The notes under the pieces: model-generated | Database searches by the model: none | What the model saw: the letters and a program-made list of their open reading frames with translations, nothing else | What the model was told of the DNA's origin: nothing | Position numbers and translations under genes: made by a program | DNA from: a virus | Direction: 5' to 3' (one strand) | Virus record (IMG/VR): IMGVR_UViG_3300043409_000503 | Span: 1-54,928 of that record | Length of the DNA: 54,928 nt | Shown here: positions 1 to 54,928 of the stretch, in pieces | How the letters are laid out: every line of letters starts with the position of its first letter | Numbering within the stretch: the stretch's first letter is position 1

Positions 1-221
1 GCCTTTTCGTAGGTAGATGCGTTGTACATCTTATCAATGGACATCGGCTCACCGGTTTTTATCGTCAGCGGATTGCCTGCAAAATCTTTCCCATGTACCT
101 CAAAAAGCAAGGCTATCTTATGTTTGTATTTGGTTTCACCAACAGTAAACAAATCTAATTGCATACCGCAGTCGATAACCTGGTAGCAGCGTGCTAGGTG
201 CATGCCGACTGGCACTTCGAT
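1..221. repeat. Terminal overlap, left copy (matches 54708-54928)
   Basis: Bases 1-221 repeat bases 54708-54928 end to end. There are two substitutions: T at 96 against C, and A at 105 against C. Both lie in the SSB-like gene and are synonymous (Val GTA/GTG, Leu CTT/CTG on the minus strand), which fits natural variation between genome copies better than random error. The genome unit is therefore about 54,707 bp. The repeat may be an assembly overlap of a circular or circularly permuted genome, or a true short terminal redundancy. The sequence alone does not decide. Confidence 0.9.
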
Positions 222-266
222 GAACTTATTTTGTTTGTCTGGATTAGATGTAAGTGTAAGACCCAT
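1..266 (-). CDS. SSB-like single-stranded DNA-binding protein, N-terminal part (cut by window edge)
   Basis: This is the 5' part of the gene whose remainder lies at 54335-54707 in the circular genome; the joined product is 212 aa. Start ATG at 266 is preceded by AAGGAAG. The N-terminus runs MGLTLTSNP and leads into GMHLARCYQVID, a beta-rich region like the small phage proteins often annotated as ssDNA-binding. Function is inferred mostly from the acidic C-terminal tail (see 54335-54928). The start overlaps the end of the 58-aa gene (244-420) by 23 nt, so the two are co-transcribed leftward from the promoter at 452-480. Confidence 0.7.
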   Translation of the reverse strand, partial: MGLTLTSNPDKQNKFIEVPVGMHLARCYQVIDCGMQLDLFTVGETKYKHKIALLFEVHGKDFAGNPLTIKTGEPMSIDKMYNASTYEK

Positions 267-420
267 GATTTTCTTCCTTTAGGTTTGGTTTCTTTAAGCC
301 ACATTCGGCATAGATAATTTCCCAGTCTTCTTTTCCTGCGTACCCGTTCGTTGCTTTAGTTAGCGCCTCTTCGAGTCTTTCTTGCCGCTCTAGCATCATC
401 TGATGCATCTCTGCGTCCAT
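244..420 (-). CDS. Small conserved-looking protein, 58 aa, first gene of leftward operon
   Basis: ATG at 420 follows an AGGGAG ribosome-binding site at good spacing. The product is mostly helical, charged and Met-rich at the N-terminus (MDAEMHQMM), and ends in HGSYTYI. The centre (EDWEIIYAECGL) resembles short proteins that precede SSB-like genes in other phages, but this comes from memory of the pattern, not a search. Its 3' end overlaps the SSB-like gene start. Function unknown; the position suggests a role in replication or recombination. Confidence 0.75.
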   Translation of the reverse strand: MDAEMHQMMLERQERLEEALTKATNGYAGKEDWEIIYAECGLKKPNLKEENHGSYTYI

Positions 421-451
421 CACGTCTCCCTGGTCGGTGGTAAGAGATCGT

Positions 452-480
452 AATTTATCATGTTTAACTTAAAAGTACAA
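452..480 (-). promoter_or_regulatory. Leftward early promoter
   Basis: Read on the minus strand, a -35 box TTGTAC (475-480) and a -10 box TAAATT (452-457) are separated by exactly 17 bp. They lie 32 bp upstream of the first leftward start codon (420). The promoter is back to back with the rightward one at 486-513. TGTTTAA at 461-467 and TTAAACA at 520-526 form a widely spaced inverted pair flanking both promoters. Confidence 0.6.
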
Positions 481-485
481 TACGC

Positions 486-513
486 TTGACCGATGAAAAT
501 AAACAGGTGTAAT
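486..513 (+). promoter_or_regulatory. Rightward early promoter
   Basis: A -35 box TTGACC (486-491), a 16-bp spacer and a -10 box TGTAAT (508-513) precede the first rightward gene. TTAAACAA at 520-527 lies just downstream, at the expected transcript start. It is the reverse complement of TTGTTTAA, which also opens the promoter repeats at 5465 and 6431, so it may be an operator half-site. Confidence 0.6.
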
Positions 514-542
514 ATCGGCTTAAACAAACAAGGAGAACCCGC

Positions 543-743
543 ATGACGCTTGCAGAATACTTCCAAACTAAACCTAGAGGCTCAAAGGTTGCGATGGCCA
601 AGAAGCTTGGTATTAGTAAGAACTGGCTGAGCCAGATCATTAGCTGGGCTAAGCTTCCGAGCCCTGAGATCTCTGTGCAGATCGAGCACCTGACCGAGGG
701 TAGCGTGCAGCGCCACGAGTTACGTCCTGACCTGTTCCTATGA
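543..743 (+). CDS. YdaS/Cro-like helix-turn-helix regulator, 66 aa
   Basis: A small DNA-binding protein. Residues about 14-34 (KVAMAKKLGISKNWLSQIIS) form a typical HTH. The C-terminal LTEGSVQRHELRPDLF is the hallmark ending of Cro/YdaS-type proteins, which usually read 'LT.G.V.R.DLRPD'. AAGGAG sits 7 nt before the ATG. As first gene of the rightward operon beside the divergent promoters it probably represses one or both of them. No integrase or large CI-type repressor is present, so a regulator of early gene timing is more likely than a lysogeny repressor. Confidence 0.8.
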   Translation: MTLAEYFQTKPRGSKVAMAKKLGISKNWLSQIISWAKLPSPEISVQIEHLTEGSVQRHELRPDLFL

Positions 744-1354
744 ACACGTACAAGTTCCCAGTGCAGGCCTATCTGATTCAGACAGCCCGTCTACAGGGCG
801 CTGAGGATTTAACCTACCGTCGCCTGCTCGACGTGTATTACATGACGGAGAAGCCGTTGACCTTAGACGTTGACCTGCTGGCCGGTAAGGTCGGGATGGA
901 CCTTGACGTGGTCGAGATGGTCTTAGGCGAGTTCTTCACCAAGGAGGACGACGGCTACCACCACGCGGACTGCGATAAGCAGGTTGCTGGCTATAAGCAT
1001 CGGGTCAATATCAACCGAGCTGCTGCACCGCTGGGCGGTCTAGTAAGATCCGGCAAGGCACCCTTAAAGGCTAAACCTGTGGATAAGCCTGTGGATAAGA
1101 ACCCTTGTGAGCGCTTCCAGGACTTCTGGGATGCATGGCCACCGAACGACAGGAAGGTTGCCCGTAAGCAGTGCGAGGATAAGTGGAGGACGCATAACCT
1201 GGACCTGGAAGGTGCCAAGATTGTGAACCACGTCATACAGATGAAGAGCTCCGAGGATTGGGTGCGGGGATTTATACCGGCGCCGTTGGTTTACCTGAAT
1301 CAAAAGCGCTGGGAGGCTGCTGTTGTGATCGGCGCTAAGAGGCGCATCCTATGA
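740..1354 (+). CDS. DUF1376-type replication protein, 204 aa
   Basis: Residues about 5-85 match the DUF1376 pattern found in phage replication proteins: a short N-terminal strand, LTYRRLLDVYYMTEKPL, then helices ending in a DGYHH segment. This is followed by a Lys/Pro linker and a C-terminal module starting FWDAWPPNDRKVARKQ, which recurs at the ends of lambda O-like initiators. It probably recruits the helicase encoded two genes downstream to the origin. It overlaps the preceding stop (ATGA) and the following start. The initiator role is inferred. Confidence 0.75.
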   Translation: MNTYKFPVQAYLIQTARLQGAEDLTYRRLLDVYYMTEKPLTLDVDLLAGKVGMDLDVVEMVLGEFFTKEDDGYHHADCDKQVAGYKHRVNINRAAAPLGGLVRSGKAPLKAKPVDKPVDKNPCERFQDFWDAWPPNDRKVARKQCEDKWRTHNLDLEGAKIVNHVIQMKSSEDWVRGFIPAPLVYLNQKRWEAAVVIGAKRRIL

Positions 1355-1779
1355 GTAAGCTTGAGGCCTTACTAGGGCGCCTGGAGAAGGTCAAGGGGCG
1401 TAACGGTAGCTTCGTTGCCTGCTGCCCTCATCACGCCGATAAGAGCCCGTCCCTGGCCATTAAAGAGAACCCAGACGGTCGGATCCTTTTGCACTGCTTT
1501 GCCGGGTGCTCCGCGGCCGAGGTTGTTGGATCTATCGGGATGGAGCTCGGCGATCTGTTCCCTGAGGATGCGCAGCGGGAGCGGATCGGGCATCGTGGGC
1601 AGCCGACGAAACCTAGATTCTACGCAACAGATCTGTTGAAGATTATTAACTTTGAGGCGCTAGTTGTTTCTATTGCTGCTGCGGATATGTCTAAGGGCAA
1701 GCCCTTGTCTGACGTTGACAGGCAGCGGTTGTCTTTAGCTGCGGATCGGATTCGGGAGGCGGCTACCTATGCAGGATAG
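1351..1779 (+). CDS. Stand-alone CHC2 zinc-finger (primase N-terminal domain), 142 aa
   Basis: Residues about 20-65 carry the primase zinc motif CCPHH...CFAGC: two Cys, a His and a following Cys pair within the 'fvacCPfHxdksPSl' context, and the ending IGMELGDLFP. This domain reads the priming trinucleotide in DnaG and T7 gp4. No TOPRIM/RNA-polymerase domain follows, and none is seen in the adjacent helicase. The protein may recruit host primase or be half of a split primase. The C-terminal half (about 80-142) is helical and unassigned. Confidence 0.85.
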   Translation: MSKLEALLGRLEKVKGRNGSFVACCPHHADKSPSLAIKENPDGRILLHCFAGCSAAEVVGSIGMELGDLFPEDAQRERIGHRGQPTKPRFYATDLLKIINFEALVVSIAAADMSKGKPLSDVDRQRLSLAADRIREAATYAG

Positions 1780-2782
1780 TTCCTCGTCCCTGATGGCCCG
1801 TGCGGCTGCGTTTGATGACTTCAGGCGTAACCAGGTAATCCATTCAAGCCAGGTGGACGTAGAGAAGTACCTTGACGCGCCGGACCTGTCTACGCACGTT
1901 AAAACCGCCCAGGAGGTGATTGACGAGATCTGGGAAGAGGTACTGTCCCCGATACAGGTAGACCACAGCTACACGATGCCCTGGCTGAAGACGCATATGT
2001 CGTTCCGGTTCCGGCCAGGCGAGGTGACGCTTTACGCAGGGTCTAACGGTGGGGGTAAGTCTCTGATCACTGGCCAGATCGCTATGCATCTGATGAAGCA
2101 GAACCGAAAGATTTGTATTGCTTCGTTTGAGATGAAGCCGAAGCGAACTATCTACCGGATGCTGCGGCAGTTCGCCGGGGTCAACATTGACGAGCCTGGC
2201 TTCACAAGCCGTGACAAGGTAATAGCGAAGGTCCTAGAGCGTTACGAGTCCTTCGTTAAGGACCGGCTGTACTTGTACGATCAGCAGGGTACGACCACAG
2301 CCAAGCAGGTTATTGCGATGGCTAGATACTCGGTGACTGAGCTCGGCATTACAGACATTTTCGTGGATTCGCTCATGAAATGCGTTCCAGCGGAGGATGA
2401 CTATAACGCCCAGAAGTACTTCGTCGATAACCTGACGGCCTTAGCGCGGGACTTAAATGTGCATGTTCATTTGATCCACCATATTAAGAAGCTGCAGTCT
2501 GAGGAGGTTGCCCCGAACAAGTTTGACATCAAGGGCTCCGGCGCCATTGGGGACCAGGTGGATAACGTCCTGTTAGTGTTCCGCAATAAAAAGAAGGAGC
2601 ACAAGCGGCAGCAGGGTCTGCTTGTTGACGAGTCGGAGCATGACGTGCTGTTGATGTGCGAGAAGCAACGGAACGGGGAAGGGGAGGACTGGTTCGGCCT
2701 TCACTACCATAAGGCAAGCCAACAATTTGTGGAGGCGGCAGACAGCGTGCCGATGTCGTTTGATGACAAGGGAAATTTCTGA
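1769..2782 (+). CDS. DnaB-family replicative helicase (RecA-like ATPase), 337 aa
   Basis: This protein unwinds DNA at the fork. Walker A is GSNGGGKS around residue 95 (a Gly-rich variant), followed by IASFEMKPKRTIYRML, as in DnaB 'SlEM' motifs. Walker B is IFVDSLMK (about residue 195). HLIHHIKK and then GSGAIGDQVDNVLLV are the H4-like DNA-loop and arginine-finger regions. The length suits a RecA core with a short N-terminal extension. It overlaps the zinc-finger gene by 11 nt, so a split primase-helicase pair is plausible. Because no DNA polymerase gene is present, replication must use the host polymerase. Confidence 0.88.
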   Translation: MQDSSSSLMARAAAFDDFRRNQVIHSSQVDVEKYLDAPDLSTHVKTAQEVIDEIWEEVLSPIQVDHSYTMPWLKTHMSFRFRPGEVTLYAGSNGGGKSLITGQIAMHLMKQNRKICIASFEMKPKRTIYRMLRQFAGVNIDEPGFTSRDKVIAKVLERYESFVKDRLYLYDQQGTTTAKQVIAMARYSVTELGITDIFVDSLMKCVPAEDDYNAQKYFVDNLTALARDLNVHVHLIHHIKKLQSEEVAPNKFDIKGSGAIGDQVDNVLLVFRNKKKEHKRQQGLLVDESEHDVLLMCEKQRNGEGEDWFGLHYHKASQQFVEAADSVPMSFDDKGNF

Positions 2783-2999
2783 GGAAGAGCACAAGTACCG
2801 GTGCCTAGTCCGCTGGGTCATCAAGTACCGAATGGAGAACCGGGACGCGGCGCACAAGTGGTTGCGTGGCGGGGTAGATGAAAAGAATATTTATCGCAAG
2901 GGTTGGATGGAGGTACGTCCTGATTCACCGCTAGAGAAGGACGTAATTAATCAATGGAAGTTAGGTAACCGAGGGGAATACGATCAATGGAAAGTTTAA
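2763..2999 (+). CDS. Conserved-type small phage protein, 78 aa (DUF7696-like)
   Basis: The start is placed at ATG 2763, inside the helicase end, because the upstream part of the frame reads as shadow. Highly charged, with EEEHKYRCLVRWVIKYR then WLRGGVD and GNRGEYDQWK. The 'C..RW.....W L.G....KGW......GNRG' pattern is familiar from small proteins next to phage helicases, possibly the DUF7696 family, but I am not certain. Function unknown. Confidence 0.7.
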   Translation: MTREISEEEHKYRCLVRWVIKYRMENRDAAHKWLRGGVDEKNIYRKGWMEVRPDSPLEKDVINQWKLGNRGEYDQWKV

Positions 3000-3283
3000 G
3001 AGATAAGGTACAACTTGCCGCAGAGGTTGCACTTGAAATTTACGAAGAAGTTATTGATCAACTGCCTGACTTATTGGGAGAGGTTCCGCAGGAAGTTTAT
3101 GATGGTTGTCTGTTACTAATTGGGCAGCGTTTGTCAGCGCATGCCGTAGCAGACGCAATAATAAATGCAGATATGAACGCTGCAATTTTAATACATAAGA
3201 TGTCATCGGATCAGGTGATGGAAATGGCACACGAAATGGCGGCTGAGTCGGTTATATCAAAGGCAATGGGAGAACAAGAATGA
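2987..3283 (+). CDS. Hypothetical acidic helical protein, 98 aa
   Basis: ATG 2987 overlaps the end of the previous gene. All-helical composition rich in Glu, Ala and Met, no Cys pairs, no membrane segment. The C-terminal half (MSSDQVMEMAHEMAAES) is amphipathic. Not recognised. Its A+T content looks higher than in the helicase gene. The tight operon context says it is expressed with the replication genes. Confidence 0.7.
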   Translation: MESLRDKVQLAAEVALEIYEEVIDQLPDLLGEVPQEVYDGCLLLIGQRLSAHAVADAIINADMNAAILIHKMSSDQVMEMAHEMAAESVISKAMGEQE

Positions 3284-3528
3284 GTGAGATGAGCGCGTTT
3301 CAACGTAGGTTTTTAAACCGGGCCGAGGCTGTTGATCTGTTCACGCAGGAGGAGTTCGATAAGGAGCTAGAGCTTGCTAAGCAAGAGATCTTGCAAATGG
3401 CCATCATCGTTACTGGAGAGGCGATTTCGATAGAGCGGGAGATCTGCGCAAAGATAGCTGAGAAGTTTGACCCAGCAGCCGCTGAAGCTATACGTAACCA
3501 TGTAGACAAGCCAGATGTTGAGCATTGA
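3280..3528 (+). CDS. Hypothetical protein with 'REICAKIAE' motif, 82 aa
   Basis: ATG overlaps the preceding stop (ATGA). Helical. It contains EREICAKIAEKF, one version of the 'ER..CAK.(C/A)E' motif seen in several other small early proteins of this genome (7590-7760, 7747-8139, 52984-53205). Function unknown; the shared motif suggests one large family of phage accessory proteins. Confidence 0.75.
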   Translation: MSEMSAFQRRFLNRAEAVDLFTQEEFDKELELAKQEILQMAIIVTGEAISIEREICAKIAEKFDPAAAEAIRNHVDKPDVEH

Positions 3529-3862
3529 GCTGCCCTGGCCACCGTCGGTCAATAGTTACTGGCGAACCTTTCAGGGGCGCATGCTGATTAGCAAGGATGG
3601 CCGGAACTACCGTAAGGCGGTCCAAGACGCTGTGACCTTGAACCTGGCTAACAAGCACTGGGAGGGGCAGTTGAAGGTGACGGTGGAGGCGTTCAGGCCA
3701 GATAATCGTAAGAGGGACCTTGATAATCTGCTCAAGGCAATCTTAGATGGGCTGGCGCATGGCGGTGTTTACCTCGACGACTCGCAGATAGTAGACCTCA
3801 GGATTTACTGGGCGCCGGAAAAGGGTGGGAAAGTGATCGTATCAATTGAGGAAATCAAATGA
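3515..3862 (+). CDS. rusA: RusA-family Holliday junction resolvase, 115 aa
   Basis: Cuts four-way DNA junctions made during recombination and replication, before packaging. It starts with the family signature LPWPPSVNSYWR and has the catalytic aspartate cluster KRDLDNLLKAILDGL followed by GVYLDDSQIVDL, so the Asp residues needed for metal binding are present. Length matches E. coli RusA (about 120 aa). It overlaps the preceding gene by 14 nt. Confidence 0.92.
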   Translation: MLSIELPWPPSVNSYWRTFQGRMLISKDGRNYRKAVQDAVTLNLANKHWEGQLKVTVEAFRPDNRKRDLDNLLKAILDGLAHGGVYLDDSQIVDLRIYWAPEKGGKVIVSIEEIK

Positions 3863-4062
3863 AAAAGAAAGCATGGGGGCTCAAAACAAAGCATGGGTCC
3901 TTTATAAATAGACCGCCTACGCATCATTGGGAAGCCGAGCGGGTGCTGTTGTTTCGTACTCGCAAGCAGGCCAAGTCGTATTTAGAGAACGATCAGTACT
4001 GGGAAGGTAGGGCTGCACCGGTTCGGGTTACTTATGAAGTAATGGAGATAGAAGATGAATGA
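3859..4062 (+). CDS. Hypothetical basic protein, 67 aa
   Basis: Overlaps the RusA stop codon (ATGA). Lys-rich at the start (MKKKAWGLKTKHG), with RVLLFRTRKQAKSYLEN in the middle, which reads like a small alpha/beta domain, and an acidic end. Not recognised. Confidence 0.65.
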   Translation: MKKKAWGLKTKHGSFINRPPTHHWEAERVLLFRTRKQAKSYLENDQYWEGRAAPVRVTYEVMEIEDE

Positions 4063-4225
4063 TACTGACCTGCTTGATTTTTATGCTGGGCTTGCTCTGG
4101 TTGGGTTAATAACGAAGCACGGGTCAAACTTTGGCCAGACGTGGTTTGCAGAGGCTGCATTTTTACAGGCCTCAATGATGCTTGAAGAAAGAAAAAAACA
4201 TGTAGGTGTATCTGATGGCGATTAA
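4055..4225 (+). CDS. Small phage protein, 56 aa
   Basis: ATG 4055 overlaps the end of the preceding gene (GAAGATGA). The N-terminus DLLDFYAGLALVGLI is like the 'DyfAGqAL.Gl' start of short phage proteins usually found among early genes. A helical middle (WFAEAAFLQASMMLEE) follows, with a Lys-rich tail. No predicted signal or clear membrane segment. Function unknown. Confidence 0.7.
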   Translation: MNDTDLLDFYAGLALVGLITKHGSNFGQTWFAEAAFLQASMMLEERKKHVGVSDGD

Positions 4226-4240
4226 ACATAGGGGATAAAA

Positions 4241-4627
4241 ATGAAGCCGTTAACTAACGCTTGGGACGATGAGGAAGTGCCTGAAGACACGGACGATATG
4301 CTTAGTCGAGATCCGCACAAAATGGTGGACTTTATTTTCGTCAACCGAGGAAAGCTTGCAGAGGCTGTTGGAGCGCGTGGGTATCTTGAGAACTTCCTTA
4401 AATCAAAGAAGGCCTTGTTAATGAAAGCCAGCGGAGAATCGACCATTGGGGCACAAGAGAGGGAGGCCTATGCGCATCCTGATTACATTGCCCTATTTAA
4501 GGCGATTGAAGAGGCCAAGGTGCTTGAGGAGACGTTGCGGTGGGGGATGACTGGGGCTCAGATGCGGGTAGAGATCTGGCGCACTGAGCAGGCAAATTAC
4601 AGGGCTGAAGGCAAGATTACATTGTGA
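4241..4627 (+). CDS. Conserved-type phage protein, 128 aa
   Basis: Starts acidic (WDDEEVPEDTDDM). Then comes a helical region with KALLMKASGE, GAQEREAYAHPDYIALF and LRWGMTGAQMRVEIWRTEQANYRAE. The 'GAQErEAYAhp.Y..l' and 'R.EvWRt.qAn.Ra' segments recur in phage early regions next to RusA. The helical-hairpin character suggests a DNA- or protein-binding accessory factor, but no function is established. Confidence 0.75.
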   Translation: MKPLTNAWDDEEVPEDTDDMLSRDPHKMVDFIFVNRGKLAEAVGARGYLENFLKSKKALLMKASGESTIGAQEREAYAHPDYIALFKAIEEAKVLEETLRWGMTGAQMRVEIWRTEQANYRAEGKITL

Positions 4628-4821
4628 TTAAACTTGGGGACTGGGTGATGATCTGTGAGACGGGTGACAAGGGAGTTGTCATTGCTGCGATGGATCAGAA
4701 CGAGCGGTTTGTCGTCCAGATTCCTCCAACAGCGAAGTGGTTGCACGTAAAGCAGGTCCATGTGGGCATTGAGAAGGTACGAAAGATCAAGCCGATCTTA
4801 CAGATGAAGTTATTTTTTTAA
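4624..4821 (+). CDS. KOW/SH3-like small protein, 65 aa
   Basis: GTG start overlapping the previous stop (GTGA). The sequence KLGDWVMICETGDKGVVIAA looks like the beta-barrel 'G D.V.i..g..G.V' pattern of KOW or SH3-like folds. A basic C-terminal part follows. A second protein of this type is at 6229-6438. Function unknown. Confidence 0.65.
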   Translation: MIKLGDWVMICETGDKGVVIAAMDQNERFVVQIPPTAKWLHVKQVHVGIEKVRKIKPILQMKLFF

Positions 4822-4834
4822 TATTGGAGGTTTT

Positions 4835-5050
4835 ATGAAACGTGATCGTTTATCTATTGTTGCAGACATCCGGCCAGCACAACGTGCGGAAGACGAGTTT
4901 AAGACCACGTGGGGACGCGTCTGGACGCACGGCTCAGATGTGATGGGTACCTGGCGTAAACAGCTCGTCAACGGTAAGCCCTGGGTGCCGCCAAGCGAGG
5001 TGCGGGATGATTTCCTGTTTAAGCAGAACAGAGAGAAGCCAAGCAAATGA
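4835..5050 (+). CDS. Hypothetical protein, 71 aa
   Basis: ATG preceded by TTGGAGG at good spacing. Contains TTWGRVWTHGSDVMGTWRKQ and KPWVPPSEVRDDFLF, rich in Trp. Not recognised. Its stop overlaps the start of the next small gene. Confidence 0.7.
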   Translation: MKRDRLSIVADIRPAQRAEDEFKTTWGRVWTHGSDVMGTWRKQLVNGKPWVPPSEVRDDFLFKQNREKPSK

Positions 5051-5151
5051 CCTCACTATCCATTGTGTTGTTAGTTGCCGGGTTTTTTATCGGCGTGGCG
5101 GCAGCGGTTGCCGCGGTGGGCTTTGTTCTGTATTGCTTCAGTGAACAATAA
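5047..5151 (+). CDS. Small single-pass membrane peptide, 34 aa
   Basis: ATG 5047 overlaps the stop of the previous gene (ATGA). Almost the whole peptide is one hydrophobic helix, from SIVLLVAGFFIGV to VGFVLYCF, followed by SEQ. The translational coupling on both sides supports a real gene. It may insert in the inner membrane during early infection. No family recognised. Confidence 0.6.
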   Translation: MTSLSIVLLVAGFFIGVAAAVAAVGFVLYCFSEQ

Positions 5152-5425
5152 GCTCAACGCGGCAGAGCGCAGGCACCTGCAGCGGGTCAAGAGCCTACCT
5201 TGCTCCGTCTGTAATGCGCCGCCACCGAGCAGCGCTCATCACGTCAAGCAGGGGCTGCAGTACACGACTGTGGCCCTCTGCTACGACTGCCACCAGGGCT
5301 CTCTAATGGGCTGGCATGGGCAGAAGCGTGCCTGGGCAATCCGCAAGGTAGATCAGCTCGATGCGCTTAACGTTACCATTCAGAGGCTTATAGAGAACAC
5401 CTATCAGGTTGAGGATAGCAATTAA
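5141..5425 (+). CDS. Zinc-binding HNH/Ref-like protein, 94 aa
   Basis: GTG 5141 is chosen because the longer frame only reads through the preceding gene. Residues about 10-60 show ERRHLQRVKSLPCSVC, then SSAHHV and CYDCHQG: a Cys2 pair, a central HH and a second Cys-x2-Cys with a trailing His. This is the zinc-ribbon beta-beta-alpha layout of HNH nucleases, close to P1 Ref and DUF968-type proteins. It may nick DNA during recombination. The catalytic His of the HH pair is present; nuclease activity is inferred. Confidence 0.75.
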   Translation: MNNKLNAAERRHLQRVKSLPCSVCNAPPPSSAHHVKQGLQYTTVALCYDCHQGSLMGWHGQKRAWAIRKVDQLDALNVTIQRLIENTYQVEDSN

Positions 5426-5456
5426 AAAGAATTAGGTCGGTAGGTGTATAAATCTC

Positions 5457-5497
5457 TTGTGTGTTTGTTTAATTCCGAATTACACTACGTCTGTAGT
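5457..5497 (+). promoter_or_regulatory. Early promoter with operator-like inverted repeat, copy 1
   Basis: Possible -35 TTGTGT (5457-5462) and -10 TACACT (5481-5486), spacer 18 bp. A perfect inverted repeat ACTAC-GTCT-GTAGT (5484-5497) overlaps the expected start point. TTGTTTAATTC at 5465-5475 is shared with the copy at 6431-6463, including the 10-bp distance to TACACT. The shared block sits 31 bp before the ATG at 5529, and the leader ends in a similar ribosome-binding segment (CAGGAGACCGACC). Confidence 0.6.
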
Positions 5498-5528
5498 CCA
5501 GTGATTCACAACCCACAGGAGACCGACC

Positions 5529-5825
5529 ATGAACAATGACCTGAACACCAACAAAATTGACAAACTCGGCGCTTTGCTTGCAGAGATCGCTGACTTGACT
5601 GCCGAGGCGAACCTTATTAAAGAGGGCCTCAAGGACATAGCAACGGCCCCAGGCTCTACCGAAAAGGTATTTGAGGGTGCGCTGTTCAAAGCTACCTTTA
5701 GCGAGACTAACCGCGGCAACGTTAACTACAAGAAGCTTTTCACCGCCCTCGGCATCAGCTCTGAGGTTATTGCTAAGTATACGGAAACTACCGCTGTGTT
5801 TAGCATCAAGGTAGGGGCACGCTAA
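5529..5825 (+). CDS. Conserved-type phage protein, 98 aa
   Basis: The N-terminal helix KIDKLGALLAEIADLTAEANLIKEGLKD looks like a coiled coil. A compact alpha/beta part follows: VFEGALFKATFSETNRGNVNYKKL and TTAVFSIKV. The 'F.G.lfkAt..e..R...d.k......gi...' pattern is common in small phage early proteins of unknown role. It is the first gene behind the promoter/operator copy at 5457-5497 and overlaps the HTH gene by 1 nt. Confidence 0.75.
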   Translation: MNNDLNTNKIDKLGALLAEIADLTAEANLIKEGLKDIATAPGSTEKVFEGALFKATFSETNRGNVNYKKLFTALGISSEVIAKYTETTAVFSIKVGAR

Positions 5826-6232
5826 TGAAATTCCAAGAAACTTTTTGCAGCCAGTGCGGTCAGGGCTTCGGCCCTGGCGACGGCGGCTACTCGTCGTGCA
5901 AGTCGCACGCCCCTAAGCATCAGCACAATTGGGCGGCCTACAGCCGTATGGCTCGTGGTGCCCTTGGTTTGTCCCAGGCTGAGGTAGCGCAGGCGTTAGG
6001 GGTTACCAGGGTTACGATTATTAGGCTGGAGACTGGGCGTAGTCCGGTTAAGGCTTTGTTAGTGAACACGCTCATTGATTTTTATACCTCACAGGGCGTT
6101 TCATCAAATATACAAAAGCACCCCTCCCTTTTGTCTGGACAATATGTCACGGTTGGTATCTATTTAAATTCAAAAGGTGGGGGGGTTTTTGTATCGCCAC
6201 TGAAAGCTAATCCATTAAGGGGGAAGAAATGA
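5825..6232 (+). CDS. Zinc-ribbon plus XRE-type helix-turn-helix regulator, 135 aa
   Basis: The N-terminus has CSQCGQGFGPGDGG then SSCKSH, a likely zinc-binding ribbon. Residues about 38-85 form an XRE HTH (YSRMARGALGLSQAEVAQAL, then GVTRVTIIRLETGRSPV). The C-terminal quarter is beta-rich and unassigned. It lies between two copies of the same promoter/operator repeat (5457-5497, 6431-6463). The simplest reading is a local transcription regulator acting on those sites, which is inferred from position. Confidence 0.8.
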   Translation: MKFQETFCSQCGQGFGPGDGGYSSCKSHAPKHQHNWAAYSRMARGALGLSQAEVAQALGVTRVTIIRLETGRSPVKALLVNTLIDFYTSQGVSSNIQKHPSLLSGQYVTVGIYLNSKGGGVFVSPLKANPLRGKK

Positions 6233-6438
6233 AAGTCGGACAGCACGTCAAGTTCAACAAGAAGTTGCCACGCTTAGCCCACTGCCGGGGGTTTATCACA
6301 GCAATCGACGGCATGATCGTCAAGATGCACTGGTACGAAGGGGCCGAGGACGGTCCAATGCATACCCTACTGGAGCACTTAGAACTGGCAGGTAAAGCGC
6401 CTCAAAAAATAGTAAATAAAGATAGCCTAATTGTTTAA
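6229..6438 (+). CDS. KOW/SH3-like small protein, 69 aa
   Basis: ATG overlaps the regulator stop (ATGA). Sequence VGQHVKFNKKLPRLAHCRGF, then ITAIDGMIVKMHWYEG, gives alternating strands typical of a small beta-barrel. The last codons overlap the TTGTTTAATTC box of the second promoter repeat. Not recognised further. Confidence 0.7.
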   Translation: MKVGQHVKFNKKLPRLAHCRGFITAIDGMIVKMHWYEGAEDGPMHTLLEHLELAGKAPQKIVNKDSLIV

Positions 6439-6463
6439 TTCGATGTTACACTACGTATGTAGT
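6431..6463 (+). promoter_or_regulatory. Early promoter/operator repeat, copy 2
   Basis: TTGTTTAATTC (6431-6441), TACACT (6447-6452) and the inverted repeat ACTAC-GTAT-GTAGT (6450-6463) reproduce copy 1 at the same internal spacing. A good -35 box is not obvious here, which suggests activator dependence or that the conserved element itself is the recognition site. The next gene starts at 6491 after CAGGAGAACCGACC. Confidence 0.55.
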
Positions 6464-6490
6464 ACTTCATAACAGACAGGAGAACCGACC

Positions 6491-6754
6491 ATGAAACAGC
6501 ATCCTTACCTAGAGTACTTTGTCCGCGGCGCCTGGGGCGACATCGAGTGCTTAGTCAACGTTACCCACTTCCATCATCAACCTGCGGACCGTAGTTGCAC
6601 AGACAGCGACATGGACTACCGCGGCTTCACCGAAGTCGAATTCGGTTTGCTGCACCTTGATGGCACGCCGGCGCCTGAGCTGGAAGAGCTGATGGATATC
6701 AAGAAAGTTGCGGATATCGAAGAGATGATTATTGCTAACCTTTGGGAGAACTAA
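6491..6754 (+). CDS. Hypothetical protein, 87 aa
   Basis: First gene behind promoter/operator copy 2. Rich in His and acidic residues: NVTHFHHQPADRSCTDSDMD, and a C-terminal acidic helix. The N-terminal EYFVRGAWGDIECLVNV reads as beta strands. Possibly metal-binding because of the His cluster; otherwise not recognised. Confidence 0.7.
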   Translation: MKQHPYLEYFVRGAWGDIECLVNVTHFHHQPADRSCTDSDMDYRGFTEVEFGLLHLDGTPAPELEELMDIKKVADIEEMIIANLWEN

Positions 6755-6755
6755 G

Positions 6756-6953
6756 ATGCTGGCTTACTGCGATTACATTATTACTATCATTAAGACTAAC
6801 CTGCTGCCGCACGACGACCTGGCGCACATCGATACGGTTGGCCCGGTTAACTACGACCTGGGCCCGAACGGGGAGTTCCTGGGCACCGCTAAGACGCTGG
6901 AAGTGACGGACATGAACGGCAAACGTTACCTGATCACAGTGGAGGAGCTATGA
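6756..6953 (+). CDS. Hypothetical protein, 65 aa
   Basis: The start is placed at ATG 6756, after GGGAGAACTAAG, because the upstream part of the frame lies inside the previous gene. Contains a helix (YCDYIITIIKTNLL) and strands (TLEVTDMNGKRYLITVEEL). Not recognised. Confidence 0.65.
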   Translation: MLAYCDYIITIIKTNLLPHDDLAHIDTVGPVNYDLGPNGEFLGTAKTLEVTDMNGKRYLITVEEL

Positions 6954-7135
6954 GCATTAGCCCGGACGATGTCTATAAGAAGGCTATACAGCTCGGCTTT
7001 AATCCAGAGACCGACGAGATCCGCTTAGGGCGCCTTCTAGCCCTTTCGCAGTCGTTCTATCACCAAGGGTTTATGGAGGGCGTAGAGAGCCTTAAAACGG
7101 CCTTAGAACACGCCAGGACAGGGGAGGCAGTATGA
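6950..7135 (+). CDS. Hypothetical helical protein, 61 aa
   Basis: ATGA overlap with the previous gene. Sequence SPDDVYKKAIQLGFNPETDE then LGRLLALSQSFYHQGFMEG suggests a small helical bundle. Not recognised. Translationally coupled on both sides. Confidence 0.65.
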   Translation: MSISPDDVYKKAIQLGFNPETDEIRLGRLLALSQSFYHQGFMEGVESLKTALEHARTGEAV

Positions 7136-7359
7136 AACGCGTAACGTTAGAGGACGCGCCTGCTGAGTACAGCCTAGAGCAGGCAACGATCTGGCTGGAG
7201 GCCTACAACCAGGGATTTGAGGTCGGTGTTGAGGTTGAGCGGGATGATTGTGCGCGGATGGCTGACCATTACTTTGACTACGCCCCGAGTAAGCAGATGC
7301 GCGTTGCTTACGGGAACCTTGCTGACGCCATTCGTGGGAGAGATCATGACAACCTGTAA
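7132..7359 (+). CDS. Hypothetical protein with 'ERDDCARMAD' motif, 75 aa
   Basis: ATGA overlap with the previous gene. The middle part FEVGVEVERDDCARMADHYF belongs to the 'ERe.CAk...' group of small early proteins in this genome; the rest (SKQMRVAYGNLADAIRGR) is helical. Function unknown. Confidence 0.7.
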   Translation: MKRVTLEDAPAEYSLEQATIWLEAYNQGFEVGVEVERDDCARMADHYFDYAPSKQMRVAYGNLADAIRGRDHDNL

Positions 7360-7597
7360 CGATATGCACATCCGCGGTTTAGAGTTATTAATTGAATCGC
7401 TCGACAAACAAATTGAAGATGATTCCGAAAAAAACGGGGTGCATCACGACGCCATCCGAGTGGTATTACGGCATATTTATGATAAGGAAGGCATCGCCGT
7501 TATTAGAATGTTAAGCGATAAAATTCAGAAGGAAGTAGATAACGTCCCTTTTGCAGATTGGCTCATGCATTTTTTATATGACTTTGAATATGACTGA
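7346..7597 (+). CDS. Hypothetical helical protein, 83 aa
   Basis: ATG 7346 follows GGGAGAGATC; the longer frame upstream is out of phase with the real preceding gene and was discarded. Helical and acidic: IRGLELLIESLDKQIEDDSE and IAVIRMLSDKIQKEVDN. A+T-richer than its neighbours. Not recognised. Confidence 0.65.
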   Translation: MTTCNDMHIRGLELLIESLDKQIEDDSEKNGVHHDAIRVVLRHIYDKEGIAVIRMLSDKIQKEVDNVPFADWLMHFLYDFEYD

Positions 7598-7760
7598 CAT
7601 TATCCAACTAGCAATTGATGCCAGCGTTAAAGCTGAGCGTGAGGCCTGCGCGAAGCTATGCGAGGCCCTAGCTAAATGGCATAGCGAGACGGTAGCGGCG
7701 GCCTTTGAGTCTGCTGCTGAGGCAATCAGAATGAGGGGGGATAAGAATGACGCGAAATAA
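7590..7760 (+). CDS. 'EREACAKLCE' family small protein, 56 aa
   Basis: ATG 7590 overlaps the previous gene. MTDIIQLAIDASVKAEREAC then AKLCEALAKWHSETVAAAFE is the classic form of a very common phage small-protein motif: a helix with two Cys four residues apart, followed by AIRMRG. The function of this family is not known to me. Confidence 0.75.
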   Translation: MTDIIQLAIDASVKAEREACAKLCEALAKWHSETVAAAFESAAEAIRMRGDKNDAK

Positions 7761-8139
7761 TATTGTTAAGTGGGCCCAGGACGCTGGGGTTATGCCGCTA
7801 GGCTGCGACGCGACAGAGGATCAATGGCAATCACTAGAGTTGTTTACAGCGTTAGTCTTAACAGCAGAGCGCCGGCGTCAAGCTCATGGTGCGGCATATT
7901 GGACTGCTTATGAGTATGACGTTGCCGCAGAAGAGCGCGAGGAATGTGCGAAGTTGTGTTTTCAAATGTGGAACAAATGGTTGGACTCTGAAGATAAAAG
8001 TGATTTTAGGCCGCCCGATGCAGAGGATTGTGCCGCAGCTATCCGCGCAAGAGGGGTGGCCATGACGCAAGATGAGAAAGATGTTCTTCAGAATGCCCTT
8101 GACGAGGCTATGGTTGAGATAAGGGGAAGGAACTCATGA
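7747..8139 (+). CDS. 'EREECAKLCF' family protein, 130 aa
   Basis: Overlaps its neighbour by 14 nt. It has an N-terminal helical part (KWAQDAGVMPLGCDATEDQW) seen in other phage proteins that contain this motif, then AAEEREECAKLCFQMWNKWL, then AEDCAAAIRARG. A C-terminal acidic helix follows. It seems to be the longer member of the same family as the preceding gene. Confidence 0.75.
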   Translation: MTRNNIVKWAQDAGVMPLGCDATEDQWQSLELFTALVLTAERRRQAHGAAYWTAYEYDVAAEEREECAKLCFQMWNKWLDSEDKSDFRPPDAEDCAAAIRARGVAMTQDEKDVLQNALDEAMVEIRGRNS

Positions 8140-8381
8140 CTGACAAAGAAGTAATGCAGGCAGCACTAGCGCAGCCTGAACGAGCAGAATGTGACGGCGG
8201 GCAGTGTGGTATTGGCGGGTATTGTAAGCAGTGTCCAAAGACGCAGCTTAAACGCGAATGGCAGGGGCTGACCGATGAGGAATACGAAGCAATGGCAGAG
8301 CAGTATGTAACTAACTGCTATTTCGATACATTGGAATACGCAAAAGCCATCGAAGCAAAGCTAAAGGAGAAGAACACATGA
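8136..8381 (+). CDS. Cys-rich small protein with 'REWQGLTDEE' motif, 81 aa
   Basis: ATGA overlap. Cys-containing segment ECDGGQCGIGGYCKQC, then REWQGLTDEEYEAMAEQYV, and the end AIEAKLKEKNT. The last part is encoded by a junction repeat (copy 1 at 8352-8383) that also supplies the next ribosome-binding site. Paralogous to 9201-9440, which shares REWQGLTD and the EAKLKEKN tail. Function unknown. Confidence 0.7.
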   Translation: MTDKEVMQAALAQPERAECDGGQCGIGGYCKQCPKTQLKREWQGLTDEEYEAMAEQYVTNCYFDTLEYAKAIEAKLKEKNT

Positions 8382-8587
8382 CAATCGACATGAAAAAAAT
8401 ATGGTTTGTAGACGGACAAATAATTGAGGAACAAATACCTGAAGAAAAAATTTATTGGCAAAGCCTTACCAAAACAGATATTGACAAGGCATGGGAATGG
8501 GCACAAAAAAGCTCACCTTACGGGGTAACCCGTATCGAAACATTTGCCAGAGCTATCGAAGCCAAGCTAAAGGAGAAGAACACATGA
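8378..8587 (+). CDS. Hypothetical protein ending in the shared EAKLKEKNT tail, 69 aa
   Basis: ATGA overlap with the previous gene. The N-terminal part MKKIWFVDGQIIEEQIPEEK differs from its neighbours, while the C-terminus (FARAIEAKLKEKNT) is nearly identical to that of 8136-8381 because it lies in the junction repeat. A+T-rich. Function unknown. Confidence 0.65.
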   Translation: MTIDMKKIWFVDGQIIEEQIPEEKIYWQSLTKTDIDKAWEWAQKSSPYGVTRIETFARAIEAKLKEKNT

Positions 8588-8745
8588 CAATGCACACTTA
8601 CCCGCTAAACGATTTGCGCGAACATGAAACTGATAAAGGTGCATTTTGCTGGTGCAGACCGGAGTACGACGAGGAGTATGACTTGTACGTACATAGAAGC
8701 ATGGATGGGCGCGAAGAATACGAAGAAGGAAGGAAGCCGACATGA
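8584..8745 (+). CDS. 'PLNDLREH...CWC' small protein, copy 1, 53 aa
   Basis: ATG 8584 lies inside junction repeat copy 2. The sequence YPLNDLREHETDKGAFCWCR, then acidic DEEYDLYVH and the end EEGRKPT, is clearly paralogous to 9004-9204. The 'PLnDlreH......CwC.P..de....v.H.s.D.Re.yE' pattern is common in phage small proteins; the Cys-Trp-Cys and His may bind metal. Function unknown. Confidence 0.75.
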   Translation: MTMHTYPLNDLREHETDKGAFCWCRPEYDEEYDLYVHRSMDGREEYEEGRKPT

Positions 8746-8990
8746 ATGAACAAATTAAACAACTTGCTAAACAGGCAGGATTTTACAAGTACGGTGATGA
8801 TTTTGAAGACATAATAGAAAAATTCGCCGAGTTGATTGTGCTGGAATGTATGCGTATGTGTGAGGTTACGGAGATGAGTTTTGTGACTCATGGTTGTGAT
8901 GTTGAGGCATCGGGTGCAATTACGGTTAGAAAATTTATTGCTGAACATTTTGAAGTTGGAGATATACCCGAGCCATCGAAGCCAAATTAA
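8742..8990 (+). CDS. Hypothetical protein, 82 aa
   Basis: ATGA overlap. MNEQIKQLAKQAGFYKYGDD then FAELIVLECMRMCEV resembles the 'LA..aGf......e.FA.lIv.EC...C' small phage family, so it belongs loosely with the Cys-helix proteins. Its stop codon falls within junction repeat copy 3, read in a different frame from the other copies. Confidence 0.7.
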   Translation: MNEQIKQLAKQAGFYKYGDDFEDIIEKFAELIVLECMRMCEVTEMSFVTHGCDVEASGAITVRKFIAEHFEVGDIPEPSKPN

Positions 8991-9003
8991 GGGAGAAGAA
9001 CAC

Positions 9004-9204
9004 ATGACATGGCAAGTATGGACAAACATAATGCAGAAGAACGGGGCTTCAACTCATGTGGTTCCGTTAAACGATCTTCGAGAACACGCAGAAGAAGCGA
9101 CGTGCTGGTGTAACCCGCGAGTTGACGAGGAGTTGAATTTAGTTACGCACAACAGCGCAGACAATAGAGAGGCGTTTGAAACAGGGGAAAGGAAGCCGAC
9201 ATGA
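9004..9204 (+). CDS. 'PLNDLREH...CWC' small protein, copy 2, 66 aa
   Basis: ATG 9004 is supplied by junction repeat copy 3. PLNDLREHAEEATCWCNPRV then DEELNLVTHNSADNREAFE and GERKPT align with 8584-8745, with a longer N-terminus. The DNA at the 3' end (AAGGAAGCCGACATGAAT) is identical in both copies, showing a duplication of the cassette. Confidence 0.75.
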   Translation: MTWQVWTNIMQKNGASTHVVPLNDLREHAEEATCWCNPRVDEELNLVTHNSADNREAFETGERKPT

Positions 9205-9440
9205 ATTGCAAAGACGATGTTGAGGAAAAGTTTATAAAAGATTGGAACGAAGGCAAAGTGCGGCGCGTGTCTGACGGTAAAAGAATGGTTCCAGAGCGCG
9301 AATGGCAGGGGCTGACGGATGGTGAGAGAGAACAAATTGAAATAAAAGCTAACGACAAGAGTGAGATGACGGCTTGGGAATACGCACATCGTGTCGGTAA
9401 CTTTACAGAAGCCAAGCTAAAGGAGAAGAACAGTGGATAA
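9201..9440 (+). CDS. 'REWQGLTDGE' paralog, 79 aa
   Basis: ATGA overlap. Shares EREWQGLTDGE and the tail EAKLKEKNSG with 8136-8381 but lacks its Cys-rich N-terminus. Instead it starts MNCKDDVEEKFIKDWNEGKV. This is evidence that small-gene ends are recombined at the junction repeats. Confidence 0.7.
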   Translation: MNCKDDVEEKFIKDWNEGKVRRVSDGKRMVPEREWQGLTDGEREQIEIKANDKSEMTAWEYAHRVGNFTEAKLKEKNSG

Positions 9441-9690
9441 GAATATATGCGGCATCTGTCGGGACGGGCTTGTTTATGAAGTCACCAGAGTAAATGACGA
9501 GTACAAAGTCAAAACTGGAAAAGCGTTTGCAATAGACCTGACAAACCCGTTGAAGACTATAGATAGCACAGTCGGGGGGATGCACCGTAAGCAGTTGCAC
9601 GACTTGCTAGATGAGTGGATTGATAATGCGCTAAAAGATATGACGGGTACTAACGGCCTAGCCTCAGGCCGGTTTCCCTGTGACCACTAG
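9433..9690 (+). CDS. Hypothetical protein with CxxC, 85 aa
   Basis: GTG start just after junction repeat copy 4 (AAGGAGAAGAACAGTG). The N-terminal ICGICRDGLVYEVTRVNDEY could bind a metal through the Cys pair. LHDLLDEWIDNALKDM is helical. Not recognised. The stop codon lies in the stem of a hairpin. Confidence 0.65.
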   Translation: MDKNICGICRDGLVYEVTRVNDEYKVKTGKAFAIDLTNPLKTIDSTVGGMHRKQLHDLLDEWIDNALKDMTGTNGLASGRFPCDH

Positions 9691-9730
9691 GTAGCCAGAC
9701 CAATTAACTGCCTAGTAAATTAATTATACT
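9686..9730 (+). promoter_or_regulatory. Hairpin and possible promoter between 9690 and 9745
   Basis: A 9-bp stem (9686-9694 with 9708-9716, one G-T pair, loop 13 nt) overlaps the stop codon of the previous gene. It is followed by TATACT (9725-9730), a possible -10 box. The best -35 candidate (TTAACT, 9704-9709) leaves only 15 bp, so the promoter call is weak. There is no T-run, so a pure terminator is unlikely. The hairpin may be an operator or a processing/attenuation element. Confidence 0.35.
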
Positions 9731-9744
9731 GTAAGGAAAAAAAT

Positions 9745-10083
9745 ATGAGCGACTGGATGACTGAAGAGTACGGGTTCCCGCACAAGGATGGCAAGGTGAG
9801 ATGGTACGTAGTTGGCGCGGAGGAAGATGTTTATGGATACCTTGGCTGGTACGACATGACTGATTGGGACAAAGGGCTTGAAGAGGTTCTGTTTGATGCA
9901 AGGCAAATCGTACAAGTCGCAAACGGGGGGCTTGATTTTCAAGTCTTACGACATGATCAAATTATTACTTTAGCAAATAATGTTAAATGGGCATTAGAGG
10001 ATGCGTTAGTAGTTCCAGGAGAAACCACGTTTAATTATTGGTATAAGAGGAAAGAAGCATTAAAAGGGGATTCTCAAGAATGA
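9745..10083 (+). CDS. Hypothetical acidic protein, 112 aa
   Basis: Preceded by GTAAGGAAAAAAAT. Alpha/beta composition with many Trp and acidic residues: VRWYVVGAEEDVYGYLGWYD, and the C-terminal YWYKRKEALKG. Not recognised. First gene after the hairpin region and coupled (ATGA) to the next HTH gene. Confidence 0.7.
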   Translation: MSDWMTEEYGFPHKDGKVRWYVVGAEEDVYGYLGWYDMTDWDKGLEEVLFDARQIVQVANGGLDFQVLRHDQIITLANNVKWALEDALVVPGETTFNYWYKRKEALKGDSQE

Positions 10084-10316
10084 GACCGCATGCACTGCTG
10101 GACTATTTGATTGAGAACCGTTGGGCAGATGGTGACCGGGACTTAGTAGAGTTACTAGACATGCCACGCTCTACGATTAGCAAGATTAGGCACCGTAACG
10201 CAATTGTTAACCCAACCCACATCCTGAGTATTTATGACGCGACGAACTTGAGCATTGACGAAATTAGGGGGCTCATTGACAAGGCATCGAAGGAGACAAA
10301 TGATGAAGACGAGTGA
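10080..10316 (+). CDS. Helix-turn-helix protein, 78 aa; possible late-gene regulator
   Basis: LVELLDMPRSTISKIRHRNA (residues about 21-40) is an HTH of the Cro/YdaS or XRE type, and IYDATNLSIDEIRGLI fits the remaining helices. It is the last regulator gene before the late promoter at 10499, the place where lambda-type phages put the antiterminator Q. It could control that promoter directly. This is inferred from position; no Q-family similarity is visible. Confidence 0.75.
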   Translation: MRPHALLDYLIENRWADGDRDLVELLDMPRSTISKIRHRNAIVNPTHILSIYDATNLSIDEIRGLIDKASKETNDEDE

Positions 10317-10398
10317 TACAATGAAACCTAAGCCGTGGGAGATTGTAGTGGCCACAGTATCAATTGTGCTGCTGTTCCTTTTGGCTGCATTACTTTAA
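10300..10398 (+). CDS. Small membrane peptide, 32 aa
   Basis: ATG 10300 (or 10303) follows AAGGAGACAA and overlaps the end of the HTH gene. A short polar N-terminus with Lys residues precedes one hydrophobic helix (IVVATVSIVLLFLLAALL) that runs to the stop. Likely an inner-membrane peptide with N-in topology. No family recognised; a role in early host takeover or lysis timing is only a guess. Confidence 0.55.
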   Translation: MMKTSDTMKPKPWEIVVATVSIVLLFLLAALL

Positions 10399-10498
10399 CC
10401 TTTAAGGCGTCCTATAAGGGGTCCTTGAAGGCTACCGGTGGTCTGGAGTTTGCCTTGGTCGGTTTCGCTGGGCCTGACACCTCGGAAAGACGGGGGAC
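10399..10498 (+). other. Gene-free segment upstream of the late promoter
   Basis: No gene or convincing start signal is seen in this 100-bp piece. It is rich in short complementary G and C blocks (for example AAGG at 10412-10415 with CCTT at 10422-10425), so its RNA could fold, but no T-run ends a stem and no clear terminator is visible. It forms the start of a 549-bp stretch without genes (10399-10947). Confidence 0.5.
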
Positions 10499-10527
10499 TT
10501 GACAGTATTAGTCTGGGCAATTAATAT
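10499..10527 (+). promoter_or_regulatory. Strong sigma-70 promoter, likely late promoter
   Basis: A perfect -35 TTGACA (10499-10504), a 17-bp spacer and -10 TAATAT (10522-10527). This is the best promoter in the window. Expected start about 10534. It lies at the border of the early small-gene region and the packaging/structural genes, followed first by a short terminated unit and then by the terminase operon, as in lambda PR'. Confidence 0.75.
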
Positions 10528-10533
10528 TCACAT

Positions 10534-10680
10534 ATCCAATTGGGTGGTGCCGATTGGTAGTTTCCAACAACGAGAGAATGCCCTGATAAGGCAGGCTTCG
10601 TCAAAGCTTCGAGAATGTGGTTGGACACACTCTCATAAGCGGCCAACCAAGCCTAAAGCCTCCTTTTCAGGGCTTTTTTA
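10534..10680 (+). ncRNA. Predicted short leader RNA of about 145 nt
   Basis: Bounded by the promoter at 10499-10527 and the terminator at 10655-10679. It contains helices TCCAAC (10563-10568) with GTTGGA (10620-10625), and GAGAG (10572-10576) with CTCTC (10630-10634). These cross each other, so they form either a pseudoknot or two alternative folds. The hairpin GCC-CTGATAA-GGC (10580-10592) sits between. No credible reading frame fits inside. The layout matches the lambda 6S RNA made from PR' in the absence of Q. An independent regulatory RNA is the alternative. Confidence 0.55.
10655..10679 (+). terminator. Rho-independent terminator between late promoter and late genes
   Basis: Stem AAAGCC (10655-10660) with GGCTTT (10671-10676), extendable by one T-G pair, 8-10-nt loop, and six T (10674-10679) running through the 3' arm. 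Late-gene transcription from the promoter at 10499 must pass this site, which implies antitermination or partial read-through. Confidence 0.65.
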
Positions 10681-10947
10681 TTGGTGGCTGCCGATAGACA
10701 TGCGGTACGTCGGTGGTGTCTTGGTACTACTCTGCTACACGAGCAAGCCAGAGCAGAGACGGTGGGCGAATCCTAGAGCCGGGTGGTTGAGAATAGTCTG
10801 GGATGCTGTGCGACGGGGATGGCTCCGGGCGACAGAAAAGCGAGTCCGTTTCATTACGGTATGGGCTTGCTTTGCTCTAAGGATTCACCAAGCGACACCC
10901 TCAAAAAGCCTATAAGGCACAAACGACTACCTTCACAAGGGAAAGAG
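10681..10947 (+). other. Structured untranslated leader of the late operon
   Basis: There is no believable gene here. A long-range helix pairs GAATCCTAGAG (10768-10778) with CTCTAAGGATTC (10875-10886, one bulged A), closing a domain of about 120 nt. A perfect 7-bp hairpin CTCTGCT...AGCAGAG with a 15-nt loop lies just before it, around 10730-10758. A small stem CCGT-TTCATT-ACGG lies inside. The first 16 nt (10680-10695) nearly repeat 10539-10554 at the 5' end of the short leader RNA. This could be a put-like antitermination RNA or a stability element. No tRNA cloverleaf was found. Confidence 0.45.
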
Positions 10948-11112
10948 ATGAAACCACTTACAGAAGCCCAGATCCAAGAGCTATACGACATAGCCGCAAT
11001 GGAAGCCTGGAAGACCTTCGCAGCCTACCCGCCAGAAATATTCCCCATCATCTTCGCCAGAGCTATCGAGTCCTATCACGGGATAGAAGATAGACAAGCC
11101 CCAGAAGCGTAA
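10948..11112 (+). CDS. Small hypothetical protein, 54 aa
   Basis: ATG 10948 follows AAGGGAAAGAG; the longer open frame upstream crosses the structured leader and is rejected. Sequence MKPLTEAQIQELYDIAAMEA then PPEIFPIIFARAIESYHGIE. The 'iFARAIE..HGI' ending is a recognisable phage small-protein pattern, also found as FARAIEAKL in 8378-8587. First gene of the late operon. Function unknown. Confidence 0.7.
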   Translation: MKPLTEAQIQELYDIAAMEAWKTFAAYPPEIFPIIFARAIESYHGIEDRQAPEA

Positions 11113-11138
11113 GTACACTGCGACCAAAGGAGCACACT

Positions 11139-11621
11139 ATGGCCAAGATGGGAAGACCCAGCATATACAACGCTGAACTAGCTGCGAGTATCCTAATTAG
11201 GATCAGTAACGGCGAGTCGCTGCGTAGTATTACGAAGGACGAGGGGATGCCGACGCAAAGCTCGGTGTACCTGTGGTTGCTACAAAAGCCAGACTTCTCA
11301 GAGCAATATACGCGTGCACGGGAGGAGCAGGCTGATACTTTAGCTGACGAGATCCTAGCTATTGCTGATGAGACGCCCGACTCTGTGACTGACGAGAAGG
11401 GGATTAGCCGCACCGATTCTGGCTGGGTAACCTGGCAGCGGAACCGCGTTGACGCCAGGAAATGGGTAGCCAGCAAGCTCAAGCCGAAGAAGTATGGCGA
11501 GGCCCTCAAGGTCGGTGGTGACAAGGATAACCCATTAGCGGTGACGGTGGGGACTGAGGTCTTCGATAGCGTGCTAGAGAACCTAGCGCTGCAGAAGCAA
11601 CTGCAGAAGCCTAAAAAATGA
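11139..11621 (+). CDS. terS: Terminase small subunit, 160 aa
   Basis: Recognises phage DNA and starts packaging with the large subunit. The N-terminal HTH (ISNGESLRSITKDEGMPTQS) is the DNA-binding part. ADTLADEILAIADETPDSV and the block VDARKWVASKLKPKKYGEAL are hallmarks of this TerS type. The C-terminus is a helical, charged oligomer/TerL-binding tail. RBS AAAGGAG. It overlaps TerL by 4 nt, the usual coupling. Confidence 0.92.
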   Translation: MAKMGRPSIYNAELAASILIRISNGESLRSITKDEGMPTQSSVYLWLLQKPDFSEQYTRAREEQADTLADEILAIADETPDSVTDEKGISRTDSGWVTWQRNRVDARKWVASKLKPKKYGEALKVGGDKDNPLAVTVGTEVFDSVLENLALQKQLQKPKK

Positions 11622-13039
11622 GTGACCTGGCCGAGATACTGAAAGACGAGACGGTTCGTCGTCAGTTCATGGCAATGCCCCCGGCGCAACGGGCGGCTTA
11701 CGGCTGGAGGATGCAGTGGCTATCTAAAGCCCACAGGCATCAGATATTACCTAATGGGGACTGGTGGAGTGTTTGGCTTCTATTAGCGGGGAGAGGCGCC
11801 GGCAAGACCCGCACGGCGGCTGAGCAGCTGGCCTGGTGGGCCTGGACCGAGCCTAACACTAGATGGTTAGTCGGGGCGCCAACGAGCGCTGATGTGCGTG
11901 CTACCTGCTTCGAGGGGGATAGCGGCTTGATGTCAGTTATCCCGCCGATCCTAATTAAAGACTACAACCGCGCCTTCCACGAGATCACACTGATTAACGG
12001 TAGCCTGATCAAGGGCATCCCGGCGAGTGAGCCTGAGCGCTTCCGCGGTCCGCAGTTCCACGGCGGCTGGTGCGACGAGCTGGCGGCCTGGGATTACCTC
12101 GACGCCGCCTGGGACCAGATTAATTTTAGCGTCCGACTCGGTAAGCATACCAGGCTGATCTGCACAACGACCCCGCGGCCGAAGGACCTGATCATCGACC
12201 TCATTAGCCGTGACGGGGACGACGTTGTTGTTACAACGGCATCGACCTACGACAACATATCGAACCTGTCGAACAATTTCCAAAAACAAATCCTGCAATA
12301 CGAGGGCACCAAGCTTGGCAGGCAGGAGATCTACGCCGAGATCCTGGACCCTGAGGAATCTGGCATCGTCAAGCGGGAGATGTTCAAGCTCTGGCCTAAC
12401 GGCAAGGAGTTCCCCAAATTCGAGTACATCATCCAGAGCTACGACTGCGCCTATAGCGAGAAGACGGTCAACGACCCGACGGCATGCATCACGTTCGGCA
12501 TGTTTAAACCGCTGGACGGTCCAATGTCCGTGATGGTGATCGACGCTTGGCAGGACCGGCTGCAGTACCCAGACCTGCGCCCGAAGGTCATCGACGAGTA
12601 CGACACGATATTCGGTGAAGGTAAAGATAAGAAGCGGGTTGACCTAATCTTAGTTGAGGACAAGAGCGCCGGCATCAGTCTTATACAGGACCTGCAACGA
12701 GCCCACCTGCCTGTCCGTGCCTACAACCCTGGCCGCGCTGACAAGATGCAGCGGCTCAACATTGTCTCCAACATCATCGCCAGGGGCCGTGTCTGGATCC
12801 CTGAGAGCAGCATCCGCAAGGGCTACGTGCGAGACTGGGCAGAGGGCTTTGTTAGCCAGATCTGCAGCTTTCCTGAGGCCACGCACGATGACTTCGTGGA
12901 CGCGTGTACCCAGGCTTTACGCTACCTGCGTGACGCCGGCTGGCTAGAGATTGACGCGCCGCCGCGAGATGACTATGACGAAGAGGACCTGATCGACTCG
13001 GGCATGATGACCACGCGTGTTAACCCCTACGCCGTATAG
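11618..13039 (+). CDS. terL: Terminase large subunit (ATPase/nuclease), 473 aa
   Basis: DNA-packaging motor. Walker A LLLAGRGAGKTRTAAEQL at about residues 54-70, Walker B region GGWCDELAAWDYLD near 150, coupling motif CTTTPRPKDL near 180. The C-terminal RNase H-like nuclease has its acidic residues in IIQSYDCAYSE, LILVEDKSAGISL and ATHDDFVDACTQALR. Length is normal. Translationally coupled to TerS. Closest in type to large terminases of the Terminase_6 group; the packaging mode (headful or cohesive ends) cannot be read from it. Confidence 0.95.
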   Translation: MSDLAEILKDETVRRQFMAMPPAQRAAYGWRMQWLSKAHRHQILPNGDWWSVWLLLAGRGAGKTRTAAEQLAWWAWTEPNTRWLVGAPTSADVRATCFEGDSGLMSVIPPILIKDYNRAFHEITLINGSLIKGIPASEPERFRGPQFHGGWCDELAAWDYLDAAWDQINFSVRLGKHTRLICTTTPRPKDLIIDLISRDGDDVVVTTASTYDNISNLSNNFQKQILQYEGTKLGRQEIYAEILDPEESGIVKREMFKLWPNGKEFPKFEYIIQSYDCAYSEKTVNDPTACITFGMFKPLDGPMSVMVIDAWQDRLQYPDLRPKVIDEYDTIFGEGKDKKRVDLILVEDKSAGISLIQDLQRAHLPVRAYNPGRADKMQRLNIVSNIIARGRVWIPESSIRKGYVRDWAEGFVSQICSFPEATHDDFVDACTQALRYLRDAGWLEIDAPPRDDYDEEDLIDSGMMTTRVNPYAV

Positions 13040-13099
13040 TCGGTAGACGGGTAACGGAGACCCCATGATAATTGACAGACTTACTATGTGGAGCTGACG

Positions 13100-15073
13100 A
13101 TGGACTTACGCGAATGGTATCAAGCCGGGAACCACCTGCCTAATATGGCCAAGGGCGGGAAAGCCAAGAAGGACATGCGCCGTGTATCTGACGGCCCTAT
13201 TGGTGACTCCCTAAGCGACCTTGAACTTGATGACTTCCTAAGCGATCGTGAACTTGATGAGTTACGTAAGCGCATGGCAGAGACAGACGCCAAGATTAAA
13301 GACCTAGAGCCGGTGCCGACAGAGGTTGAGACGGGCAGCGACCCGATGCTGCGAGATGTTTACCCGCGGCTCAAGCGTGAGATGGAAGCCAATCCGCACC
13401 TATATCAGTATGGGACAGCGGATAAAAAAGACCCGTCGTTCAGACGCCCGATGCTTCGTAAGCCTGCTGGCCGTCCAGACGACGTGATCCCAGATCGCCT
13501 CGACAACGATTGGCTTGAGTACCAACTACGTCCGCGTGGCCAGACCGACTTCTCAGATAAGCTCCCGCCAGGCATGGAGTTGCCAATCGGGAAGGTGCGC
13601 TCGGCCCTCGAAGACCCATCCGAATACTACGCCAAGGGCGGTGAGGTGTCTGGCCCGAAAGGGTTCGGACTCGCTGACGTAGCCCCGTTCGTGAGCCCAA
13701 TGAGCATGAAGACCGGTGGCCAGGCTCGGACACGGGCAGGCACCATCGCTAAGCCGACGTTCATTGACGAGCAACTAGGCCGGACATCGGAGCGCCTATC
13801 TAAGCTTGCTACGGACCCTGAGCAGGCTATGAGGGATATCGCCGCTCAGTACTTCCCGTCGCCCACAGAGAGCCCAGAAGAGCAGCAGCGCAAGCTCGAG
13901 GAACTAGCGTTAGGCTTCACTGGCAGCATCAAGTCTGTTAAAGGTGCGCCAGCGGTTAAAGCGGCTAAGGCTCCCAAGATTAAGCAGACGGTAACGGATC
14001 CTCAGCGGATCGCCTTCCCTGGTATTTATCAGCGCCCTGATGTGATCGCTGCCGAGGCCGCATCCCGTGTAGCGCCTGAGAGCCCAAACCTAAAGAACAT
14101 CTTCGGTGTGACCCGAGAGGACTTGTTCCAGATGGGCAAAGGCCGTGAAGGCAACCTGCCTGGTGAGTTACCCGGTGCAACAGCAAACCCCCGCGGCTCA
14201 AAGGCTGCTGCCGGAGTAATGAACAAGAAGAACGAGCAGCGCATTATTGACGCTATGGCTGAGGCTGAGAAGCATCCTGCGTTAGTCCAAGGCATGGACC
14301 CGTGGTACGTGATGGACCCTGTCTTCCAGCGCATGGTCAAGCTTCTGGGTAAAGACCGAGCGATTGTAGAGTACCAGCGACTGAACACGTTGATGGGCAT
14401 GGCTTCCCCAGGCAGTGAGGTATTGACTGAGATCCCCCGCGGGACTGCGGCCAACATGCTCTACAAGCAGGGCCGTTTCCCAGAGTTTGTTGAGCATCTT
14501 GGCAAGCCTGCGTCACAAAGGTCAACGGTGCCAAAGGATATCGTAAATGTCCCTGGCCATATGTACCACAAGACAGCGCAGGCTATCCCGATGGAGCAAT
14601 ATCTTCAGACAGGCGCGTTGCAGATGGATAGTCCTAAAGTTCCTATGTACATTGAGGCAAGCGGCGTCCCAGAGACTGGCTTCCAGACTCGGACTCCGGT
14701 AGGTGATGCGCACTGGAGCCGTGCCGTCGGATTAGCTGATACCCGAGGCGCTAGGATGCTCAAGGGCAAGCCTGTTATCCCTGGTGCCAGCGTGTCCACG
14801 CCTGAGATGCAAGCCTTAGCCCCGTGGTGGCAACAAAACATTGCCGCCCCACTAGGCCTTGAGTCTGTCCCTGCACAGGCAAGGGCATGGGGGACATTCT
14901 CTGGCCAGACCGGCGTAACAACACCTATTGGTGCCCCGAAGATTGAGCTCCTAGCTGACAAGATCGCTGAGACTTCGCGCCGACTGGGTATCTCACTAGA
15001 GCAAGCAAGAGACAGAGTCCTGATGGGTGAGGCCTATGCCGGCAAGAAAAAGGGCGGCTTAGCTCATATTTAA
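13100..15073 (+). CDS. KGG-motif virion-associated protein, 657 aa
   Basis: ATG 13100 is preceded by GGAG at 6 nt; a GTG at 13088 is less likely. The N-terminus is basic with AKGGKAKKD, and YAKGGEVSGPKG and KKKGGLAHI occur later. The C-terminal half holds a folded domain, from NLKNIFGVTREDLFQMGKGR to APKIELLADKIAETSRRLGI. Its 'PWW...AAPLGL.....QA..W..FS.QTGV.T.iGAPKiEl' region resembles a domain found in phage polyvalent or virion proteins (possibly DUF7178-like, not certain). It lies between terminase and portal. Perhaps a packaged or ejected protein. Confidence 0.65.
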   Translation: MDLREWYQAGNHLPNMAKGGKAKKDMRRVSDGPIGDSLSDLELDDFLSDRELDELRKRMAETDAKIKDLEPVPTEVETGSDPMLRDVYPRLKREMEANPHLYQYGTADKKDPSFRRPMLRKPAGRPDDVIPDRLDNDWLEYQLRPRGQTDFSDKLPPGMELPIGKVRSALEDPSEYYAKGGEVSGPKGFGLADVAPFVSPMSMKTGGQARTRAGTIAKPTFIDEQLGRTSERLSKLATDPEQAMRDIAAQYFPSPTESPEEQQRKLEELALGFTGSIKSVKGAPAVKAAKAPKIKQTVTDPQRIAFPGIYQRPDVIAAEAASRVAPESPNLKNIFGVTREDLFQMGKGREGNLPGELPGATANPRGSKAAAGVMNKKNEQRIIDAMAEAEKHPALVQGMDPWYVMDPVFQRMVKLLGKDRAIVEYQRLNTLMGMASPGSEVLTEIPRGTAANMLYKQGRFPEFVEHLGKPASQRSTVPKDIVNVPGHMYHKTAQAIPMEQYLQTGALQMDSPKVPMYIEASGVPETGFQTRTPVGDAHWSRAVGLADTRGARMLKGKPVIPGASVSTPEMQALAPWWQQNIAAPLGLESVPAQARAWGTFSGQTGVTTPIGAPKIELLADKIAETSRRLGISLEQARDRVLMGEAYAGKKKGGLAHI

Positions 15074-15116
15074 GCTAACAGCGGCATTAACAAATTAACT
15101 ATTGTCTGGAACTGTT

Positions 15117-17669
15117 ATGGCACAAGAATTTCCAATCGACCCAGCGTTTGACCGATTCGTAGATCCTATGTCTGAGGCGCCAGAAGGCGAAGAGGATGAG
15201 GAAGGCGTTGAGGTTGAGCTTGATATTAACGATGAGGATATTGAGGAGCTCCCTGACGGATCCGTCATTGTTACGATGGACACAAAGGGTCCACGCGAGA
15301 ACGAGGACTTCTATCAGAACCTGTCAGATAGCGAAGACTTCGACTTTGACGTGTCCACGATGGCCATGCGCTACATCAAGCTTATCGATAACGATAAGGA
15401 AGCCCGTAAGAAGCGCGATGAGCAGTACGAGGAGGGCATCAAGCGCACCGGCTTAGGTAACGACGCCCCAGGTGGTGCGCAGTTCCAGGGCGCCTCTAAG
15501 GTTGTCCATCCTGTGATGGCTGAGGCCTGCGTTGACTTTGCCTCACGGGCAATTAAGGAGATGTTCCCGCCTGACGGCCCGACCCGGACTAAGATCCTCG
15601 GCGAGGTAGACAAGGAAAAGATAGAGATCGCTGAGCGTAAGCGCGACTTTATGAACTGGCAGCTCACGGAACAGATCGAGGAGTTCCGCGACGAAGAAGA
15701 GCAGCTCTGTACGCAGCTTCCGTTAGGCGGCTCCCAGTACCTGAAGATGTGGTACGACGAGAAGAAGCGCCGCCCATGCACCGAGTTCCTGCCAATCGAC
15801 AACGTCCTGCTGCCGTTTGCCGCGGCTAACTTCTACACCGCCCAGCGCGTAACCGAGATTCAAGACATTACGGAGATGGAGTTCAAGTCCCGTATCAAGT
15901 CTGGCCTGTACCGCGACATCGACTTTATCCGCGCCACCGCTGAGCCTGAGCCAACGAAGCCTAAGAAGGCCAACGACAAGGTTGAGGGTATTACTGCCGG
16001 CGACAATGAGGATGGCGTGCGCCGGGTTTACCACATCTATACCTGGTTAGAGCTCGAAGAGGACAAGTACTCGAAGGGCGAGAGCGCCCCGTACATCCTG
16101 ATGATCGACGAGTTCGACAATGAGGTCATCGGCCTGTACCGTAACTGGGAAGAGGGCGACGAGACCATGTCGAAGTTGGACTGGATCGTCGAGTTTAAGT
16201 TCATCCCCTGGCGTGGCGCCTATGCAATTGGCCTGCCGCACCTAATTGGTGGATTATCTGCAGCCTTGACGGGTGCCTTAAGGGCGCTTTTAGACACCGC
16301 ACATACCAATAATTCACTGACTGCGCTGAAACTGAAGGGCTCGAAGATCTCTGGCCAGTCGCAGAACATCGAAATCACGCAGGTAACGGAGATTGAGGCT
16401 GCCCCTGGTGTTGACGACATCCGTAAAGTGGCTATGCCGCTACCGTTTAACCCGCCAAGCCCGGTACTTTTCCAGCTTTTAGGTTGGCTTAACGATGCAG
16501 CGAAGGGTGTAGTGACCACGGCAGAGGAAAAGATCGCTGACGTTAACTCAAACACACCTGTTGGCACGACCCAGGCGTTAATTGAGCAGGGCGCGGTCGT
16601 ATTTTCGAGTATTCACGCCCGTATGCATACGTCTCAGGGCCGTGTCTTGCGGATTCTGTCCCGAATTAACCGCTGGTACCTCGACGATATGCGTCGTGGC
16701 GAGATGGTTGAAGATCTGGACATCAAGCGCGAGGACTTTGCCCGCATTACGGACGTTATCCCTGTCTCGGACCCGCATATCTTCAGCGAAACGCAGCGGA
16801 TGGCGCAGACGCAGGCGGTTATGGCGATCATGGAGAAGAATCCTGACCTGTTTAACCGCAAGGTGGTCATTGAGCGCTTCCTAAAGCAGATCAAGGTGCC
16901 TGGCGTTAACGAGCTGATGGTCGATACCCCGTCGCCGGTCAAGATTGACGCAGCTAACGAGAACGTGGCGATGGCAATTGGCCAGATGGCCGCGGCTTAC
17001 CCTGAGCAGGACCATCTTGGCCACATCCAGGCGCACTTGGACTTCGCAAAGAACCCGGTACTGGGCGCCAATCCGTTGATTGCCCCGACTTTCGTGCCTA
17101 AGGTCATGGAGCACGTCAAGCAGCACATCGTCCTCTGGTACCTGAACCGCATGAACGGCTATGTCGAGCAGTCGCTAGGCAAGAAGATGGCCGAGTACGA
17201 GCTCCTCAAGGACCCCAAGATGGTGGACAAGCTGTTTGGTGCCGCGTCTCAGCACGTAGACATGGATACGCAGCAGACCCTGTCGGGGATTATGCCGGTT
17301 ATCCAGCAGATCACCCAGATGGCCGAAAAGTACCGTCCTCAGCCGCCGATGTCGCCGGACACCAAGGTCCTTCTGGACACCTCTATGGCCGAGACGCAGC
17401 GTCGTGCAGAGCGGGACAAGGCAGAGATGTCGTTAGAGGCTCAGAAGGCCGCTACGAAGGCCCAGGAGACTATGGCGAAGATGAAGCAGGACTTCGATAT
17501 TGCGATAGAGGACCAGCAGTTGAAGTTGGCCATTGCGACCAACGACCAGGACATGAAAGAACGCATCGAGACGGCCCGTTTAACGCGGGATGCTGCCAAG
17601 CTCTCTCACGAGCAAGACAAGACCGTTTTATCTTTAATCCCCTCAGGAGGCAATTATGGCAACGAGTGA
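15117..17669 (+). CDS. Portal protein, 850 aa
   Basis: Forms the dodecameric ring through which DNA passes. ATG 15117 is chosen over an upstream TTG. An acidic N-terminus is followed by the core: MRYIKLIDNDKEARKKRDEQ, ASKVVHPVMAEACVDFASRA, then KFIPWRGAYAIGLPHLIGGL and TPVGTTQALIEQGAVVFSSI. That 'G.T.aLlEq....fs.i..r...s' wing helix is typical of long podovirus portals. The C-terminal 150 residues are a Gln/Lys coiled coil, suiting the portal barrel. Larger than P22 gp1 (about 725 aa). Immediately downstream of the packaging genes and upstream of chaperonin and scaffold genes. Confidence 0.88.
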   Translation: MAQEFPIDPAFDRFVDPMSEAPEGEEDEEGVEVELDINDEDIEELPDGSVIVTMDTKGPRENEDFYQNLSDSEDFDFDVSTMAMRYIKLIDNDKEARKKRDEQYEEGIKRTGLGNDAPGGAQFQGASKVVHPVMAEACVDFASRAIKEMFPPDGPTRTKILGEVDKEKIEIAERKRDFMNWQLTEQIEEFRDEEEQLCTQLPLGGSQYLKMWYDEKKRRPCTEFLPIDNVLLPFAAANFYTAQRVTEIQDITEMEFKSRIKSGLYRDIDFIRATAEPEPTKPKKANDKVEGITAGDNEDGVRRVYHIYTWLELEEDKYSKGESAPYILMIDEFDNEVIGLYRNWEEGDETMSKLDWIVEFKFIPWRGAYAIGLPHLIGGLSAALTGALRALLDTAHTNNSLTALKLKGSKISGQSQNIEITQVTEIEAAPGVDDIRKVAMPLPFNPPSPVLFQLLGWLNDAAKGVVTTAEEKIADVNSNTPVGTTQALIEQGAVVFSSIHARMHTSQGRVLRILSRINRWYLDDMRRGEMVEDLDIKREDFARITDVIPVSDPHIFSETQRMAQTQAVMAIMEKNPDLFNRKVVIERFLKQIKVPGVNELMVDTPSPVKIDAANENVAMAIGQMAAAYPEQDHLGHIQAHLDFAKNPVLGANPLIAPTFVPKVMEHVKQHIVLWYLNRMNGYVEQSLGKKMAEYELLKDPKMVDKLFGAASQHVDMDTQQTLSGIMPVIQQITQMAEKYRPQPPMSPDTKVLLDTSMAETQRRAERDKAEMSLEAQKAATKAQETMAKMKQDFDIAIEDQQLKLAIATNDQDMKERIETARLTRDAAKLSHEQDKTVLSLIPSGGNYGNE

Positions 17670-17811
17670 TCAAGAGCAAAAAAGCATCAATGTACCGCAA
17701 CACAAGCGCATCGCAATGGGCGAGAAGCTTGATGGTACGTCCCTTCAACCAAAAGGCGGTAGCTCAGCCCAAAAATCCTCAGGAGGCCTGCCACAGACAA
17801 AAAGTAAATGA
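17656..17811 (+). CDS. Small basic/polar protein, 51 aa
   Basis: Starts inside the portal end, with AGGAGG at ideal distance. Polar and disordered: VPQHKRIAMGEKLDGTSLQP then KGGSSAQKSSGGLPQTKSK, again with a KGG motif. Its stop overlaps the next start (ATGA). It could be a virion-associated peptide. Not recognised. Confidence 0.65.
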   Translation: MATSDQEQKSINVPQHKRIAMGEKLDGTSLQPKGGSSAQKSSGGLPQTKSK

Positions 17812-17993
17812 ACACTATCTCTGACTTCATTGGTCTGATCGAGGCTAAACAGCAGGAAATTGCTGTGTCCCTCGCTGCTGGTAATGCAGTGAACTGGGAG
17901 TCTTATCAGAGAATGGTCGGGCAGAATCTAGGGTTGAGTGATGCCTTGAATATTCTTAACGATTTACTAAAGGAAGATAATGAAAATGAATGA
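17808..17993 (+). CDS. Helical protein, 61 aa
   Basis: ATGA overlap. ISDFIGLIEAKQQEIAVSLA then NWESYQRMVGQNLGLSDALN resembles short helical proteins found between portal and scaffold genes in podoviruses (the 'n.e.YqrlvGq..Gl..al..i.dll.e' pattern). Function unknown. Confidence 0.75.
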   Translation: MNTISDFIGLIEAKQQEIAVSLAAGNAVNWESYQRMVGQNLGLSDALNILNDLLKEDNENE

Positions 17994-18417
17994 ACCGGTA
18001 GCGTGTAATAACGCTGAGTTAGCTTGGGCATTTCCGAGCGTTGATCCCGGTGCACAACCCCTTGGAGGCCGCATCTTAGTTCAATTGCGGCGCACACACA
18101 AAAAGGCGACGAGCGCGGGAATTATCCTAGTCGAAGAGACAAAGGAAACCGAAAAGTGGAACAACATGGTAGCGGTGGTGGTTGCATTAGGCCCATTGGC
18201 CTATAAGAACCGCGACACGATGGAGTACTGGCCTGAAGGCACTTGGATTCAGGTAGGTGACTACATCCGCGTCCCTAAATGGGGCGGCGACAGATGGGAA
18301 GTGAAGGTGCCTGGGGATGATGAGTATGAAGACCCTGCGCTTTTCATGATCCTTAACGACCATGAAGTTATCGCAAAGCTAACGGGCGACCCGATGGCTA
18401 TGCGTGCCTTTCTCTAA
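17980..18417 (+). CDS. GroES-like co-chaperonin, 145 aa
   Basis: Likely caps the host GroEL ring to fold the capsid protein. Residues about 27-55 (PLGGRILVQLRRTHKKATSA then GIILVEETKE) match the GroES start and mobile loop. GIIL corresponds to the GroEL-binding GIVL of GroES and to the IIL of T4 gp31. VAVVVALGPLAYKNRDT, WIQVGDYIRVPKWGGDRW and LFMILNDHEVIAKL give the remaining beta-barrel strands. A longer central insertion and C-terminal tail than bacterial GroES (about 97 aa). It sits between portal and scaffold, fitting a role in head assembly. Confidence 0.85.
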   Translation: MKMNEPVACNNAELAWAFPSVDPGAQPLGGRILVQLRRTHKKATSAGIILVEETKETEKWNNMVAVVVALGPLAYKNRDTMEYWPEGTWIQVGDYIRVPKWGGDRWEVKVPGDDEYEDPALFMILNDHEVIAKLTGDPMAMRAFL

Positions 18418-18426
18418 GGAGGAGCT

Positions 18427-19386
18427 ATGAGTACAGATAAAAAAGAAGCCGAGTTGGAATATCGGGAAGACAAGGACGGTGGCGTCGTTATCACTATGCC
18501 GGCCGATGAGGTTGATGATGATGACGACGAGCCGGTAAGTGCCGCGGCAGGCGGGGCACAAGAGGCAGACGACGACACGGATGACGAAAGCGCCGATGGC
18601 GACTACGACAGCCCAATACGGGAGGCACGCCGCGCCCGTCGGAAAGCCAAAAAAGAGTACATCAAGAAGACAAACGTAGAGAAGGACCAGCGCCTGCAGA
18701 TGCTTGACCGCGAGAATGCGGCCATGAAGGAGCGCCTAGCTGTCTTAGAGCGCAAATCCCAAGGCGCCGACTTAGCTCAGATTGACCGGGCTATTGGCGA
18801 TGAGGAGATGCGCCTACGCTATGCGCAGCAGAAGCTTGAGGAGGCTGTTAACAACTCGGACGGTCCTTTAAGTGTCCAGGCCCAAGACGCGGTCTATGAG
18901 GCTCGGCAGAAGGTTGAGCAGCTCAAACACTTAAAGCAACGGGCAAACCAGGCTACCCAGGAGGCTCCAGCTTACGATCCTCGGATCAAGCGGCACTCTG
19001 ATGCCTGGTTAGCGGAGAACGACTGGTACGACTCTGGCCTCAAGGATGAGGATAGTAAGATCGCCAAAGTGGTCGATTCTACGCTTCACGAGGAAGGTTG
19101 GGACCCTGCTATGCCGGATTATTGGCAGGAATTCAATAGACGGTTGCATAAGAAATTACCTCACCGTTATACTGATTCTGATGACGAAAGATCAAGTAGG
19201 CGTCCTCGGAGTGTAGTGACTGGATCTGGGCGGGAAACGATGTCAGAAGGTGGCAAAGTTAACGTCACAATTGAGCCAGAAAAAGTACGGGCAATGAAAG
19301 ATGCAGGATTGTGGGAGAACAAAGCTCTCCGCACGAAGATGCTGCAACGCTATGCCCGTGAATCACGCAAATACCCAAGGAGCTAA
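18427..19386 (+). CDS. Scaffolding protein, 319 aa
   Basis: Internal core protein for procapsid assembly. Residues 1-60 are strongly acidic (DEVDDDDDEP, ADDDTDDES). Residues about 65-185 are a long basic/acidic coiled coil (EARRARRKAKKEYIKK, ENAAMKERLAVLERK, KLEEAVNN, KVEQLKHLKQ). The C-terminus ends in a basic helix (RTKMLQRYARESRKYPRS), the part that usually contacts capsid protein. AGGAGG precedes the ATG. Position before decoration and capsid genes is standard. Assignment rests on composition and context. Confidence 0.8.
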   Translation: MSTDKKEAELEYREDKDGGVVITMPADEVDDDDDEPVSAAAGGAQEADDDTDDESADGDYDSPIREARRARRKAKKEYIKKTNVEKDQRLQMLDRENAAMKERLAVLERKSQGADLAQIDRAIGDEEMRLRYAQQKLEEAVNNSDGPLSVQAQDAVYEARQKVEQLKHLKQRANQATQEAPAYDPRIKRHSDAWLAENDWYDSGLKDEDSKIAKVVDSTLHEEGWDPAMPDYWQEFNRRLHKKLPHRYTDSDDERSSRRPRSVVTGSGRETMSEGGKVNVTIEPEKVRAMKDAGLWENKALRTKMLQRYARESRKYPRS

Positions 19387-19388
19387 CT

Positions 19389-19925
19389 ATGGACGGACGT
19401 TTAAAGAAATCATTGAAGTCAGGTGGCCGTGAAGATCGCTCAAGCGAGGACACTAAAAGGGCGCCATCTGAAGAGAAGTTTGTGTCAACGCAGGAACGTC
19501 GGAAGATGTGGAGCGATGAATGGACACAGAGTGCGCTGCCCAATGCCCCGGATTTACCGGGATGGCACGTTTGCTGGTTATCGACAACCAATGGCTATGA
19601 CAGTATCGATAAGCGGGTTCGACTTGGCTATGTACCTGTGAAAGCAGAAGAGATAGACGGGTTTGAAAATCACCGCGTAAAGGCTGGAGAGCATGTTGGC
19701 TATATTGCGTGTAACGAGATGTTGTTGTTCAAGATCCCTGAAGATATTTATCAGGAGATCATGACTCACTTTCACCATGATCAGCCAATGGAAGAGGCTA
19801 ATAAGATCAAGGTGCAGGCTGAATCTCAGGTTGGACGTGATAGTTCGGGTCGCAAGCTCGGACAAGTCGAAGGCGAAGGCTTGGGCAATATTGATAAGCC
19901 GCTTTCTGCTCCGGTATTTGCCTGA
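19389..19925 (+). CDS. Head-region virion protein, 178 aa
   Basis: Starts 2 nt after the scaffold stop. Basic, disordered N-terminus (KKSLKSGGREDRSSED), then a compact alpha/beta part with WTQSALPNAPDLPGWHVCWL and RLGYVPVKAEEIDGF. A C-terminal flexible tail follows. The 'lP..p.ipGwH.cWlst.n..Ds...R...Gy.pVk..e' sequence recurs in podovirus head modules upstream of the capsid gene. Minor head or scaffold-partner protein, exact role unknown. Confidence 0.7.
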   Translation: MDGRLKKSLKSGGREDRSSEDTKRAPSEEKFVSTQERRKMWSDEWTQSALPNAPDLPGWHVCWLSTTNGYDSIDKRVRLGYVPVKAEEIDGFENHRVKAGEHVGYIACNEMLLFKIPEDIYQEIMTHFHHDQPMEEANKIKVQAESQVGRDSSGRKLGQVEGEGLGNIDKPLSAPVFA

Positions 19926-19956
19926 GCGTAAGCTATAAACCAATTTAGGAGCTAAT

Positions 19957-20556
19957 ATGAGTACTATTGCTGCTCCGTTTGGCATGCGCCCCGCTTTCCA
20001 TCCATCCGGTCTGGATCGCGCTGTTGCACTTGCTGACGGCATTCAAGCTGTTTCCACATCTGGAAACGTATCCCTCGGCTACGCCGCGAACATTTTCAAG
20101 GGTTCGCCCGTGAAGATGAACACTGCTGGCTGGATCGAAAATAGTTCTGGTAGCGAAGCCATCCAAGGCGCGTTTGCTGGCGTTGAGTGGACTGATTCGA
20201 CAGGTCGTCGTCGTATCTCCCCATACTGGCCTGCTAACGAATCGTTCCAGACAGGTTCTTTGGTTGCGTACTACTACAGCGATCCAAATATTGTGTACGA
20301 GATGCAAGCCGCTGGCTCACTCGCGCAAAATTCGGTCGGTGATCAGTATGACATTACCAATCCAACTACTGGTTCGACTACTACTGGCCTGTCCTCCGCT
20401 TCCCTGGGAACGACCCCTGCCGGTACTAGCGCAACTAACGTGATGCGTGTCATCAACTTGGCCCCCTACCCAGATAATGCTTGGGGTGACGACTACACTA
20501 TCGTTCAAGTACAGATTGCTCTCAGTCAGTACGTTGCAGCGATTAACGCTATCTAA
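19957..20556 (+). CDS. Head decoration/stabilisation protein, 199 aa
   Basis: The N-terminus STIAAPFGMRPAFHPSGLDR is typical of a conserved protein paired with this kind of capsid protein. The rest is beta-rich (NVSLGYAANIFKGSPVKM, GAFAGVEWTDSTGRRRISPY, LVAYYYSDPNIVYEMQA). RBS TTAGGAGC. Position directly before the major capsid gene, at comparable expression, suggests a structural cement protein. Assigned from context and pattern. Confidence 0.75.
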   Translation: MSTIAAPFGMRPAFHPSGLDRAVALADGIQAVSTSGNVSLGYAANIFKGSPVKMNTAGWIENSSGSEAIQGAFAGVEWTDSTGRRRISPYWPANESFQTGSLVAYYYSDPNIVYEMQAAGSLAQNSVGDQYDITNPTTGSTTTGLSSASLGTTPAGTSATNVMRVINLAPYPDNAWGDDYTIVQVQIALSQYVAAINAI

Positions 20557-20571
20557 AGGAGGGACTGAATT

Positions 20572-21486
20572 ATGGCAGCCCCGATGAGAAGTACAGACTT
20601 CCGTAGTATCGTTGAACCAATCATGAACGAATGCTTTGACGGCGTTTATGACCAACGTACTGACGAATGGTCCCGCGTTTTCCGTGAGCAAGACGGTATC
20701 CCACGTAACTACCACGAAGAGCCAGTTCTTTATGGTTTTGGTCTCGCCCCACAACTGCCAGACGGTACTCCGGTAACGTATCAGCAGGGCGGCGTGCTCT
20801 TCCTGCAGCGCTATGTTTACAACGTGTATGGCCTGGCCTTCGCGTTGACCAAAGTGCTGGTTGAAGACGGCGACCACATCCGTATTGGCTCGGTCTATGC
20901 TCGTCACCTCGCTCAGTCCTTGATTGAAACCAAGGAAACCCTGTGCGCGAACGTGCTGAACCGTGCGTTTAACTCGGCCTACCCAGGCGGCGATGGCGTT
21001 CAATTGAACTCCGCTTCGCATCCTATCGCTAACGGTACCTTCAGCAACCTGCTGACGACCGCCGCTAACCTGTCCCAGACCTCGCTTGAGCAGATGCTCA
21101 TCCAGATCCGTCAGGCTGTTGACAACAACCAGAAGAAAATCCGTCTGGTCCCACGTCAACTGGTGGTTGCCCCAGGCAATGTGTTCCAGGCTGAAGTTCT
21201 GCTGAAGTCGGTCCTGCGTTCCGGCAATGCAAACAACGACATCAACCCAGTCAAATCAATTGGCTTGCTTGATGAAGGTGCTGCAGTGCTGTCGCGTCTG
21301 ACTAACTCGAGCGCTTGGTGGGTTCAGACCGATGCTCCAGAAGGCACTAAGCTTCTGATGCGTCGTCGCCTTGAGAAGACGATGGAAGGTGATTTTGAGA
21401 CCGACACCATGCGTTACAAGGCAACTGAGCGTTATCAGGTGGGCTGGACTGATCCACGTACTTTGTACGGTACGCCAGGCATCTAA
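20572..21486 (+). CDS. Major capsid protein (HK97 fold), 304 aa
   Basis: Forms the head shell. N-arm FRSIVEPIMNECFDGVYDQR; E-loop/P-domain region GFGLAPQLPDGTPVTYQQGG. KIRLVPRQLVVAPGNVFQAE is the central A-domain strand block typical of Mu gpT-like capsids. The end is TMRYKATERYQVGWTDPRTL then YGTPG. Length fits a compact HK97-type subunit without a cleaved delta domain. AAGGAGG precedes it. A UUCG hairpin follows the stop (21493-21512). Confidence 0.92.
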   Translation: MAAPMRSTDFRSIVEPIMNECFDGVYDQRTDEWSRVFREQDGIPRNYHEEPVLYGFGLAPQLPDGTPVTYQQGGVLFLQRYVYNVYGLAFALTKVLVEDGDHIRIGSVYARHLAQSLIETKETLCANVLNRAFNSAYPGGDGVQLNSASHPIANGTFSNLLTTAANLSQTSLEQMLIQIRQAVDNNQKKIRLVPRQLVVAPGNVFQAEVLLKSVLRSGNANNDINPVKSIGLLDEGAAVLSRLTNSSAWWVQTDAPEGTKLLMRRRLEKTMEGDFETDTMRYKATERYQVGWTDPRTLYGTPGI

Positions 21487-21492
21487 ACCAGA

Positions 21493-21512
21493 AGGGGGGC
21501 TTCGGCTCCCCT
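21493..21512 (+). terminator. UUCG hairpin after capsid gene (attenuator)
   Basis: An 8-bp stem with one G-T pair (21493-21500 with 21505-21512) is capped by a TTCG tetraloop 6 nt after the capsid stop codon. No T-run follows, so it is more likely an mRNA 3'-end protector or partial attenuator that raises capsid message over downstream genes. A near twin is at 23059-23078. Confidence 0.55.
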
Positions 21513-21530
21513 CGCTACAGGAGAAATTAA

Positions 21531-21980
21531 ATGGCTCAAACCTATATAGGTTCGACTCTCCGTACTGGTTCAGGTACCCTGACCGATACGGTTGATGGTG
21601 GATTTGTAGTCGTATCCCAGACTACAACCGTCACCACTGCTGCCGCAGGTACGGCAACAAGTGCATCTGTCACTATTCCAGCAAGTTCACAAATCATCAA
21701 CTTCTTCGTTGACGGCATTGTAGATGCAGTCGCTGGTGCTGGCACGGCTACTACGGTTCCTGTCACGATTGGCACTGCTGCTGCGGGTACACAGTACCTG
21801 TCGGCTACTAATGCTATCGCTGGCGGTCGTGTTGCTTTGGCCTTTACTACGGCTCAAGTGGCTGCAATGGATGATGTTGGTACAAGTACCGGCGTTTTCA
21901 TTACGGCGGACCCGAACGGCACCATCGTAACAACTCAGGGCGTTTACCGTCTGACAGTTGTTTATGCTCAAAAAGTTTAA
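21531..21980 (+). CDS. Virion protein, Ig-like/beta-sandwich type, 149 aa
   Basis: Almost entirely beta-strand and Thr/Ala/Val-rich (VVVSQTTTVTTAAAGTATSA, SQIINFFVDGIVDAVAGAG, GVYRLTVVYAQKV). RBS AGGAGAA. Composition and location right after the capsid gene suggest a head decoration or spike-like structural protein. Family not identified. Confidence 0.7.
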   Translation: MAQTYIGSTLRTGSGTLTDTVDGGFVVVSQTTTVTTAAAGTATSASVTIPASSQIINFFVDGIVDAVAGAGTATTVPVTIGTAAAGTQYLSATNAIAGGRVALAFTTAQVAAMDDVGTSTGVFITADPNGTIVTTQGVYRLTVVYAQKV

Positions 21981-21991
21981 GGGGACACGTC

Positions 21992-23053
21992 ATGGGTCAA
22001 TTTAAACCAATGGTCAAGATGATGACCACGGAGCCTACCGTTGAGCTCAAGCTCAAAAAAGGTGGCTCGGTTGAGAAGAAGATGCAAATGGGTGGTACCC
22101 CTTCTGTGGACGCTCCTCGCATGCCTACCCGCGGCGGTTTGCCTTCGGGTGCGGCAATGCCTGGTGCGGCGCCGATGAAGCCTTCAATGGCTGCACGTCG
22201 TCGTGCGATGATGGCTCGACCAGGCGGTGCTGCTCCTGCAGCTCCAGTTGGTCGTGCTGCTGCCATGATGAAAAAAGGCGGCGAGGCTCATGAGGATGTT
22301 GCTCAGGACCGCGCAATGATCAAGAAGGCACTGGCCGGCAAGAAGTTTGCCACTGGCGGTGTTGTGATGGGTCAAGGCGGCTACGCTACCGGCGGTATCA
22401 TCAAGTCCGAAAAGGGCAAAACTAAGATGGTAACGGCTACTCCTAACCATTCGCCTGCAAAAACAGGTGAAGTAAAGTTGGGTAACGGCGGTGGCTACAA
22501 GGATGGCGGCAAAGTTAAAATGTACGCTAAGGGTGGCGGCGTTAACGGTAACGTTAGCACAACCCCTCCTGGCGTTTCTGGCACAACAACTGGTAGCGTC
22601 AAAAAAGGCAATGCTGGCGGCTACAAGACTGGTGGTGCCGCAAAAAAGTTTGCTGACGGTGGGGCTGTGCAGGATGATGGTCGTGCCGTCAAGATGCCAC
22701 AAGGTAATAAGCGCCCTTCGGCGCCTGTAAGCATTAACCAACTGTCCGGTACCTTTAAAAAGGGTGGCAGTGTTAAGAAGTTTTCTACAGGCGGCTTAGG
22801 CGAAACTGAGAAGCGCTTGCTTCGTGAGGCTCAAGAGGAGAAGCTAGATCGTAAAGGTCGTGAGGCATTTGAAAATGTGCCAAAGGTCCAGAAGGAACTC
22901 GACGAGGCGATGAATCCTATGAGTATGATGAGAGAGATGGCCGGTAAAGTTAAGAAGTTATTTACCGGTTCTGAATTACCTAAAGGTTCTGTTACTAAGA
23001 CTGAGAAGTCAGTAACGGTCGCCCCAGGTAAAAAGCGCGGCGGTGCTTGCTAA
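21992..23053 (+). CDS. Repetitive KGG-motif basic protein, 353 aa
   Basis: Low-complexity and strongly basic. More than ten short repeats of the form (K/T)(K/G)GG: KKGGSV, MKKGGEAHE, FATGGVVMGQGGYATGG, GGYKDGGKVKMYAKGG, GGYKTGGAAKKFADGG, FKKGGSVKKFSTGG. The N-terminal third is rich in Met, Pro and Ala. The C-terminal 90 residues are helical and charged. The motif is shared with at least five other late proteins here. It probably belongs to the virion, and the basic repeats could contact DNA, but the function is unknown. Confidence 0.75.
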   Translation: MGQFKPMVKMMTTEPTVELKLKKGGSVEKKMQMGGTPSVDAPRMPTRGGLPSGAAMPGAAPMKPSMAARRRAMMARPGGAAPAAPVGRAAAMMKKGGEAHEDVAQDRAMIKKALAGKKFATGGVVMGQGGYATGGIIKSEKGKTKMVTATPNHSPAKTGEVKLGNGGGYKDGGKVKMYAKGGGVNGNVSTTPPGVSGTTTGSVKKGNAGGYKTGGAAKKFADGGAVQDDGRAVKMPQGNKRPSAPVSINQLSGTFKKGGSVKKFSTGGLGETEKRLLREAQEEKLDRKGREAFENVPKVQKELDEAMNPMSMMREMAGKVKKLFTGSELPKGSVTKTEKSVTVAPGKKRGGAC

Positions 23054-23058
23054 ATAAG

Positions 23059-23083
23059 GTGGGGGCTTCGGCCCCTACTTTTC
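23059..23083 (+). terminator. UUCG hairpin with short T-run
   Basis: Stem 23059-23066 with 23071-23078 (8 bp, one G-T pair), TTCG loop, followed by TTTTC. A weak intrinsic terminator or message-end hairpin between the KGG protein gene and the next virion gene. Similar in design to 21493-21512. Confidence 0.6.
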
Positions 23084-23095
23084 TAAGGAACGATC

Positions 23096-23398
23096 ATGAA
23101 GCTACAAACTGTTTCTAAGACTGGCACAGGGTCAAGCTCTGCGCTAGTAATGAACACGAATATCAGCCCATTTAATGTGGGCTTTGGCGTTATTGCCACT
23201 GGCACTGTAACTTATACGATACAGCATACATTTGATAACCCAGCGGTTGGATTTACTGTTTGGTATGCACATCCAACGATTGCTGCTAAGACTGACAATC
23301 AAGATGGTAACTATGCTTTCCCTGTTACTGGCATCAAAGTATTAGTAACAGCGGGTGATGGCACTGCAACGCTGAACCTGATTCAAGCGGGGATCTAA
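23096..23398 (+). CDS. Virion protein, beta-rich, 100 aa
   Basis: Alternating strands (GTVTYTIQHTFDNPAVGFTV, KVLVTAGDGTATLNLIQAG) as in small head or tail structural proteins. RBS TAAGGAA. The end overlaps the start of the next gene by 1 nt. Family not recognised, though the 'vtYtvqhTfddp......W..hp' pattern is familiar from podovirus structural regions. Confidence 0.7.
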   Translation: MKLQTVSKTGTGSSSALVMNTNISPFNVGFGVIATGTVTYTIQHTFDNPAVGFTVWYAHPTIAAKTDNQDGNYAFPVTGIKVLVTAGDGTATLNLIQAGI

Positions 23399-23640
23399 TG
23401 CCTTACGTTGGCTATACCGGCGTTGCTAATCAAGTTAATACGACTGATGGCTTTGGCTTAGGTGTTGGCGCGGCTAATGTTCCTGTGACTAATGGGGATG
23501 GAGAAAACGTAGGCGCTAACGGTGTAGTTGATTTGTATCACGATGGTGTAGTGCAAGTTAAGTATTACATAGCTGATGAAACATCCCCTGGTTACGTGCT
23601 GCAAGAAGATAGCAGCAAAATTGTATTGGAGTCTTCCTAA
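23398..23640 (+). CDS. Small virion protein, 80 aa
   Basis: Beta-rich and Gly-rich (YVGYTGVANQVNTTDGFGLG, VVQVKYYIADETSPGYVLQE). Overlaps both neighbours by 1 nt (TAATG). Not recognised; most likely a structural accessory of the module 23096-24239. Confidence 0.6.
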   Translation: MPYVGYTGVANQVNTTDGFGLGVGAANVPVTNGDGENVGANGVVDLYHDGVVQVKYYIADETSPGYVLQEDSSKIVLESS

Positions 23641-24239
23641 TGGCTGACCAAAAAATATCGGCAATGCCGAGTGCTACCGTACCTCTAACTGGCGCGGAGT
23701 TAATGCCTCTTGTTCAAGGCGGGGCAAATGTTCAATCTACCATTAGCGCGTATGGTGACTATGCCCGTACAAAGTATTTTAATCATGGCGCATGGCAGGA
23801 TACGACTACGCAGACTGGCTCAATTACTGCCGGTACTGCTTTTACGTTTAATACCGCAGACGTTACAGATGGCGTAACCCTTGTTGACAACTCAAAACTT
23901 ACGGTTCCTGTTACTGGTGTGTACAACATTCAGTGGTCTGGGCAATTCCAGAACGTAGAAAATGATATTGAGGGTGTGCATGTTTGGTTGCGCGTTGATG
24001 GCGTAGATGTTCCGGGTTCTGCTGGCGATATTAGTTTGGCCGCCCGTAAGTCAGCGACAATCTTTGCCCGCACAATTATTGGTTGGAATTACTTCCTATC
24101 ATTAACGGCTGGTCAGTATGTGCAGATCGTTTGGATTCCAAGCGTGGCAAGTATTACTTGCCCTGCTTACCCTGCCTCAGTAACACCGGCCTATCCATCA
24201 ACTGCTTCCGTAATCGTCACTGTTAACCAGGTGGGATAA
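23640..24239 (+). CDS. Virion protein with C1q/TNF-like jelly-roll domain, 199 aa
   Basis: The N-terminus MADQKISAMPSATVPLTGAE and LMPLVQGG is a common attachment segment of phage tail proteins. Residues about 75-199 look like a C1q/TNF-type fold: LTVPVTGVYNIQWSGQFQN, VHVWLRVDGVDVPGSAGD and a C-terminal strand SVIVTVNQVG. Such trimeric jelly rolls serve in receptor binding or as fibre caps. Fold assigned by pattern only. Confidence 0.7.
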   Translation: MADQKISAMPSATVPLTGAELMPLVQGGANVQSTISAYGDYARTKYFNHGAWQDTTTQTGSITAGTAFTFNTADVTDGVTLVDNSKLTVPVTGVYNIQWSGQFQNVENDIEGVHVWLRVDGVDVPGSAGDISLAARKSATIFARTIIGWNYFLSLTAGQYVQIVWIPSVASITCPAYPASVTPAYPSTASVIVTVNQVG

Positions 24240-24787
24240 TGCCAGCTAAATCTAAATCACAGTTTCGGTTAATGCAGGCCGCTGCGCATAATCCTAAGAT
24301 TGCGACGAAAGTTGGCATCCCGGCCTCTACTGCCGCTGAATACGTCCAATCTAACGTGGGTAAGAAGGCCTATAGCAAGCTTCCAGAGGCTAAGGCTGCT
24401 GATGGTGGCTTGTACGCAAATATCCACGCCAAGAGGCAGAGAATCGCTGAGGGTTCTCATGAAAAGATGCGCAAGCCTGGTTCTGAGGGTGCCCCGACGG
24501 CTGGTGCGTTCAGGGAATCTGCTAAGACTGCGAAGATGGCTAAGGGTGGCGTTAGTTTAGCTGTTGGCCGTGGCGAGAAGATGCCTGTTGAGCGCGGCGC
24601 TGGCTTAACGCAAAAAGGCCGTGAAAAGTATAACCGCGAGACCGGCTCTGAGCTCAAGGCTCCGCAACCAGAGGGTGGGAAGCGTAGAGACTCATTCTGC
24701 GCGAGAATGGGTGCAGTAGCAGAAAAGAGCGAAAAAGGTAGTAGGTCCCGAGCTTCAATGAAGCGTTGGAATTGCCCCGGTTGGTGA
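24239..24787 (+). CDS. DUF6321-containing protein, 182 aa
   Basis: N-terminus MPAKSKSQFRLMQAAAHNPK is a common phage start (DUF3008-like). The middle has MAKGGVSLAVGRGEKM. The C-terminal GLTQKGREKYNRETGSELKA, PQPEGGKRRDSFCARMG and SRSRASMKRWNCPGW carry the DUF6321 signature. Very basic. It ends in PGW like the next gene product. Role unknown; it may bind DNA or be packaged. Confidence 0.8.
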   Translation: MPAKSKSQFRLMQAAAHNPKIATKVGIPASTAAEYVQSNVGKKAYSKLPEAKAADGGLYANIHAKRQRIAEGSHEKMRKPGSEGAPTAGAFRESAKTAKMAKGGVSLAVGRGEKMPVERGAGLTQKGREKYNRETGSELKAPQPEGGKRRDSFCARMGAVAEKSEKGSRSRASMKRWNCPGW

Positions 24788-24794
24788 GGAAATA

Positions 24795-25091
24795 ATGAAA
24801 AATATGAAAAAGATGGCTGATGGTGGCTTGACCGATATGGGCCCAGACATGGGCGCTAACGTGGCTACTGGTATTGGTAAAATATCTGAGGGTGCACAAG
24901 CGCTTGGCTCGTCTCTTAACCAGATCAACCAGGCAGTAGGTACATCTGAGCCGGGCTTTCAGGCTATGACCACCTTATCTCCGTCACCCGCGGGCAGCTT
25001 AGGCCGTCAGCTAGGGTACAAGAAGGGCGGCAGCATCAAATCAAAGGCAAGCACGGGCGAGTCTCGCTCAAAGAAATCACCTGGATGGTAA
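24795..25091 (+). CDS. Small KGG-motif protein, 98 aa
   Basis: Starts MKNMKKMADGGLTDMGPDMG and ends LGYKKGGSIKSKASTGESRS then KKSPGW. A helical middle (ISEGAQALGSSLNQINQAVG). It shares the KKGG motif and the PGW end with its neighbour. Probably virion-associated; function unknown. Confidence 0.65.
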   Translation: MKNMKKMADGGLTDMGPDMGANVATGIGKISEGAQALGSSLNQINQAVGTSEPGFQAMTTLSPSPAGSLGRQLGYKKGGSIKSKASTGESRSKKSPGW

Positions 25092-25100
25092 AGGGTTGTC

Positions 25101-26174
25101 ATGGCATATTCAGGGTCAGTTGGCACTACAGTCATTAATATCCAAACGCTGATTGATCATGGCGCACGTCGCTGTGGGAAGTTAGCGGAGGAGTTGACCT
25201 CTGAGCAGTTACTGTCAGCGAGACAGTCATTGTTCTTTGCCCTTTCGCACATAGCAAACTTAGGTATTCAATACTGGGCGATTAACAAGAAGGTTATTGG
25301 CCTCAAGGCTGATCAATACATCTACGAGATGCCCCTTGGCACAATTGATGTACTTAACGTTCTTTATCGTCAGATGGAGCGCCCTGTTGGTAGCTACTCA
25401 AGCTCTGCCGGCGGAATAGTAGCAAATGTAGGCGATAGTGACATTAACACTTACTGTCAGCAGACTTCTGCGAATGGCAATATTCAGGTGAGCTATGGAA
25501 CTAATAATCCTATCTATGCTGGTAGCATTGGGATTCTTCCTTATGTTGCTGGTGGCGGGTCTTCTACTTGGTCCGTTATTTTTGAGTACTCCACTGATGG
25601 ATCTACTTGGAACACTCTTGACGACCTTGGGTCTGTTGTAGTCAGCGACAATCAGTGGATTTGGACTGACGTTGATCCTGGCCAGACGGTTGAATATTAC
25701 CGTGTCCGTGTTTATGGCGGCGCGACGATGGCGCTGCGTGAGTTTTACATAGGTAATAACTCGCGTGAGATCCAGATGTCCCGCTTAAACAGGGACGACT
25801 ACACGAACCTGCCAAATAAAAACTTTACTGCCAATCAACCGTACCAATTTTGGTTCAATCGGACAATCCCGCAGCCAGGCATTTACTTGTGGCCTGTTCC
25901 TAGCGATCCGTTTATCCAGATGACGACGTGGTATTCGCGTCAGATTATGGACGTTGGCGCCTTAACGGATGAGCTGGAAGTGCCGCAGCGCTGGTACGAG
26001 GCGGTTATTTTCATGCTGGCGCATCGGATGTCATTGGAATTGCCGGCTGTATCGGATAACCGCATCACATACCTTGAGAGAATGGCTGAAAAGTACTTCT
26101 TTGAAGCGGAGCAGGAAGAGCGCGATAAGTCGCCTATTTATCTGTCATCGAATATTTCGGTATACACATCTTAA
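25101..26174 (+). CDS. Head-to-tail adaptor, P22 gp4-like, 357 aa
   Basis: Probably docks below the portal. The N-terminal helical region (LIDHGARRCGKLAEELTSEQ, LLSARQSLFFALSHIANLGI) and the C-terminal helices (VPQRWYEAVIFMLAHRMSLE) are like gp4/tail-accessory factors. In between is a beta-sandwich insertion of about 120 residues (SVIFEYSTDGSTWNTLDDLG, EYYRVRVYGGATMALREFYI) resembling a discoidin-like or carbohydrate-binding module. The insertion makes it longer than P22 gp4 (about 166 aa). Identification by layout and context. Confidence 0.7.
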   Translation: MAYSGSVGTTVINIQTLIDHGARRCGKLAEELTSEQLLSARQSLFFALSHIANLGIQYWAINKKVIGLKADQYIYEMPLGTIDVLNVLYRQMERPVGSYSSSAGGIVANVGDSDINTYCQQTSANGNIQVSYGTNNPIYAGSIGILPYVAGGGSSTWSVIFEYSTDGSTWNTLDDLGSVVVSDNQWIWTDVDPGQTVEYYRVRVYGGATMALREFYIGNNSREIQMSRLNRDDYTNLPNKNFTANQPYQFWFNRTIPQPGIYLWPVPSDPFIQMTTWYSRQIMDVGALTDELEVPQRWYEAVIFMLAHRMSLELPAVSDNRITYLERMAEKYFFEAEQEERDKSPIYLSSNISVYTS

Positions 26175-26515
26175 TGCCGATATTCTTAGACACAACTGGC
26201 CTAACTAATCTTGCAATCGGTGTTTGTGATCGATGCAAGATGAAGCGCACGTTTGTCTCATTGCAGTCGGACCCTAACTTCCCTGGTTTGCGCGTATGCG
26301 ACCAGGGTTGTAAGGATCAGTTCGATCCGTATAGACTACCTGCTAGGAAGACGGAGCGCATTAATTTGAGATTTCCTCGCCCAGATACAAGCGTTGCAGT
26401 GGATCCAAACGCTATCGTAACGGGCGGTTATGGGGACTTTGAGTTATCGACGAACCAAAACACGCAGACCCCAGAAAATAATGGGAATCTTGACATCATT
26501 TCCCCGAGCGAATAA
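26174..26515 (+). CDS. Small zinc-ribbon structural protein, 113 aa
   Basis: TAATG overlap with the adaptor gene. CDRCKMKRTFVSLQSDPNFP then LRVCDQGC places two Cys pairs around a basic strand, suitable for one zinc. 'D...FDPYRLPARKTERINLRFP' follows. Similar small Cys proteins accompany adaptor genes in podoviruses. The C-terminal tail is polar and disordered. Confidence 0.7.
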   Translation: MPIFLDTTGLTNLAIGVCDRCKMKRTFVSLQSDPNFPGLRVCDQGCKDQFDPYRLPARKTERINLRFPRPDTSVAVDPNAIVTGGYGDFELSTNQNTQTPENNGNLDIISPSE

Positions 26516-28416
26516 TGGCACAAGTTACGATTACCCAACTGCCGGCAGCGCAGCCGCTAACAGGCACTGAATCGGTTCCAATCAGTCAGAATGGCCAGAC
26601 GGTCCAGACGACAACGGGTGCGATTGCGAACTCGCCGACCCAGCAGCAGAGCTTTCTTACCGTAACGAACGAAGCTACGCTGCCTAACTCAAGACAATTA
26701 CAGGGCTCTACCGGTGTAGGGTTAACTGACACGGGCGCCCTTGGTACTTTGGCCGTTACATTGAACGGCGTATCAGGAAGCCTGGAGACGTGCACTGACG
26801 GGTTAATCTCAAAATCTAGCGGAACGGTAGTTGGCCGCACAATTACCGGCGGCAGCGGTGTTTCGGTTGCCAATGGCAATGGCGCAAGCGCTAACCCCGT
26901 AATCAGCTTAAATGGCACCATAGGGACGATTAACGGCCTCTCTGGTACTGGGATCATGGGATTGGTCAGCGGCTCGGCTGTGACCACCATGCAGATCATA
27001 GGGACGGCTAACCAGATATCGATTGTTAACGGATCTGGACCAGGCAATCCTACGGTAGCGATTGTTAGCAACCCAATTATTCCTGGCACTGGATCAATAA
27101 CGGTGCCTGTCGGAACCACAGCCGAGCGCCCTGGTGGTGTTAACGGCATGGTTCGCTACAACACGGATACTGCGTTGTTTGAGGGGTACATTAACGGCAC
27201 TTGGACAGCTTTTGCGTCAGGCTCTGGTGTTACCTCAATTGCGACCGGCACCGGGTTAACTGGTGGTCCGATAACCTCCACGGGCACGATCTCTCTTGCT
27301 AATACGGCGGTAACGCCTGGATCTTACACAAATGCGAATTTAACGGTTGACCAGCAGGGTCGGATTACTTTGGCCTCAAGTGGTGCCGCGGGTGGTGTAA
27401 CGACATTCAGCGCAGGCACCACGGGGTTCACGCCAAGCACTGCAACATCAGGTGCAATCACTTTAGCCGGCACTTTGGCAATTGCCAACGGTGGATCAGG
27501 CCAAACAACGGCTCAAACGGCAATGAACGCCTTTGCCGGGGCAGTTACAAGTGGATCGTACCTGCGAGGTAATGGCACGAATGTGGTGATGAACACCATC
27601 CAAGTTGCCGATGTTCCTACGCTTAACCAAAACACAACTGGCACTGCGGCTAATGTCACGGGCACTGTGGCGATTGCAAACGGCGGTACAGGCCAGACTA
27701 CAGCAGGCGCGGCGTTTAATGCTTTGTCGCCCATTACCACAGCCGGTGACTTGATCCTTGGTGACGGGGCAAATAGCGCTACTCGTTTGGGTATTGGTGC
27801 TAATGGTTACCTGCTGACATCTAACGGAACGACCGCGTCATGGGCTGCGGCTCCTGCTGGCGGTGTAACTACGTTTGCAGGCGGCACTACTGGGTTAACT
27901 CCGGCGTCTGCTACCTCTGGGGCAATATCTTTAGCTGGTACATTGGCTACTACCAATGGCGGCACTGGGTTGACTTCGTTTACAGCAAACGGCATTACTT
28001 ACGCTTCATCAACAAGCGCCTTGGCTACTGGCTCGGCGTTGACATTTGATGGTACAAACCTGTCAACAACTGGGCAGGTCATTTCCACTAAAACTGGAAG
28101 CCCAACAGATAACGCTGGTCAGGTTTACTTGAACGGCGCAACTAGCAATCGTGTTGAATGGAGCACAGCAGGTACAGGTGCGCCAGCGTTTACTACAAGA
28201 AGCGCCGGTACTAAATTGTTGATGTACCCCGCAATTTCTGGCAGCCAGGTTGACTATGCTATGGGTATTAATGCTGCAACAATGTGGTCTAGCGTCCCAG
28301 TTGCCTCATCTTCCTTTTATTTTAAATGGTTTGGTGGGGAAACAGAGGTTGCAAGTTTAGATGGAACAGGCGCATTTACCGCAGTTGGCGGCATTTCAGG
28401 CGGCACATTTAGTTAA
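26515..28416 (+). CDS. Tail fibre-type protein, 633 aa
   Basis: Attachment-type N-terminus MAQVTITQLPAAQPLTGTES then VPISQNGQTVQTT. A long run of Gly/Thr/Ser beta repeats follows, such as VTSIATGTGLTGGPITSTG, LTVDQQGRITLASSG and three copies of a 'GVTTF..GTTG.TP..ATSGAI.LAGTLA..NGG.GqT' block. It ends in GGISGGTFS; the tail protein at 41187-42407 ends in a matching SGISGGIFT. Likely a trimeric fibre or spike shaft. No enzymatic domain seen. Confidence 0.85.
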   Translation: MAQVTITQLPAAQPLTGTESVPISQNGQTVQTTTGAIANSPTQQQSFLTVTNEATLPNSRQLQGSTGVGLTDTGALGTLAVTLNGVSGSLETCTDGLISKSSGTVVGRTITGGSGVSVANGNGASANPVISLNGTIGTINGLSGTGIMGLVSGSAVTTMQIIGTANQISIVNGSGPGNPTVAIVSNPIIPGTGSITVPVGTTAERPGGVNGMVRYNTDTALFEGYINGTWTAFASGSGVTSIATGTGLTGGPITSTGTISLANTAVTPGSYTNANLTVDQQGRITLASSGAAGGVTTFSAGTTGFTPSTATSGAITLAGTLAIANGGSGQTTAQTAMNAFAGAVTSGSYLRGNGTNVVMNTIQVADVPTLNQNTTGTAANVTGTVAIANGGTGQTTAGAAFNALSPITTAGDLILGDGANSATRLGIGANGYLLTSNGTTASWAAAPAGGVTTFAGGTTGLTPASATSGAISLAGTLATTNGGTGLTSFTANGITYASSTSALATGSALTFDGTNLSTTGQVISTKTGSPTDNAGQVYLNGATSNRVEWSTAGTGAPAFTTRSAGTKLLMYPAISGSQVDYAMGINAATMWSSVPVASSSFYFKWFGGETEVASLDGTGAFTAVGGISGGTFS

Positions 28417-28427
28417 GGAAAATAGAT

Positions 28428-28922
28428 ATGGCACAAACAAACTACACGCCTATATCGTTGTATTACAGTACAACGGCGGCGGCTGTTCCTTCAAATACAA
28501 ACCTTGTCCCTGGTGAGCTTGCTCTCAATATTCAGGACATGAAGCTGTACTGCGAGAACGCAGCGGGGACAGTTACCTTACTAGCCTCTAATGCGAGTAG
28601 TACGGGCACCGTATCAACGGTTGGCTGGACTGGCGGCATTGTCTCAGTAGCTAACCCAACGACTACGCCTGCGCTAACAATTGCAGGCACCTCTGGCGGG
28701 GTCCCATATTTTAGTAGCGGGACAACCTGGGCATCTTCTGCTGCCTTGTCGCAGTACGGGGTTGTGTACGGCGGTGGTGCTGGTGCTGCGCCTGTTGCTA
28801 CAGCGGCAGGTACAACAGGGCAAGTCTTAACGGCCACAACGGGTGGAGCACCTACCTGGGCTACTCCCTCTGGCGCATCAAAAGGTCAAGCAATTGCCTT
28901 TTCAATTATTTTTGGCTTGTAA
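28428..28922 (+). CDS. Short tail fibre-like protein, 164 aa
   Basis: MAQTNYTPISLYYSTTAAAV, VPGELALNIQDMKLYCENAA and a Gly/Thr-rich shaft match the N-terminal part of many tail fibres, in which a 'LaiN..D.klY.kn..G.v' hairpin binds the tail. It ends KGQAIAFSIIFGL, a hydrophobic end. Possibly an adaptor fibre or one half of a split fibre together with 28932-29330. Confidence 0.75.
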   Translation: MAQTNYTPISLYYSTTAAAVPSNTNLVPGELALNIQDMKLYCENAAGTVTLLASNASSTGTVSTVGWTGGIVSVANPTTTPALTIAGTSGGVPYFSSGTTWASSAALSQYGVVYGGGAGAAPVATAAGTTGQVLTATTGGAPTWATPSGASKGQAIAFSIIFGL

Positions 28923-28931
28923 GGATAAATC

Positions 28932-29330
28932 ATGGCAAACCCGAACATTGTAAATGTAACAAGCATTCTTGGTACAACTACTTACCTCACGCCTTCCGCT
29001 ACTACTGCTGTTGTCTTGCTGCCTAACGCTGCGGCTTCTGGTCTGGTCTATAAGATCAACCAGATCGTATGCGCTAACGTGAACGGGGCAAGCGCGGTAA
29101 ATGCGACTGTGGCTATTTACACTAACGGCGCTGTGGCTCAAGGCTCGGCACCTAGCGGTGGCACTGCTTACCCGGTGATCTCTACGATCTCAGTGCCTGC
29201 TAGTGCATCTGTGATTGCGGTGGATAAGACGACTGCTATCTATTTGATGGAGGGATCCTCTATTACAGTAACAAGTGGCACGGCAAGCGGGATTACGTAC
29301 ACCATTAGCTACGAATCCATCGCAAGTTAA
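28932..29330 (+). CDS. Beta-rich virion protein, 132 aa
   Basis: MANPNIVNVTSILGTTTYLT, AVVLLPNAAASGLVYKINQI and SSITVTSGTASGITYTISYE indicate a single beta-sandwich as in fibre heads or head decorations. The last 13 nt of the gene, CATCGCAAGTTAA, also appear at the end of the relic at 35672-35713, which links this gene to the duplication events downstream. Confidence 0.7.
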   Translation: MANPNIVNVTSILGTTTYLTPSATTAVVLLPNAAASGLVYKINQIVCANVNGASAVNATVAIYTNGAVAQGSAPSGGTAYPVISTISVPASASVIAVDKTTAIYLMEGSSITVTSGTASGITYTISYESIAS

Positions 29331-29341
29331 GGGGTAGCCCC

Positions 29342-30481
29342 ATGAGCATTAGACAGTACAACTTAGGCAGCATTGTCAAGCCGGGGTTTAATCCGCTCGG
29401 GGTGCAGACGAGTGTAACTACTTACCAGCCATATTTATATAGTTGGGGCGTAAATACTTACGGGCAATTAGGTTTAAGTAATACAACAACTTATTCTTCG
29501 CCTAAGCAAGTAGGTTCTTTAACGGATTGGTTAAGTATTTCTTCTGGATCATATAATGTTGCCGCAATAAAATCTGACGGAACTTTGTGGTCTTGGGGGC
29601 GCAACAATCAGGGGCAATTAGGTTTAGAGGATACGGTTAGTAGATCATCTCCAGTACAAGTTGGTTCTTTAACTGGTTGGAGTAGCGTTGCAGGTGAAGT
29701 TACAAGCATTCTTGCCATTAAAACAAATGGCACTTTATGGGCGTGGGGTAATAGCGGAGATGGGCAATTAGGTCTTGGAAATACAGCTTCTTATTCATCA
29801 CCTAAACAAGTTGGCGCTCTTACTAATTGGAAACAAGTTTCTATAGGTACATCAACTCTAGCAATTAAAACAGATGGAACTTTGTGGTCTTGGGGTGGTA
29901 ATGGTCAAGGGCAGTTAGGACTTAATAGTGTAAATTTTTATTCTTCCCCTAAACAAGTTGGGTCACTGACTAATTGGGCTTATGTAAATATTAAAAATGA
30001 AAGTTCTCTCGCTATTAAGACTGATGGCACTTTATGGGCATGGGGATATAACATACAAGGAGTACTAGGGCTTGGTGACACTGTTAATCGTTCATCACCA
30101 GTTCAAATTGGCGCTCTTACTAATTGGTCAAAAGTTTATGGAATAAGAATTTTTTCATCTATTGCTGTTAAAACAGACGGCACATTGTGGACTTGGGGGT
30201 TTAATAATCAAGGGCAATTAGGGTTAGGGAATACGACTGCTTATTCCTCTCCCAAACAAGTTGGTTCTCTAACTAACTGGTTACTGCCTGCTGGTGGCGG
30301 CAGAACTGGGTTTTGCATTAAAACAAATGGCACTTTATGGGCGTGGGGACAAAATAATCTTGGTCAATTGGGATTGAACAGCAGCACTTATTATTTTTCC
30401 TCCCCTAACCAAGTTGGGTCATTAACAACATGGCTACAAGTTTCTGCTGGCTATCAATTTACTAGCGCCCTTCTTTATTAA
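29342..30481 (+). CDS. RCC1-repeat seven-bladed beta-propeller protein A1, 379 aa
   Basis: After the leader MSIRQYNLGSIVKPGFNPLG come seven repeats of about 48-52 residues. Each follows the pattern 'LWsWG.N..GQLGLG......SPkQVG.LT.W......g....AIKtdGT' (tryptophan-glycine marks begin LYSWG, LWSWG, LWAWG, LWSWG, LWAWG, LWTWG, LWAWG). Seven RCC1 repeats make one closed propeller. The short leader is shared with A2 (33405-34526) and probably attaches the protein to the virion. More A+T-rich than neighbouring genes, a sign of transfer. Receptor binding is inferred. Confidence 0.88.
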   Translation: MSIRQYNLGSIVKPGFNPLGVQTSVTTYQPYLYSWGVNTYGQLGLSNTTTYSSPKQVGSLTDWLSISSGSYNVAAIKSDGTLWSWGRNNQGQLGLEDTVSRSSPVQVGSLTGWSSVAGEVTSILAIKTNGTLWAWGNSGDGQLGLGNTASYSSPKQVGALTNWKQVSIGTSTLAIKTDGTLWSWGGNGQGQLGLNSVNFYSSPKQVGSLTNWAYVNIKNESSLAIKTDGTLWAWGYNIQGVLGLGDTVNRSSPVQIGALTNWSKVYGIRIFSSIAVKTDGTLWTWGFNNQGQLGLGNTTAYSSPKQVGSLTNWLLPAGGGRTGFCIKTNGTLWAWGQNNLGQLGLNSSTYYFSSPNQVGSLTTWLQVSAGYQFTSALLY

Positions 30482-30490
30482 AATAAAACT

Positions 30491-31642
30491 ATGCCATCAA
30501 CTACATTAGTATCAGGCGTCCAATACTCCGGCGTATGGACAATGCAACAGGTGAATGCCGCTGTAGCTGCGGGGACTTGGACGGGGTTCCCTCAGTTGTA
30601 TACTTGGGGAGGTAACGGCCAAGGTCAATTAGCTCTTGGAAATACTACAAATTATTCTTCACCTAAGCAAGTAGGCTCTTTGACTAATTGGGCTAAAGTA
30701 GGTGCGGCAAGGGGCGCAGCTTTTTCAATCAAAACTGATGGCACATTGTGGGCTTGGGGACAAAATGCTTTTGGGGTTTTAGGAATTGGCAATTCAACAT
30801 ATTATTCTTCGCCTAAACAAGTTGGGGCTTTAACCACTTGGTCAAATATAGGGAATGGAAGTTATCACACAATAGTAACAACAATAAGTGGGGAACTATG
30901 GGTTTGGGGCCGGAACAATGCTGGTCAACTAGGACTAGGCAACACAACAAATTATTCTTCACCTAAACAAGTAGGATCTTTAACTACTTGGTTAAATTCG
31001 TCTGGAGGGGCTGCGCATACTGTTGCTATTAAAACAGACGGCACTTTATGGTCTTGGGGACAAAATGCGTATGGACAATTAGGTTTAGGAAATATAACTT
31101 ATTATTCTTCCCCAAAGCAAGTTGGCTCTTTAACTACTTGGTTAAAAACTGCATGTGGTTTTTATTATACCGTTGCCCTTAAAACTGATGGGACATTGTG
31201 GGCTTGGGGGAATAATTCATATGGTCAACTTGGGCTAACAAATCTTACAGATTATTCTTCGCCTAAACAAGTTGGGTTATTAACAACGTGGGCTAATATA
31301 TCAATTAAAAGTTATACTACTATTGCAACCACAACAAGTGGCGCTCTTTATGCTTGGGGTAGAAATAACGCCGGTCAATTGGGTTTAGGCAATATAACTT
31401 ATTATTCTTCGCCTAAACAAGTAGGGGCTTTAACAAACTGGGCAAGCATTGCCGCCGCCAATTCAAATACTGTTTCTATTAAAACTGACGGCACTTTATG
31501 GGCTTGGGGACTTAACAATAATGGGCAATTAGGATTAAACAACACAACTGATTATTCTTCCCCGAAACAAGTTGGTTCTTTATCATCTTGGTCAAAAATA
31601 GCATGTGGTGATACTTCTAATAATACAATTAAAATATCATGA
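30491..31642 (+). CDS. RCC1-repeat seven-bladed beta-propeller protein B1, 383 aa
   Basis: Leader MPSTTLVSGVQYSGVWTMQQ then GTWTGFPQLYTWGG, followed by seven RCC1-type repeats (LYTWG, LWAWG, LWVWG, LWSWG, LWAWG, LYAWG, LWAWG) with highly similar 'YYSSPKQVGSLT.W' connectors. Its leader differs from A1 but matches B2 (34530-35675). Its stop overlaps the sulfotransferase start (ATGA), so expression of propeller and enzyme is coupled. Likely a virion adhesin; also a conceivable substrate of the enzyme encoded next to it. Confidence 0.88.
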   Translation: MPSTTLVSGVQYSGVWTMQQVNAAVAAGTWTGFPQLYTWGGNGQGQLALGNTTNYSSPKQVGSLTNWAKVGAARGAAFSIKTDGTLWAWGQNAFGVLGIGNSTYYSSPKQVGALTTWSNIGNGSYHTIVTTISGELWVWGRNNAGQLGLGNTTNYSSPKQVGSLTTWLNSSGGAAHTVAIKTDGTLWSWGQNAYGQLGLGNITYYSSPKQVGSLTTWLKTACGFYYTVALKTDGTLWAWGNNSYGQLGLTNLTDYSSPKQVGLLTTWANISIKSYTTIATTTSGALYAWGRNNAGQLGLGNITYYSSPKQVGALTNWASIAAANSNTVSIKTDGTLWAWGLNNNGQLGLNNTTDYSSPKQVGSLSSWSKIACGDTSNNTIKIS

Positions 31643-33408
31643 AAAAAACACTCCATTTCCTCTCCGGCATTCCACGCTCAGGCTCAACCGTCTTGGCGGC
31701 TATTCTTAACCAGAACCCAATGACCCACGTATCTACTACGTCTGGTCTGGTTCATGCGTTGGATGGTCTGGCTAATACGTGGCATTCTGCCGGTCTGTTG
31801 AACGAGAATGACCCTGAGCGCAAGCTGTTAGCGCAGACTATGCGTGGTGCCATTGACGCCTTCTACGAGGACACAGAGGCCCCTGTCATCATTGATAAGT
31901 CCCGTGGCTGGCCTATCGCTCAGATCATGGCGGCTATGGGTCAGGTACTGAACCGCACCCCTAAGATTATTGCTACGGTCAGATCTGTCCCTGACTGCGC
32001 TGCTTCATTTATTCGTATCGCAAAGCCGGACGATCTTGACGAGTTTATGGCGACAGGCCAGCTAATGGATCATCTACGGGCTGCGTATATCTCTCTCCAG
32101 AACGGCTACGAGTTTGCGCCTGAGAATTTCCTGTTCGTTGAGTACGAAGACCTGCTGTCTGATCCAAAGGGTCAGCTAGAGCGCATCCATGCCTTCCTAG
32201 AGCTTCCTGCGTTTACCTACGACTTCAATAACATCGACGGCTCTACGGTTGCCGAGGATGACGAGAACCTGCACGGCACGAAGGGTATGCACGACGTTAA
32301 ACCTGTACTGGCTGCGCAGCATAAGCAAGACCCGAAAGACCTGCTGAAGCATCACTATTCGCAGTTCTGCCAGCCTGAGTTCTGGCTAGATAAGCCACGC
32401 ACAGCGCCTGAGTTGCACGACCTTGATCTACAGCTTGCCGCGTCAACGATTGGTGACTTCTCTGAGGGTTGGAGAATCTCGCAAAAGTTGGAAGCGGAAG
32501 AGCCGGGTAACCACCGTGCTGCCTACAATCGTGGCTGGTACTACTTGCGTCAGGGTCAGATCCAAAAGGGTTATAGCCTGATGGACAGGGGCCGTATCGT
32601 AGGCGTGTTCGGTAACAAGCGCCCTGACGTACCTACCCAGCAGTGGGATGGTAAGACTAAGGGTACGGTTCTGCTAAACCTTGAGGGTGGATTGGGCGAC
32701 CAGATACATCAAGTTCGTTACGCTAAGTACATCGCGGAGCGTGGTTGCAAGGTTATTGTGGCCTGCTCTGGTCAGCTTGCGTCCTTGTTTACTGGCGTAG
32801 AGGGCGTCTCTAGCGTCGTGCAGCATGAGGCTGTGTTCGGGGTCTATCACGACTTCTGGGTAGCTGGTATGTCTGCTCTGGTGCCGCTAGGGTTTGAGTT
32901 GAGTGATATTTCTGGTGCGCCTTACCTTGCCAAGCCGGTAGTGATCAAAGGCCGCAAGAAGCGCATTGGCTTGCGGTGGCAGGGTCAGTCTAAGTTTGAG
33001 CATGAGCATCACAAGAAATTCCCGTATGAGTTGATGTTTAGCGCGGTGAAGGATGCGGATGTAGAGTTTATTAGCCTGCAACGGGACGAGGGTGCTGATG
33101 CCTGTCCTGCGTGGGTGCGTCAGGTTCCATTGAATAGCTGGGAAGATACACGGGCTGCTGTGGCAAGCTGTGACCTTGTGATTAGCTCATGTACGAGTGT
33201 GAGTCACTTGGCTGCTGCGATGGGTGTAGAGACATGGGTAGTTATTCCGGTTATGGGATACTTCTTGTATGCGATGGACGGCGACAAGTGTGCGTACTAC
33301 GACAGCATGACGTTAGTTCGGCAAGAAGTGTTTGGTGACTGGCAGGCTCCCTTCGACCATATCAAAGATCGTTTAGGCACTAAGCCTGCTCTAAGGAGCG
33401 TTGCATGA
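31639..33408 (+). CDS. Sulfotransferase-TPR-glycosyltransferase fusion, 589 aa
   Basis: Residues 1-250 are a PAPS-dependent sulfotransferase: the phosphate-binding loop LSGIPRSGSTVLAAILNQNP at 8-27, the 3'-phosphate motif TVRSVPDCAASFIRIAK near 115-130, and a typical FVEYEDLLSDPKGQLERI at 165-185. Residues about 285-325 form a TPR-like unit (NHRAAYNRGWYYLRQGQIQK). Residues 340-550 resemble GT-B glycosyltransferases of the heptosyltransferase/TPR-linked kind: VLLNLEGGLGDQIHQVRYAK, RIGLRWQGQSKFEHEHHKKF, and CDLVISSCTSVSHLAAAMGV, the nucleotide-sugar site. Coupled to propeller genes on both sides (ATGA). Targets unknown. Confidence 0.85.
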   Translation: MKKTLHFLSGIPRSGSTVLAAILNQNPMTHVSTTSGLVHALDGLANTWHSAGLLNENDPERKLLAQTMRGAIDAFYEDTEAPVIIDKSRGWPIAQIMAAMGQVLNRTPKIIATVRSVPDCAASFIRIAKPDDLDEFMATGQLMDHLRAAYISLQNGYEFAPENFLFVEYEDLLSDPKGQLERIHAFLELPAFTYDFNNIDGSTVAEDDENLHGTKGMHDVKPVLAAQHKQDPKDLLKHHYSQFCQPEFWLDKPRTAPELHDLDLQLAASTIGDFSEGWRISQKLEAEEPGNHRAAYNRGWYYLRQGQIQKGYSLMDRGRIVGVFGNKRPDVPTQQWDGKTKGTVLLNLEGGLGDQIHQVRYAKYIAERGCKVIVACSGQLASLFTGVEGVSSVVQHEAVFGVYHDFWVAGMSALVPLGFELSDISGAPYLAKPVVIKGRKKRIGLRWQGQSKFEHEHHKKFPYELMFSAVKDADVEFISLQRDEGADACPAWVRQVPLNSWEDTRAAVASCDLVISSCTSVSHLAAAMGVETWVVIPVMGYFLYAMDGDKCAYYDSMTLVRQEVFGDWQAPFDHIKDRLGTKPALRSVA

Positions 33409-34526
33409 GCTTTAGATACGTATCAGGGATAAATAAGCCGGGGTTTAATCCTCTTGCGGCTCAGACGAGTACGCTTTTATATAACTTATATAGTTGGGGC
33501 GATAATACGCAAGGTCAGTTAGGCTTAGGAAATACAACTGCTTATTCCTCCCCTAAACAAGTAGGATTGTTAACTGCTTGGTCAAAAATATCATCTGGAA
33601 ATAATTACTCTATTTCAATTAAAACAGATGGATCTTTATGGTCTTGGGGAAGAAACGACCAAGGACAATTAGGTTTAGGAAACACAACATATTATTCCTT
33701 ACCAAAACAAGTTGGATCTTTATTAACATGGGCTAATATCCAAACCGGCACTTTCCATACCATAGCTACCAAAACTGATGGAACATTGTGGACTTGGGGA
33801 AATGGCGCTAATGGTAAGTTGGGTTTAGGTAATCTCACTTCTTATTCCTCTCCTAAGCAAGTTGGCGCACTAACTAATTGGTCTAAGGGGTTTGGTGGCA
33901 GAAATTTTACTGTTGCAATTAAAACAGATGGAACATTATGGTCTTGGGGGCAAAATGCTTTTGGAAATCTTGGTTTAGGAAACACAACATATTATTCTTC
34001 TCCAAAGCAAATTGGAGCATTAACTAATTGGCTTAATGTTGCTTGTGGATATGGTCATGTTGCTGCCACTAAAACTGATGGCACTCTTTGGACTTGGGGG
34101 TTTAATCCAAGGGGTCAGTTGGGTCTTGGAAATACAACTTATTACTCGTCTCCAAAACAGGTTGGCGCATTAACTACTTGGTTACGTGTTGCCGCTGGTT
34201 ATCCTTACACCATGGCTACCAAAACTGGCGGTACGTTATGGAGTTGGGGTCGCAATCAATTTGGTCAATTAGGCCTTAGTAATACAACTAGTTATTACTC
34301 TCCAAAACAGGTTGGTGCATTGACCACTTGGCTTGATGTATCTGTTAAAACTAATAGTACTATAGCGACTAAAACAGACGGGACTTTGTGGTCATGGGGT
34401 AGGAATGAGACGGGGCAATTAGGTTTAAATAATTTAACTTACTATTCCTCACCAAAACAAATTGGCTCGTCAACTACATGGTTAAGTATAGCAATTGGTG
34501 ACTTTACTACTTTAGCCATAGGATAA
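33405..34526 (+). CDS. RCC1-repeat seven-bladed beta-propeller protein A2, 373 aa
   Basis: Leader MSFRYVSGINKPGFNPLAAQ, clearly the A1 leader (KPGFNPL..QTS), then seven RCC1-type repeats (LYSWG, LWSWG, LWTWG, LWSWG, LWTWG, LWSWG, LWSWG). Overlaps the stop of the fusion enzyme by 4 nt. Blade sequences differ from A1 at loop positions while the core is constant, consistent with diversification of a binding surface after duplication. Confidence 0.88.
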   Translation: MSFRYVSGINKPGFNPLAAQTSTLLYNLYSWGDNTQGQLGLGNTTAYSSPKQVGLLTAWSKISSGNNYSISIKTDGSLWSWGRNDQGQLGLGNTTYYSLPKQVGSLLTWANIQTGTFHTIATKTDGTLWTWGNGANGKLGLGNLTSYSSPKQVGALTNWSKGFGGRNFTVAIKTDGTLWSWGQNAFGNLGLGNTTYYSSPKQIGALTNWLNVACGYGHVAATKTDGTLWTWGFNPRGQLGLGNTTYYSSPKQVGALTTWLRVAAGYPYTMATKTGGTLWSWGRNQFGQLGLSNTTSYYSPKQVGALTTWLDVSVKTNSTIATKTDGTLWSWGRNETGQLGLNNLTYYSSPKQIGSSTTWLSIAIGDFTTLAIG

Positions 34527-34529
34527 AAC

Positions 34530-35675
34530 ATGGCACAAACAATCGTATCAGGCGTTCAATACTCAGGCATCTGGAGCCTCGCGGGTCAAGCGAACGCTGT
34601 GGCGTTGGGGACGTGGACGGGGTTCCCTCAGTTATACACTTGGGGCGCGGGTGGTTTTGGCGCTTTAGGCCTTGGGAATTTAACTAACTATTCGTCTCCT
34701 AAACAAGTTGGGTTACTAACTAATTGGAAAAGTCTATCTGGTGGAAGATTGCAAGCAATTGCAACTAAAACTGACGGGACTCTTTGGGCTTGGGGATTTA
34801 ACGCTACAGGTCAATTAGGCTTAGGCGATACAACAACTAGATCATCCCCTGCCCAAGTTGGGTTACTAACTAATTGGTTAAATATTGCTGGTGGCTTTTA
34901 TAACACAGCCGCAACAACAACTAATGGCACTTTATATGCTTGGGGTGATAACACAAGAGGTCAATTGGGATTAGGCAACATAACTTCTTATTCATCCCCT
35001 AAACAAGTTGGAGCTTTAACTAATTGGCTTGAAATATCTGGTGGGTATAAAATTTTTGTTGCCATTAAAACTAATGGAACTTTGTGGAGTTGGGGGGCTA
35101 ATGCTTACGGACAACTAGGCTTAGGTGATGTAATTGACAGATCATCTCCAGTCCAAGTAGGTGCTTTGACTAATTGGTTAAAAGTTTCAGCAAAATATTT
35201 TTCTTGCGTAGCAATTAAAACAGACGGAACTCTTTGGTCATGGGGAATAAACACTGCTGGAGTATTGGGGTTAGGGGATACTACAAATAGATCATCTCCA
35301 GTACAAGTTGGCGCATTAACTACTTGGTCTAGCATATCAAGCAGTGGATTTTGCTCTGCAATTAAAACTGACGGAACATTATGGGTTTGGGGGAGTAATG
35401 GTTCTGGGCAATTAGGTTTAGGCGACACAACTGCTCGTTCATCTCCTGTTCAAGTTGGGTCGTTAACAAATTGGTCAAAAACATTTAATGCTTTAGAAAG
35501 TATTACATCTATTAAAACTGATGGAACTTTATGGGGATGGGGGCTAAACAATGTTGGCCAACTTGGTTTAGGAAGTGTAACTAATTATTCTTCACCTAAA
35601 CAAGTTGGTAATTTAACTTCATGGCTAAACATTGCTAACACTTATAACACTGGCATGGCTATAAAAACATCATGA
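34530..35675 (+). CDS. RCC1-repeat seven-bladed beta-propeller protein B2, 381 aa
   Basis: Leader MAQTIVSGVQYSGIWSLAGQ then GTWTGFPQLYTWGA, the B1 leader type, followed by seven repeats (LYTWG, LWAWG, LYAWG, LWSWG, LWSWG, LWVWG, LWGWG). Several blades use the 'TRSSPVQVG' connector variant, also found in A1, showing blade shuffling between copies. It ends with ATGA into a relic of the sulfotransferase start (35672-35713), the same junction as B1 with the intact enzyme. Confidence 0.88.
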   Translation: MAQTIVSGVQYSGIWSLAGQANAVALGTWTGFPQLYTWGAGGFGALGLGNLTNYSSPKQVGLLTNWKSLSGGRLQAIATKTDGTLWAWGFNATGQLGLGDTTTRSSPAQVGLLTNWLNIAGGFYNTAATTTNGTLYAWGDNTRGQLGLGNITSYSSPKQVGALTNWLEISGGYKIFVAIKTNGTLWSWGANAYGQLGLGDVIDRSSPVQVGALTNWLKVSAKYFSCVAIKTDGTLWSWGINTAGVLGLGDTTNRSSPVQVGALTTWSSISSSGFCSAIKTDGTLWVWGSNGSGQLGLGDTTARSSPVQVGSLTNWSKTFNALESITSIKTDGTLWGWGLNNVGQLGLGSVTNYSSPKQVGNLTSWLNIANTYNTGMAIKTS

Positions 35676-35713
35676 ACAAAACACTCCACTTCCTCTTTGG
35701 CATCGCAAGTTAA
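35672..35713 (+). pseudogene. Relic of a second sulfotransferase gene (14 codons)
   Basis: Reads MNKTLHFLFGIAS then stop. The first 33 nt match the start of the intact enzyme at 31639 (MKKTLHFLSGI) at 28 positions, including the ATGA overlap with the propeller stop. The last 13 nt, CATCGCAAGTTAA, are identical to the end of the gene at 29318-29330. It appears to be a deletion scar joining the start of a lost enzyme gene to the end of a fibre gene. Confidence 0.8.
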
Positions 35714-35741
35714 AATTACATTTTTTCACAAGGAGTCATAA

Positions 35742-36134
35742 ATGACACATTACGTTCAAGTAGTCGGAAACGAAGTTAAGCAGGTCTGGGACACCCCTCC
35801 CGCAGAAGGCGTAGGCAACAACGGCTGGAAGAATGCTGTTGAGGTGCGTCCTGCTATTACTGCTCACCGTCAAGGCTACACAGCCCACCGGTTTGATCTG
35901 GCGACGGATCCAGTCCAAATTATCTGGGACACCTACAACATCCCAGTTGCAGACCGCAAGGCAGGCATGATTGCTAACGCGAACATGGGCTTCCAGATGG
36001 AGATGCAACGTCAGGCGATGAACCCAGCTAATTATGACCCAGCAGCACTGGCCGCAGCACAGGCAGCTATTGCCCCAAAGGTTGCCGCTATTAACGCTGC
36101 AACAACGCATGACGATCTAGACGCACTGCTGTGA
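35742..36134 (+). CDS. Tail-associated hypothetical protein, 130 aa
   Basis: MTHYVQVVGNEVKQVWDTPP then NAVEVRPAITAHRQGYTAHR and PVQIIWDTYNIPVADRKAGM. The end ATTHDDLDALL and the helical Ala-rich middle resemble tail-fibre assembly or fibre-associated proteins in which an N-terminal 'v..g.v..vwd' strand pair precedes helices. RBS AAGGAG. The stop overlaps the GTG of the APS kinase gene. Confidence 0.65.
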   Translation: MTHYVQVVGNEVKQVWDTPPAEGVGNNGWKNAVEVRPAITAHRQGYTAHRFDLATDPVQIIWDTYNIPVADRKAGMIANANMGFQMEMQRQAMNPANYDPAALAAAQAAIAPKVAAINAATTHDDLDALL

Positions 36135-36562
36135 AGGTTCTGATCTGCGGACTGCCGGGGTCTGGTAAGACTACCCTAGCAGAAGCGTTAGCAAGGGAGC
36201 TTCAGTGCGTCCACTTTAACGCTGACGAGGTTCGTAAGGAGATCAACAAGGATCTCGGCTTCAGCGTTGAGGATAGGATTGAGCAGGCTAGGCGCATGGG
36301 GATACTGTGCGACATAGCAAGTCGGTGGGGGTCGGTGGTACTTGCAGACTTTGTATGTCCTACGCCGGAGACAAGGGAAGCCTTTGGTGCCGACTTCACG
36401 ATCTGGGTAGACCGGATCAAAGAGGGCAGGTTTGAGGATACGAACAAGCTGTTTGTTCCGCCGGAGCATTACGATGTGCGGATTACGGGTAAGTTTGATT
36501 CCTGTTTCCCTAGCCACCACGCAGACGACTTAGCGGCACGGATTAAGAAGATGCTGAAGTGA
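36131..36562 (+). CDS. cysC: APS kinase-like protein (CysC-type), 143 aa
   Basis: Predicted to phosphorylate adenylylsulfate to PAPS, the sulfate donor for the sulfotransferase at 31639. Walker A VLICGLPGSGKTTLAEAL at residues 3-20. FNADEVRKEINKDLGFSVED then RIEQARRMG matches CysC 'DGDnvR...dLGFs..DR.eniRR.g', the APS-binding signature. LADFVCPTPETREAF matches 'aFIsP...R'. Shorter at the C-terminus than E. coli CysC (201 aa). GTG start overlapping the previous stop. Other small P-loop kinases are possible, but the LGFS..DR block favours APS kinase. Confidence 0.78.
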   Translation: MKVLICGLPGSGKTTLAEALARELQCVHFNADEVRKEINKDLGFSVEDRIEQARRMGILCDIASRWGSVVLADFVCPTPETREAFGADFTIWVDRIKEGRFEDTNKLFVPPEHYDVRITGKFDSCFPSHHADDLAARIKKMLK

Positions 36563-36951
36563 TTGTCTTTACTAACGGCTGCTTTGATGTGCTTCACAGA
36601 GGCCACGTAGAGTACCTAGAGGCGTCCAAAAGGCTTGGGACAAGGTTAGTTATAGGTTTAAACTCAGACGCGTCTGTGAGGCGTTTAAAGCCCGATAGGC
36701 CGATTAACAGCCAAGGGGATCGGCAGGCGGTATTGCTGGCCTTGCGTTGCGTGGATGAGGTACTGATTTTTGATGAGGACACGCCCTACCAGCTAATCCA
36801 AAGGGTTAGGCCGGACATTCTCACAAAGGGCGGGGATTACAGAATTCATCAGGTTGTAGGACATGACTTGGTAAAGCAGACGATTATTGTGCCGTTTTTG
36901 GACGGGCATTCTTCTACTAGGATTATCAATGCGCTTGCACGGAACGGTTGA
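36559..36951 (+). CDS. hldC: HldC-like nucleotidyltransferase (heptose-1-phosphate adenylyltransferase), 130 aa
   Basis: Predicted to convert heptose-1-phosphate and ATP to ADP-heptose. FTNGCFDVLHRGHVEYLEAS holds the HxGH catalytic motif. GLNSDASVRRLKPDRPINSQ and LTKGGDY match the HldE C-terminal domain in order, and length fits a stand-alone HldC. GTG start overlapping the kinase stop (GTGA). A related glycerol-phosphate or ethanolamine-phosphate cytidylyltransferase is the main alternative, but adjoining heptose genes support HldC. Confidence 0.85.
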   Translation: MIVFTNGCFDVLHRGHVEYLEASKRLGTRLVIGLNSDASVRRLKPDRPINSQGDRQAVLLALRCVDEVLIFDEDTPYQLIQRVRPDILTKGGDYRIHQVVGHDLVKQTIIVPFLDGHSSTRIINALARNG

Positions 36952-37282
36952 GAAGGGCTGGGGGTCAGAGCTAATCTGGGCTACTAACGACAAGTATTGC
37001 GGCAAGCTGATGACGTTTAATGAAGGTGCTAAGTTCTCGATGCATTTTCATGCGGTAAAAGAAGAGACTTGGTTGGTGCAGAGCGGTGTCTTTAAGGTTA
37101 TTACAATTGACACAACAGATGCTTCCCGCGAAGAGGTTATTTTGGCTGCTGGGGATACATGGCATAACCCGCCCTTGGTGCCGCATCAATTGATCTGCAT
37201 TGGTGCTGGGGTAATCCTAGAGGTATCAACGGCTGATTCAGTAGAAGATAACTACCGAGTAGAGAAGGGCGATAGCCAATGA
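36929..37282 (+). CDS. Cupin (sugar-phosphate isomerase-type), 117 aa
   Basis: ATG 36929 is chosen; an upstream in-frame ATG lies deep inside the HldC gene. The barrel opens VEKGWGSELIWATNDKYCGK. Metal ligands are HFHAVKEETW (HxH and Glu), and the second cupin box is PPLVPHQLICI. The 'VeKpWGse.iWa.t..Y.gK.l' start is typical of mannose-6-phosphate-isomerase-like cupins linked to nucleotide-sugar genes. It may help supply or isomerise the sugar phosphate. The substrate cannot be assigned. Confidence 0.8.
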   Translation: MRLHGTVEKGWGSELIWATNDKYCGKLMTFNEGAKFSMHFHAVKEETWLVQSGVFKVITIDTTDASREEVILAAGDTWHNPPLVPHQLICIGAGVILEVSTADSVEDNYRVEKGDSQ

Positions 37283-37986
37283 ATATTCTAGTAATCGGCG
37301 ACGCCTGCATTGACGAGTACCGCTACGGGGTAATTACACGGATGAACCCTGAGTCTGCTGCCCCGTTGATGAGTTATGACGACAGCGAGGAACGGCTTGG
37401 GATGGCGCTTAATGTTGCCCAGAACCTAAAGTCCTTGGGTGCAGATGTGACGTTATCGACTAGCGAGGATATGTCCCGCAAGATCAGATACATTAACCGC
37501 AGGACTGGTGAGCAGTTACTGCGGGTAGATATAGACGTAGAGGCAGTCCCTTACGAGTTTTCCTATGATTACGACGAGTACGATGCGATTGTGATCTCTG
37601 ACTATAACAAGGGGTTTGTCACTGACGAGACGGTTAAGGTCTTGCGTAAGGAGTTTTCTGGCCCGATCTACATGGATACCAAGAAGACTAACCTAGGGGA
37701 CTTCCCCGGCATTTATTTCAAGATTAATGAGCGTGAAGAGCTTGCCTGCACCTCAACAACTGAAACCGTCATTGTGACGTATGGCGCACTTGGCTGTAGC
37801 TACATGGGGCATCTTTACCCTGCTAAGGCGGTTGATGTGGTGGACGTATGCGGCGCTGGTGATGTATTCCTAGCGGCTATGGTTGTGAAGCACCTAGAGA
37901 CTGACGACATGGACGTAGCGCTTAACTTTGCTAACGAGAAGGCCGCTTTATCCTGCCAGAGCTTAGGGACGGTATGCGTATCCTAA
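37279..37986 (+). CDS. hldA: HldA-like heptose-7-phosphate kinase (PfkB family), compact, 235 aa
   Basis: ILVIGDACIDEYRYGVITRM then NPESAAPL match the HldE N-terminal kinase start. ERLGMALNVAQNLKSLGADV is the substrate/lid region, IVISDYNKGF is 'lSDY.KG', and VVDVCGAGDVFLAAMVV is the GAGD anion hole with catalytic Asp (Cys replaces the usual Thr). About 80 residues shorter than cellular HldA, missing central segments, so either a compact active form or a degraded one. ATGA overlap with the cupin and a 13-nt overlap with HldD. Confidence 0.82.
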   Translation: MNILVIGDACIDEYRYGVITRMNPESAAPLMSYDDSEERLGMALNVAQNLKSLGADVTLSTSEDMSRKIRYINRRTGEQLLRVDIDVEAVPYEFSYDYDEYDAIVISDYNKGFVTDETVKVLRKEFSGPIYMDTKKTNLGDFPGIYFKINEREELACTSTTETVIVTYGALGCSYMGHLYPAKAVDVVDVCGAGDVFLAAMVVKHLETDDMDVALNFANEKAALSCQSLGTVCVS

Positions 37987-38750
37987 TCACAGGACATAAG
38001 GGCTTTATTGGCCAGAACATGGTTAAGGCACTGTCTGACCATGAGCTAAGCCTGTGTGAATGGGGGGATAATTATTCCCTTTATGGGATAGATCAAGTTA
38101 TTCATTTGGGTGCGATCTCAGACACGCAGTGTACTGATTGGGATGCGCTAAGAAGGCAGAATGTTGAGTTTTCGCTAACCTTGATTGAGCGGTGCCAGCA
38201 AAAGCGGATACCTATCCAGGTTGCGTCCTCTGCGGCTGTTTACGGGGCAAGCAATACGACCTTCTGTGAGACGGATAAAACCGCACCAGGTAACATGTAC
38301 GCGCTATCTAAGGAGATGGTTGAGCAATATCTGGGTAAGATTGCCCCAGTAGCGCCGGTACAGATTTTTAGGTACTTTAACGTGTACGGCCCTCACGAGG
38401 ATCATAAGGGTGAGCAGGCGTCACCGTTCCATAAGTTTAGGGAGCAGGCTAAGACTGGAACGATTAAGATATTTGAGGGCAGTGAGAACTTTAAGCGGGA
38501 CTTTATTCATGTTGGACGCGTGATTGAAGTCCATAAGAAGTTCTTTGAAATTGACAAGTCAGGCATTTGGAACGTTGGCACTGGCAGAACGATGTCGTTT
38601 TTAGATGTTGCTAAATTAGCCCGCGCAGAGTTTGGTGCGGAGATAGAAACGGTTCCAATGCCAGACCTGCCGGGTTATCAAAAGTTTACTCAAGCTAATG
38701 TATTAAAACTTAACGAAGACGCCATATATGGATCCCCAATTTTTAATTAA
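37974..38750 (+). CDS. hldD: HldD-like ADP-heptose 6-epimerase (extended SDR), 258 aa
   Basis: Predicted to turn ADP-D-glycero-heptose into the L-glycero form used in LPS core. N-terminal ILITGHKGFIGQNMVKAL is the NAD(P) Rossmann motif. VASSAAVYG and YALSKEMVEQY give the Ser/Tyr-x3-Lys triad. FRYFNVYGPHEDHKGEQASP, FHKF, FEGSENFKRDFIHV and WNVGTGRTMSFLDVA are the close signature of HldD. About 50 residues shorter than E. coli HldD (310 aa), mainly in the early part of the Rossmann domain. Confidence 0.87.
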   Translation: MRILITGHKGFIGQNMVKALSDHELSLCEWGDNYSLYGIDQVIHLGAISDTQCTDWDALRRQNVEFSLTLIERCQQKRIPIQVASSAAVYGASNTTFCETDKTAPGNMYALSKEMVEQYLGKIAPVAPVQIFRYFNVYGPHEDHKGEQASPFHKFREQAKTGTIKIFEGSENFKRDFIHVGRVIEVHKKFFEIDKSGIWNVGTGRTMSFLDVAKLARAEFGAEIETVPMPDLPGYQKFTQANVLKLNEDAIYGSPIFN

Positions 38751-38949
38751 TGTTGGCTTTGCCGCTGCCGGTTTCTTTGGGGGTTGGCTCATTAACAGCA
38801 TGACCCGTTCCATTACGCGGCTTGAAGATAAGATGTCTGATCTTCCTTTGCTTTATGTCAACAAGGATGATTACAAGTCAGACATTACTGACATGAAAAA
38901 TATGCTGAGTAAGATATTTGACAAACTTGATGGGAAGGCCGACAAGTGA
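38728..38949 (+). CDS. Small membrane-anchored coiled-coil protein, 73 aa
   Basis: Overlaps the HldD end by 23 nt. One N-terminal membrane helix (FLINVGFAAAGFFGGWLINS), then ITRLEDKMSDLPLLYVNKDD and a charged helix. Proteins of this shape lie in podovirus lysis cassettes next to holins. It may be an accessory lysis protein (holin-like or spanin-like); the exact role is open. Confidence 0.7.
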   Translation: MDPQFLINVGFAAAGFFGGWLINSMTRSITRLEDKMSDLPLLYVNKDDYKSDITDMKNMLSKIFDKLDGKADK

Positions 38950-38952
38950 AAT

Positions 38953-39486
38953 ATGGATCCGATTACGATTGGGGCGGCCTTCGCAGTCGCAAAGGCGGCA
39001 GTTGCTGGCGTAAAAGAGGCAATCGCCCTCGGTAAAGAGGTGCAGGAGTGTTACCACGACATTAGTGCCTTCTTTACGGCGCAGGGTGAGATACAGGCCG
39101 CGGTAGTCCAGCAGGAGCATGATAAGAAGTTAGGTAAACCAGTACAAAAAGACGCTACTGCTGAGGCGTTAGACGCAATGTTTGCCAGTAGGCAGATGTT
39201 CAAAATGGAAGTTGAGCTGCGTGAGGCTCTGATATACGGCTCTGGTAACGAGTCTGGGTTGTATGAAGAGATGTGCCAGCGGCGGGATGCCATCATTCAA
39301 GAGCGCAGGGACGCAATAGAGGAAGAGGCTAGGCTGGAGCGTATGCGCCTGCGGGAGATTGAGCGCAGGAAAGAGCAGCGTATCCAAAGCATTCAAGAAT
39401 GGCTGGCGGTAGTGTTTGGCGTGTCAATCAGCAGCTTTATCATGTACGCGGTGTGGTGGATGTTCAAAAACGGGGGCAAAGATTAA
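38953..39486 (+). CDS. Coiled-coil protein with C-terminal membrane helix, 177 aa
   Basis: N-terminal MDPITIGAAFAVAKAAVAGV then KEAIALGKEVQECYHDISAF. A middle block DATAEALDAMFASRQMFKME and REALIYGS, a long charged coiled coil (residues about 105-150), and one membrane segment (WLAVVFGVSISSFIMYAVWW) near the end. Similar proteins accompany lysis genes or act as internal virion proteins. Function unknown. The stop overlaps the holin start. Confidence 0.7.
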   Translation: MDPITIGAAFAVAKAAVAGVKEAIALGKEVQECYHDISAFFTAQGEIQAAVVQQEHDKKLGKPVQKDATAEALDAMFASRQMFKMEVELREALIYGSGNESGLYEEMCQRRDAIIQERRDAIEEEARLERMRLREIERRKEQRIQSIQEWLAVVFGVSISSFIMYAVWWMFKNGGKD

Positions 39487-40001
39487 TGCTGACTCTTCTT
39501 TCAACTTTAGTAAGCTTCTTAATGGGTGGCTTGCCTAAAATCCTTGATTTTTTTCAGGACCGTGCAGATAAAGGCCATGAGATTAAGTTAGCCCAGATGC
39601 AAACAGAGCGTGAGCTACAACTAGCTGCCGCGGGTTTTGCTGCTCAGGCTAAGATTGAAGAGATCAAATTAGATGAGATTAAGGTCCAATCTTCCGCAGA
39701 TACCCAGCAAGCCTTAATGGGTGCCCAGGAGGCAGAAATGCAGGCCATCTATGCTCACGACATGAGCCTGAACGAGGGGACTAGCCAATGGATGAAGAAC
39801 CTTCGTGCTGGTGTGCGCCCGATTATCACGTTCGGCTTCTTTTTCCTGTTAGTGGCAATTGACGTGGGTTTGTACATTCACGGCATTAACAATAATGTAT
39901 CTTTCAACGTTCTTGCCGACCAGCTATGGGATGATGAGACTCAGGCCTTGTTCGCTTCAATTATTGCCTTCCATTTTGGGGGCCGGGCGTTTGGCAAATG
40001 A
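39486..40001 (+). CDS. Holin-like protein (GTA 3-TM type), 171 aa
   Basis: ATG 39486 (TTAATG overlap) is chosen over an upstream frame. A hydrophobic N-terminus (LLSTLVSFLMGGLPKILDFF) is followed by the charged helix DRADKGHEIKLAQMQTEREL, then NLRAGVRPIITFGFFFLLVA and FASIIAFHFGGRAFG as membrane helices. The order fits the '3TM holin of gene transfer agents' family (PF11351). It likely forms the inner-membrane lesion that lets the endolysin encoded next reach the wall. Start overlaps the previous stop; the end overlaps the endolysin start. Confidence 0.8.
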   Translation: MLTLLSTLVSFLMGGLPKILDFFQDRADKGHEIKLAQMQTERELQLAAAGFAAQAKIEEIKLDEIKVQSSADTQQALMGAQEAEMQAIYAHDMSLNEGTSQWMKNLRAGVRPIITFGFFFLLVAIDVGLYIHGINNNVSFNVLADQLWDDETQALFASIIAFHFGGRAFGK

Positions 40002-40477
40002 AAGTCAGCCAGCAATGCTTAGCAATGATTCGGCACCACGAGGGTACCAGGCTGCGGCCTTATCGGTGCCCCGCTCTTTTGTGGACATGCCTTGTTGGAC
40101 ACGTATGCGACCCGAACCACGCAAGGATCCCGTTAGAGCAGAGGAAGTCTCTGCCGATACCGGAGGGGTGGAACAGACAATTTACGGTACAAGAAGCTGA
40201 TGCGGTACTTGCTAAAGACCTTGAGAGGTTTATCCGAGGCGTATCCAAGTATTGCCCTGGTCCTATTACTCAAGGTCAGTTGGATGCACTGGTCAGCTTT
40301 AGCTTTAACCTTGGGTTAGGCACCCTCCAGCGGAGCACTTTACGGCAGAAGCATAACCGGGGTGACTACGAGGGTGCCGCAAAGGAATTTTTAAAGTTTA
40401 CGAAGGCAGGCGGCAAGGTTCTTAGGGGACTTGTCGCTAGACGAAGTGACGAGCGGTTCCAATATTTGGCCAAATAA
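39998..40477 (+). CDS. Endolysin, GH24 lysozyme, 159 aa
   Basis: Cuts peptidoglycan at the end of infection. The catalytic triad region HHEGTRLRPYRCPALLWTCL has Glu, then Cys nine residues later, then Thr six further on. This is the E-x8-C-x5-T version of the T4/P22 lysozyme motif. QLDALVSFSFNLGLGTLQRS and GLVARRSDERFQYL are the remaining family blocks. No N-terminal signal anchor is seen, so export depends on the holin. ATGA overlap with the holin gene. Confidence 0.92.
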   Translation: MKVSQQCLAMIRHHEGTRLRPYRCPALLWTCLVGHVCDPNHARIPLEQRKSLPIPEGWNRQFTVQEADAVLAKDLERFIRGVSKYCPGPITQGQLDALVSFSFNLGLGTLQRSTLRQKHNRGDYEGAAKEFLKFTKAGGKVLRGLVARRSDERFQYLAK

Positions 40478-40485
40478 ATACACGT

Positions 40486-40514
40486 TTTACATAGTTGCAA
40501 CATGACCTTAAAAT
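40486..40514 (+). promoter_or_regulatory. Internal late promoter
   Basis: -35 TTTACA (40486-40491), 17-bp spacer, -10 TAAAAT (40509-40514), in the 71-nt gap after the endolysin gene and 34 bp before the next start at 40549. Would drive the adaptor, tail and internal virion genes independently of read-through from upstream. Confidence 0.6.
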
Positions 40515-40548
40515 GGCCGTAAGTCTATGAAAGTTTAAGGAAAGTACC

Positions 40549-41184
40549 ATGACAGCCGCCGTTGTGATGACCTATGACAGCCTAGTGGCTGACGTGATCT
40601 CCTACCTGGAGCGGACTGATACCGCCACGGTAGATAAGATTCCTACTTTTATTATGTTAGCTGAGCAGGTAATTGCCAGCCAGATCAAGTTTCTAGGCAA
40701 CCTGACGGTCCAGGAAAGCCAGATGGTTGCTACGCAGTCGGTGATTGATAAGCCTGCTCGGTGGCACAAGACGGTCTCCATGAACGTCACCGTGGCCAAC
40801 AACCGGTACCCGGTCCTGTTGCGCAAGCCTGAGTACCTGCGGGAGTACTGGCCAAATCCTAGCGAGACGGAAGTCCCAAAGTTTTACTCTGACTACGATT
40901 ACACTCATTGGTTAGTGGCGCCGACGCCTGACCTTGACTATAACTTCGAGGTTATCTACTACGAGCGGGTTCAGCCTTTGAGCTCAAGTAACCAGGTTAA
41001 TTGGTTTACAACCTATGCTCCGCAGGCTTTGCTGTATGGAACGTTACTGCAGTCGATGCCGTTCTTGAAGAACGATGACCGGATGCCTATGTGGCAGGCT
41101 CAGTACGACCTTATTATCAACACTCTGAAGGCCGAGGATGCGATGCGCATAGCCGACCGTCAGGCCGTCGCATTGGACTCCTAA
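40549..41184 (+). CDS. Head-tail adaptor protein, 211 aa
   Basis: YDSLVADVISYLERTDTATV then FIMLAEQVIASQIKFLGNLT; a beta part (RWHKTVSMNVTVANNRYPVL, YNFEVIYYERVQPLS). The end NWFTTYAPQALLYGTLLQSM then MWQAQYDLIINTLKAED matches the podovirus adaptor family, in which the final helices ('ap..LlygaL.ea.p....d.r...w...f...') contact the portal. The better candidate for the main gp4-like adaptor of the two in this genome. RBS AAGGAAAG. Confidence 0.78.
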   Translation: MTAAVVMTYDSLVADVISYLERTDTATVDKIPTFIMLAEQVIASQIKFLGNLTVQESQMVATQSVIDKPARWHKTVSMNVTVANNRYPVLLRKPEYLREYWPNPSETEVPKFYSDYDYTHWLVAPTPDLDYNFEVIYYERVQPLSSSNQVNWFTTYAPQALLYGTLLQSMPFLKNDDRMPMWQAQYDLIINTLKAEDAMRIADRQAVALDS

Positions 41185-41186
41185 CT

Positions 41187-42407
41187 ATGTCATATAACAG
41201 CCCCTTCACAGGAAACGTAGTCCAGCCCACGGACGTTTCTTACCGCGAGATCAACTTAACTGCAGATTTGCAGCTTGAGTGGCCAATTAACGGGACTACG
41301 ACTGGCGATGCTGCTGCGCGAATTATGGACGTTTTGCCGGACCAGGCGGGCTGGAAGTTGTTCATGCCCCCGGCGAATCAGACATCGGTAGGTAACGATG
41401 CAATGATCCGCAACATTGGCGCCTTCACATTTACGGTTGTGGATTTTGATGGAAACACAATTATTGCGGTAGACGCCGGTGAGGCAAAGTACATCTACAT
41501 TACTGATAATGCTGACGAGGCAGGCACCTGGGGCGTCTTAGAGTTTGGAGCCGGGACATCCTCTGCAGACTCGGCAACTTTGGCTGGGTATGGCTTAAAG
41601 GCAATCTCAACAACGCTAAACCAGTCCCATAACACGACCGCATTTTCCTCGAACTACACTGCTGTAGCGTCAGACCGTGCATCTTGCTACGTCTGGACTG
41701 GTGGCGCCGGCGTCTTAACCTTGCCTACTGCCGCCTCGCTTGGGAATGATTGGTTTATCCTGGTCCGTAATGGCGGCACGGGGTCTTTGTCTATTACCCC
41801 TACTACATCAAATATTAACGATGTGGCGTCGATTAGCTTACAGCCGGCTGATTCTTGCTTTGTGTGCTGCTCTGGAACCGCGTACTTTACGGTCGGCTTA
41901 GGTAAAGTCTCGCAGTTTAATTTCACGCAACTAACAAAGTTAGTGACAAGCGGCACCTATACCTTAACCTCCGCAGAGGCCGCTAACGTTGTCCAGAAGT
42001 ACATTGGCACGTTAACTGGGGCGGTGACTGTTGAAGTCCCGCAGACGGTGCAGGTTTACTACATTGCGAATCAGACGACCGATCCTGGGCCTTATAACAT
42101 TACCTTTACCACCGGCGTGCCTGGTGCGAATACGGCCATAGTGCCTGCCGGTAACCAAGTTATCCTGCTATGCGACTCCGTCAACATTTACAACGCGACT
42201 ACAATCAGCGCAGGTGCTAGTGTCTCCTCATTATCCGACGGCACGGTAGTTAACCCTTCGCTTAACTTTGCCTCTGAGGCAAATACCGGCATGTACCGGC
42301 CTGGCACTGGCGAGATTGGCTGGTCTATTCTTGGGGTGAATGAGATGACCTTAGCGGCTTCAGGCTTAACCGTTCCTAGCGGTATCTCCGGCGGTATCTT
42401 CACATGA
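41187..42407 (+). CDS. Tail fibre/stem protein, 406 aa
   Basis: ATG 41187, two nt after the previous stop; the longer frame upstream is rejected. N-terminal SPFTGNVVQPTDVSYREINL and LQLEWPINGTTTGDAAARIM are typical of the tail-nozzle-bound fibre base in podoviruses. Repeated beta modules follow (ASCYVWTGGAGVLTLPTAAS, TYTLTSAEAANVVQKYIGTL), then LNFASEANTGMYRPGTGEIG. The end is VPSGISGGIFT. Probably a tail stem or proximal fibre. Confidence 0.78.
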   Translation: MSYNSPFTGNVVQPTDVSYREINLTADLQLEWPINGTTTGDAAARIMDVLPDQAGWKLFMPPANQTSVGNDAMIRNIGAFTFTVVDFDGNTIIAVDAGEAKYIYITDNADEAGTWGVLEFGAGTSSADSATLAGYGLKAISTTLNQSHNTTAFSSNYTAVASDRASCYVWTGGAGVLTLPTAASLGNDWFILVRNGGTGSLSITPTTSNINDVASISLQPADSCFVCCSGTAYFTVGLGKVSQFNFTQLTKLVTSGTYTLTSAEAANVVQKYIGTLTGAVTVEVPQTVQVYYIANQTTDPGPYNITFTTGVPGANTAIVPAGNQVILLCDSVNIYNATTISAGASVSSLSDGTVVNPSLNFASEANTGMYRPGTGEIGWSILGVNEMTLAASGLTVPSGISGGIFT

Positions 42408-44638
42408 CACAAAAAGTCTTTGCGCTTGATACTGTTGCCGGCATTCAGCGGGACGGTACGTTATTTGATAAGGCCTACTATACCGACGGCAAGTGGGTTA
42501 GGTTCCAACGTAAGCGCCCTCGTAAGATGGGCGGGTATCGGGTTATCTCTAACCAGCTAACGGGACCGTCTAGGGGTATTTGGGTTAACCCAAGGAACGG
42601 CCTTACCTATATTTTTAGTGGATACAGTGACGGCCTGCAGACGCTAACAATTGACAGCAACGGTGTCGGCTCTGGCATTCAAGATTTTACGTTGAATAAC
42701 TTTACGCCATCAAATCTTAACCTTTGGCAATTTGACGGGTTCTATGATGTGTCAGGTTCTGGGCTATCAACAATTGTGGCTCATCCAGGTCAAAACTTGG
42801 CTGTAATTGATAACACTACGAACACGCCTGTTTTGATTGGCGATGTTATGGGCACGACCTTGTCCCAAATCGGAATTTTTACAGACAGCGTGACAACAAC
42901 AAATGGCCTGCCTACGGTTACCTTGGCAGCCATTAATACCTTAATTGGTGCCGGGCAGTCTGTGACAGGTGCTGGAATTCCTAGTGGGACGACGGTCTTG
43001 TCTGTTGTTAGCACGACGGTTACCTTGTCTGCTAACGCTACGGCAAGTGCGACGGTGACGGCTACCTTTAATAATAATGTCAGTGTTTCCGGTGGCGTTG
43101 TTGTCTTGCATCCTTACGTCTTTGTTTACGGTAACGACGGCGTAATTAGAAACTGCTCGGCTGGTAACGCGCAAGATTGGGTCTCGGCCGACGCTAACGA
43201 GGTCAACGTGGCCACTGGCAAGATTGTGCAGGGCTTAACGGTGCGTGGTGGCTCTAATAGCCCGTCAGGCCTGTTCTGGAGCTTAGACAGCCTTATACGC
43301 GTCTCTTATGCCCCTCAGTCGTTAGGCGTCGCTGGTACGCCAAACTTCTCCGCCCCGACCTTCTGGCGCTACGACATTATCTCTAGTCAAACTTCTATTA
43401 TGTCGTCGCAGTGCGTCATTGAATATGACGGCATCTATTACTGGATCGGCGTTGATCGATTCCTTCTGTACAACGGTACAGTGAAGGAAATTGAAAATAA
43501 CATGAACCAGAACTACTTTTTCGATAACCTGAACTATGACGCTAGAGAAAAAGTCTGGGTAACAAAAGTACCTCGATATGGTGAGATTTGGTGGTACTAC
43601 CCTCGTGGGGATTCCACTGAATGCAACGACGCCATTGTCTACAACGTTCGTGAACAAACCTGGTACGACGCTGGTGGAGCAATTGGAGCTCGACGCTCTG
43701 CTGGGTACTTCTCACAGGTGTTTGCTTTCCCTGTGGCCGCTGATTGGGTAACAACGGTATCGGAATCTGTTTTTGAAGCAAGTTTTGCCACTGTTAACGG
43801 CTCCCCTTACCTTAAAACGGCGACGTACTACCCAGACGCTATCGTAGGTCAGATTATTAACGGGACGGGGATTACTGTTGGCACCGAGGTGCAGACGGTC
43901 ACAACTAGCGGCATTAACGGTCTTGGGGCTATTACGGCCGGATCTGGGTATGTAAACGGTTCGTACCTAAATATTCCATTTATAACCGGCAGCGGCTTTA
44001 ACGGGACTGCTAATATTACTGTTGCCGGCAATGTTGTGACCGCTGTCGCAATCGTAAACCCTGGCGCTGTCTATGAGGTTGGTGACGTGCTTGAGGTTGA
44101 CGATGCTGACTTAGGTGGTGGCTCTGGATTCTCGATACCCATTACCTCTATTTGGACGATGGTTATCACGATGACGGCTAACGCTACGGCGACCGGTACA
44201 GAGCTGTTGACGTTTAGTACTCAGCCAGACCTGATTGAAATATTTCAGAACGAGTACGGTACTGACTATGTAAATGGCCAGAACGCGGTTGCTATTGAGA
44301 GCTACTTTGAGACCAACGACCTTGGTTGGGTTAGCGGCGGTCCTGCTGAGATGTCCCCGGCTGGAACTAACCGGTGGCTGCGCTTAGAGCGCGTTGAGCC
44401 TGACTTCATCATGACAGGTGAGATGAACCTTGTTGTAACCGGGCGTCCATTTGCACAGGGTGATGACCAGGAGTCTGCCCCGTATGTGTTTGACGCTAAC
44501 ATTGGCAAGATTGACATGAAAGAGCAGCGCCGGGAGTTACGCCTGCGGTTCATTTCAAACATTGTTGGTGGTAACTATCAATTAGGTAAGTTGCTGTTGA
44601 ATGCGGACCTTGGCGACGTTCGAGGTTTCGGATCATGA
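42404..44638 (+). CDS. Tail hub/stabilisation protein, P22 gp10-like, 744 aa
   Basis: Residues 1-60 (DTVAGIQRDGTLFDKAYYTD, GKWVRFQRKRPRKMGGYRV) and later blocks (VFVYGNDGVIRNCSAGNAQD, VIEYDGIYYWIGVDRFLLYN, AIVYNVREQTWYD) fit the beta-propeller hub of P22 gp10 (472 aa), which plugs the tail. Two inserted Thr-rich Ig-like segments (about residues 155-230 and 465-600) explain the extra length. The end GKIDMKEQRRELRLRFISNI then GGNYQLGKLLLNADLGD is conserved in this protein group. ATGA overlap at its start. Confidence 0.8.
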   Translation: MTQKVFALDTVAGIQRDGTLFDKAYYTDGKWVRFQRKRPRKMGGYRVISNQLTGPSRGIWVNPRNGLTYIFSGYSDGLQTLTIDSNGVGSGIQDFTLNNFTPSNLNLWQFDGFYDVSGSGLSTIVAHPGQNLAVIDNTTNTPVLIGDVMGTTLSQIGIFTDSVTTTNGLPTVTLAAINTLIGAGQSVTGAGIPSGTTVLSVVSTTVTLSANATASATVTATFNNNVSVSGGVVVLHPYVFVYGNDGVIRNCSAGNAQDWVSADANEVNVATGKIVQGLTVRGGSNSPSGLFWSLDSLIRVSYAPQSLGVAGTPNFSAPTFWRYDIISSQTSIMSSQCVIEYDGIYYWIGVDRFLLYNGTVKEIENNMNQNYFFDNLNYDAREKVWVTKVPRYGEIWWYYPRGDSTECNDAIVYNVREQTWYDAGGAIGARRSAGYFSQVFAFPVAADWVTTVSESVFEASFATVNGSPYLKTATYYPDAIVGQIINGTGITVGTEVQTVTTSGINGLGAITAGSGYVNGSYLNIPFITGSGFNGTANITVAGNVVTAVAIVNPGAVYEVGDVLEVDDADLGGGSGFSIPITSIWTMVITMTANATATGTELLTFSTQPDLIEIFQNEYGTDYVNGQNAVAIESYFETNDLGWVSGGPAEMSPAGTNRWLRLERVEPDFIMTGEMNLVVTGRPFAQGDDQESAPYVFDANIGKIDMKEQRRELRLRFISNIVGGNYQLGKLLLNADLGDVRGFGS

Positions 44639-44898
44639 TGAGCATTGGCGTCAGCCCTCCGCTTGTCTATGACCCTCGGTATCATACGTTTGATTCTTGG
44701 GCGTGCCTGATGGTCGAGCAATACGCGGCAAATCAACTTGCTATTCCTACGCCGGGCATGGACTGGACCGAGTGGGCTCGGGGGTTGAAGGCGATTGACG
44801 TGTTCACGAACGAAGGTATTCCGGGTCCCGTTGGGTTTGATAACTGGTTTGATTGGGCATCTGCATTGTTAGGCGCCATCAACCCTAGCGTGGCGTAA
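44635..44898 (+). CDS. Small virion-region protein, 87 aa
   Basis: ATGA overlap with the hub gene. VYDPRYHTFDSWACLMVEQY, WTEWARGLKAIDVFTNEGIP and FDNWFDWASALLGAIN. The 'DPRyH.F..WA.lm.e.yA.q.l........W..Wa.gl.aidvF.nea.p.p..f..W..Wa' pattern recurs after hub genes in podoviruses. Role unknown, probably structural. Confidence 0.78.
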   Translation: MMSIGVSPPLVYDPRYHTFDSWACLMVEQYAANQLAIPTPGMDWTEWARGLKAIDVFTNEGIPGPVGFDNWFDWASALLGAINPSVA

Positions 44899-44907
44899 AG
44901 GTAAATT

Positions 44908-47900
44908 ATGGCTCTTACTTATGGCGAAAAACAGGCTCAGTTAACGAGCGAACTAGGACGCCCTCCAACTGCAAAAGAGATGAGCGCGGCAATTTCTCCA
45001 GCAAAGACGGTAGCAACTACTACCGGTGGTTTGCCTGCAGTTGAGGTTGGCGTGCAGCTTCCTAAAGATCTTATGGGCGGGGTAGGTGCTGCTACGGTAA
45101 GCGGGGTAACCGCGGCTCCTGCGGCAGGTGGCTTAACTGTGGCACCTACAACGTCTTTCGTTGGCCCTGCTGCCCCTGCTGGCTTAGATAAACCTGCGCC
45201 TACCATTGCCCCGTTAACGTACTCCCCGACGCCAATTACAGCAGCCCAGCAGCAGACTGTTACGGCCGCTGAGACTGCCGGCCCTGCTGCGCCTACTGGG
45301 TTAGGTCAGCCATCGCCAATAGTAAGCCCTATATCGATTTCTCCGACCCCAACCGGCGCCCCACTGGCTGCTGCTGATAAGTTAAGTACGCTATATGCCG
45401 ACGTTCTCGGTCGTGCAGACGCGAAATTAGCAGACCCAGAAGGTTTCCAATACTGGCTAAACACCATCGGCGCAGACAACGCGATTACGCCGGAAGAGGA
45501 AGAGATCTGGCGAAAGGCTGCTGAGCCTGAGTTAGAAAAGAAGACAATAGGTCAATACACCGGCACTGTTCCCGCTGAGGACGTTAAGAGCTACTTTGAT
45601 GCGAACCAAGAAAACCCAGGACTAGTTGCTGCATATGCAACAAGAAACAATATCCCACTAGAGCAGATGGCTGCGGCTACTGGCAAGACTGTGGACGAGT
45701 TGTCTAAGTTTTACGATACATTTTATACGCCTATTGATTACTCTAAAGTTGAGGATTACAGCAAAGACCCGACTACAGGTAAGACTCTGTTCGGCACCGG
45801 TGGGCAATTCGGTTATACGAAGGGCGTAGCAAACCTTGACGCTAACGCGGTAGATAAGTTTCTTGCTGAGCAAAGAGACAAGGCATCAATTCAGGTCATG
45901 GGCGGTACTACTACAAACCCTAATGTTATCTCTGGTGACCTTAAAGCCGCGGACAATAAGCTTGGGTGGTCACTTGACAGTTACTCAGGGAAGATTGCTC
46001 AGGGCCTTGATGCTTTAGGCGTTACCTATGACCAGCCTGGTCCGATGGGGTCAAAAGGCACTAAAGGCAATATTTGGGAGTTTGCTGAGAGGGCTGGCGT
46101 CAACAAAGACGACTTCTATAAAGAGACAACGACTCAATACGGCGCTAAGCAGAAGGTATTTGATGATGATGCCTTTAAGGCTGCCGTCAATGACAAATAC
46201 AAGGACTTCTATGCAGTTACCGGCTTAGTTGAGGGCGGTGAGCATAGCGCGTTTACTCCAGATTTAGTCTCACAGGCTAGATCTAAAGGCGCTAACCATG
46301 CCCAGGTACTTTATACAAAGGTCGGTGATAAGTTAGTTCCGATTAGTGATCCGCAGTTCTTTAAGGCTCAGCGTGAGGGGACCGGCTTTGCCGGGTTCGT
46401 TGCTGAGGTAGCCCCTTATGCGCTAATGATGTTCCCAGGCGTTGGGCAGGCAATTGGTTCAGCGGTTGGTTTAAGCGGGACTACTGCTGCGGTTGTTGGT
46501 AATGCTGCTCTGAGTGCTGGCCTTGCTGCGTTTACTGGCGGCGATGTCCTTAAATCTGCCCTTATAGGCGGTGCATTAGGCGGGCTTAGCTTTAACGCTA
46601 CGGATGTCGCAGGCAACATTATCGGCGGTGGTGATATTGGCTTAGGGTTTGACCGGATGAACGCATTAGCGTCACAGACTGGCCTAAGCTTCAATCAAAT
46701 ATCAAGCGCGGTAACTGGGGCTACTGGTAACGCTCTATCGGCTGCAGTTATTGGCGGTAAAAATGCCGCTGAGTCGTTTGTTACCTATCTGACTGCGTCG
46801 TTAGGTAGCTCTGCTGCTGGGAACACTATTGGGAATTTTGTAAAAGATATTAATCCTGGGCAGTTTGACAAGGCGGCTAAGTACGCAAGCAATGCTGCCT
46901 CTGCTGCTACCTCTGCCGCTATATCTGGTGGGGACATTTCTGCTGCTGCCGGTAGCGCATTAGTTTCTACTGCAGGCAGTGACATTAAAAAAAGCATCAC
47001 TAAGGGTGGCATTAAGACTGCAGAGGCTGATATAGGGCAGACAGATGAAGAGCTTGCGGCAATTATTGAGAGTGGTGAGAAAAGCAAAGATTATGGCAAA
47101 CAGGTAGGGCAACAATTAGCCGCATATACACCAGCGGGTAAAGAAGGGTACGAATTTATTCCGGCTACGGCAGAAGAAACAGATGTTGCTGGAACCCTTG
47201 CCCCCGTAGAAGTTATCGACAAACGAACTGCTGCAACTCTTGAAGAAACAAAAAAAGATATTTTAGGTACGATAACCGGCGACCAAAACATAGAGCCTTC
47301 AAAGGACACTGGTACTCCTATTAAAACCGAAACAAAAACAGAAGATACTGCTGGTGGGTTTGACGTAAACAAAGATATTGCAAACGCTGTTCTCGCAACA
47401 AATACTAAGGCCTCCGCTGATACTGCCGCGGCTAAGGCTACCGCTGACGCTAAAGTTGCCGCCGATGCTAAGGCTGCTGCAGACGCTAAGGCCGCTAGTG
47501 ACGCCTCTAACGCTAAGGCTGCTGCTGATGCCAAGGCTGCTGCAACGGCTAAGGCTGACGCCGATAACAAGGCTGCTAAGGCTACTGCTGACGCTAAAGA
47601 TGCTGCTGTCGCTAAGTCTGTTGCTGACGCGAAGCTTGTTAAAGCTTCCGAGCTAAAGGTTGAAGGTAAAGAAACAACTACAGGTCCGCTAAAAAAAGAG
47701 GAGACGCTTCCCCCGGTTGAAGTTATCGGGAAAAAGGAAGAGGGCACTCTGCCCCCAGTTGAAGTTATTGGGGAAAAAGAAGATGGCCCGCTTCTGCCGG
47801 GTCAAGTTATTACAGAGAAAGAGGAAGAAACGCTTCCTCCTGTTGAAGTTATTGGGAAAAAAGAAGAAGAAACTTTGCCCCCGGTTGAGGTTATAGGAAA

Positions 47901-48738
47901 AAAGGAAGAAGAGACGCTTCCTCCGGTTGAGGTAATTGGAGAAAAAGAACCTGAGCCTAAACCTGAACCTGAGCCTAAGCCGGAGGAAAAAGAAAAACCT
48001 GCAGTGGAAATTGAGCCTGTCGTCGTGCCAAAGGGGATATCTTTCTCCGACTTACTGAAGGGCGCCGGTGCTGCTGCTACTGCCGAAAATTATTACGCTA
48101 AATTTGGTAAGCGGTTTACTTCTGGCGACGCAGTACAAAAGCCGTTTGAGGGAGCTTTAGCTGATTTCTTTAAAGAGATGGAATTAGGTTCTTACGCCGA
48201 GTCAAAATTTGGCGAAGAGCCACAAGCAAACACAACTGGAGAACAACCCATGTCACAACAAGATGCCTACTTTAGTTATGGTAAGCCAACGGGGATTGAT
48301 GACATCCTCCGTGCCCAGACCACAGATGAATATCAGCGGTTTAATACAAACACGATGAAGGCAAAGGAGGGCGGGTTAGCTACGCCGCTGTTTGCTGCCG
48401 GCGGCACTACTCGGTACGGCTATAACTCTGGCGGCGCACTGCCTACGGTAGCGCATAGTGGCAAGGAGAGAGTAGACTTCCGTCAGGGAGACGCTGTTAC
48501 GGGACCTGGGGATGGGCAGTCGGATGACATCCCGGCGATGTTAGCTGACGGTGAGTTTGTGATCCCTGCCGACGTGGTCTCTGCCTTAGGTAACGGGTCT
48601 ACAAAGGCCGGCTCTGACAAGCTGTATGACATGATGCACAATATTCGACGTACACATAGGGCTGGGGATCATAAAGACCTGCCTACTCCGGCAAAGAAGT
48701 CCCCGCTGGATTACATTAAGACAAAGTCTAGGAGATAA
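44908..48738 (+). CDS. Giant internal virion/ejection protein with repeats, 1276 aa
   Basis: The N-terminus is Ala/Pro/Thr-rich. Residues about 159-200 (LSTLYADVLGRADAKLADPE then GFQYWLNTIG) look like DUF4214. Residues about 490-580 are Gly/Ala hydrophobic (APYALMMFPGVGQAIGSAVG) and could enter membrane. Residues about 835-915 are a TolA-like Ala/Lys/Asp helix, and 930-1014 are six 14-residue repeats (EETLPPVEVIGKKE). The end (KEGGLATPLFAAGGTTRYGY, GQSDDIPAMLADGEFVIPAD, then VVSALGNGSTKAGSDKLYDM) is a conserved C-terminal module of phage injection proteins. Probably spans the periplasm during DNA entry. Confidence 0.78.
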   Translation: MALTYGEKQAQLTSELGRPPTAKEMSAAISPAKTVATTTGGLPAVEVGVQLPKDLMGGVGAATVSGVTAAPAAGGLTVAPTTSFVGPAAPAGLDKPAPTIAPLTYSPTPITAAQQQTVTAAETAGPAAPTGLGQPSPIVSPISISPTPTGAPLAAADKLSTLYADVLGRADAKLADPEGFQYWLNTIGADNAITPEEEEIWRKAAEPELEKKTIGQYTGTVPAEDVKSYFDANQENPGLVAAYATRNNIPLEQMAAATGKTVDELSKFYDTFYTPIDYSKVEDYSKDPTTGKTLFGTGGQFGYTKGVANLDANAVDKFLAEQRDKASIQVMGGTTTNPNVISGDLKAADNKLGWSLDSYSGKIAQGLDALGVTYDQPGPMGSKGTKGNIWEFAERAGVNKDDFYKETTTQYGAKQKVFDDDAFKAAVNDKYKDFYAVTGLVEGGEHSAFTPDLVSQARSKGANHAQVLYTKVGDKLVPISDPQFFKAQREGTGFAGFVAEVAPYALMMFPGVGQAIGSAVGLSGTTAAVVGNAALSAGLAAFTGGDVLKSALIGGALGGLSFNATDVAGNIIGGGDIGLGFDRMNALASQTGLSFNQISSAVTGATGNALSAAVIGGKNAAESFVTYLTASLGSSAAGNTIGNFVKDINPGQFDKAAKYASNAASAATSAAISGGDISAAAGSALVSTAGSDIKKSITKGGIKTAEADIGQTDEELAAIIESGEKSKDYGKQVGQQLAAYTPAGKEGYEFIPATAEETDVAGTLAPVEVIDKRTAATLEETKKDILGTITGDQNIEPSKDTGTPIKTETKTEDTAGGFDVNKDIANAVLATNTKASADTAAAKATADAKVAADAKAAADAKAASDASNAKAAADAKAAATAKADADNKAAKATADAKDAAVAKSVADAKLVKASELKVEGKETTTGPLKKEETLPPVEVIGKKEEGTLPPVEVIGEKEDGPLLPGQVITEKEEETLPPVEVIGKKEEETLPPVEVIGKKEEETLPPVEVIGEKEPEPKPEPEPKPEEKEKPAVEIEPVVVPKGISFSDLLKGAGAAATAENYYAKFGKRFTSGDAVQKPFEGALADFFKEMELGSYAESKFGEEPQANTTGEQPMSQQDAYFSYGKPTGIDDILRAQTTDEYQRFNTNTMKAKEGGLATPLFAAGGTTRYGYNSGGALPTVAHSGKERVDFRQGDAVTGPGDGQSDDIPAMLADGEFVIPADVVSALGNGSTKAGSDKLYDMMHNIRRTHRAGDHKDLPTPAKKSPLDYIKTKSRR
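47698..47949 (+). repeat. Six in-frame 42-bp tandem repeats
   Basis: Six units encode variants of EETLPPVEVIGKKE (14 aa); unit three is divergent (DGPLLPGQVITEKE). Units one, four and five read the same apart from neutral base changes, so protein selection, not recent slippage alone, keeps them. An acidic/Pro-rich linker (EPEPKPEPEPKPEE) follows. Proline every 14 residues suggests an extended rod. Confidence 0.9.
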
Positions 48739-48740
48739 AT

Positions 48741-49703
48741 ATGGGTTTTTTACAAGGAGCACCGTTACCGGACGTAACAGTCACTACTGGCAAGACGCAA
48801 GCCGCCCCTGAGTACTACACAGATTATCTAACCGACCTGTCTAAGGTTGGTACAGACGCGTTAAAGACGACCGCCGAAACGGGCGTTGCCGCTTACGACC
48901 CGATGCAGACCTTAGGCTACGGGAAGGTTGAGGATGCGGCTAAAGCTTACCTGCCTGGCATAACATCAGCCCAAACAACTGCCGGTAATCTAACTGCCGG
49001 GTTAGATCTAAACCGGATCTCTCAGTTCATGAACCCGTACCAGACGAACGTTGTTGACGAGATGGAGCGTCTCGCGCAGCAGAACATCCAGCGCAACGTA
49101 TTGCCATCCTTAAAGGGTGCCTTTGTGGGTTCCGGTGGGCTTGGTGGCCAGCGCTATGCTGGCGCCCTTGGGCAGAGCATGGCTGATATCCAGGCTAACT
49201 TAACTGGGCAGCAGACTGGCGCCTTACAGAAGGGCTATAGCGAGTCTTTAGTTGCCGCGCTACAGGAGGCTGGGTTGATGCGCCAGGCGGCTGACCTGCA
49301 GGCAGAGCTGGCTGGTAAAGCGCAGAACCTTGGTTTAACTGAGGCTGGTGCCTTAACGAAGGCCGGTGCTGAGCAGCAGGCTTATGAGCAGGCTCAACTT
49401 GACTTCCCGACGAAACGTGCGGCTGACATTGCTGCGCTGATGCGTGGCTATAACATCCCGATTAGCGAGACAGAGAAGCGCGTAGGGCCACTAGCGGGCT
49501 CTTATACTACCTCCGGCATGCAGGACATAACGACCTTGGCCTCACTGCTTGGTAGTGGTGCCCTTGGTAAGGCTGGCAGTAATATTGGTGATGTGATTGG
49601 CGGTTTAGGTGGATTCCTTAAAGGTCTTGGTTCTGGTAGCGGTACCACTGTTGAAGATTATGGTATTACGCAGCAGGACTGGGAAGATTATTACAACGGA
49701 TAA
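48741..49703 (+). CDS. Internal virion protein, 320 aa
   Basis: Starts 2 nt after the previous stop. Helical, Ala/Gln-rich: ISQFMNPYQTNVVDEMERLA, GAFVGSGGLGGQRYAGALGQ then SMADIQANLTGQQTGALQKG. The N-terminal 'pYqt.VvdeierlA......LP.....FV.aG..Gs.R' pattern is common to podovirus internal/ejection proteins. The C-terminus is a Gly-rich flexible stretch ending in QQDWEDYYNG. Confidence 0.75.
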   Translation: MGFLQGAPLPDVTVTTGKTQAAPEYYTDYLTDLSKVGTDALKTTAETGVAAYDPMQTLGYGKVEDAAKAYLPGITSAQTTAGNLTAGLDLNRISQFMNPYQTNVVDEMERLAQQNIQRNVLPSLKGAFVGSGGLGGQRYAGALGQSMADIQANLTGQQTGALQKGYSESLVAALQEAGLMRQAADLQAELAGKAQNLGLTEAGALTKAGAEQQAYEQAQLDFPTKRAADIAALMRGYNIPISETEKRVGPLAGSYTTSGMQDITTLASLLGSGALGKAGSNIGDVIGGLGGFLKGLGSGSGTTVEDYGITQQDWEDYYNG

Positions 49704-49712
49704 GGAATTATT

Positions 49713-51434
49713 GTGGCTGATAAACAATCAACGACCTATATTCCTGGCGGTGGTCCAGAGGCAGTATCGGCAAATCAGGCCTATGAGGATGCTTTGCAGC
49801 AGATGCTTGCGTCCCTTGACGCCCGTAAGAATAGGCTATTTGAGCCGACCCTCTTAGCGATTGCTGCTGGTAGCGCTAAGCCTACCCAAACAGGTGGTTG
49901 GGGCGAGTCTTTAGGTAACGTTGCCAAGTCCCTGCAGGAGAGCGAAGCGCAGCAGATGACAGAGGCCCAGAAGTACGCCGAGGCTAAGCTTGGCCTAGCA
50001 GGGCGTGGGTTAGAGCTTGAGCGCCAGAAAAGCCGTGAGAGGCAGTTCCAGTCAATAATTGGTGGGCCTCCTACAAAACCTCCCGGAGCGCTTCCTGGAG
50101 CCGTTAAAGCAGCCCCTGGGGCATTGCCTGACAGTACTGTCTTGCCAGGACGTGGGGACGTACAAGTTGGCAGCGTAGAAGGTTTGCCAACTGCGGCAGA
50201 TATGTTGGCTAGATCGCCTGGTCAAAGACCTCCTGAGCCACCGCAACCGGTTGCGCAACCCGTTGCGGTTGAAGTGCCACCTGGATTTGAGGCTGCGCAA
50301 GGCATTCAAGTTTCTAAGCCGTCTCCTGGCTTTATGGACCGCACTCAATACTTAGCGTTAGCAAGTATGGATCCTAATATTAGCCCTGCTGAGGCAATTA
50401 AAAATGCTCAGGAGATGGACGCTAAGCGGTACCAGACAAAAGAAAGTGGCGTCATTGATCTAGCGACTGGCATGTTCTATCCGTTCCCGAAAGGTGAGCA
50501 GGTTGATCGCCAAATCTTCGGCGAGGGTGGCGGCAATACTTACAAGGTGGATGCTCGTACTGCGGCGTTGCTTGACTTGTACGCGTCAACGAATGACCCG
50601 CGGTACTTTAAGGTGGCTGAGCGTGTCTTAAAAGGCCCAGAGCGTAAGGGGGAAGCTAAAGGCGAAGGTGAGCCGACTCAGGTGCTGTCTACGGAGCAAA
50701 GAGCGGCTCAGCAGAAGGCACAAGAAGTTTTCCAAACAAAGAGAGCAGAGTCTGCTGCGGCAAAAGAAGAGGATTTACAGAAGAAATCTAACACGGCATC
50801 GCGCATGTATTCAAGCGCATCCGATGTGCAGAAAAGACTAGCTGAGAGCGAATCCTTCTTTGGTTTATTTTCACGCCCAGGCCTGATGTCTTCTATTGGC
50901 AATCTAGTTAACGAGGCGATTGATGCTGGCAATACTAAAGTTAAATTAGGCGGCTTTGAGAAGAGTATTACCCAGCTCATGCCAGGCCTAGCGCAGACTG
51001 ACCTTGATAACGTCATGGCCGCTGCTGGCTCTTTAGCTGAGATTGAGCTTTTGTATACGCAGGAGCTGATGAACAAGCAAGGCCAAATTACGGAAGGTGA
51101 ACGAGCTATTGTTCGCCGTATTCCAGGCACAACAAGCTCAAGCCCAGCAGTGCTAAGAGACAAGATGGACTTGCTGAAGATGCACGCTCAACGAGACATT
51201 GATCTTGCTGATGCATACAAGCAGTTTAAGAAAGACAATAAAGGCAAGGCCGTTAACTACAACGACTTTGAAGATTCAAAAGAATACGAAAATATGAAGT
51301 TGGATTACGAAAAAGCTCTAGCTAAGCGGTTTAAGTTTGAGGAAGCAATTCCAACGCGCAAGAGGGAAGGCGCGGTACCTGGAGCCCCAAAGACTAGAGA
51401 CAATACCGGCGCTAAAACACGCCTTGACTATTAA
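49713..51434 (+). CDS. Internal virion protein, 573 aa
   Basis: GTG start (TAAGGAATTATTGTG). N-terminal helix block YEDALQQMLASLDARKNRLF then EPTLLAIAAGSAKPTQTGGW. A Pro/Gly-rich linker (about 120-195). A long charged coiled-coil half (ATQVLSTEQRAAQQKAQEVF type sequence after residue 315), and LGGFEKSITQLMPGLAQTDL with QGQITEGERAIVRRIPG. The order and the neighbouring transglycosylase suggest one of the ejected proteins that line the DNA path. Not closely recognised. Confidence 0.7.
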   Translation: MADKQSTTYIPGGGPEAVSANQAYEDALQQMLASLDARKNRLFEPTLLAIAAGSAKPTQTGGWGESLGNVAKSLQESEAQQMTEAQKYAEAKLGLAGRGLELERQKSRERQFQSIIGGPPTKPPGALPGAVKAAPGALPDSTVLPGRGDVQVGSVEGLPTAADMLARSPGQRPPEPPQPVAQPVAVEVPPGFEAAQGIQVSKPSPGFMDRTQYLALASMDPNISPAEAIKNAQEMDAKRYQTKESGVIDLATGMFYPFPKGEQVDRQIFGEGGGNTYKVDARTAALLDLYASTNDPRYFKVAERVLKGPERKGEAKGEGEPTQVLSTEQRAAQQKAQEVFQTKRAESAAAKEEDLQKKSNTASRMYSSASDVQKRLAESESFFGLFSRPGLMSSIGNLVNEAIDAGNTKVKLGGFEKSITQLMPGLAQTDLDNVMAAAGSLAEIELLYTQELMNKQGQITEGERAIVRRIPGTTSSSPAVLRDKMDLLKMHAQRDIDLADAYKQFKKDNKGKAVNYNDFEDSKEYENMKLDYEKALAKRFKFEEAIPTRKREGAVPGAPKTRDNTGAKTRLDY

Positions 51435-51447
51435 ATGAGGAAGAATA

Positions 51448-52932
51448 ATGGCTGACCTCAAGTTCTCAAAGCCGCTGACAGAAGCGCAGCGTAAGTACGC
51501 TGAGATGATCATCAACGAAGCAAACAAGCAGGGCGTCCCACCTGAGCTTGCCCTTGGTATTGCCTTTAACGAGAGCGGGATTAACCCAAATGCCCCAGAC
51601 GGCTCGGCTGGTGAGATTGGCATCATGCAGGTTAAGCCAGGCACCGGTGTAGAGGTTGGGTTTAAGGCGCAAGACCTGCGGGATCCGGCTAAGAACATTC
51701 AAGCCGGCATCGCGTACCTGAAAAAGTCTTATGACCTATCAGACAAGGACCCTGAGCTTGCCGCGGCTGGTTACAACGCTGGTATTAATCACGCGTTCTT
51801 TACCGAAAAGGGCAAAGACCTCCCATCTGGCACGAAGGATTATCTGCGCAGGCTACGTGACTCCGGTGTCTTTGAGGCGATTAAGGCCCCAGCAGAAGCT
51901 CCCCCAGAAGCCCCACCGGCAGAAGCCGCTGCGGAGGCGCCTGCTGCGGCACAAGCTGCCCCGGCAGTAGCTGCTCCACCAGATGACATCAATGCTCGGA
52001 TGGCAGCAGCCCAAGCTGAGCAAGAGGAGCGCATGGGCCAGATCGCTGGCGGTATGGCAGGTCTAGGGTTAACAACAGCAAGGGTTGGCGCTAAGGGGGT
52101 ATCGTCTGCCGCGAGTTCTGCTGCGAATATTCTCGGTGAGGGCTTTGCGCGAGGGTTAGCTCGTAACGCTCCTCCCGCGGTTCTCCCTGGGGCACCGCCC
52201 TCTGCCCCGCCTGGTGCCCCGATTGCCCCGGCTGGTGCACGCCCTGGTGGCCTTCCGGCTGTCCAAGCGGGTGGGTCTGCAACATTTAACTATGGCAAGG
52301 CGTTTGGCTTACCTGATATTGAGGCTGCCCGTGCCTTGGACATGACGAAGCAAGCCGGCGGCGCTAATGAGCTGATCGCTAAACGTAGAGAGGCTATGCA
52401 GAAGGTACAGCAGATGTTCCCAGGCGAGTTCGTAGAGAACCCACGCTTTGGTGGTCTGATGACCCCAGACCCGTCTGTTGGCGCCGGTCCACGGGCACCG
52501 TATGCTGCAAACGTATTGGCTGGAGAGCAGCGCCCCCCTAACGTCATAGGACGTGCTAAACCGCCGCCTATCCCAATGACATCTAAGCCTGGGCTGGATG
52601 GTGTAGTGGACGACTTTAGGCGAATGGTTGGACCAGGCTCACCGGTTGGCAAGATCGTCGGTGGCGTGATGAAGTATGTTGCCCCGCCGTTAGCCTTAGC
52701 GCAGGCCGGTGGTGAGTTTGCTAATCTGTACGGCGAGTTCCAAAAGCCGAAGCCTGATGTCGGCGTAATGGCCCGTCGTGGCATTGGTGGCGTAGGCTCG
52801 GTCCTATCTGCGTTCCCAGGAACAGCCCCGATAGGCATCCCGATGGCAGTAGCGCCAGGGGCCTACGAGGCTTACCTTAGGAACAGGAAGAGCATGCCAG
52901 GCGTTGAGGCCTTAGAAGTGCCGATCCTTTAA
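51448..52932 (+). CDS. Internal virion lytic transglycosylase, 494 aa
   Basis: Opens the wall locally for DNA entry. Residues 15-140 are an SLT/GH23 domain: ELALGIAFNESGINPNAPDG with the catalytic Glu, GEIGIMQVKPGTGVEVG, NIQAGIAYLKKSYD and AAAGYNAGINHAF. An Ala/Pro-rich linker follows (150-185), then a Gly/Ala/Pro region and helical C-terminal half (VGKIVGGVMKYVAPPLALAQ). The last gene of the rightward unit, followed by a strong terminator. Confidence 0.88.
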   Translation: MADLKFSKPLTEAQRKYAEMIINEANKQGVPPELALGIAFNESGINPNAPDGSAGEIGIMQVKPGTGVEVGFKAQDLRDPAKNIQAGIAYLKKSYDLSDKDPELAAAGYNAGINHAFFTEKGKDLPSGTKDYLRRLRDSGVFEAIKAPAEAPPEAPPAEAAAEAPAAAQAAPAVAAPPDDINARMAAAQAEQEERMGQIAGGMAGLGLTTARVGAKGVSSAASSAANILGEGFARGLARNAPPAVLPGAPPSAPPGAPIAPAGARPGGLPAVQAGGSATFNYGKAFGLPDIEAARALDMTKQAGGANELIAKRREAMQKVQQMFPGEFVENPRFGGLMTPDPSVGAGPRAPYAANVLAGEQRPPNVIGRAKPPPIPMTSKPGLDGVVDDFRRMVGPGSPVGKIVGGVMKYVAPPLALAQAGGEFANLYGEFQKPKPDVGVMARRGIGGVGSVLSAFPGTAPIGIPMAVAPGAYEAYLRNRKSMPGVEALEVPIL

Positions 52933-52953
52933 ACTGTTTTTGCTGTGGCTCTT

Positions 52954-52984
52954 CCCCCCAGACTCTCCGCTGGGGGGTTTTTTT
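52954..52984 (+). terminator. Strong Rho-independent terminator of the late operon
   Basis: Perfect 8-bp GC stem CCCCCCAG (52954-52961) with CTGGGGGG (52970-52977), 8-nt loop, then seven T (52978-52984). It lies 22 bp after the last rightward stop and touches the end of the leftward gene, so it separates the converging units. No T-run on the minus-strand side, so it works mainly rightward. Confidence 0.92.
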
Positions 52985-53205
52985 CATTTAGGGACTTGCG
53001 TTAAGAGCCCCTTAGCGACTTCCCTGTTCATCTCCGCAACAATCTTAACGCAGCGCTCATGCTCAGCCTTACGGGCTTTGATAGAGACGACGGCCTCAAT
53101 CTTCTTTGCATACTCTAGGACATCTACCTCGTTTGCGTAGATGCCGTTTGGGTCTTCGCTAGTGACGTAAAAGAATATTTGCTTTACTTCCTCTTTGCTT
53201 AGCAT
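52984..53205 (-). CDS. Small protein of the 'C-x-K' helical family, 73 aa; last leftward gene
   Basis: MLSKEEVKQIFFYVTSEDPN then EVDVLEYAKKIEAVVSIKAR and AEHERCVKIVAEMNREVAKG. The 'EHErCvkI..eM' end belongs with the 'ER..CAK' small proteins of the rightward early region. Starts 7 nt after the nuclease stop on the minus strand. Function unknown. Confidence 0.7.
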   Translation of the reverse strand: MLSKEEVKQIFFYVTSEDPNGIYANEVDVLEYAKKIEAVVSIKARKAEHERCVKIVAEMNREVAKGLLTQVPK

Positions 53206-53212
53206 TGCTTCC

Positions 53213-53995
53213 TCACTCGTGATTGTTTTTAATTTGCCAGAACTCTAGGAGACGTAGGAACATTGACCAGCCCCTTAGAATGTCCCCCTCTGCCCACTCA
53301 TGGATAACGACTAGGCCTGGGTTATCTCGGCTAATAAAGACGTTCGCACAACGCGCCTCCGGCACCCCTAGACCGATCCGGTAGGCGGCTAGTTGCATGG
53401 CATGTTCTTCGTATGCCTCAACCTTGCTGCCGTCAGAGAACTCTTTTGTCTTAATATCAACGACAAGGCCGCTGTGGCCATTGCCGGCAGGTACGTACAG
53501 GTCGCACTTGCCGCCATAGCCTAGCTCGTGGGAGAAGGCACGCTCCGCTATCCACTCATGCACCCCTAGCTTGTCGGTGATGATGCGGTCACAGGCGTCT
53601 ACATGCTTAGCGTGCACGGGGTCAAAGGACTTCCCCTCATAGAACGACTGGGCACTAGCATGAATAGCCGTGCCCGCGTCTGCTGCACGCCTTCCCTGCT
53701 CCTTAGAGTCGGTGACGATACGGGAGATGTAATCGTCCTCCGTCTCCCCATCGGCCTTCGTTAAAGTAAGGGCGGCCATGAGCAACTGCTTCATTTTCCA
53801 AACATCTAAGCCGGGCTTAGCCATCACGTTAATGATGGTCGTCACCGACGGGACAAGGTTAAGCTTACGGGCATCCCGCAGGGTTGTGTAACGTTCCTTC
53901 CCGTTAACCCCAGTGGTTGTGTAAGCCGGCACCCCATCCCTTGTATACCAATGCCCAGATTCTGCGGCCCAGGTCTTTGCTGTGAGTGACATCAT
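53213..53995 (-). CDS. RecB/Cas4-type PD-(D/E)XK nuclease, 260 aa
   Basis: Likely the recombination exonuclease partner of the SSB-like protein. The active-site blocks are GGKCDLYVP (the Gly-x-x-Asp), VVDIKTKEF (D-x-K) and HAMQLAAYRIGLG (Q-x3-Y). An N-terminal helical region has VPSVTTIINVMAKPGLDVWK, which is common to phage exonucleases of this family. ATGA overlap with the preceding leftward gene. Confidence 0.85.
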   Translation of the reverse strand: MMSLTAKTWAAESGHWYTRDGVPAYTTTGVNGKERYTTLRDARKLNLVPSVTTIINVMAKPGLDVWKMKQLLMAALTLTKADGETEDDYISRIVTDSKEQGRRAADAGTAIHASAQSFYEGKSFDPVHAKHVDACDRIITDKLGVHEWIAERAFSHELGYGGKCDLYVPAGNGHSGLVVDIKTKEFSDGSKVEAYEEHAMQLAAYRIGLGVPEARCANVFISRDNPGLVVIHEWAEGDILRGWSMFLRLLEFWQIKNNHE

Positions 53996-54351
53996 TGATC
54001 CTTTTTGACAACACGAAGGACGCGTTGGGACCGTTTAGTGCCCCCCTTGCGACGTTCCCCGGTGTCCTCGATGTAACCCTTACGGATTAGCGGGGCGTAG
54101 CGGGGCGAGATGGTCTGTACCCCATGCATGGGTAGGGCACGGCAGATTTCGTCGCTTGTGCAGCCGTTTGGGTGCCTTGCGATGACCTCATAGACTAGCG
54201 CCTCAAGCTTGCCGGCTGTGAGCTTCTCAGTAGCCTCGTGGCTCGTGTCTGGGTCCGAGTTACGCCGCATCATATGAATTGGCGTCCCGAAGGCGTTTAG
54301 GACTGGTCCAGAGTTATCCACAGTTTTTTTCTTATTAGAAAGGAATATCAT
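53992..54351 (-). CDS. Winged-helix DNA-binding protein, 119 aa
   Basis: ATG 54351 is supported by GAGG six nt upstream, inside the end of the SSB-like gene; a second possible start is ATG 54273 (MMRRNSDPDTSHEA). Residues from there read DPDTSHEATEKLTAGKLEAL, ARHPNGCTSDEICRALPM, SPRYAPLIRKGYIEDTGERR, then RKGGTKRSQRVLRVVK. This is the winged-helix pattern of small phage proteins with a 'R.TDP.TS..AA' start and a 'G.i.dtGerR.g.sgr.q.v' wing. Role in replication control is inferred from the operon. Confidence 0.82.
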   Translation of the reverse strand: MIFLSNKKKTVDNSGPVLNAFGTPIHMMRRNSDPDTSHEATEKLTAGKLEALVYEVIARHPNGCTSDEICRALPMHGVQTISPRYAPLIRKGYIEDTGERRKGGTKRSQRVLRVVKKDQ

Positions 54352-54928
54352 CTTCAGCCTCAAAATCTTTTGGTTTCGCTGGAGCCTCTCCAGTAAGGCC
54401 TTGATACTCTTGTGAAGATTGAATGACTTTTCTCCAATAGGGAGACAGGCTGTCAAATACTTCCTGATCTGGTTCGTCAAGGTCATAACATTTAAGCTCG
54501 TTAATGCCGGTTGGCAGCTTGCCTTTTAGCTCCGGCGGAACTGCTGAGATATCTGAAAGGACGTTCTTTGGCTCCCCATTTTTCTTAATGATGGTTTTAA
54601 CGGAGATCATTGCCCAGGCGCCAAGTACGTTCTTTACTTCAAACTTTCGCTTTTCTGCTTCCGTAAAAGGACGCCCACGCCAGTTCTGCAGGTCTATAAA
54701 GAACGGCGCCTTTTCGTAGGTAGATGCGTTGTACATCTTATCAATGGACATCGGCTCACCGGTTTTTATCGTCAGCGGATTGCCTGCAAAATCTTTCCCA
54801 TGCACCTCAAACAGCAAGGCTATCTTATGTTTGTATTTGGTTTCACCAACAGTAAACAAATCTAATTGCATACCGCAGTCGATAACCTGGTAGCAGCGTG
54901 CTAGGTGCATGCCGACTGGCACTTCGAT
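54335..54928 (-). CDS. SSB-like single-stranded DNA-binding protein (5' end lies beyond the window edge, at 1-266)
   Basis: Reads in phase through the window end and continues at 266-1 in the circular genome; the full product is 212 aa. Beta-rich body (CYQVIDCGMQLDLFTVGETK, YKHKIALLFEVHGKDFAGNP), then FIDLQNWRGRPFTEAEKRKF and VLGAWAMISVKTIIK, and a disordered Pro/Lys linker ending KPKDFEAEDDIPF. The acidic end with terminal Asp-Asp-Ile-Pro-Phe is the protein-interaction tail of bacterial SSB. It pairs logically with the downstream nuclease for recombination and replication. The family is recognised by pattern only. Confidence 0.8.
   Translation of the reverse strand: MEVPVGMHLARCYQVIDCGMQLDLFTVGETKYKHKIALLFEVHGKDFAGNPLTIKTGEPMSIDKMYNASTYEKAPFFIDLQNWRGRPFTEAEKRKFEVKNVLGAWAMISVKTIIKKNGEPKNVLSDISAVPPELKGKLPTGINELKCYDLDEPDQEVFDSLSPYWRKVIQSSQEYQGLTGEAPAKPKDFEAEDDIPF
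54708..54928. repeat. Terminal overlap, right copy (matches 1-221)
   Basis: Duplicates 1-221 with two synonymous differences (see that entry). Any gene count should treat the SSB-like gene as one gene. Confidence 0.9.

Follow-up and report, generated by a model that had tools for sequence, protein, structure and literature searches.

What is transcribed between a strong phage promoter and the terminase genes that follow it, and what decides whether RNA polymerase goes on into those genes? The question is raised by a locus in the window, by which we mean the whole stretch of 54,928 bases analyzed here; the record carries a 221-base direct terminal repeat, so the window is probably a complete genome. 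On its plus strand, a sigma70-type promoter (TTGACA-17-TAATAT, 10499-10527) is followed by a short leader, a predicted terminator and then the terminase operon, and the likeness of this geometry to lambda PR'/tR', noted in the original prediction, is borne out. The same prediction took the arrangement for a switch of late transcription, with antitermination either by the helix-turn-helix (HTH) protein encoded upstream or by some RNA-based means. We describe here a cassette of two structured RNAs, E1 and E2, placed ahead of a phage operon, and weigh the proposal that E1 is a cis-acting gate (attenuator), to which we give an even chance.

Results

A conserved promoter and a folded leader

The promoter elements of the window lie at 10499-10504 (TTGACA) and 10522-10527 (TAATAT), with a 17-nt spacer. 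Over positions 1-20000 of the window, neither promoter-like sites (17 versus 15.8 expected) nor terminator-like sites (17 versus 18.6 expected) exceed chance on their own, and it is the comparison across relatives that makes both significant. A promoter scoring at least 9/12 precedes E1 in 55 of 87 distinct loci. Of 1740 random windows, 1.6% reach that score, and mononucleotide shuffles do so in 6%. Its position is conserved as well: among the 77 loci with a promoter score of at least 8, the -10 element ends 12-14 nt before the start of the E1 profile in 70. The promoter originally proposed is thus present, at a conserved spacing.

The short leader RNA that had been predicted to run from this promoter to a terminator is a strongly folded element of about 150 nt, E1 (10533-10682, plus strand), which is matched by a covariance model and ends in its own predicted intrinsic terminator. 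The 147 nt from 10534 fold with a z score of -4.5, and none of 200 shuffles was equally stable. Relatives obtained via the two terminase proteins, and in that sense chosen by terminase, contain the same element. In an alignment of 51 distinct sequences, the E1 model comprises 9 helices, with changes on both sides at 32 of 48 pairs (a value reached by 0 of 500 shuffles); 92.3% of cells pair, versus 75.8% in shuffles, and shifting the partner by 1-3 columns lowers pairing to 25-50%. The 5' hairpin, P1 (10535-10558, plus strand, window coordinates taken from the alignment), has UGGU in its loop and shows both-side changes at 7 of its 8 pairs. A candidate UGGU/ACCA pseudoknot shows almost no variation on either side. 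A search of type A, the module 1 type to which the E1 of the window belongs, found no conserved competing antiterminator helix, and E1 resembles one robust fold. A coding role for E1 and E2 was considered and rejected: the 138-aa ORF at 10499-10915 has no family match, and both elements carry indels that are not multiples of three across relatives.

A terminator in the original prediction was also placed after the promoter, and this claim holds, with a correction as to the helix. The window does contain a terminator-like local hairpin that ends at 10676, with U at 10674-10679; as the conserved terminator of E1 it was rejected, since 2 of its 6 pairs fail in 40 and 41 of the 51 sequences. The conserved predicted terminator is instead the long-range closing helix of E1 (about 10574-10598 with 10656-10676, helices 3-6) together with the U-run at 10674-10679, the whole spanning 10574-10679 on the plus strand. 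At least five U in a row stand at the end of E1 in 48 of 51 distinct sequences, helices 3-5 within the long closing helix show both-side changes at 11 of 15 pairs, and at least 70% of the closing-helix pairs are retained in 41 of 51 single-sequence folds. Helix and U-run together have the form of a conserved G+C-rich hairpin with a U-run by which an intrinsic terminator is predicted.

A second structured RNA without a promoter of its own

Beyond the terminator, a linker (the S3 region, 10683-10695, plus strand), whose pairing with the 5' loop is seen in type C relatives only, leads to E2 (10696-10892, plus strand), a second structured RNA recognized by a covariance-model match. Its alignment holds 57 distinct sequences of 59 candidates, two (L372 and L375) having been left out on no scientific ground. 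Both-side changes occur at 15 of 41 pairs and 95.6% of cells pair, neither value being reached in 500 shuffles; the count of further pair types is not above shuffles (112 of 500 reach it). Upstream of E2, a promoter scoring at least 9/12 was found in 0 of 91 distinct loci. Since E2 lacks a promoter, E2 and probably the terminase operon would depend on read-through of the terminator. The 3' end of E2, in the window (10884-10890) and relatives, is mostly UUCACCA or a near variant, and resembles a tRNA 3' end.

The terminase operon does come after the terminator, as had been proposed, with E2 and a small gene in between. This first gene after E2 (54 aa, 10948-11112, within the ORF at 10783-11112) has no PHROG match; it is followed by the small terminase subunit (11139-11621, phrog_1482, E 1.7e-42) and the large subunit (11618-13039, phrog_38, E 6.1e-29), all on the plus strand. 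A weak promoter-like site (9/12) at 11091-11119 could serve terminase alone. Across relatives, an ORF with a Shine-Dalgarno-like word begins within 420 nt after E2 in 96 of 101 distinct loci, at a median of 36 nt, and in 64 of the 101 a Shine-Dalgarno ORF start lies within 60 nt of the E2 end.

Exchange of modules at a fixed place

The two RNAs are joined in varying combinations. Among 381 loci, which are not independent phages as several share one contig, E1 is present in 138, E2 in 156 and both in 23; in all 23, E2 lies downstream of E1 on the same strand, with 18-23 nt between the profile ends. Where E1 occurs without E2, it leads into one of 79 distinct other sequences, which form 15 clusters and of which some seem to be coding; in L199, L237 and L266 E1 appears directly before a coding gene. 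Covariation is clear in two clusters of alternative second modules, of 15 and 6 loci, with 42 of 85 and 26 of 79 pairs, where shuffles give 26.8 and 12.7. A further two, with 4 loci each, are too small to carry weight, and in the largest, of 37 loci, a poor alignment gave 8 pairs, equal to shuffles, with no covariation evident. In the second modules of L157, L171 and L178, GGTTCAAGTCC or a close variant resembles a T-arm, which would fit a tRNA-like domain lying within the RNA.

That the second module is swapped at a fixed place is seen by setting two pairs of loci side by side. L012 and L013, close relatives of the window, match it at 89-92% in E1 and at 96% on the terminase side but have a different second module, while in L113 and L002, also close relatives, the E2 stretch is 100% as in the window and E1 differs by 15-20%. 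When E2 occurs without E1, it is mostly preceded by other promoter-RNA-terminator modules, designated types B, C and D; a few E2 copies (L278, L287 and L367) have no recognizable module 1. Run against 60 E2-only loci, the E1 model gave 4 matches at E<1, each just upstream of E2, and none in the other 56; it had no match at four loci in three phage records from Manatee Spring. These comparisons give no more than a hint that the module 1 types share an ancestor.

A loop with two possible partners in type C

In type C modules, a set of 30 loci with 16 distinct 8-nt loops, the 5' hairpin was anchored on a GTTG arm. A perfect complement to loop positions 2-8 is present in the module for all 16 distinct loops, versus 2 of 240 mismatched combinations, and this inner site ends 18-21 nt before the U-run in 15 of the 16. 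The linker past the terminator also matches the loop above permuted partners: a match at least as good arises in 3 of 5000 permutations with one locus per loop, and in 7 of 5000 with distinct linkers only (n=14). Before anchoring, when the 5' hairpin was poorly placed, the linker pairing gave no or weak signal. In type A, the type of the window, no signal for loop-linker pairing was found (709 of 2000 permutations reach it).

Because both pairings in type C use the same loop, they should be mutually exclusive. The linker is transcribed only once polymerase has gone past the terminator, so its pairing cannot decide termination at that terminator and more likely sets the fold or the fate of the long RNA.

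Genomic context

The context of the cassette bears directly on the notion of a late switch. A total of 227 pattern-scan loci were considered, of which 103 were too short; among the remaining 124, with gene names taken from cluster representatives, 58 lie by replication/recombination genes, 38 by terminase and 28 elsewhere. In the 38 loci by terminase, terminase is upstream of the cassette in 21 and downstream in 17. The first conserved downstream gene is on the cassette strand in 206 of 223 loci. The gene originally put forward for the antiterminator (HTH protein, 10080-10316, plus strand; phrog_638, E 1.5e-4) is outside the conserved cassette, and its cluster, found in only 24 of 270 loci, is confined to close relatives. 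Its matches are to general HTH regulator families and not to Q, in agreement with the lack of Q similarity remarked on at the outset. Since the cassette is found more often by replication genes and the HTH gene only in close relatives, there is no support for a switch specific to late transcription with the HTH protein in control. No antiterminator PHROG family was matched by a scanned set of 28 proteins encoded ahead of terminase, 25 of which lie before the promoter and which cover a subset of early ORFs; this leaves an RNA-based mechanism, the other option raised originally, plausible.

In 8 of 270 loci, a tRNA gene on the same strand is found no more than 600 nt ahead of the cassette (L030, L042, L166, L190, L205, L211, L224 and L234, of which L030 and L166 are on the same contig): five Met, two Leu and one Ile. 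On the minus strand of L382 (MW202545, 3000-9500), the stretch at about 2700-3420 holds a tRNA-like array, seen by eye, and directly after it a module 1 of type C with a second module other than E2; GenBank annotates a hypothetical protein (UOF78434.1) over this stretch. Elsewhere in the window, repeats of about 150 nt at 29342-35675 encode four similar repeat proteins, which we take to be RCC1-like, flanking a presumably sulfotransferase-like gene (31639-33408), and four imperfect copies of a 51-nt unit run across the ends and starts of small ORFs at 8340-9446, suggesting a duplicated small-gene array.

Distribution and database searches

The E1 core pattern and the E2 core pattern were each found in at least 119 IMG/VR contigs. 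Of 28 whole records, 18 contain E1 as a single copy, the exceptions being a single overlap on the opposite strand and a single weak partial match, and 12 contain E2 once each, a 13th having one weak 18-nt match. In 84,980 prokaryote genomes, neither the E1 core pattern nor an E2 pattern longer than the core had a match, these patterns being strict and able to miss divergent copies. Rfam 15, at the gathering threshold, yielded no match to E1 or E2 in the window and 20 loci; a permissive search of 10400-10960 and of three loci with other second modules gave no credible match, those below threshold including asX2, PYLIS_3 and FinP. The GOLLD, ROOL and c4 covariance models matched neither at the gathering threshold (window and 20 loci) nor among the permissive matches. 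By blastn against named phages, E2 had no match and E1 short, low-scoring matches only. Three records of uncultured Manatee Spring phages match parts of the relatives; in the nearest named record, MW202545 (uncultured, Manatee Spring), window 9700-13100 was matched only in the large terminase, at 70%. A literature search of open-access papers turned up no published description that we recognized as this cassette.

Discussion

A candidate gate made of RNA

The proposal that E1 gates the operon in cis builds on the promoter, both folds, the terminator helix, the missing E2 promoter, the exchange of modules and the type C loop pairing, each demonstrated by comparing sequences. From these we infer that the terminator works and that read-through is regulated rather than leaky. 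Host sigma70 RNA polymerase would start at the strong promoter and transcribe E1, whose closing helix and U-run would form an intrinsic terminator, so that a short RNA is the default product. Polymerases that pass the terminator would make E2 and then enter the operon, and E1 would in this manner split the output between a short RNA and a long RNA that carries E2 and mRNA. In type C, the loop of the 5' hairpin may pair either with the pre-terminator site or with the post-terminator linker, coupling the state of module 1 to module 2, and the change of partner would come once the terminator is passed. Several observations count against the gate: E1 resembles one robust fold, with no conserved competing helix found in type A; the linker pairing is not seen in type A and in any case comes too late to decide termination; in some loci E1 appears to abut a coding gene or E2 has no recognizable module 1; and the weak promoter-like site at 11091-11119 could serve terminase. 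A bolder version of the idea, which we hold only tentatively, is that the cassette is a kind of phage RNA machine so far undescribed, built from a 5' module that has its own promoter and terminates itself and a 3' module that can be exchanged. Uncultured phages would recombine the two freely, a 5' loop code would switch its partner from a pre- to a post-terminator site, and RNA folding alone would gate the operon or build a larger RNA particle.

Other explanations share part of this evidence. E1 and E2 could be trans-acting phage RNAs, E1 being a finished small RNA and E2 the product of leaky read-through, with the downstream genes incidental; we regard this as a serious competitor, with something like one chance in three. 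The single copy of each RNA per record, their variable position in the genome, the elaborate and exchangeable second modules, some of them strongly covarying, and the few loci with a same-strand tRNA (8 of 270 within 600 nt) would all suit such RNAs, yet the order and strand of E1 and E2 are fixed, the downstream gene shares their strand in 206 of 223 loci, E2 often ends right before a ribosome-binding site, and neither RNA has an Rfam match. The single copies, along with the terminase genes near 38 of the 124 loci with context, could also be expected of a cos or pac element for DNA packaging rather than of RNAs; compensatory changes in single-strand folds, the promoter and the terminator, and the majority of loci lying away from terminase make this very improbable.

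Control of the lambda Q kind, in which a phage protein loads at the promoter and polymerase then ignores the terminator, the RNA fold being secondary, has the promoter-terminator geometry in its favor. It also has a precedent in AlpA, a protein able, according to PMC9371919, to work like this where a promoter is followed by an intrinsic terminator. We nevertheless consider it unlikely: among the 28 proteins scanned ahead of terminase none matches an antiterminator family, conservation of the cassette does not extend to the HTH gene, and a protein on promoter DNA leaves the dense covariation of the RNA unexplained. An E1 that acts as a gate in cis is the reading we carry forward, at the even chance given above.

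Two RNA families with strong covariation, neither of them in Rfam 15 and each present in 119 or more viral contigs, seem to have gone unnoticed. Their swapped modules provide a natural set of parts for learning how RNA folding sets termination, and the cassette bears on whether phages run operon switches without a dedicated antiterminator protein.

Comparison with known systems

In lambda, the strong promoter PR' is followed by the short 6S leader, the intrinsic terminator tR' and then the terminase and late genes, under the control of Q. The window shares the order of promoter, short leader, terminator and terminase. It differs in that the leader is a conserved folded RNA with a second structured RNA after the terminator, that the 28 proteins scanned include no Q-family match, and that the cassette is also found among early genes, the next genes in most other loci not being terminase. 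The put RNA of HK022 (PMC9378689) is about 70 nt long with two stem-loops; each genome has two copies, and the terminators whose read-through it promotes lie elsewhere. Like E1, put is a cis RNA structure that lies close to where a phage operon begins and bears on termination (an effect that is putative for E1), whereas E1, at about 150 nt with 9 helices and in single copy, itself ends in a predicted terminator.

GOLLD and ROOL are complex phage-borne RNAs that are often near tRNAs, and GOLLD has a less conserved 5' region and a conserved 3' region (PMC12286853). E1 and E2 are similar in being likewise complex, phage-borne and at times near tRNAs; they differ in having no Rfam match, in that E1 is a separate self-terminating unit, and in that the module classes differ in sequence. 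The c4 antisense RNA of phages is named in PMC2864571. The present cassette has no Rfam c4 match, and only in type C relatives is there support for its pairing beyond the terminator. In c4, segments of a leader RNA can base-pair farther along the transcript to which they belong, and the likeness lies in type C, where, judged solely by sequence comparison, a segment of the leader would likewise pair with RNA downstream of it.

Follow-up and report, generated by a model that had tools for sequence, protein, structure and literature searches.

Why does an uncultured water phage carry four genes for RCC1 propellers among its tail genes, and what do these proteins do? The window that we analyzed is the whole of the viral record IMGVR_UViG_3300043409_000503 (positions 1-54,928, or 54,928 nucleotides), and the block of interest spans 29342-35675. 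It includes four RCC1 open reading frames, all on the plus strand. The original prediction overlooked a fifth gene, 31639-33408, which parts the propellers into two pairs. The genes of the block are:

29342..30481, plus strand: RCC1 propeller 1 (379 aa; leader 'KPGFNPL'; seven PF00415 matches, E = 7.6e-70)
30491..31642, plus strand: RCC1 propeller 2 (383 aa; leader 'VQYSGVW'; seven PF00415 matches, E = 3.2e-77)
31639..33408, plus strand: predicted sulfotransferase-TPR-glycosyltransferase fusion, between propellers 2 and 3
33405..34526, plus strand: RCC1 propeller 3 (373 aa; leader 'KPGFNPL'; seven PF00415 matches, E = 1.3e-81)
34530..35675, plus strand: RCC1 propeller 4 (381 aa; leader 'VQYSGIW'; seven PF00415 matches, E = 1.1e-67)

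We propose that the propellers are on the surface of the virion, where they are most likely receptor-binding modules, and that they travel with an enzyme that most likely modifies them. We rate this proposal as slightly better than an even bet.

All four open reading frames match the Pfam RCC1 family (PF00415) in seven stretches, with E values of 1e-67 to 1e-81. A six-frame scan of the whole record found 28 RCC1 repeats, every one above the curated cut-off and none outside of these four genes, and the same scan found no repeats in control genomes (0 of 14). This confirms the original prediction of four proteins with exactly seven repeats each (28 = 4 x 7) and of a repeat of about 50 residues (the measured spacing is 49-51). 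The short conserved leaders that had been described are also there, in two alternating types: genes 1 and 3 have '..KPGFNPL..' in common, and genes 2 and 4 have '..SGVQYSG(V/I)W..GTWTGFPQL' in common.

That the repeats close into a propeller had also been suggested, and the structure prediction that we ran as a check supports a closed, seven-bladed fold. The AlphaFold2 model of propeller 3 (pLDDT 93, pTM 0.88, 28 strands) superposes on closed seven-bladed RCC1 domains: on RLD2 of HERC2 with Z = 53.2 and an rmsd of 1.5 (349 of 373 residues superposed), and, in near-full-length alignments, on UVR8 (Z = 50) and human RCC1 (Z = 48.7). Furthermore, the number of repeats is a multiple of seven in 139 of the 155 complete distinct relatives (119 have 7 repeats, 11 have 14, 8 have 21, and 1 has 28; these are profile-based counts, and a strict pattern undercounts). 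Although HERC2, UVR8, and human RCC1 match nearly all of the model, they are eukaryotic regulators, whereas the phage proteins are short and free-standing, with unusually uniform repeats and phage leaders.

How unusual are such proteins in a phage? It had been argued that RCC1 proteins are known mainly from eukaryotes and from the bacterial protein BLIP-II, so that phage adhesins of this type would be unusual, but this is too strong. Relatives of the propellers are found in at least 41 phage records (some with names such as 'tail protein'), and PHROGs already contains RCC1 families, which are filed under DNA metabolism; our propellers match phrog_4219 at 1.7e-47 to 9e-51. Also, RCC1 proteins were detected by mass spectrometry in the virions of GAP32 and W70 (PMC5259590, PMC11370258). 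As RCC1 proteins are already known in phages, and even in virions, the adhesin idea is less unusual than was claimed. The phage virion RCC1 proteins (phrog_4219; W70_237-239, GAP32 gp1, and the 121Q/phAPEC6 cluster) are about 40 kDa, like these propellers, and some phages of this type have several tandem copies, as here. However, identity to 121Q and its relatives is only about 30%, the match covers just part of the query, and these proteins are annotated as DNA condensation.

If this annotation were taken at face value, then the propellers would be internal proteins that organize DNA, as 'regulator of chromosome condensation' suggests. PHROGs' choice of category fits with this, and the authors of work on the jumbo phage phAPEC6 put forward such a role. 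But the annotation of phage RCC1 proteins echoes the name of the eukaryotic protein. To our knowledge, bacteria have neither Ran nor chromatin, so the family name is uninformative about function here. A location among tail genes, absence from close relatives, and variation on one face (see below) are all unlike a packaging protein, and a leader that a lectin-type protein also has suggests the surface instead. We consider a role in organizing DNA to be very improbable.

The location is as originally predicted, in that nearby genes match virion families: baseplate wedge (28428, 3e-7), tail fiber (41091, 1e-5), and virion structural protein (42404, 5e-22). As for the variation, over 355 distinct repeats it is highest at five positions (39, 6, 40, 8, and 9, at 3.4-3.7 bits), in loops that all lie on one side of the propeller; the loops on the opposite side (positions 26-31 and 47-50) have a mean below 1 bit.

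Another explanation is that the propellers are binding proteins that are not part of the virion, and which are released or act inside the host, for instance by blocking a host enzyme or a defense protein. RCC1 domains are good scaffolds for binding, and BLIP-II, which is a bacterial RCC1-type protein that binds and inhibits beta-lactamase, has the fold in common with the propeller 3 model, although more weakly than the eukaryotic proteins do (Z = 31, 262 residues). However, the leaders have no evident secretion signal, the genes lie among structural genes, and related phage RCC1 proteins were detected in virions, so we view this explanation as quite improbable.

The leaders give another hint. 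In phage DSL-LC04, a concanavalin-type lectin protein begins with a related leader (type 3), which points to the surface. In the loci that we fetched, types 2 and 3 occur on RCC1 genes only. We rejected the idea that the leaders are general virion anchors: re-use was seen in one isolate, and types 1 and 2 had no relevant matches among phage records.

Comparisons to other phages show, by computation, that the block is a swappable gene cassette. We compared nine close relatives whose slot is complete on a single contig and whose flanking adaptor gene is 66-70% identical. In all nine, the slot holds long fiber-like open reading frames, with neither RCC1 genes nor the enzyme. (In a still closer relative, G001, with 97% identity in the adaptor, the slot is cut by contig ends, and so it is outside of this comparison.) In four distant carriers, homologs of the same flanking genes enclose RCC1 genes and the enzyme. 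In these four phages, the cassette is mostly far better conserved than its surroundings: the enzyme is 44-78% identical and the best RCC1 matches are 50-66% identical, but the adaptor is only 24-35% identical. The support for the idea that the propellers are adhesins is indirect, and comes from the tail-gene slot, the cassette swapping, the one-sided variability, and the lectin-type leader. We infer that the propellers lie on the virion and bind receptors.

Other genes adjoin the block, and their frequencies among 140 enzyme-bearing loci vary:

28932..29330, plus strand: 132-aa module protein (107/140 loci, median 77% identity)
35742..36134, plus strand: 130-aa module protein (113/140 loci, median 68% identity)
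36131..36562, plus strand: APS-kinase-like P-loop protein (APS_kinase, 1.6e-16; 89/140 loci)
36559..36951, plus strand: like HldE domain II, heptose-1-phosphate adenylyltransferase (rfaE_dom_II, 7.9e-51, slightly under the cut-off; 29/140 loci)
37279..37986, plus strand: like HldE domain I, heptose-7-phosphate kinase, shortened (rfaE_dom_I, 7.2e-32, under the cut-off; 26/140 loci)
37974..38750, plus strand: HldD-like ADP-heptose epimerase, shortened (heptose_epim, 7.6e-60, under the cut-off; 26/140 loci)

The protein at 28932 has homologs in two of the distant carriers (52-53% identity) and in phage DSL-LC04, where it is labelled 'putative lectin' (51%, 9e-27). In the distant carriers, the homolog of the 35742 protein comes after the last RCC1 gene or after the enzyme.

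The most unusual feature of the block is the tightly linked modifying enzyme. Here, the fusion gene shares four bases with each of the flanking propeller genes. Of 110 distinct relatives of the enzyme in viral contigs, 108 share their contig with RCC1 genes (in the two exceptions, the locus is cut at the contig end), and 104 have such a gene within 200 bases. Where the RCC1 gene comes after the fusion, the four-base overlap is usually present (56 of 62 cases). In the reverse direction, 70 of 84 RCC1 loci have the glycosyltransferase domain and 58 of 84 have the sulfotransferase, and the two are fused in some phages and are separate adjoining genes in others. Cultured carriers include Synechococcus phage S-SRM01 and BUCT-ZZ01, with an RCC1 gene beside the glycosyltransferase. 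The enzyme was found in none of the 93 loci that were identified as relatives by their portal, nine of which have a complete slot. The same pairing is seen again in numerous viral contigs, as well as in some contigs from bacterial genomes. This linkage shows that the enzyme and the propellers are partners, but not that the propellers are the substrate. We found no published link between phage RCC1 proteins and glycosyl- or sulfotransferases, or between tyrosine sulfation and phage tails, among the papers searched, which were mostly from outside of subscription journals.

What might the enzyme do? In its structure model (pLDDT 90), a sulfotransferase domain (residues 1-258) is followed by TPR helices (about 257-324) and a GT-B domain (342-583). 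The N-terminal domain matches Sulfotransfer_3 (9.7e-17), and its 'PRSGSTVL' PAPS-binding loop is conserved across relatives. The tyrosylprotein sulfotransferases TPST1/2 are its top match by both sequence profile and fold (Z = 19.4 over 241 residues for TPST1). However, the region of the catalytic glutamate may differ: 'EET' of TPST2, which we take to hold this glutamate, aligns with 'TTS' in the fusion, in a weak local alignment. The C-terminal domain has no match in Pfam or NCBIfam, and a profile search of PDB sequences with this domain found no heptosyltransferase and nothing else of relevance. Its assignment rests on fold, which in the model is that of a heptosyltransferase (GT9) GT-B domain (Z = 16.2 over 229 residues to WaaC and 15.0 to TibC).

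Two known systems are instructive. First, TibC/AAH enzymes have the catalytic fold in common with the fusion, and their substrates are repeat-protein adhesins (TibC heptosylates them; PMC4358343). In an alignment of 20 relatives, an aspartate within a G-x-G-D motif is invariant, and it may correspond to the catalytic base of TibC/AAH. But TibC/AAH has a beta-barrel and a four-cysteine iron finger, which is absent from these 20 relatives (only one cysteine is invariant); the fusion has TPR and sulfotransferase domains instead. Second, FlmG of Caulobacter has a TPR region and then a GT-B domain, as in the fusion, and uses the TPR region to bind flagellin, which it glycosylates in the cytoplasm (PMC7591256). 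FlmG lacks a sulfotransferase domain and uses pseudaminic acid. The TPR segment of the fusion also resembles that of AspH (Z = 11.2).

We infer that the propellers are the enzyme's substrate. In the proposed mechanism, the short leader would anchor each propeller on the virion, the strand 1-2 and 3-4 loops of every blade would form the variable face that contacts the host surface, and the opposite face and the strands would be a conserved scaffold. The cassette consists of the propellers, the small protein at 28932, the protein at 35742, and the fused enzyme. The enzyme, being made from reading frames that overlap the propeller genes, would dock on the propellers, perhaps via its TPR helices, and would add sugar and/or sulfate to them ahead of virion assembly. 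The APS-kinase-like and ADP-heptose genes nearby could provide the donors in this phage. Judging from its sequence, the 36131 protein could possibly make PAPS, the sulfate donor (its apsK match, at 4.3e-16, is under the curated cut-off). Heptose as the sugar is only a possibility: the ADP-heptose genes adjoin here but are missing from most enzyme-bearing loci. As they are present in just about a fifth of the 140, the added sugar need not be heptose.

The main alternative is that the propellers are adhesins but that the enzyme adds sulfate and sugar to the lipopolysaccharide or capsule of the host, so that progeny avoid debris or rivals cannot adsorb. Its effect on the very receptor that the propellers bind would then explain why the two travel together. 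The GT9-fold heptosyltransferases WaaC and WaaF build lipopolysaccharide, and the ADP-heptose genes lie downstream in this phage. Similarly, Sulfotransfer_3 includes carbohydrate sulfotransferases (NodProtNoeE is a weak match), and preventing superinfection has often been proposed for phage glycosyltransferases (PMC10202952). Yet the enzyme has a TPR segment, as does FlmG, which modifies a protein; its gene usually adjoins one of the propeller genes or overlaps with it; the nine complete slots with other fiber proteins lack it; and most enzyme-bearing loci lack the heptose donor genes. None of these arguments is conclusive. We regard this alternative as unlikely.

Returning to modification of the propellers, a more specific version is that the phage, by means of this one fused enzyme, both glycosylates (possibly heptosylates) and sulfates its own receptor-binding propellers, with tyrosines of the variable face as possible sites. 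Host recognition would then depend on virus-encoded post-translational chemistry as well as on sequence. We offer this only tentatively, as possible but doubtful. Propellers beside a sulfotransferase do have more tyrosine (1.95 versus 0.92 per 50 residues, P = 7e-6, and GC content is not the explanation), but the difference is not significant once related enzymes are grouped (P = 0.16-0.55), and we rejected composition as evidence for tyrosine sulfation.

If our proposal is correct, then it would correct the misleading annotation, in use for years, of phage RCC1 proteins as related to DNA or 'chromosome condensation' and would identify, in aquatic viruses, a class of proteins with which phages bind. 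It also makes the testable claim that phages add both sulfate and sugar to binding proteins of their own, and a virus that finishes its own binding parts with an enzyme would, if true, be unusual.

The record (54,928 bases) comes from an uncultured phage. Its portal protein shares 63% identity with that of a spring-water phage and 47% with those of the Caulobacter phages RW, KcrB, RLK, and GB2A. Two kinds of gene concern us here:

29342-35675, + strand: four RCC1 ORFs, with seven RCC1 repeats in each
31639-33408, + strand: fusion enzyme gene, between the second and third RCC1 genes

The coordinates and repeat counts of the RCC1 ORFs in the original prediction were correct; the enzyme gene was absent from it. 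The repeats are spaced 49-51 residues apart. The enzyme gene overlaps the end of RCC1 gene 2 by 4 bases and the start of RCC1 gene 3 by 4 bases. (Downstream of the tail genes, at 44908-48738, is a 1276-residue ORF with no PHROGs match.)

The proposal that seven repeats close a propeller is supported by structure prediction. We modelled the third RCC1 gene, the only one of the four, with AlphaFold2 and 57 relatives as input. The model (pLDDT 93, pTM 0.88) has 28 strands, or four per blade, and superposes on solved closed RCC1 domains over nearly its full length (for HERC2 RLD2, Z 53.2, rmsd 1.5, 349 residues). The repeat count among relatives is a stronger test of closure: among 155 complete distinct ORFs, the count is 7 in 119, 14 in 11, 21 in 8, and 28 in one. 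Such adherence to multiples of seven would be surprising in an open solenoid; a closed seven-bladed propeller is the predicted fold. The phage proteins with 14, 21, or 28 repeats (L015:9944-13165 and others) apparently chain two to four propellers per polypeptide. Some relatives (L014:5594-6973, L013:2136-3533, and L023:1778-3202) appear to have an additional domain of about 80 residues between leader and propeller.

Across 355 distinct canonical repeats, variability is highest at repeat positions 39, 6, 40, 8, and 9 (3.4-3.7 bits), all within the loops that follow strands 1 and 3; those that follow strands 2 and 4 are conserved. As blade strands alternate in direction, these two sets of loops lie on opposite faces. 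A binding face built on a fixed scaffold would show this pattern, and we infer that the variable loops are oriented toward the host.

The propellers belong to a swappable cassette. Nine close relatives have, complete on one contig, the slot that runs from the adaptor gene (at 25101, where they show 66-70% identity) to the genes at 40549-44638. In them it holds long fibre-like ORFs, in one case of up to 1725 residues, and lacks RCC1, sulfotransferase, and glycosyltransferase genes. In four distant phages (L180-L183), homologues of the adaptor gene and of the virion structural gene at 42404 flank RCC1 genes together with the fused enzyme; the adaptors of these phages are 24-35% identical to the window's, versus 44-78% for the enzyme and 50-66% for the best RCC1 matches. 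The same region of phage DSL-LC04 encodes a homologue, annotated as a lectin, of the protein encoded at 28932, as well as a concanavalin-type protein; the leader of the latter shows 45% identity to the third RCC1 leader type. This one example supports the idea that leader and propeller are separable modules.

The linkage of the enzyme to RCC1 is close. (The loci were selected by similarity to the window and are mutually related, so the figures that follow are counts, not independent trials.) Starting from the enzyme, RCC1 is on the same contig in 108 of 110 distinct viral loci and within 200 bases in 104; both loci without it begin at a contig end. Starting from RCC1, a glycosyltransferase domain, fused or separate, is present in 70 of 84 loci and a sulfotransferase in 58. 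The glycosyltransferases of the 70 loci form 18 groups at 50% identity, and of 49 tested, 30 have an RCC1 gene touching them. Where the fusion precedes an RCC1 gene, the 4-base overlap recurs in 56 of 62 cases. On contigs from bacterial genomes, RCC1 genes accompany 15 of 19 enzyme relatives of at least 37% identity but are absent from all 32 contigs with a more distant relative. (Polynucleobacter nymphae, L348 and L349, has two distant glycosyltransferase relatives about 25 kb apart, with no RCC1 genes nearby.) A bacterium may have the partnership as well: a Bdellovibrionaceae contig (L341:3615-11145) encodes fibre-like proteins, the glycosyltransferase, and an RCC1 protein of 770 residues with many blades. 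The leader of the latter has a twin-arginine-like motif (SRRDFLK).

The enzyme itself has three parts:

residues 1-258: sulfotransferase domain (Sulfotransfer_3 match), nearest to tyrosylprotein sulfotransferases in both sequence profile and fold
about residues 257-324: TPR-like segment
residues 342-583: GT-B domain, closest in fold to the heptosyltransferases WaaC, WaaF, and TibC

Because of the linkage, the simplest account is that the propellers are the enzyme's substrate: it would dock on them and modify them ahead of assembly. Analogues are FlmG, which modifies flagellin via its TPR region (PMC7591256), and TibC, which modifies repeat adhesins (PMC4358343). As the main alternative, the enzyme could instead change host surface glycans. 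In this phage, donors could be provided by genes directly downstream (one APS-kinase-like, others HldE- and HldD-like but shortened); heptose genes are missing from most other enzyme loci. This compact set (36131-38750) comprises APS-kinase-like, HldE domain II-like, cupin, HldE domain I-like, and HldD-like genes, and its kinase and epimerase fall short of the family models in length and of their cut-offs in score. Tyrosine sulfation on the variable face was an attractive idea, but its support disappeared once related loci were grouped.

The observation in the original prediction is confirmed, and its interpretation is supported in part: for the closed propellers and, indirectly, for a role as adhesins. 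The suggestion that use of RCC1 propellers as phage adhesins would be unusual was too strong. Phage RCC1 proteins are already on record (PHROGs families and at least 41 phage records; phAPEC6 has eleven, PMC7247149) and were previously read as DNA-condensing. A virion role is not new either, as virions of GAP32 (PMC5259590) and W70 (PMC11370258) have been shown to contain them. Nothing in the literature that we searched appears to anticipate the reading as adhesins with a variable face, the cassette, or the modifying enzyme. The significance lies mainly in the partnership of enzyme and propeller.
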